DNA of 64,000 bases from Sphingomonas sp. dw_22 (lineage in GTDB: Bacteria; Pseudomonadota; Alphaproteobacteria; Sphingomonadales; Sphingomonadaceae). Positions within the stretch are counted from its first letter, which is position 1; each line of letters starts with the position of its first letter. This document shows positions 1 through 64,000 of this stretch, in pieces. Location: the NCBI RefSeq assembly GCF_018449795.1, contig NZ_JAAVVE010000018.1, positions 1-64,000 of the forward strand, written 5' to 3'. A program made the position numbers and the translations under genes. The notes under the pieces are model-generated. The model saw only the letters and a program-made list of their open reading frames with translations, was not told the origin of the DNA and did not search any database.

Positions 1-2496
1 ACGTTGCTGCGCGGTGTCGCGCCCACCGGCACGAATGTGATCGGTGTCGACCGTGCCTCGATCGAGAAGAGCGGCGTCGTTTCCTCGAACGATCTGCTGG
101 CGGACATTCCCCAGGTCGCGAACCTGTTCAACACGATCCCGAAGGGCGGTTCGGACGCGGGCCTGCCGCTGGTGCGCCCCAATATCCGCGGCCTGGGCGG
201 CTCGGGCAGCAACACGACGCTGGTGCTGCTGAACGGCCATCGGCTGGTGAGCGTCGGCGTGACGGTGACGACGCCCGACGTCTCGGTGATCCCGCCCGGC
301 GTGATCGAGCGCGTCGAGATCGTGCCGGACGGCGGCTCGGCCACCTATGGCTCGGATGCGATCGGCGGCGTCATCAACTTCATCACGCGCACCCGGTTCG
401 ACGGGGTCGAGGCGGATGCCCGCTACGGCTTCGCCGACGGTTACGATACGATCGACGCGAACCTGACCGTCGGCAAGGATTGGGGCTCGGGCTCGATCTT
501 CGCTTCCTATGCCTATGACTGGCACAACAACATCCTCGGTTCCGAGCGCGACTATGTGACCCAACTCTCGAAGGACGGCGTCGATTCGCGCAGCACCTCG
601 TGCATGCCGGGCAACGTCACTGCGAACGGCATCAACTATCCGCTGCCGGGCCTGACCGCGGGGCCGTTGAACCGCTGCGACCTGGGCGAGACCACCGACT
701 ATTATCCGCGCGAGACGCGGCACTCGGTGTTCGTCGGCTTCGTGCAGGATCTGAGCGATCGTGCGACGCTGAACATCTCCGGCTATTGGTCGCGCCGGCA
801 GACCGACAACGTCGTCAACCAGACGACGGGCTCGGGTGTCATCACATCCGCGAATCCCTATTTCCGCCCGATCGCCGGCGAGACGCAGCAGACCGTGGCG
901 TTCGGTTTCGAGCCAGCCTTCGGCGCCTATCGCCACGTCAATCCGCAACTGGATTCCTGGGGCATCACGCCCACGCTGACCTACAAGCTGGGCTCGCGCT
1001 GGCAGGTGCGTGCCGAGGGTAATTACGGACGCAGCGCGACGGTGGTGTACGATCACCAGCTCAACCAGCTCGCGATCAACGATGCGCTCGCCGGCACGAC
1101 GACCGCCACCGCGCTCAATCCCTATGACGTAACCGCGAGCGCGCCCGCCGTGCTCGCCAATCTGGGCGACTTCATCAACTATGCCCATGCGAACCAGGAG
1201 CTTGCCGATGGGCGCGTGATCCTGGACGGCCCGTTGTTCGCCTTGCCGGGCGGCGACGTGCAGCTCGCGGTCGGCGGCGAGTTCCGCCACGACGTGCTCG
1301 ACGGCTCGACCTATATCGGCCCTGTCGTCGGCAGCGGCCAGCGGACCAGCTCGCACAGCCGCACGACGCGCAACATCACTTCGTTCTTCGGCGAACTCCA
1401 TGTGCCCATCATCGGCCCGGAGAACAGCATGCCCGGCCTTCGGGCGCTCGAGCTGTCGGGTTCGCTGCGCTATGACGATTACAACGACGTGGGCGGCACG
1501 ACCAATCCGAAGATCGGCGCGACCTACAAGCCGTTCGACAGCGTCACCATCCGCGGCAACTGGGGTACCTCGTTCAACGCCCCCAGCATGGCGGACAGCA
1601 CCAACACGGTCGATCTGCGCGCGCAGATCTTCGCCAACAGCAGTTGGCTGGTACCGGACGGCACGGCGGCGGATCGGGGGCGGACGACCGTGCTCTATGC
1701 CGGCGGCTTCTCCGAGCTGCAGCCGGAGAAGGCGGACACCTGGTCGGCGGGTGCCGACTGGAAGCCCGAATTCGCTCCAGGCCTGACGCTGAGCGCGACC
1801 TATTTCAACGTCCATTACAGCAACCAGATCGGCCTCGCGCCCTTTTCGTCGCCGAACCTGTTCTCGGATCCCAGCTACGCCGATTTCTACATCCTCAATC
1901 CCACCCAGGCGCAGCTCGAATCGATCTTCAACGGCGTCCGTCTCGATGGCACCACGAGCATCGCCTCGCTGTATGAGAACGGGAAGTCGCCCTATCTCTA
2001 TGTCGATGCCCGCCGGCACAATTTCGCGACGGTCGATATCGACGGAATCGATTTCAACCTGAACTATGTGCAGCGGACCGGCTTCGGGTCCGTCAATTTC
2101 AACTTCGGCGGCACCAACATGCTCAATCGCCATACCAAGGCGAATGCGAATGCGGTCGAAGTCGACAATCTGGCGAACGGCACCCGCCGCCTGAGCTTCA
2201 TCGGCGCGATCGGCGCGACCGCAGGCCCGATCTCCGGCCAGGTCCGCTACAATTACGGCGGCGGCTATCCGATCCTGGGCGTAGCCGATCAGGACCGGAT
2301 CGAATCGTTCCAGACGGTGGCGCTGAACCTCGCTTACTCGCTGGACGGGCCGGGCGCGCTGTCGGGGCTTCAGTTCTCGCTGAACGTCGACAATCTGTTC
2401 GACACCGATCCGCCGTATATCAACCGCTCTCCCGGCTATGCGAACGGCTCGACGTTCGGCCGGCTGGTCACCCTGGGCGTCAAGAAGAAGTTCTGA
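1..2496 (+). CDS. TonB-dependent outer-membrane receptor, 5' end outside the window
   Basis: This is the distal part of a TonB-dependent receptor that imports a substrate across the outer membrane using TonB energy. The frame is open from base 1 and has no signal peptide, so the true start lies upstream. The plug domain is visible from the first residues, with LLNGHRLVSVG and VERVEIVPDGGSATYGSDAIGGV-type plug motifs (residues about 75-125). It is followed by a long beta-barrel of alternating aromatic strands ending in the terminal Phe typical of barrel assembly (GVKKKF). An esterase-like exported hydrolase follows after a hairpin, which suggests a carbohydrate ester or related substrate, but the ligand cannot be read from the sequence. 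Family assignment is secure. Confidence 0.93.
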   Translation, partial: TLLRGVAPTGTNVIGVDRASIEKSGVVSSNDLLADIPQVANLFNTIPKGGSDAGLPLVRPNIRGLGGSGSNTTLVLLNGHRLVSVGVTVTTPDVSVIPPGVIERVEIVPDGGSATYGSDAIGGVINFITRTRFDGVEADARYGFADGYDTIDANLTVGKDWGSGSIFASYAYDWHNNILGSERDYVTQLSKDGVDSRSTSCMPGNVTANGINYPLPGLTAGPLNRCDLGETTDYYPRETRHSVFVGFVQDLSDRATLNISGYWSRRQTDNVVNQTTGSGVITSANPYFRPIAGETQQTVAFGFEPAFGAYRHVNPQLDSWGITPTLTYKLGSRWQVRAEGNYGRSATVVYDHQLNQLAINDALAGTTTATALNPYDVTASAPAVLANLGDFINYAHANQELADGRVILDGPLFALPGGDVQLAVGGEFRHDVLDGSTYIGPVVGSGQRTSSHSRTTRNITSFFGELHVPIIGPENSMPGLRALELSGSLRYDDYNDVGGTTNPKIGATYKPFDSVTIRGNWGTSFNAPSMADSTNTVDLRAQIFANSSWLVPDGTAADRGRTTVLYAGGFSELQPEKADTWSAGADWKPEFAPGLTLSATYFNVHYSNQIGLAPFSSPNLFSDPSYADFYILNPTQAQLESIFNGVRLDGTTSIASLYENGKSPYLYVDARRHNFATVDIDGIDFNLNYVQRTGFGSVNFNFGGTNMLNRHTKANANAVEVDNLANGTRRLSFIGAIGATAGPISGQVRYNYGGGYPILGVADQDRIESFQTVALNLAYSLDGPGALSGLQFSLNVDNLFDTDPPYINRSPGYANGSTFGRLVTLGVKKKF

Positions 2497-2508
2497 CGCT
2501 GCGATGCG

Positions 2509-2551
2509 CCGCCGGCTACCCTGCCATGGGTAGCCGGCGGACATGCGTTTT
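2509..2551 (+). terminator. Strong hairpin after the TBDR gene
   Basis: A perfect 13-bp stem (2509-2521 with 2528-2540) has a 6-base loop (TGCCAT). It starts 12 bases after the TBDR stop codon. The nearest T-run (TTTT, 2548-2551) is 7 bases beyond the stem, so this is either a weak intrinsic terminator or an RNA-stabilising 3' hairpin that lowers expression of the next gene. The stem is seen directly; the function is inferred. Confidence 0.6.
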
Positions 2552-2573
2552 GGATTTACGAGAGGATTAGGCG

Positions 2574-4733
2574 ATGCGACGACATTTCCTGCGCGCGGTG
2601 GCGATCGGCGCTCTCCTGGCCGGCGGCACCGCGCAGGCGCAAACCCAGCCCAAGCCACCCGCACCCGGCATGCCCCCGGGGGACGAGGGGCTGACGCGGA
2701 GTCCGCTCAGCGAATCCTTCGTCGCGCTTGCCTATCCCGCGCTCAGCAAGCGTGTCGTCGAGATCGAGGCGCTTCGCACGGCCGAGGATGTCCGCGCCCG
2801 CCAGCGGCGGGTCCGCCAGCGCATCCTGGACCGCATCGGCGGCCTGCCGGATCGCGCGAACCCGCTCAACGCCCGCGTTACGCGCAAGTCCGAAGGCGAG
2901 GGTTTTCGCGAAGAGAATCTGGTGTTCGACAGCCTGCCGGGCATGCGGGTGACGGCCAATCTCTATCTGCCCGCGACGGGTGCGAAGGCGCCGGCGATCG
3001 TCGCCTTTCCAGGCCATGGCCCCTGGGGCAAGCTGGCCTACCACTTCTTCGGCATATCGATGGCGCGCGAGGGGATCGCGGTGCTCTCGATCGATCTGCC
3101 GGGCGAGGGCGAGCGCGTCCAATATGTCGATCCTGCCACCGGCCAGTCGCGCGTCGGTCCTTCGACCAGCGAGCATGGCATGGATGCCTTCGCGGTGATG
3201 GCGGGCGGCGATCACGTGGCGCGCTATTTCGTCAACGACGGGATGCGCGCGATCGACTATCTCGCCAGCCGCGCGGATATCGATGCTTCGAAGATCGGCG
3301 TGTTCGGCTGCTCGGGCGGCGGCACGGTCGCGGCCTATGTCGGCGGGCTTGACACGCGCGTGAAGGCGACCGCGGTCGCCTGCTACATGAACGATTTCGC
3401 GCACCTCCTGCCGGTGCAGGGCCCGCAGGAGGCCGAGCAGACCATCCCCGGCTTCATCCCGGACGGGCTGGATCTGCCCGACTGGATGGAGCTGGCCGCG
3501 CCCAATCCCTATGCGATCGTCTCCACCTACGACGACATGTTTCCCTATACGGGTGCGCGGGCGGCGTATCAGGAGGGGCGGCAGTTCTGGGGGCTGCTGG
3601 GCGCGTCGGGCAAGCTGAGCTGGATCACCGGCCCCGGCGGCCACGGCAATATCGCGCCGCTTCAGGGGCAGATCGCGGCGTTCTTTCATGATACGCTGGG
3701 TGGCGTGCCGGGGCCGTCCTTTCCCGCGCCGCCCTTCCGCGCGACCGACGAATGGCGCGCCAGGCTGCAAGTGACGGAAAGCGGGCAGGTCTCCACCGCG
3801 CCGGGCGGCAGCGCGACGATCCAGTCGGCCAATGCGGCGCGGGCGCTGAAGCTGGCGGCGAAGCCCGCGGTCGTGACCGATGCCGAACAGGCGGCGGCGC
3901 TGAACGCGAAGCTTGCGGCCGTTGCCCGCGAGGTGGCCGCGATTCAGGTGATCCCGGGAGGCACGCCGCAGGTCGATATGGGTGACCTGGCGCTGGATCA
4001 GGGCTTCCTGGTGCGGAAGCTGAGCTTCCAGTCCTTCCTCGGCCTGCTTCCCGCGGCGCTCGTCCAGGGCACGCCGGATTCGCAAGGCCCGGTGATGCTG
4101 CTGATGGAGGCGGATGCGCTCGATCCGGTTTCCGCCACTGTGCGGAAGCTGGCCGGTGCCGGCTGGCGCGTGCTGGTGATCCAGGCGCGCGGGGCCGAGG
4201 GCATCCAGCGCGGCGAGGACGACATGATCGGCGATCAGAACCGCATGGCGCTGCGTGCCTTCGTGGTCGGCCGCACGCTGCCGGGCATCCGTGCCGACGA
4301 CCTGATCGCCGCGCTCGACTGGCTCCAGTCCAAGGGGATGAACGACGTATCGCTGGTGGCGATCGGCAGTGCGACCGTGCCGGCCGCGCATGTCGCGCTG
4401 CTCGACGGTCGCGTCCATACCCTGGTGCTCGAAAAGGGGCTGGCTTCGTGGCGCAACGCCGTCTCGTTGCCGATGCAGCAGGATCTGCCGCCGAACACCA
4501 TCCCGGGGGCGCTGCGGCACTATGACCTTCCGGATCTCATCACCGCCACCCGTGCCTGCAAGGTCGTGATCCTGGATCCCGCCGACGGCATGGGCGCCGC
4601 GCTCGGCAAGGCGGATATCGACAGCATCTATGCCCAGCCGCTGGCGTGGCTGAACCACGGCCGAAGCGGCCGGTTGCAGCTTCTGTCCGGCGGCGGCGAT
4701 CTTGCGGCGGGCGCGCTGGAATGCCCGCGATGA
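2574..4733 (+). CDS. Exported alpha/beta-hydrolase (acetylxylan-esterase-like) with a second hydrolase-like domain
   Basis: 719 residues. The N-terminal signal peptide ends near TAQAQT (residue about 25), so the protein is periplasmic or secreted. Residues about 100-380 form an alpha/beta-hydrolase of the dienelactone hydrolase/acetylxylan esterase kind: oxyanion region FPGHGPWG, nucleophile elbow GCSGGG with Ser247, and a late His357 in GGHGN. Residues about 470-715 look like a second alpha/beta fold (a VMLLMEAD strand, then VLVIQARG, then SLVAIGSATV) in which the nucleophile elbow is not a canonical GxSxG, so it is probably inactive. The start ATG has a GAGAGGA ribosome site 5 bases or so upstream. 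It probably de-esterifies a glycan brought in with the preceding TBDR; the substrate is unknown. Confidence 0.8.
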   Translation: MRRHFLRAVAIGALLAGGTAQAQTQPKPPAPGMPPGDEGLTRSPLSESFVALAYPALSKRVVEIEALRTAEDVRARQRRVRQRILDRIGGLPDRANPLNARVTRKSEGEGFREENLVFDSLPGMRVTANLYLPATGAKAPAIVAFPGHGPWGKLAYHFFGISMAREGIAVLSIDLPGEGERVQYVDPATGQSRVGPSTSEHGMDAFAVMAGGDHVARYFVNDGMRAIDYLASRADIDASKIGVFGCSGGGTVAAYVGGLDTRVKATAVACYMNDFAHLLPVQGPQEAEQTIPGFIPDGLDLPDWMELAAPNPYAIVSTYDDMFPYTGARAAYQEGRQFWGLLGASGKLSWITGPGGHGNIAPLQGQIAAFFHDTLGGVPGPSFPAPPFRATDEWRARLQVTESGQVSTAPGGSATIQSANAARALKLAAKPAVVTDAEQAAALNAKLAAVAREVAAIQVIPGGTPQVDMGDLALDQGFLVRKLSFQSFLGLLPAALVQGTPDSQGPVMLLMEADALDPVSATVRKLAGAGWRVLVIQARGAEGIQRGEDDMIGDQNRMALRAFVVGRTLPGIRADDLIAALDWLQSKGMNDVSLVAIGSATVPAAHVALLDGRVHTLVLEKGLASWRNAVSLPMQQDLPPNTIPGALRHYDLPDLITATRACKVVILDPADGMGAALGKADIDSIYAQPLAWLNHGRSGRLQLLSGGGDLAAGALECPR

Positions 4734-4789
4734 CCGTCATCCGGTGGCGGGCTTGACGATCGGCCCGCGCCGCAAACCTATCCTCTCCT

Positions 4790-4824
4790 GGGCATGGGCC
4801 GATACCGGTCCATGCCCATTTTTT
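4790..4824 (+). terminator. Rho-independent terminator after the esterase gene
   Basis: An 8-bp stem, GGGCATGG (4790-4797) with CCATGCCC (4810-4817), is followed at once by ATTTTTT (4818-4824). This is a standard intrinsic terminator and separates the esterase from the CitE/CaiB genes. Confidence 0.8.
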
Positions 4825-4920
4825 GGCCGGGAGAGTTGAGTGCGCAGCCATGGCGGCAATAGTTGCCAGCCTGGCCCGGCGATGCGATGGCGTGAGCGTC
4901 GTTCGATCCCGGAGCCGTTC

Positions 4921-5763
4921 GTGAAGCTCAGATCCCTGCTATTCGTCCCCGGCGACCGGCCGGAACGCTTCGCCAAGGCCGAGGCGAGCGGGGCCGACGC
5001 GCTGATCCTCGACCTGGAGGATTCGGTCGCGGCGGAGAAGAAGCCCGAAGCGCGCGCGGCGATCTCGGAATGGCTGTCGGGCGAGCGGCGGGTGCCGTGT
5101 TTCGTCCGGGTCAATCCGCTCGACGGTGAACAGATCCGTGCCGATCTCGATGCGGTGCTGGGTGCGGGGCCTGACGGGATCGTACTGCCCAAGGCGGAAG
5201 GCGCGGCTTCGGTGCACCGGCTCGTCGAGATGGCGGGTGGGAATTGCCCGCCGATCCTGCCGATCGCCAGCGAGACGCCGGCGGCGATATTCCAGCTTGG
5301 CACCTATGCCGATGTCGCCGCGCATCTGGCCGGCGTGACCTGGGGCGCGGAGGATCTGCCCGCCGCGATCGGCGCGGCCACTTCGCGCAATCCGGACGGC
5401 AGCTATACCGCGCCCTATGAGATGGTCCGCGCGCTCGCTTTGTTCGGCGCGCATGCCGCGGGCGTGGCGGCGATCGAGACTGTCTATCCCGACATCGCCG
5501 ATGCCGAGGGGCTTGCCGCTTATGTCGCGCGGGGGCAGCGCGACGGCTTCACCGGCATGATGGCGATCCATCCGACGCAGGTCGCCGCGATCAATGCGGG
5601 CTTCACGCCGAGCGAGGCGCAGATCGCGCATGCCCGCGCGGTGGTGCGGGCATTCGCCGACAACCCTGGGGCGGGCGCGCTCAAGCTCGACGGCAGGATG
5701 ATCGACCAGCCGCACCTGAAGCAGGCGCGCGCGCTGCTGGTGCGGGCCGGCTTGCCGATTTGA
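4921..5763 (+). CDS. CitE-like HpcH/HpaI-family lyase (malyl/citramalyl-CoA lyase type)
   Basis: 280 residues from GTG 4921, which has GGAG at 4911-4914 with a 6-base spacing and gives the family's usual N-terminus (KLRSLLFVPGDRPERF). An upstream in-frame GTG at 4840 would add 27 residues with no homology. TIM-barrel motifs of the CitE group are present: LDLEDSV (Asp31, Glu33), RVNP, LPKAE, WGAEDLPA and MMAIHPTQV, covering the Mg2+ and acyl-CoA sites. Family members cleave or hydrolyse malyl-, methylmalyl- or citramalyl-CoA. The next gene is a CoA-transferase 31 bases downstream, so the pair probably activates a dicarboxylic or hydroxy acid to its CoA ester and cleaves it. The exact substrate is not readable. 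Confidence 0.85.
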   Translation: MKLRSLLFVPGDRPERFAKAEASGADALILDLEDSVAAEKKPEARAAISEWLSGERRVPCFVRVNPLDGEQIRADLDAVLGAGPDGIVLPKAEGAASVHRLVEMAGGNCPPILPIASETPAAIFQLGTYADVAAHLAGVTWGAEDLPAAIGAATSRNPDGSYTAPYEMVRALALFGAHAAGVAAIETVYPDIADAEGLAAYVARGQRDGFTGMMAIHPTQVAAINAGFTPSEAQIAHARAVVRAFADNPGAGALKLDGRMIDQPHLKQARALLVRAGLPI

Positions 5764-5794
5764 CCCGCCGCGCGCCGCGAACCTAGAAGACGCG

Positions 5795-7006
5795 ATGACC
5801 AATTCGGATACCCCGCGCGCCGCACCCTTGGCCGGACGGCGCGTGCTCGATCTCTCGCGGGTGCTGGCCGGACCCTGGTGCACGATGATCCTGGCCGATC
5901 TCGGCGCCGAAGTCGTCAAGGTGGAGAATCCGAACGGCGGCGACGATACCCGCCATTGGGGGCCGCCCTATGTCGGCGGCGAAGCGGCCTATTACCTCTG
6001 CGCCAACCGCAACAAGCAGAGCATCGCGATCGACCTCGCCAGTCCGGAAGGACAGGCGATCGTGCGCGAACTGGCCGCGCGCGCGGACGTGGTGGTGGAG
6101 AACTATAAATTGGGCGGGCTGGACCGGTTCGGGCTCGATTATGCGTCGCTGGCGGCGATCAACCCGGCGCTGATCTATTGCTCCATCTCGGGTTATGGCC
6201 GCAGCTCGCCGATCGCGGAGCGGCCGGGCTATGATTATATGATCCAGGCCGAGGGGGGGCTGATGGCCGTCACCGGCCCGGTGGACGGCGAGCCGATGAA
6301 GGTCGGCGTCGCGGTGGTGGATCTCTACACCGGCATGGCGGCGGCGCAGGCGATCCTGGCCGCGCTGATCGCGCGCGATCGCGACGGGCTGGGCCAGCAT
6401 ATCGACATGGCGCTTTACGACTGCCAACTCGCGATGATGGCAAATGTCGGTGCGGCCTATCTCGCGTCGGGCAATGAGCCGAAACGCTATGGCAATGGCC
6501 ATCCGGCGATCGTGCCCTATCAGACCTTCGAGACGCGTGACGGGCGGGTGGTGATCGCGGTGGGCAACGACCGGCAGTTCGCCGGCCTGTGCGGACTGAT
6601 GGGCAGGCCGGAGATCGCCGCCGACGAACGGTTCGCGCGCAATTCGGCGCGGGTGGAAAATCGCGATGCGCTGCTTGCCCTGTTGCAGCCGCTGATCGCC
6701 GAGCGCTCGACCGAAGCCTGGCTGGAGGGGCTGCGCGGCGCGGGGATACCCGGTGGCGAGGTGCGCGGCGTGGGAGCCGCGCTCCAGGCGCCGGAGACCC
6801 GCGCGCGTGACATGGTGCGGACGGTGCCGCATCCGACCGCGGGCGAGGTGGCGCTGGTGGGGTCGCCGCTCAAGCTCTCGGGCACGCCGGTCGTGGAGCC
6901 GGTTGCGCCGCCGCTGCTGGGGCAGGACGGCGACGCGGTGCTCGCCACACTGGGCTATACGGCGGAGCAGATCGCTGCCTTGCGCGCGCAGGGGGCGATT
7001 GGCTGA
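5795..7006 (+). CDS. CaiB/BaiF-family (class III) CoA-transferase
   Basis: 403 residues, a typical length for class III CoA-transferases, which move CoA between carboxylic acids through an aspartyl-CoA mixed anhydride. Family signatures are clear: VLDLSRVLAGPWCTMILADLGAEVVKVE-type N-terminus, NRNKQSIAIDL, YCSISGYG, and the catalytic Asp176 in VVDLYTGMAA. It lies 31 bases after the CitE-like gene and 50 bases before a LacI gene on the same strand, so it is likely co-transcribed with both. The pairing resembles CoA-transferase plus citramalyl-CoA lyase modules such as those for itaconate, but no hydratase gene is present here, so the pathway remains open. Confidence 0.9.
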   Translation: MTNSDTPRAAPLAGRRVLDLSRVLAGPWCTMILADLGAEVVKVENPNGGDDTRHWGPPYVGGEAAYYLCANRNKQSIAIDLASPEGQAIVRELAARADVVVENYKLGGLDRFGLDYASLAAINPALIYCSISGYGRSSPIAERPGYDYMIQAEGGLMAVTGPVDGEPMKVGVAVVDLYTGMAAAQAILAALIARDRDGLGQHIDMALYDCQLAMMANVGAAYLASGNEPKRYGNGHPAIVPYQTFETRDGRVVIAVGNDRQFAGLCGLMGRPEIAADERFARNSARVENRDALLALLQPLIAERSTEAWLEGLRGAGIPGGEVRGVGAALQAPETRARDMVRTVPHPTAGEVALVGSPLKLSGTPVVEPVAPPLLGQDGDAVLATLGYTAEQIAALRAQGAIG

Positions 7007-7056
7007 GCTTCGTCGCCGCGCTGGCATAGCAGCGCTTCCGCGGGCATAGCAGGACC

Positions 7057-8076
7057 ATGCCGGCGACGATCTGGGACGTGGCGAACGAAGTGGGGGTTTC
7101 GATCCGCACGGTTTCGCGCGTCCTGAACGATTCCCCTTTCGTGAACGAAAAGACGCGGACCAGCGTGAAGGCGGCGATCGAGCGGCTTGGCTTCTCGCCC
7201 AATTCGCGGGCGCGGGCGCTGGCATCCAGCCGCTCCAATCTGATCGGGCTGATCCACGAAGAAGTGAACGCGGCGGTGCTCGATCAGATGCAGCGCGGCA
7301 TCATCGACGTATGCGCACCCCGCCATGTCGAGCTGGTGATCCACCCCTCCAGCGGCGCATCGCCTACGGTGCTGGAGGATGTCGAGGCGTTCCTGCGGCG
7401 GTCGCGCGTGGACGGCGTGGTGGTGGGACCGCCGATGGCCGAAGTGAAGGGGTTGCCCGAACTGCTCGAGCGGCTCGGCGTTCCCGCGATCGGCGCGGCG
7501 GCGATGGCGCTTTCGGGCTATGACGGCAGCTTCCGGTACGAAGAGCGCGCGGCGACCGCGCAGATCGCGCGGCTTTTGCTCGACCTCGGCCATCGCCGGA
7601 TCGGGCTGGTGCGGGGGCCGGAGCGCTATCGCTCGGCGCACGAGCGGGCAGAGGGATTTTGCGGCGAGCTGGTGCGCGCGGGCGTAACGATCGCGCCGCA
7701 CCATATCGGCGCCGGCAATTACGGCTTCGTCTCGGGGATCGAGGCGGCACTGCCGATCCTTGCCACGCCCGATCGGCCGACGGCGATCTTCGCGAGCAAC
7801 GATTATATGGCCGCCGGGGTGATGAAGGCGGCGGCGCTGAGCGGCATTTCGGTGCCCGCCCAGCTATCGGTGGTGGGGTTCGACGACAGCGAGATGGCGA
7901 CGATGCTGCATCCTTCGCTCACCACCGTGCGCCGGCCCGTGCGCGAGCTGGCGCGACGGATGACCGAGCGGCTGTTCGATGCGATCGCGGCGCCCGCCGG
8001 GACGCGTGGGCATGGAACCCCGCTTCCTGTCCCGCTGGAATTGGTCGCCCGCGAATCGACCCGGCCGCCGGCCTGA
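7057..8076 (+). CDS. LacI-family transcriptional regulator
   Basis: 339 residues. The LacI helix-turn-helix is at residues 4-25 (TIWDVANEVGVSIRTVSRVLN), followed by the hinge helix and a periplasmic-binding-protein-like ligand domain (SNLIGLIHEE; FASNDYMAAGVMKAAALSG; LSVVGFDDSEMATMLHPSLTTV). It follows the CitE/CaiB pair and probably controls that operon or the TBDR/esterase genes. Its stop codon abuts, with no spacer, the stop codon of the convergent molybdoenzyme gene. I could not identify its operator with confidence. Confidence 0.93.
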   Translation: MPATIWDVANEVGVSIRTVSRVLNDSPFVNEKTRTSVKAAIERLGFSPNSRARALASSRSNLIGLIHEEVNAAVLDQMQRGIIDVCAPRHVELVIHPSSGASPTVLEDVEAFLRRSRVDGVVVGPPMAEVKGLPELLERLGVPAIGAAAMALSGYDGSFRYEERAATAQIARLLLDLGHRRIGLVRGPERYRSAHERAEGFCGELVRAGVTIAPHHIGAGNYGFVSGIEAALPILATPDRPTAIFASNDYMAAGVMKAAALSGISVPAQLSVVGFDDSEMATMLHPSLTTVRRPVRELARRMTERLFDAIAAPAGTRGHGTPLPVPLELVARESTRPPA

Positions 8077-10272
8077 TCATGCCATCGGCGGCAGCCGGTC
8101 GATGAGCTTGTCCAGCGTGATCGGATAGGCGCGCACGCGGACGCCGGTGGCGTTGTAGATCGCGTTCGCCACCGCCGCACCGACGCCGCAGATGCCCAGC
8201 TCGCCCACGCCCTTGGCCTTCATCGGCGAGGTGGTGGGATCGGTCTCCTCTAGGAAGATCACTTCCTGGTGCGGGATGTCGGCATGGACCGGCACTTCAT
8301 AGCCGGCGAGATCGTGGTTGACGAAGAAGCCGAAGCGCTTGTCGACCGCCAGTTCCTCCATCAGCGCGGCGCCGGCGCCCATCGTCATCGCGCCGATCAC
8401 CTGGCTGCGCGCGGACTTGGGGTTGAGGATGCGCCCCGCCGCGCAGATCGCGAGCATGCGGCGGATGCGGATTTCGGCGGTCGCGGCATCGACGCCGACC
8501 TCGACGAAATGCGCGCCGAAGGTCGATTGCTGGTACTTCTTCGCCAGGTCGCCATATTCCATGATATCCTCGGCGACGAGGCCATCCGGCCCGGCGGCCT
8601 TGGCGAGCGGCACGCTGCGATTGCCCGAACGGACCTTGCCGTTCGCGAACACCGTATCGGCCGAGTTGAAGCCCAGCCTGGCGGCGACTGCCTCGCGCAG
8701 TTTCACGCAGGCGGCATAGACGCCCGCCGTCGCGCTGTTCGCGCCCCATTGGCCGCCCGAGCCCGCCGAGATCGGGAAATCCGAATCGCCGAGCTTCACC
8801 ACCACCTTTTCGAGCGGCACGCCCATCATCTCGGCGGCTGTCTGGGCGACGATCGTGTAGGTGCCGGTGCCGATATCGGTCATGTCGGTTTCGACCGTGA
8901 CCAGTCCGTCACCGTCGAGCTTCACGCGGGCGGCCGACTTCATGTTGATGTTGTTGCGGAAGGCGGCGGCAACGCCCATGCCGACCAGCCAGCGGCCGTC
9001 GCGTAGTCCCGCGGGCCTGGTGCGCCTGGCCCAGCCGAATTTGTCCGCGCCGATCCTCAGGCACTCGTTGAGCTGGCGCTGGGAAAAGGGGCGTTCGGGC
9101 TTTGCGGGATCGACCTGGGTGTCGTTGAGCACGCGGAAGGCGATCGGATCGAGCTCGAGCTTCTCCGCCGCCTCGTCCATCGCGATTTCCAGCGCCATCA
9201 GGCCGGGAGCTTCACCCGGCGCGCGCATCGCATTGCCTTCGGGCAGGTCGAGCACTGCGAGGCGCATCGCGGTCAGGCGATTGGCGCCGGCATAGAGCAG
9301 CTTCGTCTGGTTGACCGCGGTCTCGGGGCCGCCGCCGGGCAGATCGCCCGACCAGCTCTCATGGCCGATCGCGGTGATCCTGCCGTCCGCCGTCGTGCCG
9401 ATGCGGATGCGCTGGATCGTCGCGGGGCGATGCGGCGTGTTATTGAACATGAAGGGGCGGGGGAGGGCGACCTTCACCGGCCGCCCCGCCGCCCTGGCGC
9501 CCAACGCTGCCAGGATCGCATCGGTACGGACGAACAGCTTGCCGCCGAAACCGCCGCCGATGAAGGGCGACACCAGCCGCACATTCTCCGCGGGGATGCC
9601 GAGCGTCTTGGCGACGTCGCCCTTGCCCCAGGCGATCATCTGGTTGGCGGTCCACACCGTCAGCCTGTCGCCTTCCCAGGCGGCGATCGAGGCGTGCGGC
9701 TCCATCATCGCATGGGCATGGTCGGGCGTGGAATAAGTCGCGTCGAACTGCACCGGCGCGGCGGCAAAGGCGCCGGCGAAATCGCCGACCTTGCTGTCCT
9801 TGTCGCCGCCGCCCGGTTCGGTCGCGGTATCGCGTGCGGTGGCGAGATCGAAGCTGCCCTTGGCGCGGGCATAGTCGACGCGGATCAGCGAAGCGGCGGC
9901 GCGGGCCTGCTCGAAGCTCTCCGCCACCACCATGGCGATCGCCTGGTGATAATGCTGGATCTCGGGGCCGCCGAGCAGGTTCGCGGTGTTGAAATTGCCC
10001 TTGGTCAGCTTGCCGGCATTGTCCGCGGTGACGATCGCCAGCACGCCGGGCGCAGCCTTGGCATCGGCGAGGCCGATCGAGGCGATGCGCCCCTTCGCGA
10101 TGGCCGAACCGAGGATATAGCCATAGGCGGCGTTGGGCGCGACGTCGTGATGCTCATAGGCATAGGTTGCGGTGCCGGTGGTCTTGCGCGGGCCGTCGAT
10201 CCGGTCGTGCGCCTTGCCGATGACCTTGAGCTGGTCGATCGGATTGGTGGTGGCGGGGGTATCGAACTTCAT
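8077..10272 (-). CDS. paoC: Molybdopterin-binding catalytic subunit of a periplasmic aldehyde oxidoreductase (PaoC-like)
   Basis: 731 residues, almost the size of E. coli PaoC (YagR). This xanthine oxidase-family subunit carries the molybdenum cofactor and oxidises aldehydes to acids. Visible motifs are IGGGFGGKLF (cofactor binding), NAMRAPGEAPG, the MTDIGTGTYTI segment, and the catalytic glutamate Glu691 in KGVGELG, which matches the position of the active-site Glu in PaoC. The start lies 3 bases after the FAD-subunit stop, with GAGGG upstream. It is last in the order Fe-S, FAD, Moco, the same as paoABC. No XdhC/PaoD-type chaperone follows; a regulator gene converges on it. Confidence 0.9.
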   Translation of the reverse strand: MKFDTPATTNPIDQLKVIGKAHDRIDGPRKTTGTATYAYEHHDVAPNAAYGYILGSAIAKGRIASIGLADAKAAPGVLAIVTADNAGKLTKGNFNTANLLGGPEIQHYHQAIAMVVAESFEQARAAASLIRVDYARAKGSFDLATARDTATEPGGGDKDSKVGDFAGAFAAAPVQFDATYSTPDHAHAMMEPHASIAAWEGDRLTVWTANQMIAWGKGDVAKTLGIPAENVRLVSPFIGGGFGGKLFVRTDAILAALGARAAGRPVKVALPRPFMFNNTPHRPATIQRIRIGTTADGRITAIGHESWSGDLPGGGPETAVNQTKLLYAGANRLTAMRLAVLDLPEGNAMRAPGEAPGLMALEIAMDEAAEKLELDPIAFRVLNDTQVDPAKPERPFSQRQLNECLRIGADKFGWARRTRPAGLRDGRWLVGMGVAAAFRNNINMKSAARVKLDGDGLVTVETDMTDIGTGTYTIVAQTAAEMMGVPLEKVVVKLGDSDFPISAGSGGQWGANSATAGVYAACVKLREAVAARLGFNSADTVFANGKVRSGNRSVPLAKAAGPDGLVAEDIMEYGDLAKKYQQSTFGAHFVEVGVDAATAEIRIRRMLAICAAGRILNPKSARSQVIGAMTMGAGAALMEELAVDKRFGFFVNHDLAGYEVPVHADIPHQEVIFLEETDPTTSPMKAKGVGELGICGVGAAVANAIYNATGVRVRAYPITLDKLIDRLPPMA

Positions 10273-10275
10273 GGC

Positions 10276-11226
10276 TCAGGCCCTCGCTTCGGCGAGCACC
10301 GAACCGAGCGTGCGCTCGGCCAGTGTCAGCTTGAATGCATTCTCATGGCTGGGCTGCGCACCGGCGAGCAGCACATCGGCGGTGGCCTTGGCGCCCTTGG
10401 GCAGTTGCGCCTCGGCCGCCTCGATGCGCCACGGCTTGTGGGCGACGCCGCCCAGCGCCACGCGGCCGCTGCCGTCGCGCTGGACGACCGCGGCGACCGA
10501 GACCAGCGCAAAGGCATAGGAGGCGCGGTCGCGCACCTTCTGGTAGAAATGCCTGCCGCCGATCGGCTTGGGCAAAGTGACAGCGGTGATCAGCTCGCCG
10601 GGGGCGAGGCTGTTCTCGATATGCGGCGTGTCGCCGGGCAGGGTGTGGAACTCGGCGATCGGGATCGCGCGGGCCGAGCCGTCGGGCTTCACCGTCTCGA
10701 CGCTCGCATCGAGCAGGCGCATCGCCACCGCCATGTCGCTGGGATGGGTGGCGATGCAGGCGTCGCTGACGCCGATCACCCCCAGGCTGCGACTCACCCC
10801 CCCGATCGCCGCGCAGCCGCTGCCGGGCTTGCGCTTGTTGCACGGCTGGTTGGTGTCGTAGAAATAGGGGCAGCGGGTGCGCTGGAGCAGGTTGCCCGCG
10901 GTCGTCGCCTTGTTGCGGAGCTGACCCGAGGCGCCCGCCAGCAGCGCGCGGGAGAGCACCGCATAGTCCTTGCGCACGCGCCTGTCGGCGGCGAGATCGG
11001 TGTTGCGGACCAGCGCGCCGATGCGCAGGCCGCCCTCCGGCGTCGCCTCGATCGTGTCGAGCTTGAGGGCGTTGACGTCGACCAGGTGCGTCGGCGTCTC
11101 GATCTGGAGCTTCATCAGGTCGAGCAGATTGGTGCCGCCGGCGATGAAGCGGGCGCCCTGGGTGCGCGCGACGATCGCCGCGGCCTCTGCGGGGGTGCGG
11201 GCGCGTTCGTAGCTGAAGCTCTTCAT
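10276..11226 (-). CDS. paoB: FAD-binding subunit of the aldehyde oxidoreductase (PaoB-like)
   Basis: 316 residues with the CO-dehydrogenase flavoprotein fold: [15 protein letters not shown] near residue 30 for FAD and a C-terminal flavoprotein domain. The cysteine-rich insert TRCPYFYD...[13 protein letters not shown] (residues about 118-145) is the one that holds an extra [4Fe-4S] cluster in E. coli PaoB, separating this from ordinary xanthine dehydrogenase subunits. The ATG overlaps the stop of the Fe-S subunit gene (ATGA), indicating translational coupling. It passes electrons between the 2Fe-2S subunit and an acceptor. Confidence 0.9.
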
Positions 11227-11861
11227 GCCTTTGCTCCCGCGACTTCCCGGATGGCTTCGACGATGTTCGAATAGGCGCCGCAGCGGCAGATATTACCGCT
11301 CATCCGCTCGCGGATCTCGGCGGCGGTCATCTGCGGTTTCGCATCGAGATCGGCGCTGACATGGCTGGGGACGCCGCGCTTGATTTCGTCGATCACCGAT
11401 ACCGCGGAGCAAATCTGGCCCGGCGTGCAATAGCCGCATTGATAGCCGTCATGCTTAACGAAGGCGACCTGCATCGCGTGCATGTCGCCGGGCGTGCCGA
11501 GGCCCTCGATCGTGGTGATCTCTTCGCCTTCGTGCATCACCGCGAGGCTGAGGCAGGAATTGATCCGGCGGCCGTCGACGATCACCGTGCAGGCGCCGCA
11601 CTGGCCGTGGTCGCAGCCCTTCTTGGTGCCGGTGAGGTGGAGATGCTCGCGCAGCGCGTCGAGCAGGGAGGTGCGCGTGTCGAGCTCCAGCGCGCGGGGC
11701 TCGCCGTTCACCGTGAACGCGACCTTGTGCATCGGCGGGGGCGCCTCCTGCAAGGGAACGGGTTCGGCGGCGACGGTGGGCGCCACCGTGACGGCCATCG
11801 AAGCGGCGCCGCTGATCAGCACGCCCCGCCTCGAAATGTCGAATTCGCCTGGTCTGTCCAT
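11223..11861 (-). CDS. paoA: 2Fe-2S subunit of the aldehyde oxidoreductase with Tat signal (PaoA-like)
   Basis: 212 residues from ATG 11861, chosen because it has GGAG at 11870-11873; a GTG at 11882 would add 7 residues without a ribosome site. The N-terminus carries a twin-arginine motif ([13 protein letters not shown]), as in E. coli PaoA (YagT), so the whole heterotrimer is probably exported folded to the periplasm. Two [2Fe-2S] clusters are marked by [11 protein letters not shown] with a later SC (plant-type domain) and by CGYCTPGQ with GNICRCG (C-terminal domain). First gene of a tight three-gene operon. Probable role is detoxifying or using aromatic or aliphatic aldehydes. Confidence 0.9.
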
Positions 11862-12029
11862 TTGCGGTGCTCCGGATCGCACGCTGGGATGCGTAGCTTA
11901 ATTGCGGGAGACGGATGGAGTTCCCTGATCCATCGTTTCGCTGGCGAAAATTCTAGCGTGTTGATCGCCGCCTGTCTCCCCCTGCATTGCGGAGTTGGGA
12001 TCGGGCCCGACTGGTGCTAGCGGGCGCGC

Positions 12030-13907
12030 ATGCTCAATCTTGCCGACATTACCGTCCGCATCGGCGGACGGACCATCATCGACGACGCCAGCGCCAAATT
12101 GCCGCCCAGGAGCCGCGTGGGCCTGATCGGCCGCAACGGCGCGGGCAAGACGACTCTGGTGCGCGTCATCACCGGGCTGCTCGATGCCGATGGCGGCGAC
12201 GTGCAGATGCCGCGCGGCAGCAAGATCGGCTATATCGCGCAGGAAGCGCCGAGCGGCAGCGCTACGCCCTTCGAAACGGTGCTGGCCGCCGATATCGAGC
12301 GCGCCGCGCTGCTGGAGGAGGCCGAGCACAGCCATGATCCGGACCGACTCGGCGAAGTGCATGAGCGGCTGAACGCGATCGAAGCGCATTCGGCGCCGGC
12401 GCGGGCGGCGCGAATCCTGGTCGGCCTGGGCTTCGACGAAGAGGCACAGCATCGCTCGCTGGAGAGCTTTTCGGGCGGCTGGCGGATGCGCGTGGCGCTG
12501 GCCTCGCTGCTCTTTTCCGCGCCGGACGTGCTGGTGCTCGACGAACCTTCGAACCACCTCGATCTCGAAGCGGTGCTGTGGCTGGAGGATTTCCTGCAAT
12601 CCTATTCGGCGACGATCCTGCTGGTCAGCCACGAGCGCGATTTCCTCAACAATGTCGTCGATCACATCCTGCATCTCGATCGCGGCAAGCTGACGCTTTA
12701 TCCGGGCGGATATGACGCGTTCGAGCGCCAGCGCGCCGAGCGCCAGGCGCAGCTCGCCTCGGCCAAGGCCAAGCAGATGGCCGAGCGCGAGAAATTGCAG
12801 GACTATATCGCCCGCAATTCGGCGCGCGCCTCGACCGCCAAGCAGGCGCAGAGCCGACAAAAGGCGCTGGCGCGGATGCAGCCGATCGCCGAGCTGCTCG
12901 ACGATCCGACGCTGCACTTCGACTTCCCGAATCCGGATGAGCTGCGCCCGCCGCTCATCACGCTCGACATGGCGACGGTGGGCTATGGCGAGACGCCGAT
13001 CCTCAAGCGGCTGAACTTCCGGCTCGATCCCGACGACCGGGTGGCGCTGCTAGGCCGCAACGGCAACGGCAAGACGACGCTCGCCCGGCTGCTCGCCGCG
13101 CAGCTTGCCCCGATGGAGGGCGAGATGACCGCATCGGGCAAGATGAAGGTCGGCTATTTCACCCAGTATCAGGTCGAGGAGCTCGACCGGACCGAGACGC
13201 CGCTCCAGCACATGACGGTGCTGATGAAGGGCGCGAGCCAGTCGGCGGTGCGCGCGCAGCTCGGGCGGTTCGGCTTTTCGGGGCCGAAGGCGACGACCGA
13301 AGTCGGCAAGCTCTCGGGCGGCGAGCGCGCGCGGCTGGCGCTGGCGCTGATCACCCGCGACGCGCCGCACATGCTGATCCTCGACGAACCGACCAACCAT
13401 CTGGACGTCGATGCGCGCGAGGCGCTGATCCAGGCGCTCAACGCCTATACCGGCGCGGTGGTGATCGTCAGCCATGATCGGCACATGCTGGAGATGACGG
13501 CCGACCGGCTGGTGCTGGTCGACAGCGGCACCGCGAGCGAGTTCGACGGCAGCCTGGACGACTACATCGCCTTCGTGCTGACCAAGGACGCGAGCGATGC
13601 GGCCAAGGCCGGCGGCGAAGGCAAGATGAGCAAGAAGGACGCCCGCCGCGCCGCCGCCCAGGCGCGCGAGCAGGGGACTGCGCTGAGGAAGAGGGCCAAG
13701 GAGGCCGAGACGGCGCTCGCCAGGCTGACCGAGCAGCGCAGTATGGTGGACCGGGCGATGTTCGATCCCTCGACTGCCGACGCGAGCCTGTCGAAGCTGT
13801 CGATGAGCGACCTGATGAAGCGGCGCGCCGAGCTGGAGAGCCAGATCGCGGCGGCCGAGGCGGCGTGGATGGAGGCGAACGAGGCGCTGGAGTCGATCGC
13901 GGCTTAG
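12030..13907 (+). CDS. ABC-F family ATPase (YheS/Uup type)
   Basis: 625 residues with two ATP-binding cassettes and no membrane domain, the ABC-F layout. Cassette 1: Walker A GRNGAGKTT, signature SGGWRMRVALA, Walker B LVLDEPSNHLD. Cassette 2: GRNGNGKTT, LSGGERARLALAL, LILDEPTNHLD. A linker lies between them and a charged coiled-coil occupies residues about 530-625 (KKDARRAAAQAREQG; RRAELESQIAAAEAAW). ABC-F proteins act on the ribosome. No clear Shine-Dalgarno site precedes the ATG. The gene ends in a 4-base overlap with the convergent monooxygenase gene. Confidence 0.93.
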   Translation: MLNLADITVRIGGRTIIDDASAKLPPRSRVGLIGRNGAGKTTLVRVITGLLDADGGDVQMPRGSKIGYIAQEAPSGSATPFETVLAADIERAALLEEAEHSHDPDRLGEVHERLNAIEAHSAPARAARILVGLGFDEEAQHRSLESFSGGWRMRVALASLLFSAPDVLVLDEPSNHLDLEAVLWLEDFLQSYSATILLVSHERDFLNNVVDHILHLDRGKLTLYPGGYDAFERQRAERQAQLASAKAKQMAEREKLQDYIARNSARASTAKQAQSRQKALARMQPIAELLDDPTLHFDFPNPDELRPPLITLDMATVGYGETPILKRLNFRLDPDDRVALLGRNGNGKTTLARLLAAQLAPMEGEMTASGKMKVGYFTQYQVEELDRTETPLQHMTVLMKGASQSAVRAQLGRFGFSGPKATTEVGKLSGGERARLALALITRDAPHMLILDEPTNHLDVDAREALIQALNAYTGAVVIVSHDRHMLEMTADRLVLVDSGTASEFDGSLDDYIAFVLTKDASDAAKAGGEGKMSKKDARRAAAQAREQGTALRKRAKEAETALARLTEQRSMVDRAMFDPSTADASLSKLSMSDLMKRRAELESQIAAAEAAWMEANEALESIAA

Positions 13908-15394
13908 GGCTTGTCCGCCAGATACTCCGCGATTCGCGCGCTTTCGGTCTCGGGGACCAGCGCGCCGACATAGCCGTCCGGGCGGATGAGCAGCAGGTCG
14001 CCATCGGCCATGCCGTGGATCCGGCCGAGATGGTCTTCGGCGTCCTGGAACTCCCCGGTCGGGCCGATACGGTGGATGCGCAGTCCCGGGCGTGGCGGCG
14101 GCAACGAGCCGGCATCGGTCTCGCGCGCGATCAGCGTCCAGTGCGGCCCTTGCAACAGATCGAACAGTCGCCTGGGCTGGCCGCCCGCGCCCTGAAGCGG
14201 CGCATCGGGCGCGCGGTCGCCGGCCGTTACCGGGCCTTGGCGGACAGACGAAGCCAGCGAGAGCGAGGACGCGGGATAGCCGAGATCGAGCTGGTGGACC
14301 TCGCGGCCGCGGCGCATGTCGCCCTGTTCCGCCTTTTTGAGCAGGTCGGTGGACAGGCCGAGCATGTCCGCGGCGATCGGGCGGCGCTCTTCCTCATAGG
14401 TGTCGAGCAGCGAATCCGGCGCGCCCGCCAGCGCCGCCGCGAGCTTCCAGCCGAGATTATAGGCATCCTGGACGCTGGTGTTGAGGCCCTGGCCGCCGGT
14501 GGGCGGATGGATGTGCGCCGCGTCGCCGATCAGGAACACGCGGCCGACACGATAGCGGTCCGCAAGGCGCGCGTTCATGCTGTAGGCCGAGGCCCAGGCG
14601 ATAGGGCCGACGGTCAGCCCGCTGCCGGGGAAGCGCGCGTCGAGGAATGCCTGGAGGCCGGCGGTGGAGAGATCGACATCGCCTTCGAGCGGAATCGGCG
14701 CCTGGAGCTGGAACAGGCCGGTGTGCGGCAGCGGGCAGAGCGAGAATTGGCGGGCCATGTCGCCCTCGTTGAAGCGATGCCAGGCGTCGCGCGTCAGGCC
14801 GCTAAGCACCATATCGGCGACGATGGCGCGCACCCCCAGCGTCTTGCCCGGGAAGCCGAGGTTCAGGGTCTGGCGGACGAAGGAGCGCCCGCCGTCGCCG
14901 CCGATGAGATAGCGGCAGCGGATCGTCTCGATGCCGTCCGGCCCGGCTACGCGCGCGGTGACGGCATCCGTATCCTGCTCGAATGCCTGCAGCGCGCGGC
15001 CATATTCGGGTGCGGACCCAAGCTCGGCGAGCCGCTCGCGCAGGACGGCTTCGGTGCGATACTGGGGGACCATCAGCGGCGTGCGGTAGGGCTCCGCCGC
15101 GGTCGGTGGGGCGATGGCGATGATTTGCTCATCTTCATGGCTGCCATCGGCGCGATGCGTGCGCTGCGGCGGATAGGCGCGGCCGACCGCCGCGAGGCGA
15201 TCGATGATGCCGAGATCCTCGAACACTTCCTGGGTGCGCGGCTGGATGCCCTTGCCGCGCGAGCCGGCGAAGGGGGCATCGAGCTTGTCGATCAGCCGGA
15301 ACGATACGCCGCGCCGGGCAAAATCGATGGCGAGCGTGAGCCCCGCGGCACCCGCGCCGCAGATCAGGACGCCGATCGTGCCTTGGTCTTCCAT
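13904..15394 (-). CDS. FAD-dependent aromatic-ring monooxygenase (class A, PheA/TfdB/MhpA-like)
   Basis: 496 residues from ATG 15394, which has AGGAG 7 bases upstream. Motifs of class A flavoprotein hydroxylases: GAGAAGLTLAIDFARRG (dinucleotide binding, residues about 10-26), GGDGGRSFVRQ (DG motif), and FLIGDAAHIHPPTGGQGLN (GD motif). The C-terminal ~120 residues form the usual thioredoxin-like extension. Such enzymes hydroxylate phenolic or polyketide-like substrates with NAD(P)H and O2. A MarR gene is divergent 48 bases away with a palindrome between them, so the enzyme is probably induced by its phenolic substrate through MarR. Confidence 0.9.
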   Translation of the reverse strand: MEDQGTIGVLICGAGAAGLTLAIDFARRGVSFRLIDKLDAPFAGSRGKGIQPRTQEVFEDLGIIDRLAAVGRAYPPQRTHRADGSHEDEQIIAIAPPTAAEPYRTPLMVPQYRTEAVLRERLAELGSAPEYGRALQAFEQDTDAVTARVAGPDGIETIRCRYLIGGDGGRSFVRQTLNLGFPGKTLGVRAIVADMVLSGLTRDAWHRFNEGDMARQFSLCPLPHTGLFQLQAPIPLEGDVDLSTAGLQAFLDARFPGSGLTVGPIAWASAYSMNARLADRYRVGRVFLIGDAAHIHPPTGGQGLNTSVQDAYNLGWKLAAALAGAPDSLLDTYEEERRPIAADMLGLSTDLLKKAEQGDMRRGREVHQLDLGYPASSLSLASSVRQGPVTAGDRAPDAPLQGAGGQPRRLFDLLQGPHWTLIARETDAGSLPPPRPGLRIHRIGPTGEFQDAEDHLGRIHGMADGDLLLIRPDGYVGALVPETESARIAEYLADKP

Positions 15395-15405
15395 ATTCCA
15401 GCTCC

Positions 15406-15424
15406 TATGTGTATGATGCACATA
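15406..15424. promoter_or_regulatory. Palindrome between monooxygenase and marR, probable MarR operator
   Basis: TATGTG (15406-15411), 7 bases, CACATA (15419-15424): an inverted repeat in the 48-base gap between divergent genes, the usual place for an autoregulating MarR protein. The right part belongs to a 10-base element ATGCACATAT (15416-15425) that recurs at 15465-15474. Confidence 0.6.
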
Positions 15425-15442
15425 TCTGGATGGGGATGATCC

Positions 15443-15940
15443 GTGTCAACGAATAAAGTGCAAAATGCACATATTTCTGCCTGCCTGCCCGAACTGCACC
15501 GTTCGCTGATCGATCTCGTGGGCATCATGAACGAGCCGGAGCGCGATGCGGCAATGCTGGAAGCGGCGGGACTGTCGCTCGAACGCGCGCTGTTTCCGCT
15601 GATCGTCCTGATCGAGCGGCTGGGGCCGATCGGAGTGGTCGAGCTCGCCGGGCGGGTGGGGCGCGACTATACGACCGTCAGCCGGCAGGTGGCGCGGCTG
15701 GAGGAGCTGGGGCTGGTGAGCCGCCGGGCCAGTGCTGCGGACAAGCGGGTGCGCGAGGCGGTGATTACGCCGCAGGGCAAGCTGGCGACCGATGCCGTCG
15801 ACGCCGCGCGCGAGCGCATGGCGCTGGCGCTGTTCAGCGACTGGAGCCGCGGCGATTTCGATGAACTGGTGCGATTGATGCGGATGCTGGCCGACGGAAT
15901 GCGCCTAGCGCCGCTTGAGCCCCACCAGCGCGGTGTCTAG
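15443..15940 (+). CDS. MarR-family transcriptional regulator
   Basis: 165 residues from GTG 15443, supported by GGGGA at 15432-15436. Winged-helix features are visible: VELAGRVGRDYTTVSRQVARLEELGLVSRRA (recognition helix, about residues 68-100), then ADKRVREAVITPQGK, the MarR wing. It is divergent from the FAD monooxygenase and probably represses it until a phenolic ligand binds. A second inverted repeat (GTGC, AAAAT, GCAC; 15458-15470) lies inside codons 6-10, so the protein may also bind within its own reading frame. Its 3' end overlaps the convergent yaiI gene by 36 bases. Confidence 0.9.
   Translation: MSTNKVQNAHISACLPELHRSLIDLVGIMNEPERDAAMLEAAGLSLERALFPLIVLIERLGPIGVVELAGRVGRDYTTVSRQVARLEELGLVSRRASAADKRVREAVITPQGKLATDAVDAARERMALALFSDWSRGDFDELVRLMRMLADGMRLAPLEPHQRGV
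15458..15470. promoter_or_regulatory. Second MarR-type inverted repeat, inside the start of marR
   Basis: GTGC-AAAAT-GCAC is followed by ATAT, giving a second copy of ATGCACATAT (15465-15474) identical to the one at 15416-15425. Two copies 49 bases apart suggest two operator sites flanking the marR start. Confidence 0.45.
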
Positions 15941-16363
15941 CGCCTGCAGGAAGCGCGAGCGATCGGTCTTGGAAAAAGGCGCCGGCCCGCCGAGCTGGTC
16001 GCCGCCCGCGCGCAGGTCGGCCATGATCGCGCGAGTGGCGATGGCGCCGCCGATCGAGCTGGTGGTGAAGGGTTTGCCGGTGGGGGCGAGCACCGTGGCG
16101 CCGGCCTTCAGGCAGCGATCGGCCAGCAATATGTCGGCGGTGATCGCGATCGTGCGCGCGTCGCTGTTCTCGGCGATCCAGTCGTCGGCGGCGTCGAAGC
16201 CGTCGCTCACCACGACGCGGCTCAGCAGCGGATGCTGGGGTACGCGCAGATGACTGTTGCTGACCACGGTCACTGACACCTCATGGCGCCACGCGACCTT
16301 GTAGATTTCTTCCTTCACCGGGCACGCATCGGCATCGACGAGGATGCGGACGGGTCCGCGCAT
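15905..16363 (-). CDS. yaiI: YaiI/UPF0178 (DUF188) family protein
   Basis: 152 residues, the usual size. The family signature ILVDADACPVK is at residues 7-17 and SNSHLRVPQHPLLSRVVVSDGFDAADDWI-type sequence follows, with ADILLADRCLKAGATVLAPTGK in the middle. The fold is PIN/NYN-nuclease-like with conserved acidic residues, but its function is not established. The start overlaps the stop of the DEAD-box helicase gene by one base, so the two are translationally coupled, a hint of an RNA-related role. The 3' end overlaps marR by 36 bases. Confidence 0.92.
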   Translation of the reverse strand: MRGPVRILVDADACPVKEEIYKVAWRHEVSVTVVSNSHLRVPQHPLLSRVVVSDGFDAADDWIAENSDARTIAITADILLADRCLKAGATVLAPTGKPFTTSSIGGAIATRAIMADLRAGGDQLGGPAPFSKTDRSRFLQALDTALVGLKRR

Positions 16364-18090
16364 CAGGCGCGGGGGCCCTTGGGCGGACCCTTGCGATAGG
16401 GCTTGGGCTGGTGGCGCGGCGCCGGACGGCCGGCGTTCGGGCCGTTGCGCTGCGGGGGGCGGGGACCGCGCGGGGGGCCGTCGTCATGCGCCGGCCCCTG
16501 CGAGGGCTCGATGCGGACATCGTCCTCGCCATCGGCGGTGCGGGCGAGCGCGGCCTGGAACTTGGCAGCCAGCGCGCGGGGCACCTGGAAGTTGGTCTCG
16601 TTCTGGGCGATGCGGATCGCGCCGACCTCGTTCTTGGTGATGTTGCCGCGACGGCAGATCAGCGGCAGGATCCAGCGCGCATCGGCATTCTGGCGGCGGC
16701 CGATGTCCAAGCGGAACCAGGCGATGTCCTCGAAACCGGGACGGTGGCGCTCCTGCTGCGCGGCGCGGCGGGCCTCGGGGGATTGGTCGGCCAGTTCCTC
16801 GGGCTGCGGCATCGCATTGCGGTGCGCGCGAACGAGCGCGGCGGCGATGTCCTCCGGGCTCTTCTCTGCCATCAGGCGCTCGGCGAGCGTGCGATCCTCG
16901 TCGTCGTACTCGACCGGTTCGAGCAAGGCTGCGATCAGGCGCTCGCGATCGCTGGCGCGGATCTGTTCGGGCGTCGGTGCCTCGACCCATTCCGCGTTGA
17001 TCCGCGCGCCGCGCAGCATCGCCTCGACCCGGCGGCGGCGCGGATAGGGAACGATCAGGACGGCGGTGCCCTTCTTGCCCGCGCGGCCGGTGCGGCCCGA
17101 ACGGTGCTGAAGCGTTTCGGCGTCGCGCGGCAGCTCGACATGGATGACCAGGGTGAGCGTCGGCAGATCGATGCCGCGCGCGGCGACGTCGGTCGCGACG
17201 CAGACTCGGGCGCGGCGGTCGCGTAGCGCCTGGAGCGCGGCGTTGCGTTCGTTCTGGCTATGCTCGCCCGACAGCGCGACCGCGGCGAATCCACGCTCGA
17301 CCAGGCTGGCGTGGAGATGGCGGACATTGTCGCGCGTGGCGCAGAACAGGATCGCCGTCTCGGCCTCGTAGAGGCGCAGCAGGTTGATGACGGCATGTTC
17401 GATGTCGGACGGACTGACGGTGACCGCCTGATAGGCGATGTCGCCATGGCCGCGATCCTCGCCCACGGTCGAGATGCGCAGCGCGTCGTGCTGATAGCGC
17501 TTGGCGAGGGCGACGATCGGCTTGGGCATCGTCGCGGAGAAGAGCATCGTGCGGCGCTCTTTCGGCGTCGCGTCGAGGATTTCCTCGAGATCCTCGCGGA
17601 AGCCCATGTCGAGCATCTCGTCGGCCTCGTCGAGCACGGCGACGCGCAGCCCCGACAGGTTGAGCGCGCCGCGTTCGAGATGGTCGCGCAGGCGCCCCGG
17701 CGTGCCGACGACGATATGCGCGCCATAGCCGAGGTTGCGGCGTTCCTTCGAGGCGTCCATGCCGCCGACGCAGGTGGCGATGCGCGCGCCGGCCGGGCCA
17801 TAGAGCCAGATCAGCTCGCGGCTAACCTGAAGCGCGAGCTCGCGAGTGGGGGCGATGACGAGCGCAAGCGGCTCACGGCTGGGCGCGACGCGATCGCCGT
17901 CGGGGATGAGCTGGGCGGCCATCGCCATGCCGAAGGCGACGGTCTTGCCGGAGCCGGTCTGCGCGGAGACGACCAGGTCGCGGCCGACGGCCTCGGGTTC
18001 AAGCACGGCGGCCTGGACCGGAGTGGGAGCCGTATAGCCGCGCGCGGCGAGCGCCTCGGAAAGAAGCGGGGGGAGCTGGGTAAAGGACAT
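16363..18090 (-). CDS. DEAD-box ATP-dependent RNA helicase with DbpA-type RNA-binding domain
   Basis: 575 residues from ATG 18090 (an upstream in-frame start adds 12 residues outside the family). Helicase motifs in order: AQTGSGKT (I), PTRELALQ (Ia), GTPGRLRDHL (Ib), DEADEMLDMGF (II, DEAD), FSATMP (III), ARGIDLP (V), HRSGRTGRAG (VI). A DbpA/CsdA-like RNA-binding domain is at about 455-530 (WFRLDIGRRQNADARWILPLI). The tail of about 50 residues is rich in Arg, Gly and Pro. Probable role is ribosome assembly or mRNA turnover, with yaiI downstream in the same transcript. Confidence 0.93.
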   Translation of the reverse strand: MSFTQLPPLLSEALAARGYTAPTPVQAAVLEPEAVGRDLVVSAQTGSGKTVAFGMAMAAQLIPDGDRVAPSREPLALVIAPTRELALQVSRELIWLYGPAGARIATCVGGMDASKERRNLGYGAHIVVGTPGRLRDHLERGALNLSGLRVAVLDEADEMLDMGFREDLEEILDATPKERRTMLFSATMPKPIVALAKRYQHDALRISTVGEDRGHGDIAYQAVTVSPSDIEHAVINLLRLYEAETAILFCATRDNVRHLHASLVERGFAAVALSGEHSQNERNAALQALRDRRARVCVATDVAARGIDLPTLTLVIHVELPRDAETLQHRSGRTGRAGKKGTAVLIVPYPRRRRVEAMLRGARINAEWVEAPTPEQIRASDRERLIAALLEPVEYDDEDRTLAERLMAEKSPEDIAAALVRAHRNAMPQPEELADQSPEARRAAQQERHRPGFEDIAWFRLDIGRRQNADARWILPLICRRGNITKNEVGAIRIAQNETNFQVPRALAAKFQAALARTADGEDDVRIEPSQGPAHDDGPPRGPRPPQRNGPNAGRPAPRHQPKPYRKGPPKGPRA

Positions 18091-18139
18091 GTTTCGCTTA
18101 AATGGGGGGTGCGGGTCTGGCCGCAATAAGCTGGCCCCC

Positions 18140-18403
18140 TTAGCCGCGATTGAGCTTCCACGCCAGCGTTAGATAATCCTCGGCTGCCTTGCGCAGCGCG
18201 GGATCCTTTTCGAACGCCTCGGCCGGGGGCGGCGCGGTGCCCAGCGCCTCCATCAGTGACCAGAGCGCGAAGCGGCGGCTGGGCTCGCGTTCGGTGCCGA
18301 AATCCACCGCCAGGCGATGATCGCCCGCGGCACGCGCGGCGGGATCGATCGCATCGAGATCGTCGGTGCCGAAATAGTGCAGGAGGAGCGCGTCGAGGTC
18401 CAT
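18140..18403 (-). CDS. Small conserved-looking protein of unknown function downstream of nagA
   Basis: 87 residues, acidic N-terminal half (MDLDALLLHYFGTDDLDAIDP) and a helical C-terminal half (ALRKAAEDYLTLAWKLNRG). No signal peptide or membrane segment. The start ATG directly abuts the nagA stop codon, so it is probably the last gene of the regulator/deaminase/nagA operon. I do not recognise the family. Codon use matches the neighbours, which supports a real gene. Confidence 0.65.
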   Translation of the reverse strand: MDLDALLLHYFGTDDLDAIDPAARAAGDHRLAVDFGTEREPSRRFALWSLMEALGTAPPPAEAFEKDPALRKAAEDYLTLAWKLNRG

Positions 18404-19579
18404 TCAGGCGGAAGCCGTGAAGGGCTGCGCTTGTTCCACGTCCTTGTCGCCGACGCCCGCGATCCAAGTGCCGGCGATCCGGAGCGAATCGTTGAGCGCC
18501 ACGAAATCGGCGGCCTGGCCGGGTGCGATCCGGCCACGTTCGGTGGTCAGGCGCAGGAGCCTGGCGGGGGAGCGGCTGGCCATGGCGATAGCGGTCGCCA
18601 GCGAGACGCCCAGCATCGACACGGCGTTGCGCACCGCCGAGGCCATGTCGAGATTCGAGCCCGCCAGCGTGCCGTCGGCATCGGTGCACATACCCCCGCG
18701 CACCAGGATGCGGCGGCCTTGCAGCGTGAACTCGCTCGCATCGCTGCCGACCGAGGGCATGGCGTCGGTCACCAGCATCAGCGATTCGGGCGGCTTGCAG
18801 CGCAGCGCCAGCTTGAGCGTGACCGGGCTGACATGATGGCCGTCGACGATGATCCCGGCGATCAGGTCGTCCCGCTCCAGCGCCGCGCCGACCAGGCCGG
18901 GCGCGCGCGAGGTGAGCGGGGACATGGCGTTGAACAGGTGCGTGATGCCAGTGAGCCCGGCCCCGGCGGCGGCGATCGCCTGCTCATAGGTGGCGTTGCT
19001 GTGGCCTGCCGCGACGATCACGCCGGCATCGACCAGGCGCCGGATCACGTCGGGCGAGGTCTGCTCGGGCGCCAGTGTGACCAGCGTGCGGCCGTGCTTG
19101 AGCGAGGTGAGGACGCCCAGGCTCTCCTCGTCGATCCGGCGGATCTTCTCGGGCAGGTGGATGCCGCGCCGGTCGATGTTGAGGAAGGGCCCCTCGATAT
19201 GGATGCCGAGCACGCCGGGCACGCCCGCTTCGATCGCCGCGTCCACCGCAGCGACGGCGCGGCGAACCACCGAAATATCATCGCTAATGAGAGTCGGTAG
19301 CAGGCCGATAGTGCCGAAGCGGCGATGCGCGGCAGCGATCGCGGCGATGCCTTCGATCGTGGGTTCGTCGTTGAACAGCACGCCGCCGCCGCCATTGACC
19401 TGGGTATCGATGAAGCCGGGGACGAGCATCCGGCCGGCAAGGTCGTGGCGGACGGCGTTGGCGGGAAGATCGGCGGCCGGCAGGATCGCGGCGATGCGGC
19501 CATCCTCGACCAGCACCGCGACATCGTCGCGAAACCCCTCCGCGAGCAGGACGCGGCCATTGACGAAAGCACTGGCCAT
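18404..19579 (-). CDS. nagA: N-acetylglucosamine-6-phosphate deacetylase
   Basis: 391 residues from ATG 19579. Amidohydrolase-fold enzyme that converts GlcNAc-6-P to glucosamine-6-P and acetate in the cytoplasm. Motifs: VPGFIDTQVNGGGG near residue 60, IHIEGPFLN (metal-binding Glu), AGHSNATY and THLFNAMSPL (metal/substrate His), and LVTDAMPSVG (catalytic Asp). The ATG overlaps the stop of the SIS-domain gene by one base, showing translational coupling. It supplies the substrate for the SIS-type deaminase next to it. Confidence 0.95.
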   Translation of the reverse strand: MASAFVNGRVLLAEGFRDDVAVLVEDGRIAAILPAADLPANAVRHDLAGRMLVPGFIDTQVNGGGGVLFNDEPTIEGIAAIAAAHRRFGTIGLLPTLISDDISVVRRAVAAVDAAIEAGVPGVLGIHIEGPFLNIDRRGIHLPEKIRRIDEESLGVLTSLKHGRTLVTLAPEQTSPDVIRRLVDAGVIVAAGHSNATYEQAIAAAGAGLTGITHLFNAMSPLTSRAPGLVGAALERDDLIAGIIVDGHHVSPVTLKLALRCKPPESLMLVTDAMPSVGSDASEFTLQGRRILVRGGMCTDADGTLAGSNLDMASAVRNAVSMLGVSLATAIAMASRSPARLLRLTTERGRIAPGQAADFVALNDSLRIAGTWIAGVGDKDVEQAQPFTASA

Positions 19580-20610
19580 CAGACGGTCTCGGTCACTTTC
19601 GCAAGGCTGGGCGGGCGATCGGGATCGAAGCCGCGTTTGAGCGATAGCGCATTTGCTGCGCGGTAAAAGGCCTGGATCTGCAACATCGGCTCGATCGCGG
19701 GATGCGCGGCCGGATGCGGGAGCTGGATCGCGCCGGCGACCGCGCCGCCGCTGACCAGCACTTCGCCGCCCCGCGCGAGGACATCGGCGACCAGCTCGTC
19801 CACGCCGTCGGCGGTCTCGTCGCCCTGGCGGAAGACCAGCAAGGGAAAGTCCGGACCGACCAGCGCCATCGGGCCGTGGCGGACCTCGGCGGCGCTGAAC
19901 GCCTCCGCGTGCAGCCCGCAGGTCTCCTTGAACTTGAGCGCTGCTTCCTGGGCGATGCCGAAGCCGACGCCGCGGCCGATCACATAGAGGCCGCGCGCCT
20001 TGTGCAGCCGCTCGACCAGCGGCGACCAATCGCATTCCCATGCCGTGCGCAGCAGGGCGGGGGAGGCAGTTACCGCTGCGAGCAGCTCGGCATCGTCGGC
20101 CCAGCGCGTTACGAGATGGAGCAGGCCGGCGAGGCTGGCGATATAGGATTTGGTCGCGGCGACGCTCAGCTCGGGGCCGGCGTGGAGCGGCAGCGTCACG
20201 TCCGATTCGGTGGCGAGCGGCGAATCCTCGACATTGACAAGTGCGAGCGTGCGGGCGCCGCCCTGCTTCGCGGCGCGCATGGCGGAAAGGATGTCGGGGC
20301 TCTTGCCCGATTGCGAGATGCCGATCGCGAGCATGCCGGAGAAATCGGTGGCGGTGCCGTAGATCGAGGAGACCGAAGGCGCGGCGGAGGTGGTCAGGAT
20401 GCCGAGGCGCGTCTCGATCAGATATTTGGCGAAGGTCGCGGCATGATCCGAACTGCCGCGCGCGCAGGTGAGCACGCCGCGCACATGCTGCGCGCGCAGA
20501 TCGGCGGCGAGCGCGGCTACAGCCTCGGCATTGGCCGCAAGCTGGCGCGCGACGGCGTTGGCGGCATCGGCCGCTTCCTGGAACATCCGGGTCGTTTGCG
20601 GATCGGCCAT
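19579..20610 (-). CDS. nagB-II: SIS-domain glucosamine-6-phosphate deaminase (NagB-II type)
   Basis: 343 residues from ATG 20610. Two SIS domains resemble the isomerase half of GlmS: CARGSSDHAATFAKYL and IGISQSGKSPD in the first, ending in the GlmS/AgaS-like tail FDPDRPPSLAKVTETV. The glutaminase domain of GlmS is absent, as expected for a deaminase. In nag loci that lack classical nagB this protein converts glucosamine-6-P to fructose-6-P and ammonia; no classical nagB is present here, which supports the assignment. It starts 4 bases after the GntR regulator stop and overlaps nagA by one base. Confidence 0.88.
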   Translation of the reverse strand: MADPQTTRMFQEAADAANAVARQLAANAEAVAALAADLRAQHVRGVLTCARGSSDHAATFAKYLIETRLGILTTSAAPSVSSIYGTATDFSGMLAIGISQSGKSPDILSAMRAAKQGGARTLALVNVEDSPLATESDVTLPLHAGPELSVAATKSYIASLAGLLHLVTRWADDAELLAAVTASPALLRTAWECDWSPLVERLHKARGLYVIGRGVGFGIAQEAALKFKETCGLHAEAFSAAEVRHGPMALVGPDFPLLVFRQGDETADGVDELVADVLARGGEVLVSGGAVAGAIQLPHPAAHPAIEPMLQIQAFYRAANALSLKRGFDPDRPPSLAKVTETV

Positions 20611-20614
20611 CGCT

Positions 20615-21358
20615 TCAGCCTCGCGTATCCAGTTCGGCGACGAAATCATAGGCGTCGCCGCGATACCAGCTCTGCGTCGCCTCGATCACGCGCCCATCGG
20701 AAAGGAATCCACGCCGCTCGATGTAAAGCCCCGGCGCGCCGGCTTCGATCCCGAGCAATTTGGCCTGCTCGGCGTTGAACAGCACCGCGCGCAGCCGCTG
20801 GAGCGCCCGCACGGGGCGGTTTCCCGCGGCCTCCAGCGCGGCATAGAGCGAGGAGCCGACCGTCTCGATATCTTCGAAGCCGAAGCCGGGGATCGTCGCA
20901 TGCTCGAGCGCCATCGCGACATCGTCGGCATAGCGGATGCGATTGAAGCGGAAGACGGCGGCGCCGGGGCTGAGGCCGAGCGTCAGCGCCTCGTCGGGCG
21001 TCACCGCGCCTTCGGTGCGGCTCAGCCATTCGCTGCGCACGATGCGCCCGCGCGCGGCCATATCCTCGGAGAAGGAGGAGAGCTTGGCGAACTGCTTCTC
21101 GACGCGGCTCGCGACGAAAGTGCCCGCGCCGTGGCGGCGGACCAGCAGTCCCTCGTCGACCAGAGCGTCGAGCGCCTTGCGCAGCGTGATCCGCGAGACG
21201 GAGAGGTCCGCGGCAAGGTCGCGCTCGGGCGGCAGCGCCTCATTGGGCTTGAGCACCTGATCGCGCAGCGCCTCGCGCAACGCATCCTCGATCCGCCGAT
21301 ACAGCGGACCGCCACCGGACCCATCCAGGGGTTTTATTCTCTCGGCCAGCAGCGGCAT
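20615..21358 (-). CDS. GntR/HutC-family regulator of the nag locus
   Basis: 247 residues. An N-terminal winged helix (PLYRRIEDALREALRD; LSVSRITLRKALDALVDEGLL; HGAGTFVA) is joined to a UTRA ligand domain (residues about 90-240, ending FVAELDTRG). It is first in the operon with the SIS deaminase and nagA, and divergent from the TBDR. ATACCA/TGGTAT repeats in the intervening 207 bases are its probable operators. A phosphorylated amino sugar such as GlcN-6-P or GlcNAc-6-P is the likely inducer by analogy with NagR/NagQ-type HutC regulators. Confidence 0.9.
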   Translation of the reverse strand: MPLLAERIKPLDGSGGGPLYRRIEDALREALRDQVLKPNEALPPERDLAADLSVSRITLRKALDALVDEGLLVRRHGAGTFVASRVEKQFAKLSSFSEDMAARGRIVRSEWLSRTEGAVTPDEALTLGLSPGAAVFRFNRIRYADDVAMALEHATIPGFGFEDIETVGSSLYAALEAAGNRPVRALQRLRAVLFNAEQAKLLGIEAGAPGLYIERRGFLSDGRVIEATQSWYRGDAYDFVAELDTRG

Positions 21359-21401
21359 CTCGGCTCCACCATTGGGCGTGTCGTCGCCCGACGCAACACT
21401 A

Positions 21402-21418
21402 ATACCAATGGGATACCA
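21402..21418. promoter_or_regulatory. Probable GntR operator 1 (nag regulator promoter)
   Basis: Two ATACCA half-sites in direct orientation (21402-21407 and 21413-21418), start-to-start spacing 11 bases. On the minus strand a plausible promoter (CTGACA, 16 bases, TATTAG) spans the site, so binding would autoregulate the GntR operon. Confidence 0.55.
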
Positions 21419-21505
21419 GTTGTCAGCTAAAAAATTTCACTCCGCCGTCACATTGTTGAAAGAATCCCTCTTGACGCCTGAATTGGTCTGGCGGATGGTT
21501 CAGTT

Positions 21506-21524
21506 ATTGGTACGCAACTGGTAA
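21506..21524. promoter_or_regulatory. Probable GntR operator 2 (TBDR side)
   Basis: Two TGGTA half-sites (21508-21512 and 21519-21523), again 11 bases apart, in the opposite orientation to operator 1. The flanks match too: reversed, the site reads TACCAGTTGCGTACCA against TACCAATGGGATACCA in operator 1. Confidence 0.55.
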
Positions 21525-21535
21525 AGACGCAGGGC

Positions 21536-21547
21536 ATACCATGGTAT
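21536..21547. promoter_or_regulatory. Perfect 12-bp palindrome ATACCATGGTAT before the nag TBDR
   Basis: Both half-sites of operators 1 and 2 are joined here head to head. It lies 18 bases before the TBDR start, just upstream of its ribosome site, where a bound repressor would block transcription. Confidence 0.55.
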
Positions 21548-21565
21548 CATCGAAGGGGATGAGAC

Positions 21566-24292
21566 ATGCGGATTCGGGCACTACTTATCGGCACCGCCAG
21601 CAGCGTGGCGCTGCTTGCCAGCGCAGCACATGCGCAAAGCCAGGACACTGACGCGGCACCGGCGGCGGAAACCCAGGACAATGGCGAAATCGTCGTCACC
21701 GGCTTCCGCGCATCGCTGGCCGCGGCGATCGAGACCAAGCGCAACGCCGATGCGATCGTCGATTCGGTTTCGGCCGAGGATGTCGGCAAATTCCCCAACA
21801 CCAACGTCGCCGAGGCGCTGACGCTGGTTCCGGGCGTCACCGTCGACCGACAGTTCGGCCAGGGCGAGAAGGTCTCGATCCTCGGCACCGATCCGGCGCT
21901 CAACCGCACGCTGCTGAACGGCCAGACGGTCGCCTCGGCCGACTGGTTCATCCTCGATTCCCCCGGCCGTACCTTCAACTATGCGCTGCTCGCGCCGCAG
22001 CTTGTCGGCCGGGTGGATGTGTACAAGTCGCCCGAGGCGCGGATCGACGAAGGCTCGATCGGCGGCACGGTGAACGTCAACACGCGCCATCCGCTCGACC
22101 TGAAGCCGTTCACCCTCGCGGGCTCGCTCGGCTATCTCTACAATGACCGCTCCGAAAAGGGCGACATCCAGGGATCGATCCTGGGGAGCTGGCATAACGA
22201 ATCCGGCACGCTGGGCCTGCTCGCGTCGTTCCAGCGCAGCAAGGATCGCCTGCGCCGCGACGGCCTGGAAAGCTACGGCACGATCGGCGCGGACTTCTGG
22301 AGCGGCGTGAACGACGGCGGCGCCGGCAATTCGAGCCTGTTGCCGTTCCGCGACGAGGACGGCAACATCACCGCGCCGGCCAATTGCGTGGACGCCTGCG
22401 CGGCCACGCTCGCCGCCAATCCGGATGCCAAGTTCCCCAACGCGTTCGGCACTTCCTATTTCGAGCAGGATCGCGAGCGCCTGACCTATTCGGCCGAGGC
22501 GCAGTGGAAGCCGGTGCCCGAGCTGACGGTGAGCGTCGACTGGCTGCGCATCGACGCGACCTATGACAATCTCAACCAGTCGCTGTTCGCCTTCCCGGGC
22601 AATGTCTGGAACAGCGCCCGGCAGCTCACCGACCTGACCGTCGAGGACGGCATCGTCAAGCAGGCGAGCTTCACCCACGCGCTCTCGGTGCTCGACGCGC
22701 AATATCGCATCGCCGAGATGCATTCGCAGACCTTCCACGGCAAGCTCGCCTGGGAGGGCGTCAACTGGAACCTGAATGTCGAGGGCGGCGTCTCGGATGC
22801 CGATGGCGGCACCAAGCACCAGGTGTTCCTCGAATTCCTCAACTGGTCCGACTATACGGTCGACATCAGCGGCGCGCCGAAGAGCCCGGGCACGATCAGC
22901 TATCCGACCAACGTGCTCGGCAATCCGGCGGCGTTTGCGACCGATCCGGGCTGGAGCGGCAACCTGGTCGACAAGCCGACCACCGACAAGGAGCGCTACG
23001 GCCAGGCCGATCTGACCTTCAAGTTCGACGGTTCGCTGAAGAGCATCCAGATCGGCTATAAATATCGCCGCCACGAGACCGGTCAGCGCTATTCGGGCGT
23101 GACCGTCGCGGGCGTCAATGCCCCCGCCTCGCTGTTCGATCCGAGCACGGTGAAGGACAATTACCTGACCGGCTTCGACGGCATCAACGACCAGATGGCC
23201 GGCCGCTTCAAGATCGACGGCGATTCCATGGTCGATTATGTCGAGAGCGGCCAGTGGCTGCCCGCCGGCACGACCTTCCCGGTGCCGTCGCAATTCTCGG
23301 CCGCCGAGTTCACTGCCGGCAACTGGGACGTGACCGAGGATATCCACGCGGTCTATGCGCAGGTCAATTTCCAGCAGGGTCCGCTGCGCGGCAATATCGG
23401 CGCGCGCTACGTCAACACGTCGAGCGACAGCGTTGGGTTCGTCTGCAAGCCGGGCGCGCTGTGCAACTCCGAGCCCGATTGGGTGTGGCAGAGCACGAAG
23501 AAGAAATACGACAACCTGCTGCCCAGCATCAACATCGCGATCGACCTGAAGAAGGACCTGATCTTCCGCGCCGCGGCCTCACAGGTGATCTCGCGGCCGA
23601 ACTATGCCGACATGACCAATTATTTCTGGCTGTCGGACCAGATCCTGACCGGCGGCGGCGGCAATCCGAACCTCGATCCCTATGAATCGACCAACTACAA
23701 TGCGTCGCTCGAATGGTATTTCGCGCCGCGGGCGATCCTGTCGGCCGAAGTATTCTACAAGGACATCAGCAACTATATCCTCCAGCAGACCGCGCCGGAG
23801 CAGTATTTCAACCAGTCGACCGGCGGGGTGACGACCTATGATATCAGCCGCCCGTACAATGCGGGCTCGGCCGAGGTGAAAGGCTTCGCGGTCGCCTATC
23901 AGCAGAACCTGCCGCTGGGCTTCGGCGTGCTGGCGAACTACACCTATGCCGACGGCCATGGGCAGGACGGCGCCGACCTGCCGTATAATTCCAAGCATCA
24001 GGTGAGCTTCAGCCCGTTCTTCGAGAACGGACCGTTCGCGCTGCGCGGCACCTATACCTGGCGGTCGAAATATTTCACCGGCATCGACCGCGCCGACCAG
24101 ATGTATGTCCGCGACACCGCCAATGTGGACGTCTCGGCGACGTACAACATCACCAAGGAGATCGGCCTTACGATCTCGGGCATGAACCTGACCGACAGTC
24201 AGTACTATGCCTATGCCAACACGCCGCAATTGCCGCGCGGCGTCTACAAGACCGGGCGCAAGCTGCTCGCGACCGTCAACGTCAACTTCTGA
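21566..24292 (+). CDS. TonB-dependent receptor of the chitin/GlcNAc locus
   Basis: 908 residues with a signal peptide (cleavage near AHAQS, residue 24) and a TonB box EIVVTGFR at residues 41-48. The plug domain follows (VSAEDVGKFPNTNVAEAL; VYKSPEARIDEGSIGGTVNV), then a beta-barrel ending in VNVNF. The start has AGGGGA upstream. Divergent from the GntR-deaminase-nagA operon and followed by GH20 and PTS genes, it most likely imports chitooligosaccharides or GlcNAc across the outer membrane. Substrate is inferred from context only. Confidence 0.92.
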   Translation: MRIRALLIGTASSVALLASAAHAQSQDTDAAPAAETQDNGEIVVTGFRASLAAAIETKRNADAIVDSVSAEDVGKFPNTNVAEALTLVPGVTVDRQFGQGEKVSILGTDPALNRTLLNGQTVASADWFILDSPGRTFNYALLAPQLVGRVDVYKSPEARIDEGSIGGTVNVNTRHPLDLKPFTLAGSLGYLYNDRSEKGDIQGSILGSWHNESGTLGLLASFQRSKDRLRRDGLESYGTIGADFWSGVNDGGAGNSSLLPFRDEDGNITAPANCVDACAATLAANPDAKFPNAFGTSYFEQDRERLTYSAEAQWKPVPELTVSVDWLRIDATYDNLNQSLFAFPGNVWNSARQLTDLTVEDGIVKQASFTHALSVLDAQYRIAEMHSQTFHGKLAWEGVNWNLNVEGGVSDADGGTKHQVFLEFLNWSDYTVDISGAPKSPGTISYPTNVLGNPAAFATDPGWSGNLVDKPTTDKERYGQADLTFKFDGSLKSIQIGYKYRRHETGQRYSGVTVAGVNAPASLFDPSTVKDNYLTGFDGINDQMAGRFKIDGDSMVDYVESGQWLPAGTTFPVPSQFSAAEFTAGNWDVTEDIHAVYAQVNFQQGPLRGNIGARYVNTSSDSVGFVCKPGALCNSEPDWVWQSTKKKYDNLLPSINIAIDLKKDLIFRAAASQVISRPNYADMTNYFWLSDQILTGGGGNPNLDPYESTNYNASLEWYFAPRAILSAEVFYKDISNYILQQTAPEQYFNQSTGGVTTYDISRPYNAGSAEVKGFAVAYQQNLPLGFGVLANYTYADGHGQDGADLPYNSKHQVSFSPFFENGPFALRGTYTWRSKYFTGIDRADQMYVRDTANVDVSATYNITKEIGLTISGMNLTDSQYYAYANTPQLPRGVYKTGRKLLATVNVNF

Positions 24293-24314
24293 TCCTGACC
24301 TGGAAGCGCATGAC

Positions 24315-24368
24315 TGGGCGGTGGAATCGGGGAAGCCATGCTTCCTGCTTCCGCCGCCCATTTCTTTT
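24315..24368 (+). terminator. Intrinsic terminator or attenuator between the nag TBDR and GH20 genes
   Basis: A 12-bp stem with one G-U pair (24315-24326 with 24349-24360) encloses a smaller hairpin (GGAAG-CCATG-CTTCC, 24331-24345) and is followed by ATTTCTTTT (24360-24368). Because the locus continues on the same strand, it probably gives partial read-through, making more receptor than enzyme. Confidence 0.65.
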
Positions 24369-24427
24369 GTGCGGGCCGCGTTTGCGCATAAGCTCGCACG
24401 AATTCGACCGGCCGGGGATGTGACCGC

Positions 24428-26692
24428 GTGAAGCCCTATCGATATCTGCTCATCGCGCTGCTGGCGGCGCTGCCCTCGCCGCCCGCCGCGGCGCAATTGC
24501 CCCGGCTGCTGCCGGTGCCGGTCGAGCTGAAGGCGGCGGATGGGGCGTTCCGGATCGCTCCCGGCACGGCTATCGTGGCGGCGAGCGACGACAGCGGCGC
24601 GCGCAACGCGGCCGAGCGGCTGGCGGCGCTGGTGAAGGATTCGCGGGGGTTCGCGCCGGCGATCGTGGCGAGCGGCAAGGGGCTGGCGATCCGTTTCCGC
24701 CGGGGGCCGACCGGCGATGCGGAATCCTATCGGCTCGAGGTGACCGGCGCGGGCGCGACGATCACCGCGGGCGACGATGCCGGGCTGCTCTATGGTGCGG
24801 TCACCCTGTGGCAGGCGATGACGCAGGAAGCAGGACAGGGCGCGGTCACTGTTCCGGGCTTCACCGTGAGCGACACGCCGCGCTTCCACTGGCGCGGGCT
24901 GATGCTCGACAGCGCGCGGCATTTCCAGTCGCCCGATTATGTGCGGCACCTGATCGACTGGATGGCGGTCAATAAGCTCAACACGCTCCACTGGCATCTG
25001 GTGGACGATCAGGGCTGGCGGATCGAGATCCCCAAATATCCGAAGCTCACCGAGGTTTCCGCGTGGCGCGAACCCGCCACCGCGCCCAGCGCGCCGCGGC
25101 TGCCCAAGGTGGGGGGCTTCTACACCCAGGCCGAGATCCGCGAGATCGTCGCCTATGCGGCGAAACGCAGCGTGACGATCGTGCCCGAGATCGAGATGCC
25201 CGGCCATGCGCTGGCGGCGATCCGGGCCTATCCCTGGCTCGGCACCGGGACGCCGATCCCGTCGGGCACCGAGAGCGACTGGGGCGTCTTCCCCTGGCTC
25301 TACAATATCGACGATCGCACCTTCGGCTTCCTGGAGGAGGTGCTCGGCGAGGTGATGGCGCTGTTCCCGTCGCGCTATGTCCATGTCGGCGGCGACGAGG
25401 CGGTGAAGGACCAGTGGAAGGCCTCGCCTGCGATCCAGGCGCGGATGAAGGCGCTCGGCATCAAGGACGAGGCCGCGCTGCAGAGCTGGTTCGTCCACCG
25501 GATCGAGAAGTTCGTCAGCGGCAAGGGGCGGCGGCTGATCGGCTGGGACGAGATCCTCGAAGGCGGCATGCCCGAGGGTGCGACGATCACCTCGTGGCGC
25601 GGCATCGACGGCGCGATCGCGGCGGCCAAGGCGGGGCATGACGCGGTGCTGAGCCCGTCGCCGACGCTCTATATCGACAATCGCCAGGGCTTCGGGCCGT
25701 CCGAGCCGCCGGGGCGGGGGAATCTGATCGACCTGAAGACGGTCTATGATTTCGATCCCGCGCCGGATGCGATCCCGGCCGAGCAGCAGCATCATATCCT
25801 GGGGCTGCAGGCGAACCTGTGGACCGAGCATGTCCGCACCGAGGCGCGGGCGGCCTGGGCGACCTTCCCCCGCGCCAGCGCCGTCGCCGAGATCGGCTGG
25901 TCGCGCGAGGGCGCGCGCAGCTTCCCGGACTTCGTGACGCGAGTGATCCCGCAGATGGCGCGGATGCGCGCCCTGGGGTTGCGTTCGGCGTTCAGCGCCT
26001 GGGAAGTGCGGCCAAAGCTCGATTATAAGCCGGGCGAGGACGGGGTGACGGTGACGCTCGCCAACCAGGCCGGGCTGGAGATGCGCTACACGACCGACGG
26101 CAGCCTCGTGATCGCGACGTCGCCGCTCTATGCCGCGCCGTTCCGACTGAAGCTGCCGAGCGAACTCAAGGCGTCGACCTTTCTCGATGGCAAGCCGGCG
26201 CCCGGCGCAATCGCGCGGCGCGTCGACGCGCGCGCGGTTCGCCGGCGCAGCGACGAGGAACTCAAGACCTGCTCCAACAAGGTCGTGCTCGCGCTGGAGG
26301 ATGATTATCCGGCGACGGGCAAGCGCGCGGTGTTCCTGACCGACATCTTCGATCCCTGCTGGATCTATGAGGGCGCGCCGGTGGGCGGCGTGAAGCAGAT
26401 CGCGATCGAGGTCGGGCAGATCCCGTTCAACTTCCAGATCGGTGCCGATATCGACCATATCAAATTCCGCCCGCCAGCGACCCCTGCGGGTGAGTTCGAA
26501 GTCTATGCCGGTACCTGCAAGGGACCACGGATCGCGGTGCTGCCGCTGGCGCCGGCGGTGGGCAATCCGGGACTCACGCGGCTGGTCGCGCCGATCGAGC
26601 CGCGTTCGGGCAATGAGGATCTGTGCATCAGCTATACGGCCAAGGGCGTCGAACCGATGTGGGCGATCGAATCGGTCGAGCTGATCCCATGA
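24428..26692 (+). CDS. Exported beta-N-acetylhexosaminidase, GH20
   Basis: 754 residues from GTG 24428. A signal peptide ends near PAAAAQ (residue about 23). The GH20 N-terminal beta/alpha domain occupies about 30-150 and the catalytic barrel about 155-510, with WRGLMLDSARHF, NTLHWHLVDDQGWR, EIEMPGHA and the catalytic pair Asp323-Glu324 in HVGGDEAV. A chitobiase C-terminal domain follows (YTTDGS, about 555) and then a further beta-rich region to the end. It splits chitobiose and longer chitin fragments to GlcNAc by substrate-assisted catalysis. Its stop overlaps the next start (ATGA). Confidence 0.95.
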   Translation: MKPYRYLLIALLAALPSPPAAAQLPRLLPVPVELKAADGAFRIAPGTAIVAASDDSGARNAAERLAALVKDSRGFAPAIVASGKGLAIRFRRGPTGDAESYRLEVTGAGATITAGDDAGLLYGAVTLWQAMTQEAGQGAVTVPGFTVSDTPRFHWRGLMLDSARHFQSPDYVRHLIDWMAVNKLNTLHWHLVDDQGWRIEIPKYPKLTEVSAWREPATAPSAPRLPKVGGFYTQAEIREIVAYAAKRSVTIVPEIEMPGHALAAIRAYPWLGTGTPIPSGTESDWGVFPWLYNIDDRTFGFLEEVLGEVMALFPSRYVHVGGDEAVKDQWKASPAIQARMKALGIKDEAALQSWFVHRIEKFVSGKGRRLIGWDEILEGGMPEGATITSWRGIDGAIAAAKAGHDAVLSPSPTLYIDNRQGFGPSEPPGRGNLIDLKTVYDFDPAPDAIPAEQQHHILGLQANLWTEHVRTEARAAWATFPRASAVAEIGWSREGARSFPDFVTRVIPQMARMRALGLRSAFSAWEVRPKLDYKPGEDGVTVTLANQAGLEMRYTTDGSLVIATSPLYAAPFRLKLPSELKASTFLDGKPAPGAIARRVDARAVRRRSDEELKTCSNKVVLALEDDYPATGKRAVFLTDIFDPCWIYEGAPVGGVKQIAIEVGQIPFNFQIGADIDHIKFRPPATPAGEFEVYAGTCKGPRIAVLPLAPAVGNPGLTRLVAPIEPRSGNEDLCISYTAKGVEPMWAIESVELIP

Positions 26693-29145
26693 GCGCTGAC
26701 ACTGTGATTCTGGCCGCGCCCTTCGCGGGCTGGCTCGCGCCGCTGGAGGAAGTGCCCGACGCGGTCTTCGCCGAGCGGATGATGGGCGACGGCTTCGCGG
26801 TCGATCCGATCGAGGGCGTGCTGCGCGCACCGGCGGCGGGCGAAGTGCTTTCGGTGCCGGCAAGCGCGCATGCGGTGACGCTGCGGCTCGAGAACGGTGC
26901 GGAACTGCTGCTGCATATCGGGCTGGAGACCGTGGCGCTGGACGGGCGCGGCTTTGCGGCCAAGGTTGCGGCCGGGGATCGCGTGGCGTTGGGCGATGTG
27001 TTGGTCGAATTCGACCTCGACGCAGTGGGCGAGGCGGCCAAGGCGCTGATTACGCCAGTGGTGGTCGCCAGTGAGGGTTTCACGCTGCATCTGGAGCGGG
27101 TCGGCCGGCTGGTCGATGCGGGCGATCCGGTTGCGCGGCTTGAGCGTGGTAATGGGGGCGTGGCCTCGGCCCCTATTTCGGAGGAACGCCATGAGCGGCA
27201 GGTGCAGGTGTCCGCCGCGCACGGCATCCATGCGCGCCCGGCGGCACGGATCGCGGCGGCGCTGCGGCCGTTCCTGTCGGAAGTTGAGCTGGTGCAGGGT
27301 ACGCGGCGGGCCAATGCGCGCAGCACCGTGGCGCTGCTCGGGCTGGGCGTGGCACATGGTGACACAGTGCGGATCGCCGGCAGCGGGGCCGATGCCCGCG
27401 CGGCGGTGGATGCGGTTGCCGATCTGATCCTGTCGGGGCTGGGTGAGGACGCGGCGACGCCTGCGCCGAAGCCGGCAGCGCGGGCAGGACAGCCGGTCAC
27501 GGCGTCGCCGGGATTGGCGATCGGCACGGTGCTCCAGCTCCGTGCGGCCGACCAGGATGTGCCCGAGAACGGCGCAGGTCCGGCGGTCGAGCGGGCGGCG
27601 CTCGGCAAGGCGCTGGGCGAAGTCGCCGCAAGCCTGGAAGGCAGGAGCGGCAGCGCCGCCGAGATCGCCGAGGCGCACCGCGCGCTGCTGGAGGATCCCG
27701 ATCTGGTCCGCGCCGCCGAACGCCTGATCGCCGAAGGACGCAGCGCCGCCTTCGCCTGGCGCGCTGCGAGCCGCGAGGCCGCCGCTGCGATCCGCGCGAC
27801 GGGCGATGCGCTGCTGATGGAGCGGATCGCGGACCTGACCGATCTGGAGCGCCAGGTGATCGCGGTGCTGCTGGACGGCGAGGGGCCGGGCGTTCCTGCC
27901 TTGCCCAAGGGTACGATCCTGATCGCCGAAGACCTGCTGCCGTCTCAGTTCCTGGCGCTTGATACGGGCAATCTCGCCGGCATCATCACCGCGGCGGGCG
28001 GGCCGACCTCGCATGTCGCGATCCTCGCGGCTTCGGCAGGCATTCCCATGCTCGTCGCGGCGGGAGAGGCGGCGCTGGAGATTGCCGACGGCACGCCGCT
28101 GATCCTCGACGCGGACGCGGCAACGATCGCGGTGAATCCGGACGCGGAGGCGCTGGCGGACGCGAGCGTGCGGCTGGCGGAAACCCGCGAACGGCGTGCC
28201 AACGACCTCGCGGCGGCGCACGCGCCAGCGCACATGGCGGACGGTACGCGGATCGAGGTCTTCGCCAATCTGGGTTCGGTCGCCGATGCGGCGGCGGCGG
28301 TGAATGCGGGTGCGGAGGGTTGCGGTCTGCTGCGCACCGAATTCCTGTTCCTCGAACGCGATACGGCTCCAAGCGAGGAGGAGCAGCGCGAGACCTATTC
28401 GCGGATCGCCGCCACACTGGGCGATCGCCCGCTGATCGTGCGCACGCTCGATATCGGCGGGGACAAGCCGGTGCCCTATCTGCCGCTGCCGGCGGAGGAG
28501 AACCCGGCGCTCGGCCTGCGCGGCATCCGGCTGGGCCTGGCGCGGCCGGACCTGCTGCGGCTCCAGCTCCGCGCGATCCTGCGCGGCGTGCCGGCGGACC
28601 AGTGCCGGATCATGCTGCCGATGATCGCCGATCTGGGGGATTACTGTCCGGTGCGGGCGATGCTCGATGCAGTGAAGGCGGAACTGGGCATCGCCGATGC
28701 GATTCAGTTAGGCGTGATGATCGAGACTCCCGCCGCTGCGATGCTGGCCGGGCAGATCGCGCGCGAGGCGGATTTTCTGTCGATCGGCACCAACGACCTG
28801 ACGCAATATACGCTCGCCGCCGATCGCGGGAATGCTTCGGTTTCGGCGCGGATCGATGCGCTGCACCCGGCTGTGCTGCGGCTGATCCGCGAGGTGGGGC
28901 GCGGCGCGCGCGATGCCGGGCGTTGGGCGGGCGTGTGCGGCAGTCTTGCGTCCGATCCGCTCGCCGCGCCGATCCTGATCGGGCTCGGCATCACCGAACT
29001 CTCGGCGACGCCGGCGGCGGTGCCGGGTCTCAAATCCGCCGTGCGTTCGCTCGACATGGCCGCATGCCAGGCATTGGCCGAGCGCGCCTGCGACGCGGTC
29101 TCGGCGGCGGACGTACGCGAACTGGCCCGGGAGGCGATCCGATGA
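26689..29145 (+). CDS. nagF: PTS EIIA-HPr-EI fusion for GlcNAc (NagF type)
   Basis: 818 residues. Three phosphotransfer modules in order: a Crr-like EIIA (residues 1-155; active His76 in LLLHIGLETV), HPr (about 167-255; active His181 in GIHARPAA), and enzyme I (about 265-818; active His442 in GGPTSHVAI, PEP-binding RTEFLFLERD, and active-site Cys in AGVCGSLASD). All active residues are present. It takes phosphate from PEP to the IIB domain of NagE downstream. Start and stop overlap the neighbouring genes by ATGA, so hexosaminidase, this protein and NagE are translationally coupled. Confidence 0.93.
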   Translation: MSADTVILAAPFAGWLAPLEEVPDAVFAERMMGDGFAVDPIEGVLRAPAAGEVLSVPASAHAVTLRLENGAELLLHIGLETVALDGRGFAAKVAAGDRVALGDVLVEFDLDAVGEAAKALITPVVVASEGFTLHLERVGRLVDAGDPVARLERGNGGVASAPISEERHERQVQVSAAHGIHARPAARIAAALRPFLSEVELVQGTRRANARSTVALLGLGVAHGDTVRIAGSGADARAAVDAVADLILSGLGEDAATPAPKPAARAGQPVTASPGLAIGTVLQLRAADQDVPENGAGPAVERAALGKALGEVAASLEGRSGSAAEIAEAHRALLEDPDLVRAAERLIAEGRSAAFAWRAASREAAAAIRATGDALLMERIADLTDLERQVIAVLLDGEGPGVPALPKGTILIAEDLLPSQFLALDTGNLAGIITAAGGPTSHVAILAASAGIPMLVAAGEAALEIADGTPLILDADAATIAVNPDAEALADASVRLAETRERRANDLAAAHAPAHMADGTRIEVFANLGSVADAAAAVNAGAEGCGLLRTEFLFLERDTAPSEEEQRETYSRIAATLGDRPLIVRTLDIGGDKPVPYLPLPAEENPALGLRGIRLGLARPDLLRLQLRAILRGVPADQCRIMLPMIADLGDYCPVRAMLDAVKAELGIADAIQLGVMIETPAAAMLAGQIAREADFLSIGTNDLTQYTLAADRGNASVSARIDALHPAVLRLIREVGRGARDAGRWAGVCGSLASDPLAAPILIGLGITELSATPAAVPGLKSAVRSLDMAACQALAERACDAVSAADVRELAREAIR

Positions 29146-30818
29146 AGCTGCACCCCTCGCGCGTGCTTGCCCGGCTCCAGCCGCTTGGTCGCGCGCTGAT
29201 GCTGCCGATCGCGGTGCTGCCGATCGCGGCGCTGCTGCTGCGGCTCGGCCAGGCGGACATGCTCGGCATTCCCTTCATCGCGGCATCGGGCGATGCGATC
29301 TTCTCGAACCTGGGCCTGCTCTTCGCCGCGGGCGTCGCGGTGGGGCTGGCGCGCGAGAATCACGGCGCGGCGTCGCTGGCTGGCGTGGTTGCCTTTCTGG
29401 TCGCGACTGAGGGCGCCAAGGTGCTCCTGCAACTGCCGCCGGGCATGGCGAACGCGCTGCCGGTCGAGCAGGCGGCGTGGCGCGCGAAGGAGATATCGCA
29501 TCTGAGCGTGCCGATCGGCATCCTGGCGGGCGTCGTCTCCGGGCTGCTCTACAATCGCTTCGCCAATATCAAGCTGCCGGATTATCTCGCTTTCTTCGCC
29601 GGGCGGCGTTTCGTGCCGATAGCGGCGGGCCTTGCCGGGCTGATCGGCGCGGCGATCTTCGGCTATGGCGCGCATTGGTTCGAGGCCGGGATCGATACGG
29701 TGAGCCAATGGGTGGTTCGGGCGGGGCCGATCGGGCTGTTCGTCTATGGCCTGCTCAACCGGCTGCTGCTGATTACCGGCCTGCATCACATCATCAACAA
29801 TGTCGCCTGGTTCCTGCTCGGCGACTTCCACGGCGCGACCGGCGACATCAAGCGCTTCTTCGCGGGCGATCCGACCGCGGGCAGCTTCATGGCTGGTTTC
29901 TTCCCGGTGATGATGTTCGGCCTGCCCGCCGCCTGCCTGGCGATGTACCGCAGCGCCTTGCCGGCTCGGCGCAAGGCAGTTGGGGGCCTGCTGCTCAGCC
30001 TGGCGCTGACCTCGCTGCTGACCGGGGTGACCGAGCCGATCGAGTTCACCTTCATCTTCCTCGCGCCCATGCTCTACGTCGTCCATGCGGTGCTGACCGG
30101 CGTGGCGATGGTGGTGATGGACCTGCTGGGCGTGAAGCTGGGCTTCGGCTTCTCGGCGGGGCTGATTGACTATGTGCTGAACTATGGGCTGGCGACGCGG
30201 CCGCTGCTGCTGATTCCGGTCGGGATCGTCTATTTCGGCATCTATTACGCGGTGTTCAGCTGGTGCATCCGCCGTTTCGATTTGAAGACCCCGGGCCGCG
30301 AGACCGACGAGCCGATCGCGGCAGCGGCCGGTGTCGGTGCTGGCGGGCGGGGTGCCGGGATCGTCCAGGCGCTGGGCGGGCGCGAGAATGTCCGCAGCGT
30401 CGATGCCTGCACCACCCGGCTGCGCCTGGTGCTGACCGATTCCGGCCGGGTCGATGAGGCGGGGCTGCGGGGCCTCGGCGCGCGTGGCGTGCTGAAGCTC
30501 ACCGACGGCCGCGTCCAGGTGGTGATGGGACCGATCGCCGATCGGGTGGCGGGTGAGGTTCGTGAAGCGATGGCGTCCGGCCCGACTGCAAGCCCGGCGG
30601 CGAAGATCGATGCCGCCGCGGTTGCCCATGCGCTGGGCGAGGGCAATCTCCGCTCCGCCGAGGCGCGTGCGACGCGCGTTCTCGCCAGGGTCGGCGATCC
30701 CGGGCTGGTCGACGAGGCGGCGCTTCGCCGCGCGGGTATCCGGGCGGTGGCGATCATCGGCGGCACGGTGCACCTGATCGCCGGCCCCGACGCGCCCGAT
30801 CTGGCGGCGCGGCTATAG
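29142..30818 (+). CDS. nagE: PTS N-acetylglucosamine permease EIICB with a second, cysteine-less IIB domain
   Basis: 558 residues. Residues 1-375 are the IIC membrane channel of the glucose/GlcNAc family (MLPIAVLPIAALLLRLG; GLHHIINNVAWF; VTEPIEFTFIFLAPMLY). IIB domain 1 (about 400-480) has the phosphorylated Cys423 in DACTTRLRL. A second IIB-like domain (about 488-558) aligns with the first (VRSVDACTTRL against LRSAEARATRV) but has Arg509 in place of the cysteine. It imports and phosphorylates GlcNAc at the inner membrane, receiving phosphate from the preceding fusion protein. The extra domain is unlikely to be catalytic. Confidence 0.92.
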   Translation: MKLHPSRVLARLQPLGRALMLPIAVLPIAALLLRLGQADMLGIPFIAASGDAIFSNLGLLFAAGVAVGLARENHGAASLAGVVAFLVATEGAKVLLQLPPGMANALPVEQAAWRAKEISHLSVPIGILAGVVSGLLYNRFANIKLPDYLAFFAGRRFVPIAAGLAGLIGAAIFGYGAHWFEAGIDTVSQWVVRAGPIGLFVYGLLNRLLLITGLHHIINNVAWFLLGDFHGATGDIKRFFAGDPTAGSFMAGFFPVMMFGLPAACLAMYRSALPARRKAVGGLLLSLALTSLLTGVTEPIEFTFIFLAPMLYVVHAVLTGVAMVVMDLLGVKLGFGFSAGLIDYVLNYGLATRPLLLIPVGIVYFGIYYAVFSWCIRRFDLKTPGRETDEPIAAAAGVGAGGRGAGIVQALGGRENVRSVDACTTRLRLVLTDSGRVDEAGLRGLGARGVLKLTDGRVQVVMGPIADRVAGEVREAMASGPTASPAAKIDAAAVAHALGEGNLRSAEARATRVLARVGDPGLVDEAALRRAGIRAVAIIGGTVHLIAGPDAPDLAARL

Positions 30819-30902
30819 CCTTAGGGAATTCCGAACCCAGACCACGCTATTAGCCGCCACCGTTTCCGGTCCTTAGACAGCCGGGGAAGGAGTAGGTGGG
30901 CA

Positions 30903-31751
30903 ATGGCGGCTATCGGGCAGGCGGACGACTATGTCGCCGACTATCGGCGCAACGGCTATGCGATCATTCGCGGGCTGTTCTCGCCCTCCGAGATCGAGGC
31001 GATCGGCGCCGCGATCGACCAGGTCGAGGCCGAGGGCATCGCGCATGGCCGCAGCTTCCGTCATGGCAACCTCTTCTACAATGTCGCCCCGGCCGAGGGC
31101 GCGCAGCCGCCGCTGGTGCGGATGGCGCAGTGGATGTCCTATCATCAGCCGGTGCTGAACGGCGTGCGGACCGATCCGCGCATCGCCCGGATCCTCGCGC
31201 CGCTGATCGGCGGCGATCTCAAGCAGATCATCAACCAGCTCCACTGGAAGGCGCCGGGATCGAAGGGTGATTTCGCCTGGCATCAGGATTCGCGCTTCCG
31301 CCGTCCGGAATGGGCTTATCGGAACCTCGGCACCTCCTATGTGCAGACCGGCATCGCCATCGATCCGCACAATCCCGAGAGTGGCGGCATGAAGTTCATT
31401 CCCGGTAGCCATGTCCACGGCGTGATCGGCCTGGATACCTCTACCGAGGTACTGGGCACCGAGATGCAGGATGCGGTGCTGCAAGCGGCGGGCCTTTCGG
31501 CGGACGACACGATCGATCTGGTGATGGAGCCCGGCGATTTCGCGCTGTGGAGCCCGTATCTGGTCCATGGCTCGGGCCTCAACCGTTCGACCCACCAGCG
31601 CCGTTTCTACATCAACGGCTATGTCCGCGCCGAGGATTGCGACCGCGGCGAATGGGCGTTCCGGGGCGGCGAGCCGGTACCGTTCGGCTCCGAGCCGGCG
31701 CTTGTCCACTACGAGGCGCTGCACGAGCGCGGCGAGCCGCATTACGTCTGA
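30903..31751 (+). CDS. Phytanoyl-CoA dioxygenase (PhyH) family protein
   Basis: 282 residues, Fe(II)/2-oxoglutarate-dependent dioxygenase fold. The iron ligands are His127 and Asp129 in WHQDSRF and His222 in LVHGSGLN, with a 2-oxoglutarate-binding Arg shortly after (RRFYINGY). Bacterial PhyH proteins hydroxylate very varied substrates, so the target cannot be named. It lies 84 bases after nagE and 215 bases before the next TBDR, with AGGAG about 10 bases before the ATG, and looks like a single-gene unit or the tail of the nag transcript. Confidence 0.88.
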   Translation: MAAIGQADDYVADYRRNGYAIIRGLFSPSEIEAIGAAIDQVEAEGIAHGRSFRHGNLFYNVAPAEGAQPPLVRMAQWMSYHQPVLNGVRTDPRIARILAPLIGGDLKQIINQLHWKAPGSKGDFAWHQDSRFRRPEWAYRNLGTSYVQTGIAIDPHNPESGGMKFIPGSHVHGVIGLDTSTEVLGTEMQDAVLQAAGLSADDTIDLVMEPGDFALWSPYLVHGSGLNRSTHQRRFYINGYVRAEDCDRGEWAFRGGEPVPFGSEPALVHYEALHERGEPHYV

Positions 31752-31824
31752 GAAACGCCCGGCCCGAACCGGGCCGGATACACGCGCCGCGGAGCAGGTG
31801 TTGCTCTTTGGGCACGGTCGCTGG

Positions 31825-31848
31825 TTTTCCGGAAACTAAGAACGTTCT
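31825..31848. promoter_or_regulatory. Two CG-centred palindromes upstream of the Oar-like TBDR
   Basis: TTTCCGGAAA (31826-31835) and AGAACGTTCT (31839-31848) are perfect 10-bp palindromes centred on CG, the symmetry typical of LacI-family operators, with centres 13 bases apart. They lie about 120-140 bases before the TBDR start. Confidence 0.4.
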
Positions 31849-31890
31849 CAAGCATTGGCGCAGGATTGACACTCGCGGTCAAAGTCGGTT

Positions 31891-31905
31891 TTGACATCGT
31901 TGTCA
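31891..31905 (+). promoter_or_regulatory. -35-like TTGACA overlapping a CG-centred operator (TGACATCGTTGTCA)
   Basis: TTGACA at 31891-31896 resembles a -35 element. It overlaps the near-palindrome TGACATCGTTGTCA (31892-31905), which shares CGTTGTC with the sites at 49412 and 58690. A weak -10 (GAATCG, 31913-31918) lies 16 bases downstream. Confidence 0.45.
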
Positions 31906-31930
31906 GATAACAGAATCGCGTAAGCGGACA

Positions 31931-31944
31931 TGTAACCGGTTACA
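31931..31944. promoter_or_regulatory. LacI-type operator TGTAACCGGTTACA before the Oar-like TBDR
   Basis: Perfect 14-bp palindrome centred on CG, 22 bases before the TBDR start. The same sequence, with one change each, occurs at 39826-39839 and 40964-40977 around a LacI gene, so the LacI protein encoded at 39874-40881 is the likely binder. Confidence 0.75.
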
Positions 31945-31966
31945 ACCAGGTTAGGGGAGGAATAAA

Positions 31967-34918
31967 GTGAAGCATTCCAAGATGATGCGGGCGTATCTCG
32001 CTGCGGCGACGATGCTGGCCGGCGGCGCGGTGATGCTGCCGGTTGCGGCTTCGGCCCAGGTGACCACCGGTACGCTGCGCGGCCATGTAACCGGCGCGGA
32101 CGGTGCGGCGGCGGGCGGCGCGGCGGTGACGGCGCGCAACACGAGCACCAACCAGAGCTACCGCGTGGCCGCCGATGCGAACGGCAACTACACGCTGACC
32201 GGCCTGCGTCCCGCCACCTATGAGGTGACTGCGACCGCGGGCGAGCAGACCGCGAGCAAGCTGGTTCAGATCGTCGTCGGCCAGGCTGCGAACCTCGACC
32301 TTGCCATCCTCTCCGCGGAAGCCGCGGCTGCGGAGCCGGCGACCGTCGGCAGCGACGAGATCGTGGTTGTCGGATCGCGGCTGGCGGAGACCCGCACCAG
32401 TGAGGTCGCGACCAATGTGAGCCAGGACCAGATCCGCATCCTGCCGCAGACCGATCGCAACTTCCTGTCCTTCGCGGCGCTGGCCCCGGGCGTGCGCTAC
32501 AATGACGGCGAGACCGGCAAGGGCATCCAAGCGGGCGCATCGACCGCGAGCCAGGTCAATGTCTTCATCGACGGCGTCAGCCTGAAGAACAAGCTGCGCG
32601 AAGGCGGCATCGCCGGTCAGCAGAACAGCCGCGGCAATCCGTTCGGCCAACTCGCCGTCCAAGAGTTCCGCGTGCTGACGCAGAACTACAAGGCGGAATA
32701 TGAGCAGGCCGGATCGGCGATCATCACCGCCGTCACCAAATCGGGCACCAACGAATTCCATGGTGAGGCGTTCGGCCAATATACCGACAAGGGGCTGACC
32801 GAGAAGCCGTATCTCGACAAGCGCAACAATCGCCCCGAGCCTGAGTTCGAGCGCAAGCAATACGGCATCTCGCTCGGCGGCCCGATCGTGAAGGACAAGC
32901 TGTTCTTCTTCGCCGCCTATGAGGGTAACGACCAGAACCGCGCGCTCAACGTCGACAGCACCGGATCGGCGGACGCGATCACTGAGTTCGAGCAGGTCTC
33001 CGGCCGTCGCCTCTCGGATTTCGAGGGTTCTTTCGTCAGCCCGTTCCGCGGCGACTTTTATTTCGGCAAGCTGACGCTCACGCCTGACAGCCACCAGACC
33101 TTCGAATTGTCGTTCAGTCGTCGTCAGGAAACCGACATCCAGAATTTCGGTGGCAACGTCTCCTATGAGAATGCGGAGAACAAGATCAACAAGGTCGACA
33201 CCTATCTGTTCAAATGGACCTATAACGGTGACAACTTCGTAAATGAATTCAATGCGAACTATCTAGATTATACGTTCAACCCGGTTTCGGTTAATCCGAA
33301 TCTACCGACATTCGACTATGACGGCGTAATCATATTCGGCGGCAAGGATTCCACGCGCCGCGAGATTCAGAAGGGCCACACTCTCCGTGACGACTTCACC
33401 TATACGGGGTTTGACGGTCACGCGATCAAGTTCGGCGCCCGGGTAGAGGTCACCGATATCGAATTCGCCAATCAGGCGAATATCCAGCCGCGCTACACCT
33501 TCCGGCGCGAGCCGCAGAATAATCTCAATTTCTCCTTCCCTGCAGAGGCGCGGCTGGGACTGGGCAACGGACTGATCCTGGCCTCCGACACCCAGGTCGG
33601 GCTGTATGTGCAGGACGATTGGGACATCACGAGCCGGCTGCAGCTCAATATCGGCGTGCGCTGGGATTATGAGACGAACGGCTTCAACAACGACTATCGC
33701 ACGCCCGCTGCCGCGGCGGCTGCGCTGCGCGCCCTGCCGACGACGTCCTATTTCAATCCTGAAAACTACATCACCGACGGCAACGATCGCAGCCCGTTCG
33801 CTGGCGCGATCGCGCCGCGCCTCGGCTTTTCGTGGGATATCAAGGGCGATCGCTCGACGGTGATCTTCGGCGGGCTGGGCCGTTATTATGACCGCAACAA
33901 CTTCAACAACACCGTCGACGAGCTTTCGCGCACGATCAATCCGATCGGCGTGTTCCGCTTCTCAGCGGACGGCCAGCCGCGCGGTGGCCTGCCGACTGTT
34001 CAGTGGAACCCATCCTATCTGACGCGCGAAGGCCTGCTGGCCCTGCGCGACAGCTCGCAGAGCGCCGGCCTGCCCGAACTGTTCGCCGTCAAGAACGACG
34101 CCAAGCCGCCGGTCAACGATCAGGTCAGCATTGGCGTCCGCCAGCGTATCGGCGTCTTCCAGGCGTCGCTTACCGGCTCGTACCAGCGGGGCCGCAACGG
34201 CTATACCAATCTGTTCGCGACGCGGAATGACAACGGGCTGGGCGGCTGCTGCAACACCGCCCCGGTCGTTCCGTTCGGCTATGCCAATGTGCTGATTGGC
34301 TATGACGGGCTCGATACGCGCTACAAGGCGATCTATTTCACGCTCGACAAGAACTACACCGAGGCGTCGGGCTGGGGCTTCAATCTTGCCTATACCTATT
34401 CGAAGGGCGAGCAGAACGGCGGCGACCTGTTCAGCCTCGATGCGCTGACGCCCGATAATTATGGCTGGCGTCCCCGAGCGGGCGATGAGCGGCACCGCCT
34501 TGTCCTGTCGGGCATCGTCGATCTGCCGCTGGGCTTCCAGTTCTCGACGCTCAGCACCTTCGGCTCCGGCCAGGCGTTTCAGGTGGTCGATTCCACCAAC
34601 GGCGCCGATTCCGGCTTCAACCGCTTCACTGCCGCTTATCCGGAGAAGAACTGCATCAAGGGCGTCTTCGCCTTTTGCGAAGTCAATGTGTCGCTCTCCA
34701 AGAAGCTCGCGATATTCGGCGGCGACCAGGTGGAGGCCGCGGTCGATATGCTCAATGTCTTCAACAACAAGAATTTCGAAGGCTTCGACACAGGGTTCAA
34801 CAACACGATCAATCCTGAGACGGGCCAGGTGACGGACCCGCTCGAGCCGGCGCGGATCGGCAGCAACGTGCTCACCCTGCCGCGGCGCATCCAGTTCCGC
34901 CTCGGCTATCGCTTCTGA
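31967..34918 (+). CDS. Oar-like TonB-dependent receptor with N-terminal carboxypeptidase-regulatory domain
   Basis: 983 residues. The signal peptide is cleaved near ASAQ (residue 30). Residues about 35-112 form a carboxypeptidase-regulatory-like beta-sandwich (GTLRGHVTGADG; ANGNYTLTGLRPATYEV), then a TonB box DEIVVVGSR at 130-138, a plug, and a barrel ending in LGYRF. This architecture is that of Oar-type receptors. The promoter carries a LacI operator shared with the GH144 and LacI/GH3 genes, so it likely imports the oligosaccharide those enzymes make. The stretch 33236-33350 has markedly AT-richer codons than the rest. Confidence 0.9.
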   Translation: MKHSKMMRAYLAAATMLAGGAVMLPVAASAQVTTGTLRGHVTGADGAAAGGAAVTARNTSTNQSYRVAADANGNYTLTGLRPATYEVTATAGEQTASKLVQIVVGQAANLDLAILSAEAAAAEPATVGSDEIVVVGSRLAETRTSEVATNVSQDQIRILPQTDRNFLSFAALAPGVRYNDGETGKGIQAGASTASQVNVFIDGVSLKNKLREGGIAGQQNSRGNPFGQLAVQEFRVLTQNYKAEYEQAGSAIITAVTKSGTNEFHGEAFGQYTDKGLTEKPYLDKRNNRPEPEFERKQYGISLGGPIVKDKLFFFAAYEGNDQNRALNVDSTGSADAITEFEQVSGRRLSDFEGSFVSPFRGDFYFGKLTLTPDSHQTFELSFSRRQETDIQNFGGNVSYENAENKINKVDTYLFKWTYNGDNFVNEFNANYLDYTFNPVSVNPNLPTFDYDGVIIFGGKDSTRREIQKGHTLRDDFTYTGFDGHAIKFGARVEVTDIEFANQANIQPRYTFRREPQNNLNFSFPAEARLGLGNGLILASDTQVGLYVQDDWDITSRLQLNIGVRWDYETNGFNNDYRTPAAAAAALRALPTTSYFNPENYITDGNDRSPFAGAIAPRLGFSWDIKGDRSTVIFGGLGRYYDRNNFNNTVDELSRTINPIGVFRFSADGQPRGGLPTVQWNPSYLTREGLLALRDSSQSAGLPELFAVKNDAKPPVNDQVSIGVRQRIGVFQASLTGSYQRGRNGYTNLFATRNDNGLGGCCNTAPVVPFGYANVLIGYDGLDTRYKAIYFTLDKNYTEASGWGFNLAYTYSKGEQNGGDLFSLDALTPDNYGWRPRAGDERHRLVLSGIVDLPLGFQFSTLSTFGSGQAFQVVDSTNGADSGFNRFTAAYPEKNCIKGVFAFCEVNVSLSKKLAIFGGDQVEAAVDMLNVFNNKNFEGFDTGFNNTINPETGQVTDPLEPARIGSNVLTLPRRIQFRLGYRF

Positions 34919-34926
34919 TCCGGTCT

Positions 34927-34952
34927 GGCGGGGCTCTTTCGGGAGCCCCGCC
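34927..34952 (+). terminator. GC-rich hairpin between the Oar-like TBDR and the GH43 gene
   Basis: Perfect 10-bp stem GGCGGGGCTC (34927-34936) with GAGCCCCGCC (34943-34952), starting 9 bases after the TBDR stop. There is no T-run, so it is more likely an attenuating or 3'-stabilising hairpin than a full terminator. Confidence 0.5.
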
Positions 34953-34961
34953 TCGTTCGAA

Positions 34962-36794
34962 ATGAAGCGCGCGTCCCTCCTTCTGCTCAGCCTGCTTGCG
35001 GGCACCGCCGTCCAGGCCCAGGCGCCGAAGCGGACGTACATCAATCCGCTCGACATCGATTACCGCTACAATTTCGAGCAGATGAACGAGGGCGTCTCGT
35101 ACCGGACCGGGGCTGATCCCGCCGTGGTCCAGTTCAAGGGCGCCTATTACCTGTTCCAGACGCTGGCCGACGGATACTGGCGCTCGACCGACCTGATCGA
35201 CTGGACCTTCATCACGCCGAGCCGCTGGCCGTTCCAGTCGATCGTCGCGCCGGCGGTGTGGTCGGACGGCGAGCGGATCCTGATCCAGCCCTCGATGACC
35301 CGGCCGGAATCGATCCTCTCCAGCACTGCGCCGGAGACGGGCAGGCTCGACTTCTTCGTGCGGCGGATGCCGGAACTGCCGGGCGCCGTCCCGGGCGGGT
35401 TCGAGGATAGGATCAAGCCGGGACAGGTGCCGCCGGGGCCGTGGGATCCCGCGCTGTTCAAGGACGATGACGGGAAATGGTATCTCTACTGGAACTCGTC
35501 GAACGTCTTTCCGCTCTATGGCATCGAGATCGCGTTCAAGGATGGGCGGCTGATCTACAAGGGGCAGGCCCAGGCGATGCTGGCGCTGCATCCGGAGCGG
35601 CACGGCTGGGAGCGGTTCGGCCAGGATCATTCGGGCAGCCTGCCCGACGGCACGCCGATCAAGCCCTTCATGGAGGGCGCCTGGATGACCAAGGTGGGTG
35701 GGCGCTACTATCTCCAGTACGGCGCGCCGGGGACCGAATATAACGCTTATGCCAACGGCACTTACGTCTCGGACAAGCCGCTGGGGCCGTTCGAGTACGC
35801 GCCATACAATCCGGTCGCCTACAAGCCCGGCGGGTTCGTCCAGGGGGCGGGGCACGGATCGACCTTCCAGGACGTACACGGCAATTGGTGGAACACCGGC
35901 ACGCCGTGGATCGGCTATAACTGGACGTTCGAGCGGCGCATCGGCATGTGGCCCGCGCATTTCGCAGCCGATGGGCAGATGTCGGTCTCGACCCGGTTCG
36001 GCGACTTTCCCCATTATGTGCCGACCTCCAAGATCGAGAATCCGGACAGCCTGTTCACCGGCTGGATGCTGCTTTCCTACAAGAAGGCGGTGACGGCTTC
36101 CTCGACGCTCGGAGAGTTTGCCGCGGACCGGGTGACCGACGAGAATCCGCGGACTTTCTGGGTGGCGGGCGCCAACCGGCCGGGCGAGACGCTGACGGTC
36201 GATCTGGGCGGGGCCAGGACGCTGCGGGCGGTGCAGGTCGATTTCGCCGACTACAAGTCCGGACGGTTCGCCGATGCGGACGACATCTACACCGAGTTCG
36301 CGCTGCAATCCTCGCTCGACGGCACGCACTGGGCGCCGCTGGCCAGGACCGAGGCGCCGCGCCGCGACCGGCCCAACGCCTATTTCGAGCTGCCGGCGCC
36401 GGTGAGGGCGCGCTACGTCCGCTATGTCCACGGCCATGTCGGCGCAGCCAATCTGGCGATCGGCGACATCCGCGTGTTCGGCTCGGCGGCCGGCAAGGCG
36501 CCGGCGATGCCGGGGGGCGTGACGGCCCGGCGCGACGCGGACCAGCGCAATGCGCGTATCGCCTGGAGGCCGGTGAAGGGCGCGGTCGGCTATAATGTGC
36601 TGTGGGGCATCCGGCCCGATCGGCTGACGCTCACCTATCAGCGCTGGGCCGATCAGGGGACGGCGCTGGACCTGCGCGCGCTCGACGTGGGGCAGGGCTA
36701 TTGGGTCGCGGTCGAGGCGTTCGATGAAAGCGGCGTGTCGCGGCGTTCGAAGCCGGTGCGGATCGACTGGAACTTGCCTTCCGCCAGCCGATAG
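34962..36794 (+). CDS. Exported GH43-like glycosidase with discoidin (F5/8 C) and fibronectin-III modules
   Basis: 610 residues, signal peptide to about residue 22 (AVQAQA). Five-bladed propeller of GH43 at about 25-365: the three expected acids are visible as Asp52 in TGADPAVV, Asp162 in GPWDPALF and Glu238 in FMEGAWM. Residues about 378-515 look like an F5/8-type C carbohydrate-binding module (SSTLGEFAADRVTDENPRTFWV; TLTVDLGGARTLRAVQVDF), and about 525-605 like fibronectin III. It follows the LacI-regulated TBDR and probably trims side chains (GH43 enzymes act on arabinose, xylose or galactose units). Linkage not determined. Confidence 0.82.
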   Translation: MKRASLLLLSLLAGTAVQAQAPKRTYINPLDIDYRYNFEQMNEGVSYRTGADPAVVQFKGAYYLFQTLADGYWRSTDLIDWTFITPSRWPFQSIVAPAVWSDGERILIQPSMTRPESILSSTAPETGRLDFFVRRMPELPGAVPGGFEDRIKPGQVPPGPWDPALFKDDDGKWYLYWNSSNVFPLYGIEIAFKDGRLIYKGQAQAMLALHPERHGWERFGQDHSGSLPDGTPIKPFMEGAWMTKVGGRYYLQYGAPGTEYNAYANGTYVSDKPLGPFEYAPYNPVAYKPGGFVQGAGHGSTFQDVHGNWWNTGTPWIGYNWTFERRIGMWPAHFAADGQMSVSTRFGDFPHYVPTSKIENPDSLFTGWMLLSYKKAVTASSTLGEFAADRVTDENPRTFWVAGANRPGETLTVDLGGARTLRAVQVDFADYKSGRFADADDIYTEFALQSSLDGTHWAPLARTEAPRRDRPNAYFELPAPVRARYVRYVHGHVGAANLAIGDIRVFGSAAGKAPAMPGGVTARRDADQRNARIAWRPVKGAVGYNVLWGIRPDRLTLTYQRWADQGTALDLRALDVGQGYWVAVEAFDESGVSRRSKPVRIDWNLPSASR

Positions 36795-36927
36795 CCACCC
36801 CCAAGCAGTCTATCGCCTGTCCTGACCGGCTTGTCATACGGGGGTAACCCAGTTGCCGGAGAATAGGGCCCGACGGACGCGCGTATTCTGCGCCCCCAAT
36901 ACATAACCAAAACGGGGAGGAACGGCG

Positions 36928-37953
36928 ATGCTTGGCCGGCTTGGTCTTCTGGCGTGCGCGGTATTCGCGCTCGCATCGTGCGACGGCGGTTCCTCCCGTG
37001 AGATTCGAGCGACGGGATCCTCGACCGTCTATCCCTTCACCAAGGCGGTGGCGGAGGCGTTCGTCCAGGCGAAGAGCGGCCGCAAGGAGCCGGCGATCGA
37101 ATCGACCGGGACCGGCGCCGGCATCAGCCGTTTCTGCGAAGGCGTGGGCTATCAATATCCCGATAATGCCTCGCGCCGGATGAAGCGCGCCGAGTTCAAC
37201 AAATGCGAAGCCAAGGGCGTCGGCGAGATCCTGGAGATTCCGATCGGGCTCGACGGGATCGTACTCGCCGAAAGCAATGCCGGGCCGAAGCTCCAGCTCA
37301 GCAGGAAGGACATCTATCTGGCGCTCGCGGCGAACCCGATGGGCAAGCCGAACACCGCCAAGACCTGGAAGGACGTCAATCCGGCGCTGCCGGCGATCCC
37401 GATCCAGGTGCTGGGTCCGCCATCGACCAGCGGCACGCGCGACGCTTTCGTGGAACTGATGCTGGAGCCCGGTTGCCTGGAGGCGATGCCCGCGGCGCAG
37501 GAACTGAAGAAAGCCGCCGATCCCGCGCTGCTCGACAATGCCTGCCACCGCGTCCGCAGCGACGGCCCCTATGTCGAGAAGGGGGAGGACGACAATCTCA
37601 TCGTCCAGGGGCTGGAGCAGAATCCGAACGCGCTGGGCCTGTTCGGCTATTCCTATCTGGAGGAGAATGCGAGCCGGCTGCACGGCGTGCCGATCGACGG
37701 GATTGCGCCGGTTTACGACACCATCGCCAGCGGCAAATATCCGGGGGTCCGCAGCCTCTACCTCTACATCAAGAAGCAGCATCTGAAGGCCGTGCCGGGA
37801 TTGCAGGACTTCCTGAACCTCTACACGACGATGTGGGCGCCGGGCGGCCCGCTTGCCAGGCATGGCCTGATCGCGGCGCCACAGCGAATCCGCGAGCGCT
37901 CGGCGGAGGCGATCCAGCTTGCGCTTCCGCTCGATGTTTCGGCGCTGCCATGA
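36928..37953 (+). CDS. PstS-like phosphate-binding lipoprotein, orphan
   Basis: 341 residues with a lipoprotein signal (ALASC, Cys18). Phosphate-binding loops of the PstS/SphX fold are present: GSSTVYPF, STGTGAGISRF and PSTSGTRDAFVE. Strong ribosome site GGGGAGG before the ATG. There is no pstC, pstA, pstB or phoU beside it; it sits between a GH43 and a GH144 gene. It may supply phosphate to a transporter encoded elsewhere or act as a surface phosphate scavenger. Confidence 0.88.
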   Translation: MLGRLGLLACAVFALASCDGGSSREIRATGSSTVYPFTKAVAEAFVQAKSGRKEPAIESTGTGAGISRFCEGVGYQYPDNASRRMKRAEFNKCEAKGVGEILEIPIGLDGIVLAESNAGPKLQLSRKDIYLALAANPMGKPNTAKTWKDVNPALPAIPIQVLGPPSTSGTRDAFVELMLEPGCLEAMPAAQELKKAADPALLDNACHRVRSDGPYVEKGEDDNLIVQGLEQNPNALGLFGYSYLEENASRLHGVPIDGIAPVYDTIASGKYPGVRSLYLYIKKQHLKAVPGLQDFLNLYTTMWAPGGPLARHGLIAAPQRIRERSAEAIQLALPLDVSALP

Positions 37954-38017
37954 TCCGGCGAGTCGGGGCTGCGAGCGGTAGCAGGATACCTGTTGGTTGA
38001 CTCATTTGACTGCCCCA

Positions 38018-38041
38018 CGTGCGCGCACGCCCGCGCGCGGG
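38018..38041. repeat. Two adjacent perfect 12-bp CG palindromes
   Basis: CGTGCGCGCACG (38018-38029) is directly followed by CCCGCGCGCGGG (38030-38041), and alternating purine-pyrimidine sequence runs on to about 38048. It lies in the 237-base gap after pstS, which has no gene. Possible cruciform or Z-DNA-prone site; function unknown. Confidence 0.5.
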
Positions 38042-38159
38042 TGCGCGAGACCGGGGTGCAGTATATTCGCGATGAGAAAGAACCTGCGTGGCGTTGCAGG
38101 TGAAATCCTACATTGCAAGTGGGTTGGCGGTTGTGACGTGGATTGAACCGCGTGAGCCA

Positions 38160-38192
38160 AATCCTCCCCCGGCTTGCTGGGGGAGGATTTTT
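38160..38192 (+). terminator. Terminator hairpin overlapping the GH144 stop codon
   Basis: An 11-bp perfect stem (38160-38170 with 38179-38189) with an 8-base loop is followed by TTTTT on the plus strand. It can end plus-strand transcripts coming from pstS. Its far arm runs into the TAA of the convergent glucanase gene. A hairpin with the same ATCCTCCCC arms is found at 54143. Confidence 0.7.
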
Positions 38193-39615
38193 AGGCCAGC
38201 CAGCCGCCGGTGAAGCCTGCGCGCTTCAGGCCCTTTCGGATCGCGGGAGAGGCCCGCATGTGCTTCCAGACGAAATCGCTGCGGTAATTGGCCGCCATCG
38301 TCAGGATCGGTCCCTGGTCGATGCCGAGATAATCGTCATCCACCCATCCCTGTTTCGGATCGACGCTGCCCTTTTCGGGGCGGACATCGGCATATTTGAA
38401 GCTGGGATTGAACGAATCGAGGAAGCCGTATCTGCCGTAGAGCCGGTCGCCATAGTCGCGCTTCATCGCTTCGGCGCAGGGAATGACGATCTCGGGGGCG
38501 AAGGGGAGGCAGCCCAGCGCGGCGGTGGGGGCCAGCGTGCCGTCGTCGCGCTCGTCGGGCTGGCCGAGCGGGCCGCGCGCCGAATAGCTGAAGAACTCGC
38601 GCGTCTCCCCCTTGAAGGGCAGGCGGAAGCCGCCGGGGCCGTCACAGGCGGTGAGGCCCCAGATGTCCTTCGAATAGCCGTCCCAGCGCATTGGATTGGC
38701 GATGCAATAGGCGCGATCGGCATAGGCGGCGCGGCGGCTGTTCTCGAAATAATCCATGCCGGCCTCGCGCATCGCGCGATCGCGGATGCCGCGGAAATCG
38801 ATCCATGTGTGGCTGTACTGGTGGCCGAACAGCGGCGCGAAGGCGAGATGGCGGGTAGGGCCGTCGCCGCGCCACTTCTGGGGATAGGGGGCCATCCATG
38901 CCTCCCAGCTATCGGCCGGAAGCGCATGCTCGGGCGCGCCGAGCCCGAGGATGAAGACGAACATGCCCTCGTTATAGCCCTCCCAGCTGCGCGGGATCAG
39001 GCCGCGCTCGGGATGCCAGCCCATCGAGACCGCCTTGCGCCCGTCCGAGCGGAAGAAGTTCCAGTCGGCGCGGGCATAGATGGCGTCGGCGAGGCGGCGG
39101 ATCTCCCGCTCGGCGGGATCGGCGCGGTCATAATATCGGCCGGCGAAGAGGATGCCCATGAACAGGATCGTGCTGTCGACGCTGGAAAGCTCGACGTCGC
39201 GGAAGCGCGCGCCGCTTATCATGTCGATGAAATGGTAGAAGAAGCCCTTATGGCCGATCCTGCCGGTCGGTTCGGGGCCTTGCGGCGCTTCCCAGAAGAA
39301 GCGGAGCGTAGTGAGCGTGAGGTCGCGGGCCTCGGCGCGGGTGATCCAGCCGCGCTCGACGCCGATCGGATAGGCGGTGAGCGCGAAGCCCACCGAGGCG
39401 ATGCTGCAGAAGGAGGGGCTGGGATGGCGATCGGGCACCAGCCCGTTGTCGCGGCGGGCCAGTTCCCAGAACCAGCGGAAGGTGCGCTTCTCCAGATCCT
39501 CGTAGAAGGCGGGGAGGGTGGGGCCGGCGGGCGCGGCAACGGCGCCGCCGGCGGGCAGGGCCGATCCGGCGAGCAGCGCGGAACCGCGCGAGAGAAGGGC
39601 GCGACGATCGATCAT
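38191..39615 (-). CDS. Exported GH144-family (putative glucoamylase, PF10091-type) beta-glucanase
   Basis: 474 residues from ATG 39615, which has AAGGA upstream. The N-terminus carries a twin-arginine-like signal (DRRALLSRGSALLAG). The body matches the (alpha/alpha)6-barrel family often called glucoamylase: TFRWFWELARRDNGLVPDR, SIASVGFALTAYPIG, GFFYHFIDM, WEGYNEGMFVFILGLG, SHTWIDFRGIRD, WGLTACDGPGG and GIDQGPILTM. Characterised GH144 members are endo-beta-1,2-glucanases, so beta-1,2-glucan is a reasonable guess but not proven here. Its promoter region carries the shared LacI operator at 39826, and the divergent-side GH3 would finish the oligosaccharides. Confidence 0.85.
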   Translation of the reverse strand: MIDRRALLSRGSALLAGSALPAGGAVAAPAGPTLPAFYEDLEKRTFRWFWELARRDNGLVPDRHPSPSFCSIASVGFALTAYPIGVERGWITRAEARDLTLTTLRFFWEAPQGPEPTGRIGHKGFFYHFIDMISGARFRDVELSSVDSTILFMGILFAGRYYDRADPAEREIRRLADAIYARADWNFFRSDGRKAVSMGWHPERGLIPRSWEGYNEGMFVFILGLGAPEHALPADSWEAWMAPYPQKWRGDGPTRHLAFAPLFGHQYSHTWIDFRGIRDRAMREAGMDYFENSRRAAYADRAYCIANPMRWDGYSKDIWGLTACDGPGGFRLPFKGETREFFSYSARGPLGQPDERDDGTLAPTAALGCLPFAPEIVIPCAEAMKRDYGDRLYGRYGFLDSFNPSFKYADVRPEKGSVDPKQGWVDDDYLGIDQGPILTMAANYRSDFVWKHMRASPAIRKGLKRAGFTGGWLA

Positions 39616-39737
39616 GTTCTTGTCCTTCCTACACCAAAAAATCAGGGGCGGCACGGGCAGCGCCGCCCCCGAGTTGGGGTGTAACCGGGGAGGGGGTGAA
39701 GCGCCGGACGGCGGCGTGATGTGAAATCACAGGAACA

Positions 39738-39762
39738 ACCGTCATCCCGGCGGGATGACGGT
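39738..39762. repeat. Perfect 11-bp inverted repeat in the leader of the GH144 gene
   Basis: ACCGTCATCCC (39738-39748), loop GGC, GGGATGACGGT (39752-39762). It lies between the shared operator and the GH144 start, so on the minus strand it would form a hairpin in the 5' leader. A second GC-rich inverted repeat (GGGGCGGC / GCCGCCCC) lies nearer the start. Either a dispersed palindromic repeat or a leader attenuator. Confidence 0.5.
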
Positions 39763-39825
39763 CTTCTGCCGATCGGAAATCGCCCCGGATGCAAGCGACC
39801 TCACCACCAGGCGCCGGCCTGGTTG

Positions 39826-39839
39826 TGAAACCGGTTACA
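39826..39839. promoter_or_regulatory. LacI-type operator TGAAACCGGTTACA between LacI and GH144 genes
   Basis: Differs by one base from the perfect palindrome at 31931. It lies downstream of the LacI gene and about 210 bases before the GH144 start on the minus strand, giving the glucanase its own regulated promoter. Confidence 0.7.
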
Positions 39840-39873
39840 TTCGCGGCGAAAAAATGGGCGTCAGCGTGCATCC

Positions 39874-40881
39874 TCAAGCTCCGTTCGGCGTGTGGGGCGC
39901 GGTGGTGGCGCGGGCGACGAGCTCGGGGACGTGGATCTCGCTGGGCTCGCCGGTGTCGCGGCCGTCGAGCAGGTCGATCAGGCGGGCGACGGCGCGCGCG
40001 CCGATCTCGGCGATGCGGACGCGGACGGTGGTGAGCGCCATGTAGCGGGCGAGGGGGACGTCATCGAAGCCGGCGACGGCGATGTCGCCGGGCACCTGTT
40101 TGCCGGCGGCGCGCAGCGCGTGGAGGCAGCCGAGCGCCATCATGTCGTTGGCGGCGAACACGGCGTCGCACGGCTCGGCGCTGGCGAGGATCGTGCGCGC
40201 GGCGGCGGTACCCGTCTCCTCGTTGAAGTCGCCGCCGATGATGCGCGGTTCGATGCCGGGGGCGTGGCGCGCCATCGCGCGGCGATAGCCCTCGGCGCGC
40301 TCCTGGGCATCGACATTGCCTTCGGGGCCGGCGATGTGGACGATGCGCCGATAGCTGTTTTCGACCAGGTGGCGGACGATCGCGTCGGCGCCGGCGAAAT
40401 TGTCGAAGCGCAGCGACGGGCGCGTGCCGAAATCGCCGGGGGCGTTGATGAGCACGGCGGGCAGCGTCCGCGGCAGCGCGCGTTCGAGCGCGGCGGGCGG
40501 GATGTGCGGCGCCATCACCAGCAGCCCGTCGACCCGGCCGTGCATGGTGCGCAATGCGTTCGCGGCCTGCTCGCTGTCGTCGTGCATGTTGGAGAGCAGC
40601 AGCACATAGCCGCGCCGGCTCGCCTCGCGGTCCATGCCGCGCACGCATTCGGAGAAGAACTCGCCGTGGAGATCGGGCAGCACCACGCCGATCGCATGGG
40701 CGCGCGAGAGCGAGAGGCTGCGCGCGCCGGCATGGGGGACATAGCCGAGCGCGTTGGCCGCCGCGATCACCCGCTCGCGCGTCTCGGCGCGGACATTGTC
40801 CAGGCCGTTGAGCGCGCGCGATACCGACGCGACCGAAACCTCGGCGCGGCGGGCGACATCGCGGATGGTGGCCTCGGCCAT
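39874..40881 (-). CDS. LacI-family regulator of the glycan locus
   Basis: 335 residues from ATG 40881 (GAAGGGA upstream; an upstream GTG-type start would add 9 residues). HTH at residues 4-24 (ATIRDVARRAEVSVASVSRAL) is followed by a sugar-binding-type effector domain (IGVVLPDLHGEFFSECVRGM; VFAANDMMALGCLHALRAAG; IAVAGFDDVPLARYM). It is divergent from a GH3 gene, with the operator TGTAACCGGTTACG between them; the same box precedes the GH144 gene and the Oar-like TBDR. It most likely represses all three units plus itself until an oligosaccharide or sugar binds. Confidence 0.93.
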   Translation of the reverse strand: MAEATIRDVARRAEVSVASVSRALNGLDNVRAETRERVIAAANALGYVPHAGARSLSLSRAHAIGVVLPDLHGEFFSECVRGMDREASRRGYVLLLSNMHDDSEQAANALRTMHGRVDGLLVMAPHIPPAALERALPRTLPAVLINAPGDFGTRPSLRFDNFAGADAIVRHLVENSYRRIVHIAGPEGNVDAQERAEGYRRAMARHAPGIEPRIIGGDFNEETGTAAARTILASAEPCDAVFAANDMMALGCLHALRAAGKQVPGDIAVAGFDDVPLARYMALTTVRVRIAEIGARAVARLIDLLDGRDTGEPSEIHVPELVARATTAPHTPNGA

Positions 40882-40963
40882 TTCAGTCCCTTCTCCGGTC
40901 CCACGCATGTTTGCTACGTTTCAGACCCTGTAGGCGATTGCAATCCTTGCTTCGCAAAGAGTA

Positions 40964-40977
40964 TGTAACCGGTTACG
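40964..40977. promoter_or_regulatory. LacI-type operator TGTAACCGGTTACG between divergent lacI and GH3 genes
   Basis: One base from the perfect palindrome at 31931. Located in the 189-base divergent intergenic region, 83 bases from the LacI start and 94 from the GH3 start, suited to autoregulation and control of the GH3 gene. Confidence 0.75.
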
Positions 40978-41070
40978 GTTAGCGGTCACAAGCAAAAAGA
41001 TTTCGCGGGTCCATCAGTTGATACAATCGCGCTTCAGGGTGGGAAGCGCGCCGCCAGGAGAGGAATTGCA

Positions 41071-43359
41071 ATGTTCGACACCAGGATCTCGCGACGCGCG
41101 GCGCTGATGGGGGCCGGGGCGTTCGCGGCTTGGATGCACAATCCGGCGCGCGCCATGCTGTGGCAGGCCGGGGCGCTGCCCGTGCCCGCCTTTATCGACG
41201 GGCTGATCGCCAGGATGACGCTTGCCGAGAAGGCGGGGCAGTTGACCCTGATGCCGGCCGCCTGGGGCGGCGGCGTGGCGACTGCGCTCAATCCGGCGGG
41301 CAACGGGCCGAGCTTCGACGGGCAGCTCGACGAAGTGCGCCAGGGCAGGCTGACCGGCGTGTTCAACGGCAACGGCGCCGAGATGGCGCGGCGGATGCAG
41401 ACTGCCGCCATGACGCAATCGCGGCTCAAGATCCCGCTGCTCTTCGCCGCCGACGTGATCCACGGCCACCGTACGATCTTCCCGGTGCCCGTGGGCGAGG
41501 CGGCGAGCTTCGAGCCGGGGCTGGCCGAGCGTACTGCGCGGGCCGCTTCCTATGAGGCGGCGGCTGCCGGGATCGACTGGACCTTCGCGCCGATGGTGGA
41601 CATCGCGCGCGACCAGCGCTGGGGCCGGACGATGGAGGGCGCGGGCGAGGATGTGCTGCTGGGCGAGCTGATCGCCGAGGCGCGGGTGCGCGGCTTCCAG
41701 GGCAAGGATCTGAAGGACGACGACGCGATGCTGGCCTGCGCCAAGCATTTCGCGGCCTATGGCGCGGCGGAGGCGGGGCTCGATTACAATACGGTCGATA
41801 TTTCCGAGCGGACGCTGCGGGAGGTCTATCTGCCGCCGTTCAAGGCCGCGCTCGATGCCGGGGTGCTGTCGTTCATGGCCTCGTTCAACGAGATTTCGGG
41901 GGTGCCTTCCACCGGCAATGGCTGGCTGATGGAAGAGGTGCTGCGCGGGGAGTGGGCGTATCAGGGCTTCGTGGTGTCGGATTATACCGGCGACATGGAG
42001 ATGATCGATCATGGCTTCGCGGCGGATGCGCGCGAGGCGGCGAAGCTCGCCTTCCTGGCGGGCGTGGATATGAGCATGACCAGCGGCTTCTACCGCGATC
42101 ATTTGCCCGATCTGGTCGAGAAGGGAGAGGTGCCGGTGGCGCGGATGGATGCTTCGGTGCGGCGGGTGCTGGCGATGAAGGCGCGGCTCGGGCTGTTCGA
42201 CGATCCGTTTCGCCGCATTGACGTGAAGCGCGAGAAGGCGCGGTCGCGGACGAAGCCGACGCTGGCGCTGGCGCGCGAGGCGGGGCGCAAGTCGATCGTG
42301 ATGCTGAAGAACGAGGGCGACCTGCTGCCCTTGCCCAAGGCCGGCAAGCGGATCGCGATCATCGGGCCGTTCGCCTCGGGCCAGCACGACATCAACGGGC
42401 CGTGGGTCGTCTATGGCGACAATGGCCAGGCGGTGGACCTGGCGACCGGCGTGAAGGCGGCGGTGGCCGACAAGGGGCTGGTGACGGTGGTCGAGGGCTC
42501 GGGCGTCGAGGCGCCGGTGCCGGGCGGGATCGAGGCGGCGGTGGCGGCGGCGCGGGCTGCGGACGTGGTGCTGCTCGCGATCGGCGAGAGCGAGAACCTG
42601 TCGGGCGAGGCGCAGTCGCGGGCCGAGATCGTCGTGCCCGCGCCGCAGATGGCGTTGGCCGAGGCAGTGGCGGCGGTGGGCAAGCCGGTGGTGGTGGTGC
42701 TCAAGAACGGCCGCGCGCTGGCGCTGGCGGGCGCGGTGGTGCAGGCGCCGGCGATCCTCGTGACGTGGTTCCTGGGGTCCGAGAGCGGCCATGCGATCGC
42801 GGACGTGCTGTTCGGCGACTATTCGCCCACCGGCCGGCTGCCGTGCAGTTTTCCGCGCTCGCCGGGGCAGCAGCCCTACAGCTATGCGCACAAGCCGACC
42901 GGGCGGCCCAATCCGCCCGGCGACCTCCAGCCCTACAAGGCGCATTATCGCGGGATTCCGAACTCGGCCTTGTTCCCGTTCGGGCATGGGCTGACCTATG
43001 GCCGGATCGAATATTCGGGGCTGTCGGTGGCGCCGAGCATGGCGTGGGACGGCGAGCTGGTGGTGAGCGCCAAGGTGACCAACCGGGGCAGCCGGGCGGT
43101 GGAGGAGGTCGTGCAGCTTTATACGCACGATCGCGTCGCCAGCGTGACGCGGCCGGTGCGCGAGCTGAAGGCGTTCCGCAAGGTGGCGCTGGCGCCGGGG
43201 GCGTCCGAGGTGGTGACGTTCCGGTTGCGGCGCGACAATCTGCTGTTCATCGGACGGGAGAACAAGCCGATAGTGGAGCCGGGCAAGTTCGACGTGTGGA
43301 TCGCGCCTTCGGCGGAGACGGAAGGGGTGCGGGGGAGTTTCGAGCTGGCGCGGGCTTAA
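41071..43359 (+). CDS. Exported beta-glucosidase, GH3 (BglX-like)
   Basis: 762 residues with a twin-arginine signal (ISRRAALMGAGAFAAW), so probably periplasmic. GH3 N-domain: LLFAADVIHGHRTIFP, IDWTFAPMVDIARDQRWGR, KHFAAYG, and the nucleophile Asp304 in VVSDYTGDMEM. C-domain: acid/base candidate Glu513 in LSGEAQSRAEI, SESGHAIADVLFGDYSPTGRLP, then a fibronectin-III-like end. The gene is divergent from LacI with a shared operator and is placed to release glucose from the oligosaccharides made by the GH144 enzyme. Confidence 0.94.
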   Translation: MFDTRISRRAALMGAGAFAAWMHNPARAMLWQAGALPVPAFIDGLIARMTLAEKAGQLTLMPAAWGGGVATALNPAGNGPSFDGQLDEVRQGRLTGVFNGNGAEMARRMQTAAMTQSRLKIPLLFAADVIHGHRTIFPVPVGEAASFEPGLAERTARAASYEAAAAGIDWTFAPMVDIARDQRWGRTMEGAGEDVLLGELIAEARVRGFQGKDLKDDDAMLACAKHFAAYGAAEAGLDYNTVDISERTLREVYLPPFKAALDAGVLSFMASFNEISGVPSTGNGWLMEEVLRGEWAYQGFVVSDYTGDMEMIDHGFAADAREAAKLAFLAGVDMSMTSGFYRDHLPDLVEKGEVPVARMDASVRRVLAMKARLGLFDDPFRRIDVKREKARSRTKPTLALAREAGRKSIVMLKNEGDLLPLPKAGKRIAIIGPFASGQHDINGPWVVYGDNGQAVDLATGVKAAVADKGLVTVVEGSGVEAPVPGGIEAAVAAARAADVVLLAIGESENLSGEAQSRAEIVVPAPQMALAEAVAAVGKPVVVVLKNGRALALAGAVVQAPAILVTWFLGSESGHAIADVLFGDYSPTGRLPCSFPRSPGQQPYSYAHKPTGRPNPPGDLQPYKAHYRGIPNSALFPFGHGLTYGRIEYSGLSVAPSMAWDGELVVSAKVTNRGSRAVEEVVQLYTHDRVASVTRPVRELKAFRKVALAPGASEVVTFRLRRDNLLFIGRENKPIVEPGKFDVWIAPSAETEGVRGSFELARA

Positions 43360-43370
43360 TTCCAGAACCG

Positions 43371-43460
43371 CCCTCACCCTTCCGCGGCTTCGCCGCTCCC
43401 TCCCTCTCCCATCGGGAGAGGGAAGGGGCCCGCCGCCGGAGGCGGTGGGAAGGGTGAGGG
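43371..43460. repeat. Clover-leaf dispersed-repeat element after the GH3 gene
   Basis: A 13-bp closing stem CCCTCACCCTTCC (43371-43383) with GGAAGGGTGAGGG (43448-43460) encloses three smaller hairpins: GCGGC-TTC-GCCGC (43384-43396), a ~10-bp stem around CTCTCCCATCGGGAGAG, and CCGCCGCC-GGA-GGCGGTGG. This is the style of REP/BIME-like intergenic repeats. It may also end transcription before purT. Confidence 0.7.
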
Positions 43461-43533
43461 CAGTCTGCCTCTCGACATCGGCCGCGCGCTTCGCGAGAAG
43501 CCCGCATCCTGATTCACGCGAGAGGCGGACCCC

Positions 43534-44715
43534 ATGTCATTCACTGCCAAGATCCTGCTGCTCGGCTCGGGCGAGCTTGGGCGGGAGTTCGTCATCTCCG
43601 CCAAGCGGCTGGGCGCCTATGTCGTGGCGTGCGACAGCTATGCAGGCGCGCCGGCGATGCAGATGGCGGATGCGTGCGAGGTCTTCTCGATGCTCGATGC
43701 GGATCGGCTGCGCGAGGCGATCGAGCGGCACCGGCCCGATTTCGTCGTGCCCGAGGTCGAGGCGATCCGTACCGAGGTGCTGGCCGAAGTGGAGAAGGCG
43801 GGCGTGACCGTCGTTCCCTCGGCACGCGCGACCCAGATGACGATGAACCGCGACCGCATCCGCGAAGTCGCGGCGGTCGAACTGGGGCTTACCACCTCGC
43901 GCTACCTCTATGCCGAGAGCCTGGAGGAGGCGCGCGCCGCGGTCGCGCATGTGGGTGTGCCCTGCGTGGTGAAGCCGGTCATGTCCTCGTCGGGCAAGGG
44001 CCAGAGCACCGTCCGTGCGGCGGAGGAGATCGACCGGGCCTGGGACTATGCCGTCGCGAACATGCGGGGGGATCGCCGCCGCGTGATCGTCGAGCAGTTC
44101 ATCGACTTCGATTACGAGATCACCCTGCTCACCGTCCGTACGCGGGAGGGCATCCGCTTCTGCGCGCCGATCGGCCATCGGCAGGAGCGGGGGGATTATC
44201 AGGAATCCTGGCAACCGGCGGCGATGTCGGGCGCGGCGCTTGTCCAGGCGCAGGACATGGCGCGGAAAGTGGTCGACGATCTGGGCGGCTATGGGCTGTT
44301 CGGGGTGGAGTTCTTCGTGAAGGGCGAGGCGGTGATCTTCTCCGAGCTGTCGCCGCGCCCGCACGATACCGGGATGGTGACGCTGATCTCGCAGGATCTG
44401 AGCGAGTTCGACCTGCATGCCCGCGCGATCCTGGGCCTGCCGGTACCCGAGCCGAAGCTGCTCGGAGCGGCAGCATCGGCGGTGATCCTGGCGGACCGGG
44501 ATGCTGATGCTTTTCATTATGAAGGGCTCGCCGAGGCGCTGGCGGAGCCGGGCGATGCGGTGGACGTGCGCATCTTCGCCAAGCCGGTGACGCGGACGAA
44601 CCGCCGGATGGGCGTGGCGCTGGCGTTGGCGGAGGATGTCGATGCCGCGCGACGCGTGGCGACAGCGGCGGCGGGCAAGGTACGGATCGTCTACGACGCG
44701 GACCAGCCGGCCTGA
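43534..44715 (+). CDS. purT: Formate-dependent phosphoribosylglycinamide formyltransferase
   Basis: 393 residues, the standard length of PurT. This ATP-grasp enzyme makes formyl-GAR from GAR, formate and ATP in purine synthesis. Visible motifs: LLLGSGELGREFVISAKRLG (N-terminal GAR-binding), VVPEVEAI, TMNRDRIREVAA, KPVMSSSGKGQS (ATP-grasp loop), GVEFFVKGEAVIFSELSPRPHDTG (metal-binding Glu) and LSEFDLHARAILGLP. It stands alone between two repeat elements. Confidence 0.96.
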   Translation: MSFTAKILLLGSGELGREFVISAKRLGAYVVACDSYAGAPAMQMADACEVFSMLDADRLREAIERHRPDFVVPEVEAIRTEVLAEVEKAGVTVVPSARATQMTMNRDRIREVAAVELGLTTSRYLYAESLEEARAAVAHVGVPCVVKPVMSSSGKGQSTVRAAEEIDRAWDYAVANMRGDRRRVIVEQFIDFDYEITLLTVRTREGIRFCAPIGHRQERGDYQESWQPAAMSGAALVQAQDMARKVVDDLGGYGLFGVEFFVKGEAVIFSELSPRPHDTGMVTLISQDLSEFDLHARAILGLPVPEPKLLGAAASAVILADRDADAFHYEGLAEALAEPGDAVDVRIFAKPVTRTNRRMGVALALAEDVDAARRVATAAAGKVRIVYDADQPA

Positions 44716-44758
44716 GTTGATCGGCATTCGGCGCGAAGGGCGCCGATGCTCCTCGTCC

Positions 44759-44867
44759 GTCACCCCGGCCGAAGTGCCGGGGTCCACCGGGATGCTGGGA
44801 GAGCCGCTCGAAGCTTAAAGGGGCTCGTTCGAGGATGAGTGGACCCCGGCACTTCGGCCGGGGTGAC
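44759..44867. repeat. 29-bp perfect inverted repeat between convergent purT and MFS genes
   Basis: Arms at 44759-44787 and 44839-44867 are exact reverse complements separated by 51 bases; each arm is itself a hairpin (CCCCGGC-CGAAGT-GCCGGGG). The spacer holds a further inverted repeat (GCTCGAA / TTCGAG). A BIME-like paired palindromic repeat that can act as a bidirectional terminator. Confidence 0.75.
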
Positions 44868-44885
44868 GATGGAGGTTTGGCCGCC

Positions 44886-46208
44886 CTATCCGCCCTCCAT
44901 CTCGCGCACGATGCGGGCATGGGCGCCCCGGCCGAGCGGATTGAGCAGCATCAGCGCGCAGGACAGCGCCAGGAAACCCAGCGGGGCGATGGCGATCGTC
45001 CAGCGCATGATCGCGAGCGTGGCGTCGCTCTGGTGGACATTGGCGACATAGCCCGCCGATCCGAAGCCGAAGCCGATGATCGCGGTGGCGATGCCGATCG
45101 CGATGCGCTGGAGCAGCGCCGCCAGGCCGAACACCGCGCCTTCTACCCGCAGCCCGGTGGTGCGCTCGCCATATTCGATCGTGTTGGGCAGCATCGCCCA
45201 GAAGACGAAGTGCAGCCCGACGATCATCGCCTGCATCGCGACCAGATAGAATTGCATCACCCCCGCGCGATCGATGCGGATCGAGGCGAAGACCACCAGC
45301 CCGGCCATGCAGAGCGAGGCGGCGAGGAACCACAGCGCGCGGGTGCCGATGCGGCGCTGGAGGAACATCCAGGCCGGCACCGCCACGGCGCTGACCAGCC
45401 CCATCCAGGCGAGCGCGGTCTGGCCGGCATCCTCATCGCCCAGGAAGTACTTGAAATAATAGAGCACCGATTTGTTGAGCACGGTGACGGCGACGATCAT
45501 CGCCATCATGGCGAGGTTCAGCGTCACGAAGGCGCGATTGGCGGCGAGGCTGCGCAGGCTCGCGGCGATCGAGGGGCGCTGGGTGGGCGGGGAGACGGCG
45601 GCCTCGCGATAGGAAGCGCCGATCAGCAGCAGGATCGCGGTGCCGACGACCGCAAACAGGATCGCGGCGCCGAGATAGGCTTTCGCCTCGACCGTGCCGC
45701 CGCCCAGCCATGCGCCGATCGGCACGGTGCCGCGCGCGACGACAATCCAGGCGAGCGTGCCGAACAGCATCCGCATGCCGGCGATGAAGGCGCGATCCTT
45801 GCTGTCGCTGCTGATCCGCGCGGACATCGCCAGATAGGGGATGTTCACCGCGGCATAGGCGGTGCGGAACAGCAAATGCCCCGCCAGCACGAAGGCGATG
45901 CCCCAGAAGCCGGAGACCGGCGGCGGCAGATAGGTGAGCACGCAGGCGATGCCGAGCGGCAGGCTGCCGAGCATCAGCACCTTGCCGTAATGCCGCCCCG
46001 CCTCACGCCGGTCGGCGAGCGTGCCCGCGACGAAATTGGCGATGCCGTCCCAGATCGTCGCGATGGTGTAGATCGTCGCGGCGGTCTCCACCGGGAGGTT
46101 CAGCGCCTCGGTGTAGTAGAACAGCAGGAAGAGCATGATGCTCTGCCAGTAGAGATTGAACGCGAAGTCCCCGAAGGCGAACAGGAGCAGGCGCGGGCGG
46201 CGGATCAT
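44886..46208 (-). CDS. MFS/GPH-type transporter (sugar:cation symporter family)
   Basis: 440 residues from ATG 46208, about 12 membrane segments. The N-terminal half carries GPH/MelB-like features (GDFAFNLYWQSIMLFLLFYY; IWDGIANFVAGTLADRR; PYLAMSARISSDSKDR). An upstream in-frame start would add 61 Arg-rich residues and overlap the dipeptidase, so it is rejected. It starts 17 bases after the dipeptidase stop and is probably in the same operon. The substrate may be a sugar, an amino sugar or a peptide-linked compound; only the family is secure. Confidence 0.85.
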   Translation of the reverse strand: MIRRPRLLLFAFGDFAFNLYWQSIMLFLLFYYTEALNLPVETAATIYTIATIWDGIANFVAGTLADRREAGRHYGKVLMLGSLPLGIACVLTYLPPPVSGFWGIAFVLAGHLLFRTAYAAVNIPYLAMSARISSDSKDRAFIAGMRMLFGTLAWIVVARGTVPIGAWLGGGTVEAKAYLGAAILFAVVGTAILLLIGASYREAAVSPPTQRPSIAASLRSLAANRAFVTLNLAMMAMIVAVTVLNKSVLYYFKYFLGDEDAGQTALAWMGLVSAVAVPAWMFLQRRIGTRALWFLAASLCMAGLVVFASIRIDRAGVMQFYLVAMQAMIVGLHFVFWAMLPNTIEYGERTTGLRVEGAVFGLAALLQRIAIGIATAIIGFGFGSAGYVANVHQSDATLAIMRWTIAIAPLGFLALSCALMLLNPLGRGAHARIVREMEGG

Positions 46209-46225
46209 CGTGCCGGCATGCCGGG

Positions 46226-47410
46226 TCAGCGGCCCTTGCGCGCTTCGGCGATGCGCAACAGGCGCAGGACGTTGCCGCTCCACATCTTCTGCAAGTCGGC
46301 CTCGCCATAGCCGGCGGCGCGCAAGCGGGCGGTGACCTTGGGCAGCGCGTCGATGTCCTCGAAGCCCTTCACGCCGCCGCCGCCATCCCAATCCGCGCCG
46401 AAGCAGACATGATCGACGCCCGCCACCTGGATCAGGTGGAGGAGCCCGCGCATATAGGTCTCGAAATCGGCGGCCTGGACCGGCTGGGTGCGATCGAGCG
46501 CGCGCGTGTCCGCCGTCAGCTTCACCTGCTCGGCCGGCGACATTTCGGCCATCTGCTCGACATCGGGCAGCGCGTTTCGTTCAGGCGTGGAGCGCATCTC
46601 CGAGAGATAGGCGCTGTTCATGCAGATCGCCCCGCCCGAGGCGGCGAGCTTGCGGATATGATCGTCGTCGAGGTTGCGCGGGTGATCCCACATCGCGCGC
46701 GGGCCGGAATGCGAGAGCAGGACCGGGGTGCGCGAGAGCGCGATCATCTGATCGAGCACCGCGTCCGAGGCATGGCTGGCGTCTAGCACCATGCCGAGCC
46801 GGTTCATCTCCTTCACCCAATCGCGGCCGAGTGGGCTCAGGCCGTTCCATCTGGGCTTGTCGGTGGCGCTGTCGGCGAACTGGTTGGCGCGGAAATGCAC
46901 CGGGCTCGCGAGGCGCACGCCGCGCCGGTAGAATTCGCTCAGCAGCGACAGGTCTTCGCCGAGCGGATAGCTGTTCTCGATGCTGATATAGGCGAAGCGC
47001 TTGCCCGCGCGATCGATCCGGGCGGCATCGCTCGCCTTCGTCGCGAGCGCGATGCGATCGGGGAATTTGGCGAGCGTCGCCTCGATCTCGCCGAGCCGCT
47101 TGAAGGCGAACGCCCTGGCATCGGCATAGCCCTGCGGGGTCAGCGGGCCTTGCGCGGTGTAGATGACGAAGAAGCCGCCATCGAGATCGCCCGCATCCAT
47201 TCGCCCGAGATCGACCTGGGCGAGATCGCTCTCATAGCTGTGCCGCGTGCCGAAATCCCAGCCGGGCCGGGCGAAATGGACCGGCGTGTCGAGATGGGTG
47301 TCGAGCGTCAGCAGCTTGCGGTGCAGCGCCATGTCGTCCTGCGGCGGATGGCGGGTGGCGGTGCAGGCGCCGGTCGCGAGCAGGGCCGCGGCGAGGAGGA
47401 GCTTTCTCAT
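46226..47410 (-). CDS. Membrane dipeptidase (M19, renal dipeptidase family), lipoprotein-like
   Basis: 394 residues from ATG 47410, with a hydrophobic leader ending LLATGAC, which could be a lipobox. Metal ligands of the M19 family are present: HxD in TLDTHLDTP, Glu in ISIENSYPLG, His in DASHASDAV and His in LLSHSGPRAM, plus FGADWDGGGG near the end. It hydrolyses dipeptides, including D-containing ones, probably on the periplasmic side. The location between an L,D-transpeptidase/lipoprotein pair and an MFS gene suggests cell-wall peptide recycling. Confidence 0.9.
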   Translation of the reverse strand: MRKLLLAAALLATGACTATRHPPQDDMALHRKLLTLDTHLDTPVHFARPGWDFGTRHSYESDLAQVDLGRMDAGDLDGGFFVIYTAQGPLTPQGYADARAFAFKRLGEIEATLAKFPDRIALATKASDAARIDRAGKRFAYISIENSYPLGEDLSLLSEFYRRGVRLASPVHFRANQFADSATDKPRWNGLSPLGRDWVKEMNRLGMVLDASHASDAVLDQMIALSRTPVLLSHSGPRAMWDHPRNLDDDHIRKLAASGGAICMNSAYLSEMRSTPERNALPDVEQMAEMSPAEQVKLTADTRALDRTQPVQAADFETYMRGLLHLIQVAGVDHVCFGADWDGGGGVKGFEDIDALPKVTARLRAAGYGEADLQKMWSGNVLRLLRIAEARKGR

Positions 47411-47439
47411 GGCGGCGGACCCGTTCGGGAGGAGAGGGC

Positions 47440-47468
47440 GCCGCCCGCGCGGCTGTCCGGCGGGCGGC
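47440..47468 (-). terminator. GC-rich hairpin between the lipoprotein and dipeptidase genes
   Basis: 9-bp perfect stem GCCGCCCGC (47440-47448) with GCGGGCGGC (47460-47468), 11-base loop, no T-run. It may reduce read-through from the L,D-transpeptidase/lipoprotein genes into the dipeptidase. Weak as a terminator. Confidence 0.35.
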
Positions 47469-47480
47469 ACGGCGTTCGGC

Positions 47481-47786
47481 TTATTGGGCGGGCTTGCCGC
47501 TTTCCTCGCCCTCGTCGCGCGAGACGCGGGCGGTCATGCCGGTGGCGTCGGCATCGTCCTGGGTCTGCTCGTCGGGCGTGACCGCGACCGGCGGGGCAGG
47601 CGTCGCCTCCACGGTGTTGACGGTCGGCTCGGGCGTGGGCGTCTCGACCACGAAATTGGCGGCGGTGTCTTCCGGCACGGTGATGTTGGTCAGGTTCGCG
47701 TCCGGACCGGCTTCCTCATCCTTGTGGCCGCAGGCGGCGAGCGAGAGGCCGGCGGCGGCGAGGAGCGCGATAGTGTGGAGCTTCAT
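47481..47786 (-). CDS. Small acidic, proline-rich lipoprotein of unknown function
   Basis: 101 residues. A clear lipoprotein signal (ALLAAAGLSLAAC, Cys19) is followed by a low-complexity acidic, Pro/Thr/Val-rich region (ETPTPEPTVNTVEATPAPP). No catalytic motif. The start lies 15 bases after the L,D-transpeptidase stop with GGAAGGA upstream, so both are likely made together and this could be an envelope spacer or partner of that enzyme. Family not recognised. Confidence 0.75.
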   Translation of the reverse strand: MKLHTIALLAAAGLSLAACGHKDEEAGPDANLTNITVPEDTAANFVVETPTPEPTVNTVEATPAPPVAVTPDEQTQDDADATGMTARVSRDEGEESGKPAQ

Positions 47787-47801
47787 GGATTTCCTTCCCT
47801 G

Positions 47802-49301
47802 TTAACGTGCGGCGACGGCGGCGGCCGTGATGGCGGAGCGCTTCTCGACCTTGGCGGCCAGCGTGCCGTCCCAGCCATAGGGATCGGCGCGGAAGTTCAT
47901 CGTGCCGTTCGCGCTGGCGAATGCCGTCCAATAGAGGAGATAGACCGCGACCTGGTCCTGCTCCTGCAAGGGCACGCGCTGCGTCTTGCCCGTGGCGACG
48001 GCGGCATCGATCGCATCCGGCTGCCAGGCGGGGTCGTTGCGCAGCAGGAGCTGGGCGAGCGGACCGGGCTTTTCCAGGCGGACGCAGCCATGGCTGGAAA
48101 GGCGGCTGAAGCTTGAGAAGCCGGCCTGGACGGGCGTATCGTGGAGATAGACCGCATAGGGATTGGCGAAATCGAACTTGTAGCGGCCCAGCGCGCTGGT
48201 CGGTCCGGCCTGCTGCTGGAGGCGGCGGTTGGCGCCGGTGCCGATGATCTTGTAGTTGTTGCGCTTCAGATACGCCTCGCCCTTGGGCCATAGTTCCTTG
48301 GCGGCGATGCTGGTGGGGACGTTCCAGGGCGGATTGAGCACGATCGAATGGATGCGCGACTGGAGCATCGGCGTCTCGTTGCCGGGACGGCCGGTGACGG
48401 CCTTCATCGAGGCGATCGGGGCATCGCCCTCGAACACGGTCAGCACCGCGGCGGCGATGTTGACCTGGATGCGCTTGGCGGGAAGCTCCTGCGGCAGCCA
48501 GCGCCAGCGCTCCATGTTCGCCATGATCTGGCGGACGCGATCGGCGGCGGGGACGTTGAGCGCGCCCAGCGTGCCGGTGGAGACGATTCCGCTGGGATTG
48601 AGGCCGTAGCGCTTCTGGGCGCGGACCACGGCTTCCTGAAGCTCCTTGTCGAACTTGTCGCCGGTGGCGATGACGTCGGGATCCTCGACCGCCAGGCGCT
48701 TGCGCAGCGCGGCGACGCGGGGGCCGCTGGCGCCTAACCCCATGTCGGGGCCGGCGGGGAGCTTGGTCCAGCCGCCCTTCGCCTCGATGTCGCGATAGGT
48801 GGCGAGTCCCTTTTGCAGGCCGTCATAGCCGGCATAGGGCGGCGGCAGCGAGCGCAGCCAGGCGGCGATGCGATCGCGCTTCACCGCGTCGGCGAAGCCG
48901 GGGAGCGGATCATAGGGCGCGGGGCGCAGGCCCCAATCCTCCTGGAAATCGCTGGTGTCGAGCCGGCCCGAATGCACCGCACGGGCATAATCGAGCACGG
49001 CGCCGACCAGGGCGGCATTGTCGCCGGGCAGCGGCGCGGCGGTGCCGTCGTGGCGCAGGCCCTGTGCGAAGCCCGAATCGGCGAGCAGCGTGGCGACCTG
49101 TGTCGCCTGGGCGGCGCTCAGCACGGGCAGGGGGATGACCGGCGGCGGGGGCGGCACGACCTGCTGGATCAGCGGCGCCGCGGGCGTGGGAGCGGGCGCC
49201 GGCACATTTTGCGCGAGCAGCGGGCCGCAGACCAGCGTTACTGCCAGCGTTCCGGCAATAGTGTTTCGCATCATGCGGTTGTTTCGATCGATTACGCCCA
49301 T
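47802..49301 (-). CDS. L,D-transpeptidase (YkuD domain, YcbB/LdtD type)
   Basis: 499 residues. Signal peptide to about residue 32 (LVCGPLLAQN), a Pro-rich linker, an N-terminal scaffold, a peptidoglycan-binding-like segment (VAALRKRLAV; VRAQKRYGLNPSGIV), and a YkuD catalytic domain at about 280-460 with SRLSSHGCVRLEKP, His404 and nucleophile Cys406. It forms 3-3 cross-links or attaches proteins in peptidoglycan. The length and domain order match the large YcbB group. First gene of a run with the lipoprotein and perhaps the dipeptidase and MFS. Confidence 0.92.
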   Translation of the reverse strand: MGVIDRNNRMMRNTIAGTLAVTLVCGPLLAQNVPAPAPTPAAPLIQQVVPPPPPVIPLPVLSAAQATQVATLLADSGFAQGLRHDGTAAPLPGDNAALVGAVLDYARAVHSGRLDTSDFQEDWGLRPAPYDPLPGFADAVKRDRIAAWLRSLPPPYAGYDGLQKGLATYRDIEAKGGWTKLPAGPDMGLGASGPRVAALRKRLAVEDPDVIATGDKFDKELQEAVVRAQKRYGLNPSGIVSTGTLGALNVPAADRVRQIMANMERWRWLPQELPAKRIQVNIAAAVLTVFEGDAPIASMKAVTGRPGNETPMLQSRIHSIVLNPPWNVPTSIAAKELWPKGEAYLKRNNYKIIGTGANRRLQQQAGPTSALGRYKFDFANPYAVYLHDTPVQAGFSSFSRLSSHGCVRLEKPGPLAQLLLRNDPAWQPDAIDAAVATGKTQRVPLQEQDQVAVYLLYWTAFASANGTMNFRADPYGWDGTLAAKVEKRSAITAAAVAAR

Positions 49302-49404
49302 AGCCTTTACGCGGCTCCCAAATTACACAGCGGATGCTGAATCCAAGCCCCTAATAAGCGAAGCCGGGGCATAAGCGCGAGCGCGAAACACGCATCTGCA
49401 CTGC

Positions 49405-49425
49405 TTGACAATGGCAACGTTGTCG
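49405..49425 (+). promoter_or_regulatory. -35 TTGACA with LacI-like operator TGGCAACGTTGTCG before the sugar MFS gene
   Basis: TTGACA (49405-49410) is a consensus -35. The CG-centred TGGCAACGTTGTCG (49412-49425) sits in the spacer, where a repressor would block RNA polymerase. The predicted transcription start near 49440 means the TTG at 49430 cannot be the gene's start. Confidence 0.5.
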
Positions 49426-49453
49426 GGCGTTGTCGCGCCACAACGAGAAAGAC

Positions 49454-50818
49454 ATGCAGGGGAGAGCAGCTTTGGCATCCGCACGATCGACACAGACGAC
49501 GCTGGCGTTCGCCGCCGTCACGACGCTGTTCTTCGCATGGGGTTTCATCACCTCGCTGATCGATCCGCTGGTGGCGGCGGTGAAGGGCATCTTCACGCTT
49601 ACCGACCTCCAGGCGCAGTTGGCCACCTTCGCCTTCTTCATCGCTTACGGCGTCGCTTCGTTCCCCGCGGCGGCGCTGCTGGCGCGATTGAAGTCGATCC
49701 CGACGATCCTGACCGCTTTGTGCATGATGATCGCGGGCTGCCTGGTGATGCTGGTCGCGGCGAACCTGGCGATCTTCACCCTGGTGCTGCTCGGGCTGTT
49801 CATCCTGGCGAGCGGGATCACCGTGCTCCAGGTGGCGGCGAACCCGCTTGCCGCCGCGCTGGGCGACCCGAGCCGCAGCCATTTGCGGCTGACGCTCAGC
49901 CAGACCTTCAATTCGCTGGGCACCTTCATCGGGCCGCTGCTGGGGGCGCACCTGTTCCTGAAGGGCGTCGAGGTGAAGCCGGGGACCGTCATCACCGAGG
50001 CGGTGCGGGCGGACGCGCTGGCGGGGATCGATTCGGCCTATTTCTGGATCTGCGGGCTGATCGCGGCGCTGGCGGTGTTCTTCTTCCTCAGCCGGCGCGT
50101 CGTCACCCAGGCCGCGCCGCCGTCTTCGCTGGAGGCGCGGGGTAGCCTGGGCGCGCTGATCGCCGATGCCTTTTCGTCGAAATGGGCGCTGTTCGGCGGG
50201 CTGGCGATCTTCCTCTATGTCGGCGCCGAAGTGTCGATCGGATCGCAGATGGCGCTGTTCCTCAATTCCAACGCGGTGTGGGGCCAGTCCGACGCGCCGT
50301 TCGGCGTGCCGCTGCTCGGGCTTGCGATGGGCAGCGACGGGATTGCGGGCGTCTCGCTCCAGGAAGCGGGCAAGGCCGTTGCCTTCTATTGGGGCGGCGC
50401 GATGGTGGGGCGGGCGATCGGTTCGGCGCTGCTGGCGCGGTTCAACGCGGCGCGCCTGCTGACGGTGTTCACTGCGATCGCGGCGGCGATGTGCCTCTAT
50501 GTCTTCGTGGTGGGCGGGGTGACGGCGGGCTTCGTCGCGCTGGCGATCGGGCTGTTCAACTCGATCATGTTCCCCGTCATCTTCACGCTGACGCTCGAAC
50601 GCTCCAGTGCGAGCGAGGAGGCGACGTCGGGGCTGCTGTGCACCGCGATCATCGGCGGCGCTTTCGTGCCGCTGCTGGTGGGCGCGGTGTCGGGGTCGCA
50701 CGGCTATGCCTTCGCGCTGATCGTGCCGGCGCTTTGCTATGGCGTGCTGTGCTTCTTCGCGGTCTCGGCGGGGCGGGCGAAGCCGGTACGCGGCGGGACC
50801 GGCGTCTCGCTGCACTGA
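49454..50818 (+). CDS. Sugar MFS transporter, FucP/GluP family
   Basis: 454 residues from ATG 49454; a TTG at 49472 has the better ribosome site (GGGGA 8 bases upstream) and is a real alternative. Twelve membrane segments with FucP/GluP features: TLFFAWGFITSLIDPLVA, QVAANPLAAALGDP, RLTLSQTFNSLGTFIGPLLG and MFPVIFTLTLERSS. Members carry fucose, glucose, galactose or GlcNAc with H+ or Na+. It precedes a cupin and Gfo/Idh/MocA genes on the same strand after a 323-base gap and shares an operator-like motif with the GH3 gene at 58670. Confidence 0.9.
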   Translation: MQGRAALASARSTQTTLAFAAVTTLFFAWGFITSLIDPLVAAVKGIFTLTDLQAQLATFAFFIAYGVASFPAAALLARLKSIPTILTALCMMIAGCLVMLVAANLAIFTLVLLGLFILASGITVLQVAANPLAAALGDPSRSHLRLTLSQTFNSLGTFIGPLLGAHLFLKGVEVKPGTVITEAVRADALAGIDSAYFWICGLIAALAVFFFLSRRVVTQAAPPSSLEARGSLGALIADAFSSKWALFGGLAIFLYVGAEVSIGSQMALFLNSNAVWGQSDAPFGVPLLGLAMGSDGIAGVSLQEAGKAVAFYWGGAMVGRAIGSALLARFNAARLLTVFTAIAAAMCLYVFVVGGVTAGFVALAIGLFNSIMFPVIFTLTLERSSASEEATSGLLCTAIIGGAFVPLLVGAVSGSHGYAFALIVPALCYGVLCFFAVSAGRAKPVRGGTGVSLH

Positions 50819-51141
50819 ATCGCTCTCGCCCCCGGCCGGAGCAAGCCGGTCGAGGGCGAGGCCAAGCGGATGCGCGTTACCCCAAGCAACCCGGGCCTGG
50901 CATCCGCGCGGAATGCCGGGCTCATCCCGGTAAACGGCCGGGGCGGGCGGATCTTGCCGGCTTTTCGCAGCGACGATCATGTTTCGCCGTTGCCGGGTAA
51001 TGCGTCTTCGCGAACCCGCCCGTCCGCCCTTGGCCGGGCTGTGGCAATATTCTCAGACAAATAGGGTTTCCGTCTCGAAATTATGCGCTAAGCTCGCTGT
51101 GAACGACGCGGCCTGAACCCGCGCGAATCAGGAGGGATGCG
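50819..51141. other. 323-base gene-free gap with a terminator-like hairpin
   Basis: No supported gene. A hairpin at 50825-50860 (CTCGCC with GGGCGAG outside, GGCCGG with CCGGTC inside) follows the MFS stop but lacks a T-run. The rest is GC-rich with a short AT-richer stretch (51047-51090) before the cupin gene that may hold its promoter; no clear consensus boxes. Confidence 0.5.
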
Positions 51142-51585
51142 ATGGGGATCACACGCCGGGACGTGACGATAGCGCTGGGCGCGGCGCTCTGCACCGTGGC
51201 GGCGGGCGCGGTGGCGCAGACGCACGACAAGCTCGGCCCGGCGGTGTTCGATTGGGAGAAGATGCCGGTCAAGCAGACGGATGTCGGGGCGATCCGCAAC
51301 CTGGTCCGCCAGCCCACCGCGACGCTCGATGAGCTGGAGATGCACGTCACCACGCTCAATCCCGGCCTCGCCTCGCACCCGCCGCACAAGCATCCGAACG
51401 AGGAGCTGGTCATCATCGACCAGGGGACGGTCGAGACGCTGTCCGGCGGCAAATGGGAGCGGCTCGGCCCCGGCTCGGTGATCTTCAACGCCAGCAATTC
51501 GGAACATGCGCTGAAGAATGTCGGCACCACGCCGGCCATTTATCACGTCATCAACTGGAAGACTCCCGCGACCCCGAAGAACTGA
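51142..51585 (+). CDS. Exported cupin-domain protein
   Basis: 147 residues with a twin-arginine-type leader (ITRRDVTIALGAALC), cleaved near AVAQT. A single cupin barrel follows: HPPHKHPNEELVIIDQGTVE supplies the metal-binding His-x-His and Glu, and NSEHALKNVG the later His. AGGAGGG lies just upstream of the ATG. It precedes a Gfo/Idh/MocA gene by 9 bases. Small cupins in such clusters often bind or epimerise sugars; the activity here is unknown. Confidence 0.85.
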   Translation: MGITRRDVTIALGAALCTVAAGAVAQTHDKLGPAVFDWEKMPVKQTDVGAIRNLVRQPTATLDELEMHVTTLNPGLASHPPHKHPNEELVIIDQGTVETLSGGKWERLGPGSVIFNASNSEHALKNVGTTPAIYHVINWKTPATPKN

Positions 51586-51594
51586 GGAGAGAGT

Positions 51595-52752
51595 ATGGAT
51601 CGCCGCTCGATACTGACCGGGGCCGGACTGGCGGGCTTTGCCGCGACGATGCCCGATGCGCTGCTCGCCCAGTCCACCGCGCAGGGCAATGCGCCCTCGG
51701 AGCAGCAGGCGCCGGCGGGGCCGGAGCCCGAGGCCAGGCACCGCATCAGGTTCGGCGTGATCGGGCTGGATCACGCGCATATCTATGGCATGACCGATGC
51801 GGTGATCCGCGGCGGCGGCACGCTGGCGGCCTTCCACGCCACCGATCCGGGGCAGATCGCCACCTTCCGCAAGCGCTACGGCAACGACGTGAAGCTGGCG
51901 CGCAGCGAGGCGGAGATACTGGACGACAAGTCGATCCTGCTGGTCGCCGGGGCGCCGATTCCCGATCTGCGCGCGCCGCTCGGCATCCGGGTGATGCGCG
52001 CGGGCAAGGATTATCTGGGCGACAAGCCGGCGATCACCACGCTCGCGCAGCTCGCCGAGGTGCGAAAGGCGGTGAAGGAGACCGGCCGCAAGTTCGCGAT
52101 CATGTATTCCGAGCGGCTGGAATCGCGCGCCTCGGTCCATGCCGGGCAGCTTGTCGATGAAGGGCGGATCGGCAAGGTCGTCCAGACGATCAACATCGCC
52201 CCGCACCGGATCAGCCCCGCCAGCCGGCCCGACTGGTTCTGGGACAAGGCGCGCTATGGCGGCATCCTGACCGATATCGGCAGCCACCAGGCCGACCAGT
52301 TCCTTTATTACACCAAGACCACCCGGGCGCATGTCGTCGCCTCGCAGACCGGCAACCTCAACTGGCACGACAAGCCCGAGTTCGAGGATTTCGGCGACAT
52401 GATCGCCACCGGCAACGGCGGCACCGGCTATATCCGGGTGGACTGGTTCACGCCTGACGGCCTGCCGACCTGGGGCGACGGGCGGCTCTTCCTGCTCGGC
52501 ACCGAAGGGTACATCGAGCTCCGGAAATATGTCGACATCGCCGGGCGTCCGGGCGGCAATCACCTGCTGATCGCCGACAGGAAGGGCGTTCAATATGTCG
52601 ACTGCTCGAAGGTGCATCTGCCGTTCGGCCCGCAATTCGTGACCGACATCGTCGAGCGTACTAGCCTTGCCCAGGATCAGGACCAGGCGCTGCTCGCCGC
52701 CGAGCTGGTCCTCACCGCCCAGAAGAATGCAACGCGGCCGGTTTCGGCCTGA
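51595..52752 (+). CDS. Gfo/Idh/MocA-family oxidoreductase 1, exported
   Basis: 385 residues. The leader has Arg-Arg (MDRRSILTGAGLAGFAA), then a Rossmann domain (RFGVIGLDHAHIYGMTDAV, about 53-72), and a Gfo C-terminal domain with YGGILTDIGSHQADQFLYY. The usual EKP triad reads GDKP, keeping the key Lys. These NAD(P)-dependent enzymes oxidise or reduce sugars and cyclitols. Operon position is cupin, this gene, then a second Gfo protein 14 bases downstream. Confidence 0.88.
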   Translation: MDRRSILTGAGLAGFAATMPDALLAQSTAQGNAPSEQQAPAGPEPEARHRIRFGVIGLDHAHIYGMTDAVIRGGGTLAAFHATDPGQIATFRKRYGNDVKLARSEAEILDDKSILLVAGAPIPDLRAPLGIRVMRAGKDYLGDKPAITTLAQLAEVRKAVKETGRKFAIMYSERLESRASVHAGQLVDEGRIGKVVQTINIAPHRISPASRPDWFWDKARYGGILTDIGSHQADQFLYYTKTTRAHVVASQTGNLNWHDKPEFEDFGDMIATGNGGTGYIRVDWFTPDGLPTWGDGRLFLLGTEGYIELRKYVDIAGRPGGNHLLIADRKGVQYVDCSKVHLPFGPQFVTDIVERTSLAQDQDQALLAAELVLTAQKNATRPVSA

Positions 52753-52766
52753 CAGGGGGATTTGCC

Positions 52767-54131
52767 ATGAAGCAGGGGATTTCGCGCCGCGGGCTCATCA
52801 AGGGCGGCGCCATTGCCGCGGTAGTGGCGCCGACGATCGTGCCGTCGAGCGTGTTCGGCCAGAACGCACCGTCGAACCGGGTCGCGATCGGGGCGATCGG
52901 GGTGGGGCGGATCAGCCGCATCCACGACATGAAGGAAATCCACAAGCATGCCGACGCGCAGATCGTCGCGGTGTGCGACCTCGATACCAAGCGGCTGGGC
53001 GCGGGGATGCAGCTGGTCGACAGCCGCTATGCCGCGAGCACCGGCAAGAACTACTCCGGCACGCGCGGCTATACCGATTATCGCGAACTGCTGGCGAGCA
53101 AGGACATCGATGCCGTCCTGATCTCGACGCCGGATCACCAGCATGCGCCGCTCGCGGTCCATGCGGTGGGGGCGGGCAAGCATGTCTATTGCCAGAAGCC
53201 GGCCTCGCTGACGATTGCCGAGGGGCGGAAAATGGCCGATGCCGTCAAGGCTTCGGGCAGGATACTTCAGATCGGATCTCAACAGCGCGGGCAGGAGCCC
53301 TGGCCGCAATTCCATCGCGCCTGCGAGCTGGTGCGCAACGGGCGGATCGGCAAGCTGAAGCAGGTCGAGATCGGCCTGCCGGGCGATCCCTCCGGGCCGG
53401 AGGCGGCCGAGATGCCGATCCCGTCCAACCTCAATTACGACGCCTGGCTGGGGACGACGCCGGAAGTCTATTACACCGAGATCCGCGTCCATCCGCAGAA
53501 CAGCTTCGAGGATCGGCCGGGCTGGCTGCGCATGGAGCAGTTCGGCGCGGGCATGATTACCGGCTGGGGCGCGCACCATGTCGACATCGCCCATTGGGGC
53601 ATGGACATGGAGCATTCGGGGCCGGTCGAGATCTGGGGCACCGCGGAGTTCCCCAAGAGCGGGCTTTGGGACGTGCACGGGCCGTTCGAGACGCATGCGC
53701 GCTATGCCAATGGCGTGACGATGACGATCTCGGGCGCGCTGCCCAACGGGGTGAAGTTCATCGGCGACAAGGGCTGGATCTTCGTGACGCGCACGGGACA
53801 GGTCTCGTCTTCGGACCCGGCCAAGGCCGCCGACGTGCCGCTGCTGGCGAGCGATCCCAAGATCCTCGACAGCGTGATCGGGCCGAACGAAGTGCATCTC
53901 TACAAATCGGCCGAGCAGCACCGCAACTGGCTTGATGCGATCCTGAAGGGTGTGCCGGTGAGCGCGCCGGCCGAGATCGGCCATCGGGCCTGCTCGACCT
54001 GCCTGCTCCATCACATTGCGATGAAGACCGGGCGGCGTTTGAAGTGGGATCCCAAGGCCGAAAAGTTCATCGGCGACGATGCGGCGAACGCGATGCTCGA
54101 GCGGCCGCAGCGGGCGAAATACGCGATTTGA
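52767..54131 (+). CDS. Gfo/Idh/MocA-family oxidoreductase 2, Tat-exported
   Basis: 454 residues with a clear Tat signal (ISRRGLIKGGAIAAVV). The Rossmann start VAIGAIGVGRISRIHDM is at about 43-59, and the catalytic-site motif is CQKP instead of EKP. The C-terminal domain contains GWGAHHVDIAHWGMDME. Length and layout resemble periplasmic GFOR-like oxidoreductases that carry a tightly bound cofactor. Ribosome site AGGGGGA. A terminator hairpin lies 12 bases after the stop, closing the operon. Confidence 0.9.
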   Translation: MKQGISRRGLIKGGAIAAVVAPTIVPSSVFGQNAPSNRVAIGAIGVGRISRIHDMKEIHKHADAQIVAVCDLDTKRLGAGMQLVDSRYAASTGKNYSGTRGYTDYRELLASKDIDAVLISTPDHQHAPLAVHAVGAGKHVYCQKPASLTIAEGRKMADAVKASGRILQIGSQQRGQEPWPQFHRACELVRNGRIGKLKQVEIGLPGDPSGPEAAEMPIPSNLNYDAWLGTTPEVYYTEIRVHPQNSFEDRPGWLRMEQFGAGMITGWGAHHVDIAHWGMDMEHSGPVEIWGTAEFPKSGLWDVHGPFETHARYANGVTMTISGALPNGVKFIGDKGWIFVTRTGQVSSSDPAKAADVPLLASDPKILDSVIGPNEVHLYKSAEQHRNWLDAILKGVPVSAPAEIGHRACSTCLLHHIAMKTGRRLKWDPKAEKFIGDDAANAMLERPQRAKYAI

Positions 54132-54142
54132 GGACTTTGATG

Positions 54143-54168
54143 ATCCTCCCCGGTACGGGGAGGATTTT
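54143..54168 (+). terminator. Intrinsic terminator after the cupin/Gfo operon
   Basis: ATCCTCCCC (54143-54151), loop GGTAC, GGGGAGGAT (54157-54165), then TTTT. It ends plus-strand transcripts; its T-run supplies the TAA stop of the convergent desulfurase-like gene at 54167. Confidence 0.8.
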
Positions 54169-55387
54169 AGAGTTCGCGCAGCGCCGCGATCAGCCGGTCG
54201 ACTTCATCGGCGGTGTTGTAATGGCACAGCCCCACGCGGAGCAGGCCGCCGCTTTCGGCCAGGCCGAGCCGGTCGATCACTTCGACGGCGTAGAAATTGC
54301 CCGACCAGGCATGGATTTCGCGCGATGCGAGATGCTTGGCGATCGCATCGGGATGATGGCCTTCGATCATGAAGGAGAAGGTGGGCACGCGCCCCTCCAT
54401 CGTCGGCGCCCCCCACAGGCGCAGGCCGGGGATGGACGTGAGGCCGGCGAGCAGGCGGGTGCCGATATCATGCTCATAGGCGGTGGCGCCCTGCATCGCG
54501 GCGACCAGCTTTGCCCGCCGGCTGTTGGCCTGGGGATCGAGGCGGGCGCCGAGCCATTCGAGATATTCTACCGTGCCGAGCACCGCGGCCTGCCCCTCGA
54601 ACGAAGGCGTGCCGGTCTCGAAGCGGTGGGCGCCTTCGCTGGAGGCGGGGCGGACGCGATAGGCATCGATCCGCTCGACCAGATCGCCGCGCACCCACAG
54701 CACGCCCTGGTGCGGGCCGAAGAATTTATAGGGCGAGCAGGCGAGGAAATCGGCGCCGAGCGCGGTGACGTCGGTAACGATGTGCGGCACCGATTGCACC
54801 GCATCGACATAGACCAGCGCCTGCGAATGGGCGCGGACGATGCGGATCGCCTCGGCTACCGGATTGATCGTGCCGAGCGCGTTGCTTGCCATGCCGAGCG
54901 CGACGAGGCGGGTGCGGGGGCCGAGCAGGCCGGCCAGTTCGTCGAGCTTCCAGGCGCCGGTTTCGGGGGCGAAATCGAGCCAGCGCACCGTCACGCCCTT
55001 GTCCGCCGCGGCGCGCAGCCAGGGCGAGACATTCGCGTCGTGGTCGAGCCGGGTCAGCACGATCTCGTCACCCGGCTGCCAGTCCTGCGCCAGCGCGCGC
55101 GAGACCGCGAAGGTGAGCGAGGTCATGTTCGGGCCGAACGCGATTTCGTGCGGTGCGCCGCCGAGCAGGTCGGCCATCGCGGCATGGGCCTGGTCGCTCA
55201 GCGCGTCGGTCTCGATCGAGGTGCGGAAGGCGCCGCCCGAATTGGCCGTGCCGCTCGCGAGGTGCGCCACCATCCGCTCGACCGCGGGGGTGCAGATCTG
55301 GGTGCCGCCGGGCGCGTCGAAATAGATGCGGGATTCGTCGGAAAGCGCCTTGAATTGCCCGCGCACGGCGTCGATTGGAAAGGTCAT
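54167..55387 (-). CDS. Cysteine-desulfurase-like PLP enzyme (class V aminotransferase fold)
   Basis: 406 residues from ATG 55387, which gives the family N-terminus (FPIDAVRGQFKALSD). PLP enzyme features: SGGAFRTSIET, FGPNMTSLTFAVSRAL, LDHDANVSPWL, VDAVQSVPHIVTDVTALG and the PLP lysine in CSPYKFFGPHQGVLW. It belongs to the cysteine desulfurase-like group rather than IscS/SufS; its substrate is not established. The start lies 47 bases from the divergent Gfo gene 3. Confidence 0.88.
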   Translation of the reverse strand: MTFPIDAVRGQFKALSDESRIYFDAPGGTQICTPAVERMVAHLASGTANSGGAFRTSIETDALSDQAHAAMADLLGGAPHEIAFGPNMTSLTFAVSRALAQDWQPGDEIVLTRLDHDANVSPWLRAAADKGVTVRWLDFAPETGAWKLDELAGLLGPRTRLVALGMASNALGTINPVAEAIRIVRAHSQALVYVDAVQSVPHIVTDVTALGADFLACSPYKFFGPHQGVLWVRGDLVERIDAYRVRPASSEGAHRFETGTPSFEGQAAVLGTVEYLEWLGARLDPQANSRRAKLVAAMQGATAYEHDIGTRLLAGLTSIPGLRLWGAPTMEGRVPTFSFMIEGHHPDAIAKHLASREIHAWSGNFYAVEVIDRLGLAESGGLLRVGLCHYNTADEVDRLIAALREL

Positions 55388-55434
55388 GCGCCCGCATAGA
55401 GCGGACGGCCCAGCGGCGAAAGAGGAGCAGCCCC

Positions 55435-56457
55435 ATGATCCGTACCGGAGTGATCGGCTTTGGCCTTGGCGGCACGGCGTTCCATGCGCCGCTGATCGAT
55501 GCGGTGCCCGGGCTGGAGCTCGCGGCGATCGCCACCAGCAAGGCCGATGCGGTGCGTGCCGCCTATCCGCATGCCGCCGTGACCACGCCCGAGGCGCTGA
55601 TCGCCGATCCGGACATCGCGCTGGTGGCGATCTCGACGCCCAACGACACGCATTTCCCGCTCGCCAGGGCGGCGCTGGAGGCGGGCAAGCATGTCGTGAT
55701 CGACAAGCCCTTCGCCACCAGCCCGGCCGAGGCCGCCGAGCTGATCGAACTGGCCAGGGCGCGCGGGCTGGTGCTGTGCCCGTTCCACAATCGCCGCTGG
55801 GACAGCGATTTCCTGGCGGTGCGGGCGCTGGTGGAGAGCGGGCGGCTGGGCGAGATCCTGCTGTACGAGGCGCATTGGGACCGTTTCCGGCCCGAGCTGG
55901 CCCAGCCCTGGAAGGAATCGATCGCGGCGGGATCGGGCCAGCTTCCCGATCTGGGGCCGCATCTGATCGATCAGGTGCTGGTGCTGTTCGGCGCGCCCGA
56001 GGCGCTGAGCGCCGATCTGGAGGTGCAGCGCGCGGGCGGCGAGGTGGACGATTATTTCGCGCTGACGCTGCATTACGGCATCCGCCGGGTGATCCTCGCT
56101 TCGTCGCGGCTCGTGGCTGCGCCGCGTCCACGCTTCGGCATCCATGGGCGGCAGGGGAGCTTCGTCAAATACGGGCTCGATCCGCAGGAGGCCGCCTTGC
56201 GTGCGGGCGGCAGCGTGGCGGACCCGGAGCATGGCATCGAGGATCCGGCGCAATATGGCGTGCTGACGCTGCCCGATGGTACGCGCGAGACGATCCCCTC
56301 CGAGCGCGGCGACTATCGGCGCTTCTACGCGGGCGTCGCCGCCGCGATTGCCGAGCGCGCGCCGCCGCCGGTCGATCCGGCCGATGCGCTGACCGGGCTC
56401 AGGATCATCGAGCTGGCGCGGCAGAGCGCCCGGGAGGGGCGGCGGCTGGCGCTTTAG
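55435..56457 (+). CDS. Gfo/Idh/MocA-family oxidoreductase 3, cytoplasmic (YdgJ/IolW-like)
   Basis: 340 residues from ATG 55435 (GAGGAG upstream), no signal peptide. Rossmann motif GVIGFGLGGTAFHAPLI, STPNDTHF, DKP (VIDKPFATSPAEA) and FHNRRWDSDF, then a C-terminal domain with LPDLGPHLIDQVLVLFG. This is the pattern of YdgJ/YvaA-type dehydrogenases acting on scyllo-inositol or related sugars. It could process inside the cell what the two exported Gfo enzymes produce outside. Its last 4 bases overlap the convergent GH3 gene. Confidence 0.88.
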   Translation: MIRTGVIGFGLGGTAFHAPLIDAVPGLELAAIATSKADAVRAAYPHAAVTTPEALIADPDIALVAISTPNDTHFPLARAALEAGKHVVIDKPFATSPAEAAELIELARARGLVLCPFHNRRWDSDFLAVRALVESGRLGEILLYEAHWDRFRPELAQPWKESIAAGSGQLPDLGPHLIDQVLVLFGAPEALSADLEVQRAGGEVDDYFALTLHYGIRRVILASSRLVAAPRPRFGIHGRQGSFVKYGLDPQEAALRAGGSVADPEHGIEDPAQYGVLTLPDGTRETIPSERGDYRRFYAGVAAAIAERAPPPVDPADALTGLRIIELARQSAREGRRLAL

Positions 56458-58670
56458 GGCCTCCAGCCAACCGGGAGTGTCCGAGCAGGCACGTTGACCG
56501 ATACCGTCTGGGCGATGTCGCGGGAGGAATGGCCGAGCAGCACCTGATAGGTGCCGGGCGCGATCTTCCAGGCGTTCGCAGGCCCGTCGAACACCGCGAG
56601 CAGGCGCGGATCGATCGCGAGCGTCACCTGCGTCGAGGCGCCGGGGGCGAGATCGAGCTTCCTGAAGGCGCCGAGCCGCTTCGGCGCTTCCCAGCCGCTG
56701 CCCGCGACATAGACCTGCGCCACGTCCTTGCCCTGGCGCTTACCGGTGTTGCGCACCGTGAAGCTGACCGTGACGCTGCCGTCCGCGGCGCGGGCGCGCA
56801 GACCCGAATAGGCGAAGCTGGTGTAGGACAGGCCGTGGCCGAAAGCGAATTGCGGCGCGCTGCCCTTCGCATCGAACCATTTATAGCCGACCGTCGCGCC
56901 CTCGCTATAGGTCGTGTCGCCGGTGTTGGGCTCGGAGGGCTTGGGAAGCTGATCGAGGCTGCGCGGGAAGCTGGCGGGGAGGTGGCCCGAGGGGTTCACC
57001 TTGCCGAACAACACATTGGCGATGGCATCGCCGCCCGCGGTGCCGGGATACCAGGCTTCCAGGATACCGGCGGCCTGATCGGCCCAGGGCGTGAACACCG
57101 GGCCGCCGGTCTCCAGCACCACCACCGTCTTCGGATTGGCGGCGGCGACGGCGGAGACCAGCGCGTCCTGGCCCTTGAGCGTCAGCGAGACGTCGAAGGA
57201 TTCGCCGGCCCATTGCGTGGCGAAGACCAGGGCGACGTCGGCGCCCTTCGCGGCGGCGGCCGCCGCGGCGGGATCGCTGCCGTCGATGTAGATCACCCTG
57301 GCGTTGGGCGCCTGGCGTTTGATCGCCTCCAGCGGCGAGGAGGGATAGTACATCACCGGCCCTGGCCATGCCGCCGGTCCGCTGCCCGGCGCCGCATTGC
57401 CGCCGACCGGATAGACCAGCGACGAGCCGCTGCCCGCGAGCACGCCCTTGTCGGCATGGCCGCCGATCACGACGATCGACTTGACCGACGGCGAGAGCGG
57501 CAAGATCGCGCGGTCGTTCTTGAGCAGGACCGTGGCGTCCTCGGCATCGGCGCGGGTCACGTCGGCGTGCTTCGCCAGCATTTCGGGGGCGAGGTCCATC
57601 GGCGCTTCGGTGACGGGGTGATCGAACAGCCCGTGGGCGAACATCGAGCGCAGGATGCGCGTGGTCATCTCGTCCAGCCGGGCGGGGCTTACCTCGCCCT
57701 TGGCGATCGCGGCCTTCAGCGGGGCGCCGAAATAGGGTTCCTTGTCGAACGGGAAGCCCGAATCCTGCTCCAGCCCGGCATTGGCGGCGGCGACGGTGGA
57801 GTGGGTCGCGCCCCAGTCCGACATCACAAAGCCCTGCCAGCCCCAGTCCTTGCGCAGCACCTGGGTCAGCAGCCAGGGATGCTCGCAGGCATGGGTGCCG
57901 TTCACGCGATTGTACGAGCACATCACCGAGCCCGGGTTCGACTTCTCGATCGCGATCTGGAAGGCGAGCAGGTCGCTCATCCGCGCGGCGACGGGGTCGA
58001 TGATCGAATTGCCGGTGTCGCGATCGGTTTCCTGATCGTTGATCGCATAATGCTTCACCGTCGAGATGATGTGGTTCGACTGGATCCCGGCGATCTGCGC
58101 GCCGACCATCGTGCCGGCGAGCAGCGGATCCTCGCCGCCATATTCGAAGTTCCGGCCGTTGCGCGGCTCGCGCATCAGGTCGACGCCGCCCGCCAGCATC
58201 ACGTTGAAGCCCGATGCGCGTGCCTCGGCGCCGATCATCGCGCCGCCTTTGAAGGCGAGATCGGGATCCCAGGTGGCGGTGGTGGCGAGGCCGGAGGGGA
58301 GGGCGGTGCGCTCGCGCTTCCGCGCCGCGCCGCCCTGGGTCGCCACGCCGATGCCGGCATCGGTCTGCCACTGCGCCGGGATGCCGAGACGGGGAATGCC
58401 GGGGACATAGCCGGCCGAGCCGGGCCGCGCCTCGGGCGGGGCCTTGAAGTCCTTGCCCGGAAAATCGGTGCCGAAATAGCCGAACACCAGCGTCAGCTTC
58501 TCGTCCTCGGTCATCTGCGCGAGGACGAGCCGGGCGAGGGCATCGGGATCGAGGCCGGCATTGGCCCAGGGCTGGGCGGCGGGCGCCTGTTGCGCGGTGA
58601 CGGGCGCGGCGGCCAGGCAGAATGCAAGCGCGATGAGCGGAGCCGCAAATGCGCGGCGGCTGATGGTCAT
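56454..58670 (-). CDS. Exported beta-glucosidase, GH3 (second copy in the window)
   Basis: 738 residues. Signal peptide (ISRRAFAAPLIALAFC...PVTAQ, to about residue 27) with an Arg pair. GH3 motifs: LMREPRNGRNFEYGGEDP, STVKHYAINDQE, SYNRVNGTHACEH, nucleophile Asp285 in VMSDWGATHS, and the C-domain GKVNPSGHLPASFPRS, then a fibronectin-III end. It differs in layout from the GH3 at 41071 (which is BglX-like). A -10-like TATAAG and an operator-like site (58690-58703) lie upstream. Confidence 0.94.
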   Translation of the reverse strand: MTISRRAFAAPLIALAFCLAAAPVTAQQAPAAQPWANAGLDPDALARLVLAQMTEDEKLTLVFGYFGTDFPGKDFKAPPEARPGSAGYVPGIPRLGIPAQWQTDAGIGVATQGGAARKRERTALPSGLATTATWDPDLAFKGGAMIGAEARASGFNVMLAGGVDLMREPRNGRNFEYGGEDPLLAGTMVGAQIAGIQSNHIISTVKHYAINDQETDRDTGNSIIDPVAARMSDLLAFQIAIEKSNPGSVMCSYNRVNGTHACEHPWLLTQVLRKDWGWQGFVMSDWGATHSTVAAANAGLEQDSGFPFDKEPYFGAPLKAAIAKGEVSPARLDEMTTRILRSMFAHGLFDHPVTEAPMDLAPEMLAKHADVTRADAEDATVLLKNDRAILPLSPSVKSIVVIGGHADKGVLAGSGSSLVYPVGGNAAPGSGPAAWPGPVMYYPSSPLEAIKRQAPNARVIYIDGSDPAAAAAAAKGADVALVFATQWAGESFDVSLTLKGQDALVSAVAAANPKTVVVLETGGPVFTPWADQAAGILEAWYPGTAGGDAIANVLFGKVNPSGHLPASFPRSLDQLPKPSEPNTGDTTYSEGATVGYKWFDAKGSAPQFAFGHGLSYTSFAYSGLRARAADGSVTVSFTVRNTGKRQGKDVAQVYVAGSGWEAPKRLGAFRKLDLAPGASTQVTLAIDPRLLAVFDGPANAWKIAPGTYQVLLGHSSRDIAQTVSVNVPARTLPVGWRP

Positions 58671-58689
58671 GATCCCTCTCCCACTGTTA

Positions 58690-58703
58690 TGTCAGCGTTG
58701 TCG
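58690..58703. promoter_or_regulatory. LacI-like operator TGTCAGCGTTGTCG before the second GH3 gene
   Basis: With flanks, ATGTCAGCGTTGTCGG matches ATGGCAACGTTGTCGG at 49411 in 14 of 16 positions. It lies just downstream of a -10-like TATAAG (minus strand, 58711-58716). Confidence 0.5.
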
Positions 58704-58747
58704 GAATGAGCTTATAGAACACCACGAAGCGCGGCGCCAGCGTTCCG

Positions 58748-58761
58748 TGTTAGCGCTATCG
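58748..58761. promoter_or_regulatory. TAGCGCTA palindrome in the GH3/fdhD divergent region
   Basis: TGTTAGCGCTATCG contains a perfect TAGCGCTA core and resembles LacI-type boxes of xylan-use genes. It lies about 78 bases upstream of the GH3 start and 46 bases before fdhD. Confidence 0.4.
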
Positions 58762-58806
58762 CCGCCGCCCCTATCCGGCGTTGCCCGCGCGCCCTATCCT
58801 TGGCGC

Positions 58807-59556
58807 ATGGACGTGCAATTCGATCGCGTGACTCCGCAGGGCCTGCGCATGCCGGGAATACGGACGCTGGCGGAGGAGGTTCCGGTGGCGATCGAGGTCA
58901 ACGGTATCGGCTATGCCGTGATGATGGCGACTCCGGCCGATCTGGAGGATTTCGCCTTCGGCTTCCTGCAATCCGAGCGGCTGGGGCGGCCGATCGATGT
59001 CGATGTCCACCCTGCCGAACAGGGGTTCATCGTCCGCGTGACGGTGGCGGACGGGGAAGCGGTGATCGAGCGCGTGCGGCATCGCACCACCGATTCGGCC
59101 TGCGGCCTGTGCGGGATCGACAATCTGGAGGCGGCGCTGCGGGAGCTGCCGCGCGTGGCGGCTGCGGTGCTGGCCGAGCCGGGAGCGATATTCCGGGCGG
59201 CATCGGCGCTGCGCGACCGGCAGCCGCTCAATGCCCGGACCGGCGCCGTCCATGCCGCGGCACTCTGCGCGGTGGACGGCGATATCCGCCTCGTGCGCGA
59301 GGATGTCGGGCGGCACAATGCCTTCGACAAGCTGATCGGCGCGATGGCGCGGCAAGGGCTCGGCTGGGAGGGCGGCTTCGCGCTGCTCAGCTCGCGCTGC
59401 TCCTATGAGCTGGTCGAGAAGGCGGCGCTGGCGGGATGTCCGCTGCTTGCCGCAATCTCGGCGCCGACCGCGCTTGCGGCCGAGCGCGCCCGAGGGGCCG
59501 GGGTCGCGCTGGCGGCGCTGGTCCGGGACGATTCGCTGCTGTGGCTGGCGCCATGA
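58807..59556 (+). CDS. fdhD: Formate dehydrogenase accessory sulfurtransferase FdhD
   Basis: 249 residues from ATG 58807. FdhD moves sulfur from IscS to the molybdenum cofactor of formate dehydrogenases. Motifs: the redox Cys pair Cys99 and Cys102 in SACGLCG, VREDVGRHNAFDKLIG, SSRCSYELVEKAALAG and ISAPTALA near the C-terminus. No formate dehydrogenase genes are in this window. It overlaps mobA by 4 bases (ATGA), so both serve cofactor maturation. Confidence 0.95.
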   Translation: MDVQFDRVTPQGLRMPGIRTLAEEVPVAIEVNGIGYAVMMATPADLEDFAFGFLQSERLGRPIDVDVHPAEQGFIVRVTVADGEAVIERVRHRTTDSACGLCGIDNLEAALRELPRVAAAVLAEPGAIFRAASALRDRQPLNARTGAVHAAALCAVDGDIRLVREDVGRHNAFDKLIGAMARQGLGWEGGFALLSSRCSYELVEKAALAGCPLLAAISAPTALAAERARGAGVALAALVRDDSLLWLAP

Positions 59557-60083
59557 GGCTGCTCGGGGCCGTGCTGGCAGGCGGGCAGTCGCGGCGGTTC
59601 GGATCGGACAAGGCGCTGGCGCTGCTCGACGGCAGGCCGTTGATCGAACATGCCATCGCGGCGCTTGCAGCCCAGACCGATGCGGTGATCGTCTGCGGCC
59701 GCGAATGGGGCGACTGGGTGGCCGATCGTCCCGAGCCGGGGCTGGGCCCCCTCGGCGGGATCAATGCCGCGCTGCATTGCGCCGCCGGGCGTGGGTTCGA
59801 TGCGGTGCTGACGATGCCCTGCGACGCACCGTTCCTGCCGGAGGATCTGGCCGAGCGGCTCACGAGGCGGGGAGGAGCGGCCTTTGTAGCGGGGATGCCG
59901 GTGATCGGCCTGTGGCCCGTCACACTCGCCGCGTCGCTCGATGCGCATCTGGCGGGGGCTTCCGATCGGTCCGTGCGCGGATGGGCCCAGGTTGCGGGAG
60001 GCTTGCCCTATGTTATGGACATATCCATTCCGAACGTGAACAGTCCGGTGGACTTGATCCGCCTATCCGGGCATTTCCCTTAG
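59553..60083 (+). CDS. mobA: Molybdenum cofactor guanylyltransferase
   Basis: 176 residues. The nucleotidyltransferase signature GAVLAGGQSRRFGSDKAL is at the N-terminus, followed by GPLGGINAAL and TMPCDAPFLPEDLAERL (metal-binding Asp) and VNSPVDLIRL at the end. It attaches GMP to Mo-molybdopterin to make the bis-MGD cofactor. Slightly short but complete. Coupled to fdhD by an ATGA overlap. Confidence 0.93.
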   Translation: MRLLGAVLAGGQSRRFGSDKALALLDGRPLIEHAIAALAAQTDAVIVCGREWGDWVADRPEPGLGPLGGINAALHCAAGRGFDAVLTMPCDAPFLPEDLAERLTRRGGAAFVAGMPVIGLWPVTLAASLDAHLAGASDRSVRGWAQVAGGLPYVMDISIPNVNSPVDLIRLSGHFP

Positions 60084-60150
60084 GTTCCGGAGGAAGGAAT
60101 TCGGAGTAAATCACGTTATTTCGTGTGCTTGGCGCGGCTGGGGGATCGTC

Positions 60151-61749
60151 ATGGAAGGGCTGCTCGCCGCTTTTTCGAACGGCAGTTACGCGCCACACGG
60201 CTATTGTCTGTTGTGGCAACCGGGACTGGTCTGGACGCATGTGATCGCCGACGCGGTGATCGCGCTGGCCTATTTCTCGATTCCCATCGTGCTGGTCACG
60301 CTGATCCGCCGCCGCGAACTGGCTTTCGGCTGGGTCTTCTGGTGCTTTGCGATCTTCATCCTGGCCTGCGGATGCACCCATCTGATGGCGATCTGGACGC
60401 TGTGGCAGCCGGTCTATGGGCTGGAGGCGGCGGTGAAGGTGGTGACGGCCGTCGCCTCGATCGCTACGGCGGCGGTGCTCTGGCCGTTGCTGCCCAAGGC
60501 GATCGCGCTGCCTTCTCCCCACAAGCTCGCCGCGGCCAATGCCGAGCTGGCGGCGATCGTCGCCGAACGCGATGCCGTGCTGAAGGAGCTGCGCGAGCAG
60601 ATCGCCCAGCGCGAGGATATCGAGGCGGCGCTGCTCCAGTCGCAGAAGCTGGAGGCGGTGGGCCAGCTCACCGGCGGAATCGCGCATGATTTCAATAACC
60701 TGCTGCAAGCTGTTGCCGGCAATCTCGAACTGATCGCGCGCAAGCCCGACGATGCCGATCGCGTGGTGCGCTGGAGCGCGAGCGCGCTCGATGCCGTGGA
60801 GCGCGGGCGCATCGTCACCGGGCAATTGCTGGCCTTTTCCAGCAAGCAGCGGCTCGACGTCAGCTCGGTGCGGCTGGCGGAGCTGATCGGCGGGATGCGC
60901 GGGCTGGTCGAGCGGGCGGTGGCGCCGCTCAGCACGCTCAAGGTCGAGCCGATCGATCCGAGCTGGAACGTCGAGACCGATCCGTTGCAGCTTGAGCTGG
61001 CTGTGCTGAACCTGGCGTTCAATGCGCGCGACGCGATGCCTGAGGGCGGCACGCTGACCATTTCGGCCGAGCTTCGCAGCGGCGTGGTGGCGCCCGATCT
61101 TCCCGCCGGTGATTATGTGGCGCTGACCGTCGCGGATACCGGCACCGGCATGCCGCCCGAGGTGGCGAAGCGCGCGGTCGAGCCTTTCTTCACCACCAAG
61201 GGTGTGGGCCGCGGCACCGGCATCGGCCTGTCGATGGCGTTCGGCGTCGCGCGCCAATCGGGCGGAGTGCTCACGATCGACTCCGAAATCGGCAAGGGGA
61301 CGGCGATCACCCTATTCCTGCCGCTCGCGGCGACGGAGCCGGTGCGCGAGGTGCAGGACGATGCCGCGCACGATATGCGGGCCGATCTGAGCGGCTGTCG
61401 CATCGCGCTTGTCGATGACGACGACCAGGTCCGCGCGACGCTTGCCGATATGCTGCGCACCGCGGGCGCCGAGGTCGAGGAGGCGCCGGACGGCAATGCC
61501 GGGGTGGCGCTGGTCAAGGCGCGGCGGCCGAACCTGCTGATCGTCGATTTCGTGATGCCCGGCATGAGCGGTGCCGATGTCGCCCGGCTGGTGCGCGAGG
61601 AAGATCCGACGCTGCCGGTGATCGTCGTCACGGGATATGCGGAGTCCGAACGGCTGGATTCGATCGCGGGGCCGCAGGTCTCGGTGCTGCGCAAGCCGTT
61701 CGAAACGCACCAGCTCCTGCGCTGTGTGGCGGATATGCTGGGGCGTTAG
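60151..61749 (+). CDS. Hybrid histidine kinase with ethylene-receptor-like membrane domain
   Basis: 532 residues. Three membrane segments (about 28-52, 58-82, 88-112) align with the ethylene-binding domain of plant ETR1: Asp34 in IADAVIALAYFSIP, Tyr41, Ile44, Pro45, and Cys73 and His77 in CGCTHL match ETR1 Asp25, Tyr32, Ile35, Pro36, Cys65 and His69. A coiled-coil (about 118-160) follows, then HisKA with His179 (GGIAHDFNNLL), HATPase (LNLAFNARDAMPEGG; DTGTGMPPEV; GTGIGLSMAFG), and a receiver domain (about 417-530) with Asp466 in IVDFVMPGMSG. There is no GAF or PAS domain. A GGGGGA ribosome site precedes the ATG. It probably senses ethylene or another small ligand via copper. Confidence 0.9.
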   Translation: MEGLLAAFSNGSYAPHGYCLLWQPGLVWTHVIADAVIALAYFSIPIVLVTLIRRRELAFGWVFWCFAIFILACGCTHLMAIWTLWQPVYGLEAAVKVVTAVASIATAAVLWPLLPKAIALPSPHKLAAANAELAAIVAERDAVLKELREQIAQREDIEAALLQSQKLEAVGQLTGGIAHDFNNLLQAVAGNLELIARKPDDADRVVRWSASALDAVERGRIVTGQLLAFSSKQRLDVSSVRLAELIGGMRGLVERAVAPLSTLKVEPIDPSWNVETDPLQLELAVLNLAFNARDAMPEGGTLTISAELRSGVVAPDLPAGDYVALTVADTGTGMPPEVAKRAVEPFFTTKGVGRGTGIGLSMAFGVARQSGGVLTIDSEIGKGTAITLFLPLAATEPVREVQDDAAHDMRADLSGCRIALVDDDDQVRATLADMLRTAGAEVEEAPDGNAGVALVKARRPNLLIVDFVMPGMSGADVARLVREEDPTLPVIVVTGYAESERLDSIAGPQVSVLRKPFETHQLLRCVADMLGR

Positions 61750-63797
61750 GGCAGCGCCTTCCGCAGCTCCTCGATCCACGCCGTCGCCACGCTGTCCGAG
61801 GGCGCGCGCCAGTCGCCGCGGGGGCTCAGCGCGCCGCCGGCCGAGACCTTGGGGCCGTTGGGCAGCGCCGATCGCTTGAACTGGCTGGTCTGGAAGAAGC
61901 GCTTGAGGAACGCCTCCAGCCACTTCGCGATGGTCTCTAGGTCGTACTGGTTGCGCCCCGCCTCCGGGAAGTTGATCGGCCAGAGCCCCGCATCGCGATC
62001 CTTCCACGCCTGCCACGCCAGGAAGGCGATCTTGGACGGCCTCAACCCGTGGCGAACGGTATAATGGAGGAAGAAATCGTGGAGCTCATAGGGGCCGATC
62101 CGGTCCTGCGTGCTCTGCATCCTGCCGTCCGCGTCGGCGGGGACAAGCTCGGGCGAAATCTCGGTATCGAGGATCGCCTCCAGCACAGCGGCGGCCTCGC
62201 CGGTGAACTGGCCGGTCTGGACGGTCCAGCGGATGAGATACTGGATCAGCGTCTTGGGCACGCCGGCATTGACGCCGTAATGGCTCATCTGGTCGCCGAC
62301 GCCATAGGTGGACCAGCCCAGCGCCAGCTCGGACAGGTCGCCGGTGCCGACGACCATGCCCTGGCGCTGATTGGCGAGGCGGAAGAGATAGTCGGTGCGC
62401 AGGCCCGCCTGCACATTCTCGAAGGTGATGTCGTAAACCGGCTCGCCCTTGGCGAAGGGATGGCCGAGATCGCCGAGCATCTGGCGCGCGGCGGGCTGGA
62501 TGTCGATCTCCTCGCCGGTGATGCCCAGCGCGTGCATCAGTGCCCAGGCATTGGCCTTGGTCGCGTCGCCGGTGGCGAAGCCGGGCATGGTGAAGCCGAG
62601 GATGTCGGAGGCCGGCCGGCCGAGCCGCTCCATCGCCTTGACCGCGACGATCAGGGCATGGGTGGAATCGAGCCCGCCCGAGACGCCGATCACCAGATGG
62701 CGGGTGCCGGTGGCGGCAACGCGCTGGCGCAGGCCCTCCACCTGGATGTTGAACGCCTCGTAGCAATCGGCCTCCAGCTTCGACGGCGTGTTGGGCACGA
62801 AGGGGAAGCGGCGCAGCGGGCGCACCAGGCCGCGATCGGCGAAGTCGGGCTGGTGGGCGAATGCGATCCGGCGGAAGCGCATCTCCGGCGCGCCATTGGC
62901 ATTGGCGCAATCGTTGAACGTGCCCATCCGCATCCGTTCGAGCCGCAGCCGCTCGAGGTCGATATCGGCGCAGACGACTTCGGTGGTCAGCTCGAAACGC
63001 TCCGAGCGGGCCAGCAACTCGCCCAGCTCGTAGATCAGCCCCTGGCCGTCCCAGGCGAGGTCGGTCGTGCTCTCGCCCGGGCCGGACGCCGAATAGAGGT
63101 AGGCCGCTACCGCTCGGGCCGATTGCGAGGCGCAGAGCAATTCCCGCTCACGCGCCTTGCCGATGACGATGTTGGAGGCCGAGAGGTTGCACAGCACCAG
63201 CGCCCCGGCGAGCGCGCCGAAGGTGGAGGGGGGCAGCGGCGCCCAATAGTCCTCGCAGATCTCGATATGGAAGACGAAGTCGGCAAGGTCGCTCGCCGCG
63301 AAGATCAGGTCGGTGCCGAACGGCACGCGCCGGCCGGCGACGTCGATCTCCAGCCCGACCAGGCCCGCGCCGGGCGCGAACCAGCGCTTCTCGTAATATT
63401 CGCGGTAGTTGGGCAGATAGGATTTGGGCACCACGCCCAGGATGCGGCCGCGGGCGATCGCCAGCGCGCAATTATAGACGCGGCCGTTGCGGCGAAGCGC
63501 GGCGCCGACCAGCAGCACCGGCTTGAGCTCGGCGCTCGCTTCGACGATCGCGGCGATGCCCGCCTCGGTCGCGTCGAGGATAGCGTCCTGCAGATGCAGG
63601 TCGTCGATCGCGTAGGAAGTGACGTTGAGCTCGGGGAAGACGAGCAGGTCGGCGCCCCGCGCATCGCCCTGCTCGGCCAGCGCGATCGTCGCGCGCGCAT
63701 TGGCGGCGGGATCGGCCACCGTCATCATCGGCGTGCAGACGCCCGCGCGGATCATCCCCTGGCGGTGGATCGAGAAGAAGGGGTGGGTCTCAGCCAT
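61746..63797 (-). CDS. nadE: Glutamine-dependent NAD+ synthetase
   Basis: 683 residues. N-terminal nitrilase-fold glutaminase (about 1-290) with the Glu-Lys-Cys triad in [27 protein letters not shown] and [11 protein letters not shown]-terminal NAD synthetase (about 330-640) with the PP-loop [29 protein letters not shown] and [12 protein letters not shown]. It converts deamido-NAD to NAD with glutamine as nitrogen donor. The start abuts the stop of the CinA-like gene, and the end overlaps the kinase gene by 4 bases. Confidence 0.96.
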
Positions 63798-64000
63798 TCA
63801 AAGCACCTGCGAGAGCATGTCGAGCGCGACGCGCATGCATTCGATCCGCACTGGACCGCGGCCTATATCGCCGAAATGCTCCTCGCGGCTTAACGTGGCG
63901 CGTCCCTGCCGCGCGCAGGCGAAGTGGACAAGGCCCGGTTCGTCGCCCGGCGCGCCGGGGCCGGCGAAGCCCGTCACCGCGATCGCGACGTCGGCGCCGC
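63798..64000 (-). CDS. CinA-like nicotinamide-nucleotide amidase, C-terminal part (gene runs off the window)
   Basis: About 66 codons of the 3' end are present, stop TGA at 63798-63800, with the upstream part beyond base 64000. The translation begins GADVAIAVTGFAGPGAPGDE and ends MRVALDMLSQVL; AVTGFAGPG is the signature of the CinA/PncC amidase domain, which recycles NMN to NaMN. Its stop directly precedes the nadE ATG, so NMN recycling and NAD synthesis genes are co-transcribed. Confidence 0.85.
   Translation of the reverse strand, partial: GADVAIAVTGFAGPGAPGDEPGLVHFACARQGRATLSREEHFGDIGRGPVRIECMRVALDMLSQVL

Follow-up and report, generated by a model that had tools for sequence, protein, structure and literature searches.

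The N-acetylglucosamine cluster and the layout of NagE

The window, i.e., the whole 64,000-nucleotide stretch of Sphingomonas DNA that was analyzed, carries on its forward strand the nagE gene (29142..30818), which encodes a 558-residue protein that falls in the family of GlcNAc-specific PTS permeases (TIGR01998, 607.9 bits against a cut-off of 553.2). It is the only NagE copy in the whole genome. Pfam recognizes only PTS_EIIC and PTS_EIIB in the protein, and its best-scoring NCBIfam models are those of the glucose family. The family assignment, together with the genes around it, suggests that the sugar carried is GlcNAc. The domains follow each other in the order EIIC–IIB1–linker–IIB2, all on the same strand: the EIIC domain spans residues 17-320 (29190..30101; PF02378, E 1.7e-61), the catalytic IIB1 spans residues 404-475 (30351..30566; PF00367, E 7.6e-15 at residues 407-438) and includes the phosphoacceptor Cys423 (codon 30408..30410), a variable linker covers residues 476-487 (30567..30602), and IIB2 makes up the remainder of the protein, residues 488-558 (30603..30815). 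Residues 8-475 match the E. coli glucose permease IICBGlc (PtsG) in IIC-IIB order, and the AlphaFold model of the whole NagE has a mean pLDDT of 88.7 and a pTM of 0.73, with confidence dropping below a pLDDT of 50 at linker residues 482-486. An internal start at Met477 was considered as a source of free IIB2 and rejected, as only 16/170 sequences have a Met at that column.

Directly upstream of nagE, and overlapping its start by 4 bases, lies a gene for a NagF-like EIIA-HPr-EI fusion (26689..29145, forward strand; PF00358, PF00381, PF05524, PF00391 and PF02896), which is the presumed phosphoryl donor of the permease and contains the single PF00358 match of the whole genome. The same cluster includes genes for a GH20 beta-N-acetylhexosaminidase (24428..26692, forward; PF00728, E 4e-115), a TonB-dependent outer-membrane receptor (21566..24292, forward; PF00593 and PF07715), a GntR/UTRA regulator (20615..21358, reverse; PF07702 and PF00392) and a SIS-domain protein (19579..20649, reverse; PF01380) that is a probable GlcN-6-P deaminase, presumably of the NagB-II type. 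Downstream of nagE the window continues with a PhyH-family dioxygenase (30903..31751), an outer-membrane barrel with a CarboxypepD_reg domain (31967..34918) and a GH43 enzyme with an F5/8 type C domain (34962..36794).

A second IIB domain without the phosphocysteine

The C-terminal tail of the window's NagE has no Pfam match, PF00367 failing to detect it, and when searched alone against NCBIfam it gives weak matches to two models at their IIB end, TIGR01998 (E 3e-4) and glcB (E 4e-4). At an E value of 0.01, the PTS_EIIB model finds 52 of 65 tails and TIGR01998 finds 60. Profile comparison shows the relationship clearly: the Sphingomonas IIB2 profile (133 rows) aligns with that of IIB1 with a probability of 99.2 and an E value of 7e-20 in hhalign, the result is kept when only the 132 cysteine-less tails are compared with IIB1 (E 2.3e-19), and a IIC segment used as a control gives no match. 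Within the window's own protein IIB1 and IIB2 are 40% identical, and a profile of 65 tails searched against the PDB finds E. coli IIBGlc (1o2f_B, E 2e-15). At the level of predicted structure, the tail as modeled by AlphaFold (pLDDT 94.5) shows helices and strands in the same order as IIB1 and superposes on Mlc-bound E. coli IIBGlc (3bp8_C) with a Z of 12.6 and an rmsd of 1.1 Å over 69 residues. E. coli IIBGlc ranks first in both Foldseek and VIA-align, the IIA-bound form (Z 12.0) tying with the Mlc-bound one, and the weaker matches include arginine repressors with Z up to 6.4, within the range that the tool assigns to common arrangements.

A preliminary description of this DNA had proposed that NagE carries a second IIB lacking the phosphorylated cysteine, and the homology that underlies this proposal extends far beyond chance, as judged by hhalign, the PDB profile match and the AlphaFold superposition; the aligned segments quoted there, as well as Cys423 and Arg509, are as it gave them. 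By profile homology and predicted fold, IIB2 is thus a genuine IIB-fold domain without a phosphoacceptor cysteine. The place of the cysteine is taken in the window by Arg509 (codon 30666..30668), which leaves the IIB2 of this organism unable to relay phosphate through a cysteine.

The same description had taken Arg509 as a candidate conserved feature, to be checked by aligning NagE homologs, and here only half of the expectation held: the extra domain is conserved, but the Arg at the place of the cysteine is not. In the main set used for residue counts (228 non-redundant sequences), the phosphocysteine is present in IIB1 in 228/228 and in IIB2 in 23/228, which leaves 205 tails without it. In these 205 the position is occupied by His (73), Arg (38), Ala (32), Leu (27) and others, so Arg is one of many replacements and was rejected as a conserved feature. 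Within Sphingomonas His is the commonest residue (67/133), and Leu, Ala, Val and Ile also occur at position 509 of relatives with the same domain.

The conserved residue lies three positions further on. Arg512 (codon 30675..30677), the counterpart of IIB1 Arg426 at cysteine+3, is Arg in 205/205 cysteine-less and in 23/23 cysteine-bearing tails of the main set, is encoded by all six Arg codons across 172 genes, and is the sole invariant tail column in two further alignments, A2 and A3, which contain besides the window 63 and 64 of 80 named loci, respectively (65 rows in A3; in A2 each relative is one residue short at the C-terminal end). His544 (codon 30771..30773), at the place of IIB1 Gln459, is His in 187 and Gln in 18 of the cysteine-less tails, the IIB1 counterpart being Gln in 228/228. 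The arginine at cysteine+5 of IIB2 is present in 137/205 cysteine-less tails. Beyond the main family, seven distant NagEs (L057-L063; 36-41% identical to the window's), which belong to two other families of the class (f73 and f21), keep the domain with Gly or Lys at the place of Arg512 and with no aligned cysteine, which argues that Arg512 is not required everywhere for IIB2 to be retained. Four of these seven share an SPF-type C-terminal tail. In one further tail (L071), Cys and Arg are both present.

Distribution, descent and selection

NagE was found in 134/201 genomes of the genus (the window's genome counted), in 21/199 genomes of the family sample (a count that includes two genomes with weak matches only, the window's genome and one more of the genus), in 15/385 genomes of the class sample (with the window's genome and a single weak match included) and in 24/96 genomes of one further alphaproteobacterial family (f5). 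The 200 different NagE frames extracted from them start where the alignment to the window starts rather than at a chosen start codon. Restricting them to a length of 530-600 residues and at least 50% identity left 172; in every one of these (172/172) Cys423 is present and the tail contains Arg512. Among the 28 frames that fell outside these limits are the seven distant NagEs and L071, two frames of the f5 family dropped for length alone (L082 and L083), and tail-less frames of one family. IIB2 is absent from eight frames of a small-genome family (L055, L056, L066, L070 and L104-L107; 466-494 residues). Among the relatives that have the domain, the C-terminal end of NagE differs in length.

In the Sphingomonas sample, 133/135 NagE frames are intact and include IIB2, with no clean deletion among them. 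The two others (L017 and L137) carry frameshifts that are probably assembly errors, their genomes being assembled into 1 and 5 contigs at 88 and 80% completeness. In one of these two (L137, genome G161), as in Sphingomonas sp. H160509 (L286), the frame shifts within IIB2 and leaves IIB1 intact, which could reflect an assembly error or a natural loss of IIB2. Among the best 80 of 583 named relatives, the second IIB was found in 80/80, frameshifted in L286, which was left out of the named set thereafter (79 remaining). The genera represented among these 80 include Sphingomonas, Sphingopyxis, Novosphingobium, Sphingobium, Stakelama, Caulobacter, Brevundimonas, Nitrospirillum, Azospirillum, Pseudovibrio, Povalibacter and Steroidobacter, as well as an Acidobacteria-labelled MAG and others. 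In Sphingomonas sp. NFR04 (L267), a short in-frame duplication seems, by eye, to double the first segment of IIB2.

The cysteine of IIB2 is kept in some NagEs, e.g., those of Caulobacter, and is mostly missing in Sphingomonas, Nitrospirillum, Povalibacter and others. In a tree of the IIB domains of 80 proteins, all IIB2 lie on one side of a single branch, apart from IIB1, with the exception of the two from Pseudovibrio; the support of this branch is low (0.097). The Pseudovibrio IIB2 are 68-72% identical to their own IIB1 and so represent younger or converted copies. A NagE tree of 80 rows, built by a quick method, requires a minimum of 4 changes of cysteine state and of 31 changes of residue at the cysteine place. 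The tree itself gives no direction to these changes; since IIB domains work through the cysteine, they are best read as losses, which would make the cysteine-less state secondary. IIB2 probably originated in an old tandem duplication of IIB1 within NagE, after which several lineages would have lost the phosphocysteine while keeping the IIB fold and Arg512 beside the old active site.

Selection on the domain was measured in 40 independent close pairs; the set of all pairs under Ks 1 was put aside, being dominated by distant pairs. Pooled omega is 0.065 for IIC, 0.079 for IIB1, 0.255 (0.217-0.299) for IIB2 and 0.419 for the linker (0.42 over columns 476-489). IIB2 is therefore under purifying selection, with an omega roughly threefold that of IIB1. 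If the comparison is widened to more distant pairs, omega is 0.446 for cysteine-less IIB2 (92 pairs) vs 0.477 for cysteine-bearing IIB2 (6 pairs), with IIC and IIB1 also rising, to 0.22-0.26; constraint in the cysteine-less tails is no weaker than in the cysteine-bearing ones. Among eight segments compared across relatives, IIB2 differs the most (mean difference 0.63). That the domain is under purifying selection and that its cysteine-less form is not looser suggest that selection maintains IIB2, if loosely, in a role that does not involve the chemistry of a phosphocysteine. The tail had been described as a retained domain, and the sequence-level sign against this would have been its absence from, or random sequence in, close relatives. 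In these it is present as a conserved domain, and the intact genus frames, the presence beyond the genus, the predicted IIB fold and the selection measured on it all speak for retention.

Possible functions of the cysteine-less IIB

We tentatively favor the reading that IIB2, as a IIB′ with no catalytic role, binds another protein, the most probable partner being the EIIA of the adjacent EIIA-HPr-EI fusion. On this proposal, IIB2 would be the part of the permease to which a protein binds from the cytoplasm: it would dock the EIIA encoded upstream and hold the donor beside IIB1, while IIB1 alone would take the phosphate on Cys423 and hand it to GlcNAc. IIB2 might act as a decoy for EIIA, as the preliminary description suggested, the docking proposal being the related version that we prefer. 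The results lend no direct support to the other role suggested there, that of a sensor of phosphorylation state.

The linkage of the two genes is consistent with such a partnership. In 69 of the 71 named loci that have at least 2.6 kb of upstream sequence, EIIA and EI are encoded in one ORF upstream of nagE, as determined by ORF-level blastp, with no EI matched in the other two; for EIIA and EI, this count supersedes one made by tblastn, in which EIIA, HPr and EI were matched together in only 19/80, chiefly because an HPr match was missing. At the places that motifs set for IIAGlc Asp38/Asp94, the donor EIIA has Asp in 72/73 (one gap) and Asp or Glu in 73/73. In the 1O2F structure this acidic pair of EIIA reportedly faces the cysteine+3 and cysteine+5 arginines of IIBGlc. 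It counts against docking, however, that these two arginines of E. coli IIBGlc are less important for its phosphorylation by IIA than for passing the phosphate on to glucose. In another alphaproteobacterial family, NagEs without the tail adjoin EIIA-HPr-EI fusions as well (L299 and L301; split in L300). Coupling to a fused donor is therefore possible without IIB2, and the provision of EIIA in trans is weakened as the sole reason for the domain. Further points against docking are the Gly or Lys found in place of Arg512 in the seven distant NagEs and the divergence of IIB2, the largest among the eight segments. Distance correlation across 65 genomes gives a partial value of 0.20 for IIB2-EIIA and 0.17 for IIB2 with the first half of IIC, but the known pair IIB1-EIIA, which served as the control, scores -0.03, so these values do not point to a partner. 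The same face could also serve another partner, such as IIC, a repressor or a sugar phosphate.

The known system closest to this proposal is the fructose permease FruA, in which IIB′ is N-terminal to IIB, whereas the IIB2 of NagE is C-terminal to IIB1; moreover, FruA belongs to the fructose family and the IIB2 of NagE to the glucose family. FruB, the partner of FruA, is a single polypeptide that includes IIA and HPr. According to two papers, FruA has duplicated IIB domains that are both needed for full activity in E. coli (PMC2405797), and its IIB′ "functions in protein-protein interactions" (PMC6872149), both papers citing Charbit 1996. The likeness lies in the presence, within one permease, of an additional IIB that stays outside the phosphoryl relay. 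That a pseudo-IIB docking domain evolved independently in FruA and NagE, both with a fused EIIA/HPr donor, is somewhat unlikely; if true, a dead IIB would be a recurring way to hold a multi-domain donor on the permease, and Arg512 would be the contact preserved in most members of this NagE family. E. coli IICBGlc shares with NagE the IIC-IIB order and, judging from the predicted model, the fold of IIB2 (Z 12.6), but has one IIB, with its cysteine, and no IIB2. The E. coli-type NagE (IICBA; NCBIfam PRK10255) has the same sugar and the same IIC-IIB1 (model positions 3-484), but in it IIB is followed by a IIA belonging to the same protein (model positions 499-621). In the window this place is taken by IIB2, a correspondence in line with docking, and the IIA is located on the separate EIIA-HPr-EI protein.

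The first of the rival readings places the partner of IIB2 inside the permease: the domain might sit on the cytosolic face of IIC or on IIB1, or bind an anion such as GlcNAc-6-P via Arg512 and His544, and so tune the rate of transport. Arg512 and His/Gln544, whose polar side chains are among the best conserved in IIB2, match the invariant Arg426 and Gln459 of IIB1, and IIB2 may therefore have preserved some of the former active-site surface. IIB1 uses that face towards both EIIA and IIC. The seven distant homologs that lack Arg512 count against such a site, and we regard this reading as rather unlikely.

It is likewise improbable that IIB2 is a fading relic, kept only because a C-terminus must fold and not aggregate. 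The many replacements at the cysteine place, an omega threefold that of IIB1 and a C-terminal end of variable length are what a relic would be expected to leave, but the upper bound of the IIB2 omega remains at 0.299, cysteine-less tails are as constrained as cysteine-bearing ones, one Arg (512) is found in 228/228 sequences, and the genus shows 133/135 intact frames with no clean deletion seen among them.

A third alternative, which we consider quite unlikely, is that IIB2 captures a regulator as E. coli IIBGlc does with Mlc, sequestering a repressor at the membrane independently of phosphorylation. Its best structural match is indeed the IIBGlc of the Mlc complex, tied with other IIBGlc entries, and the genome encodes two ROK proteins (L311 and L312) with an N-terminal segment that by eye resembles a DNA-binding one. 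However, the ROK genes lie on other contigs, the regulator of the nag cluster is of the GntR/UTRA type, and a site blind to phosphorylation would be expected to bind constantly and give no signal. Finally, it is most improbable that IIB2 is still a phosphocarrier, via Cys where present, as in the Caulobacter-type tails that retain Cys and Arg, or via another residue such as the His509 common in Sphingomonas: the window has Arg at this position, for which reason His509 was rejected as its replacement phosphoacceptor, and relatives with the same domain have Leu, Ala, Val or Ile, so such a role can be neither general nor true here.

Two NagE genes of Caulobacter, CCNA_00572 and CCNA_00458, are named in the literature (PMC13046382). 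Five Caulobacter NagEs (L222, L227 and L236-L238), compared apart from those two genes, have the same tandem architecture as the window's protein but keep the cysteine of IIB2. GlcNAc permeases offer a natural series from cysteine-bearing (Caulobacter) to dead IIB2, and what a dead IIB is for could be addressed by the deletion of about 70 residues. In a search of titles and the beginnings of abstracts, covering mostly open literature and few subscription journals, no paper was visibly devoted to a duplicated or degenerate IIB in NagE. As far as can be told, FruA is the known parallel, and the cysteine-less, glucose-family, C-terminal IIB2 of NagE appears to be new; in Sphingomonas, Nitrospirillum, Povalibacter and other bacteria it gives the GlcNAc permease a second IIB that mostly lacks the cysteine.

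Tandem IIB domains were also observed outside a permease. One contig (C5) of genome G501 carries two adjacent ORFs in opposite orientation (L073 and L075), each of about 180 residues and consisting of two tandem IIBs, all four with the cysteine; these are free-standing double-IIB proteins, and the NagE-like protein of the same genome (L064) has its own IIA. In another genome of the class (G489, 1.4 Mb), nine matches to glucose-family permeases were found, some of them pieces of one gene, which is many for a genome of this size.
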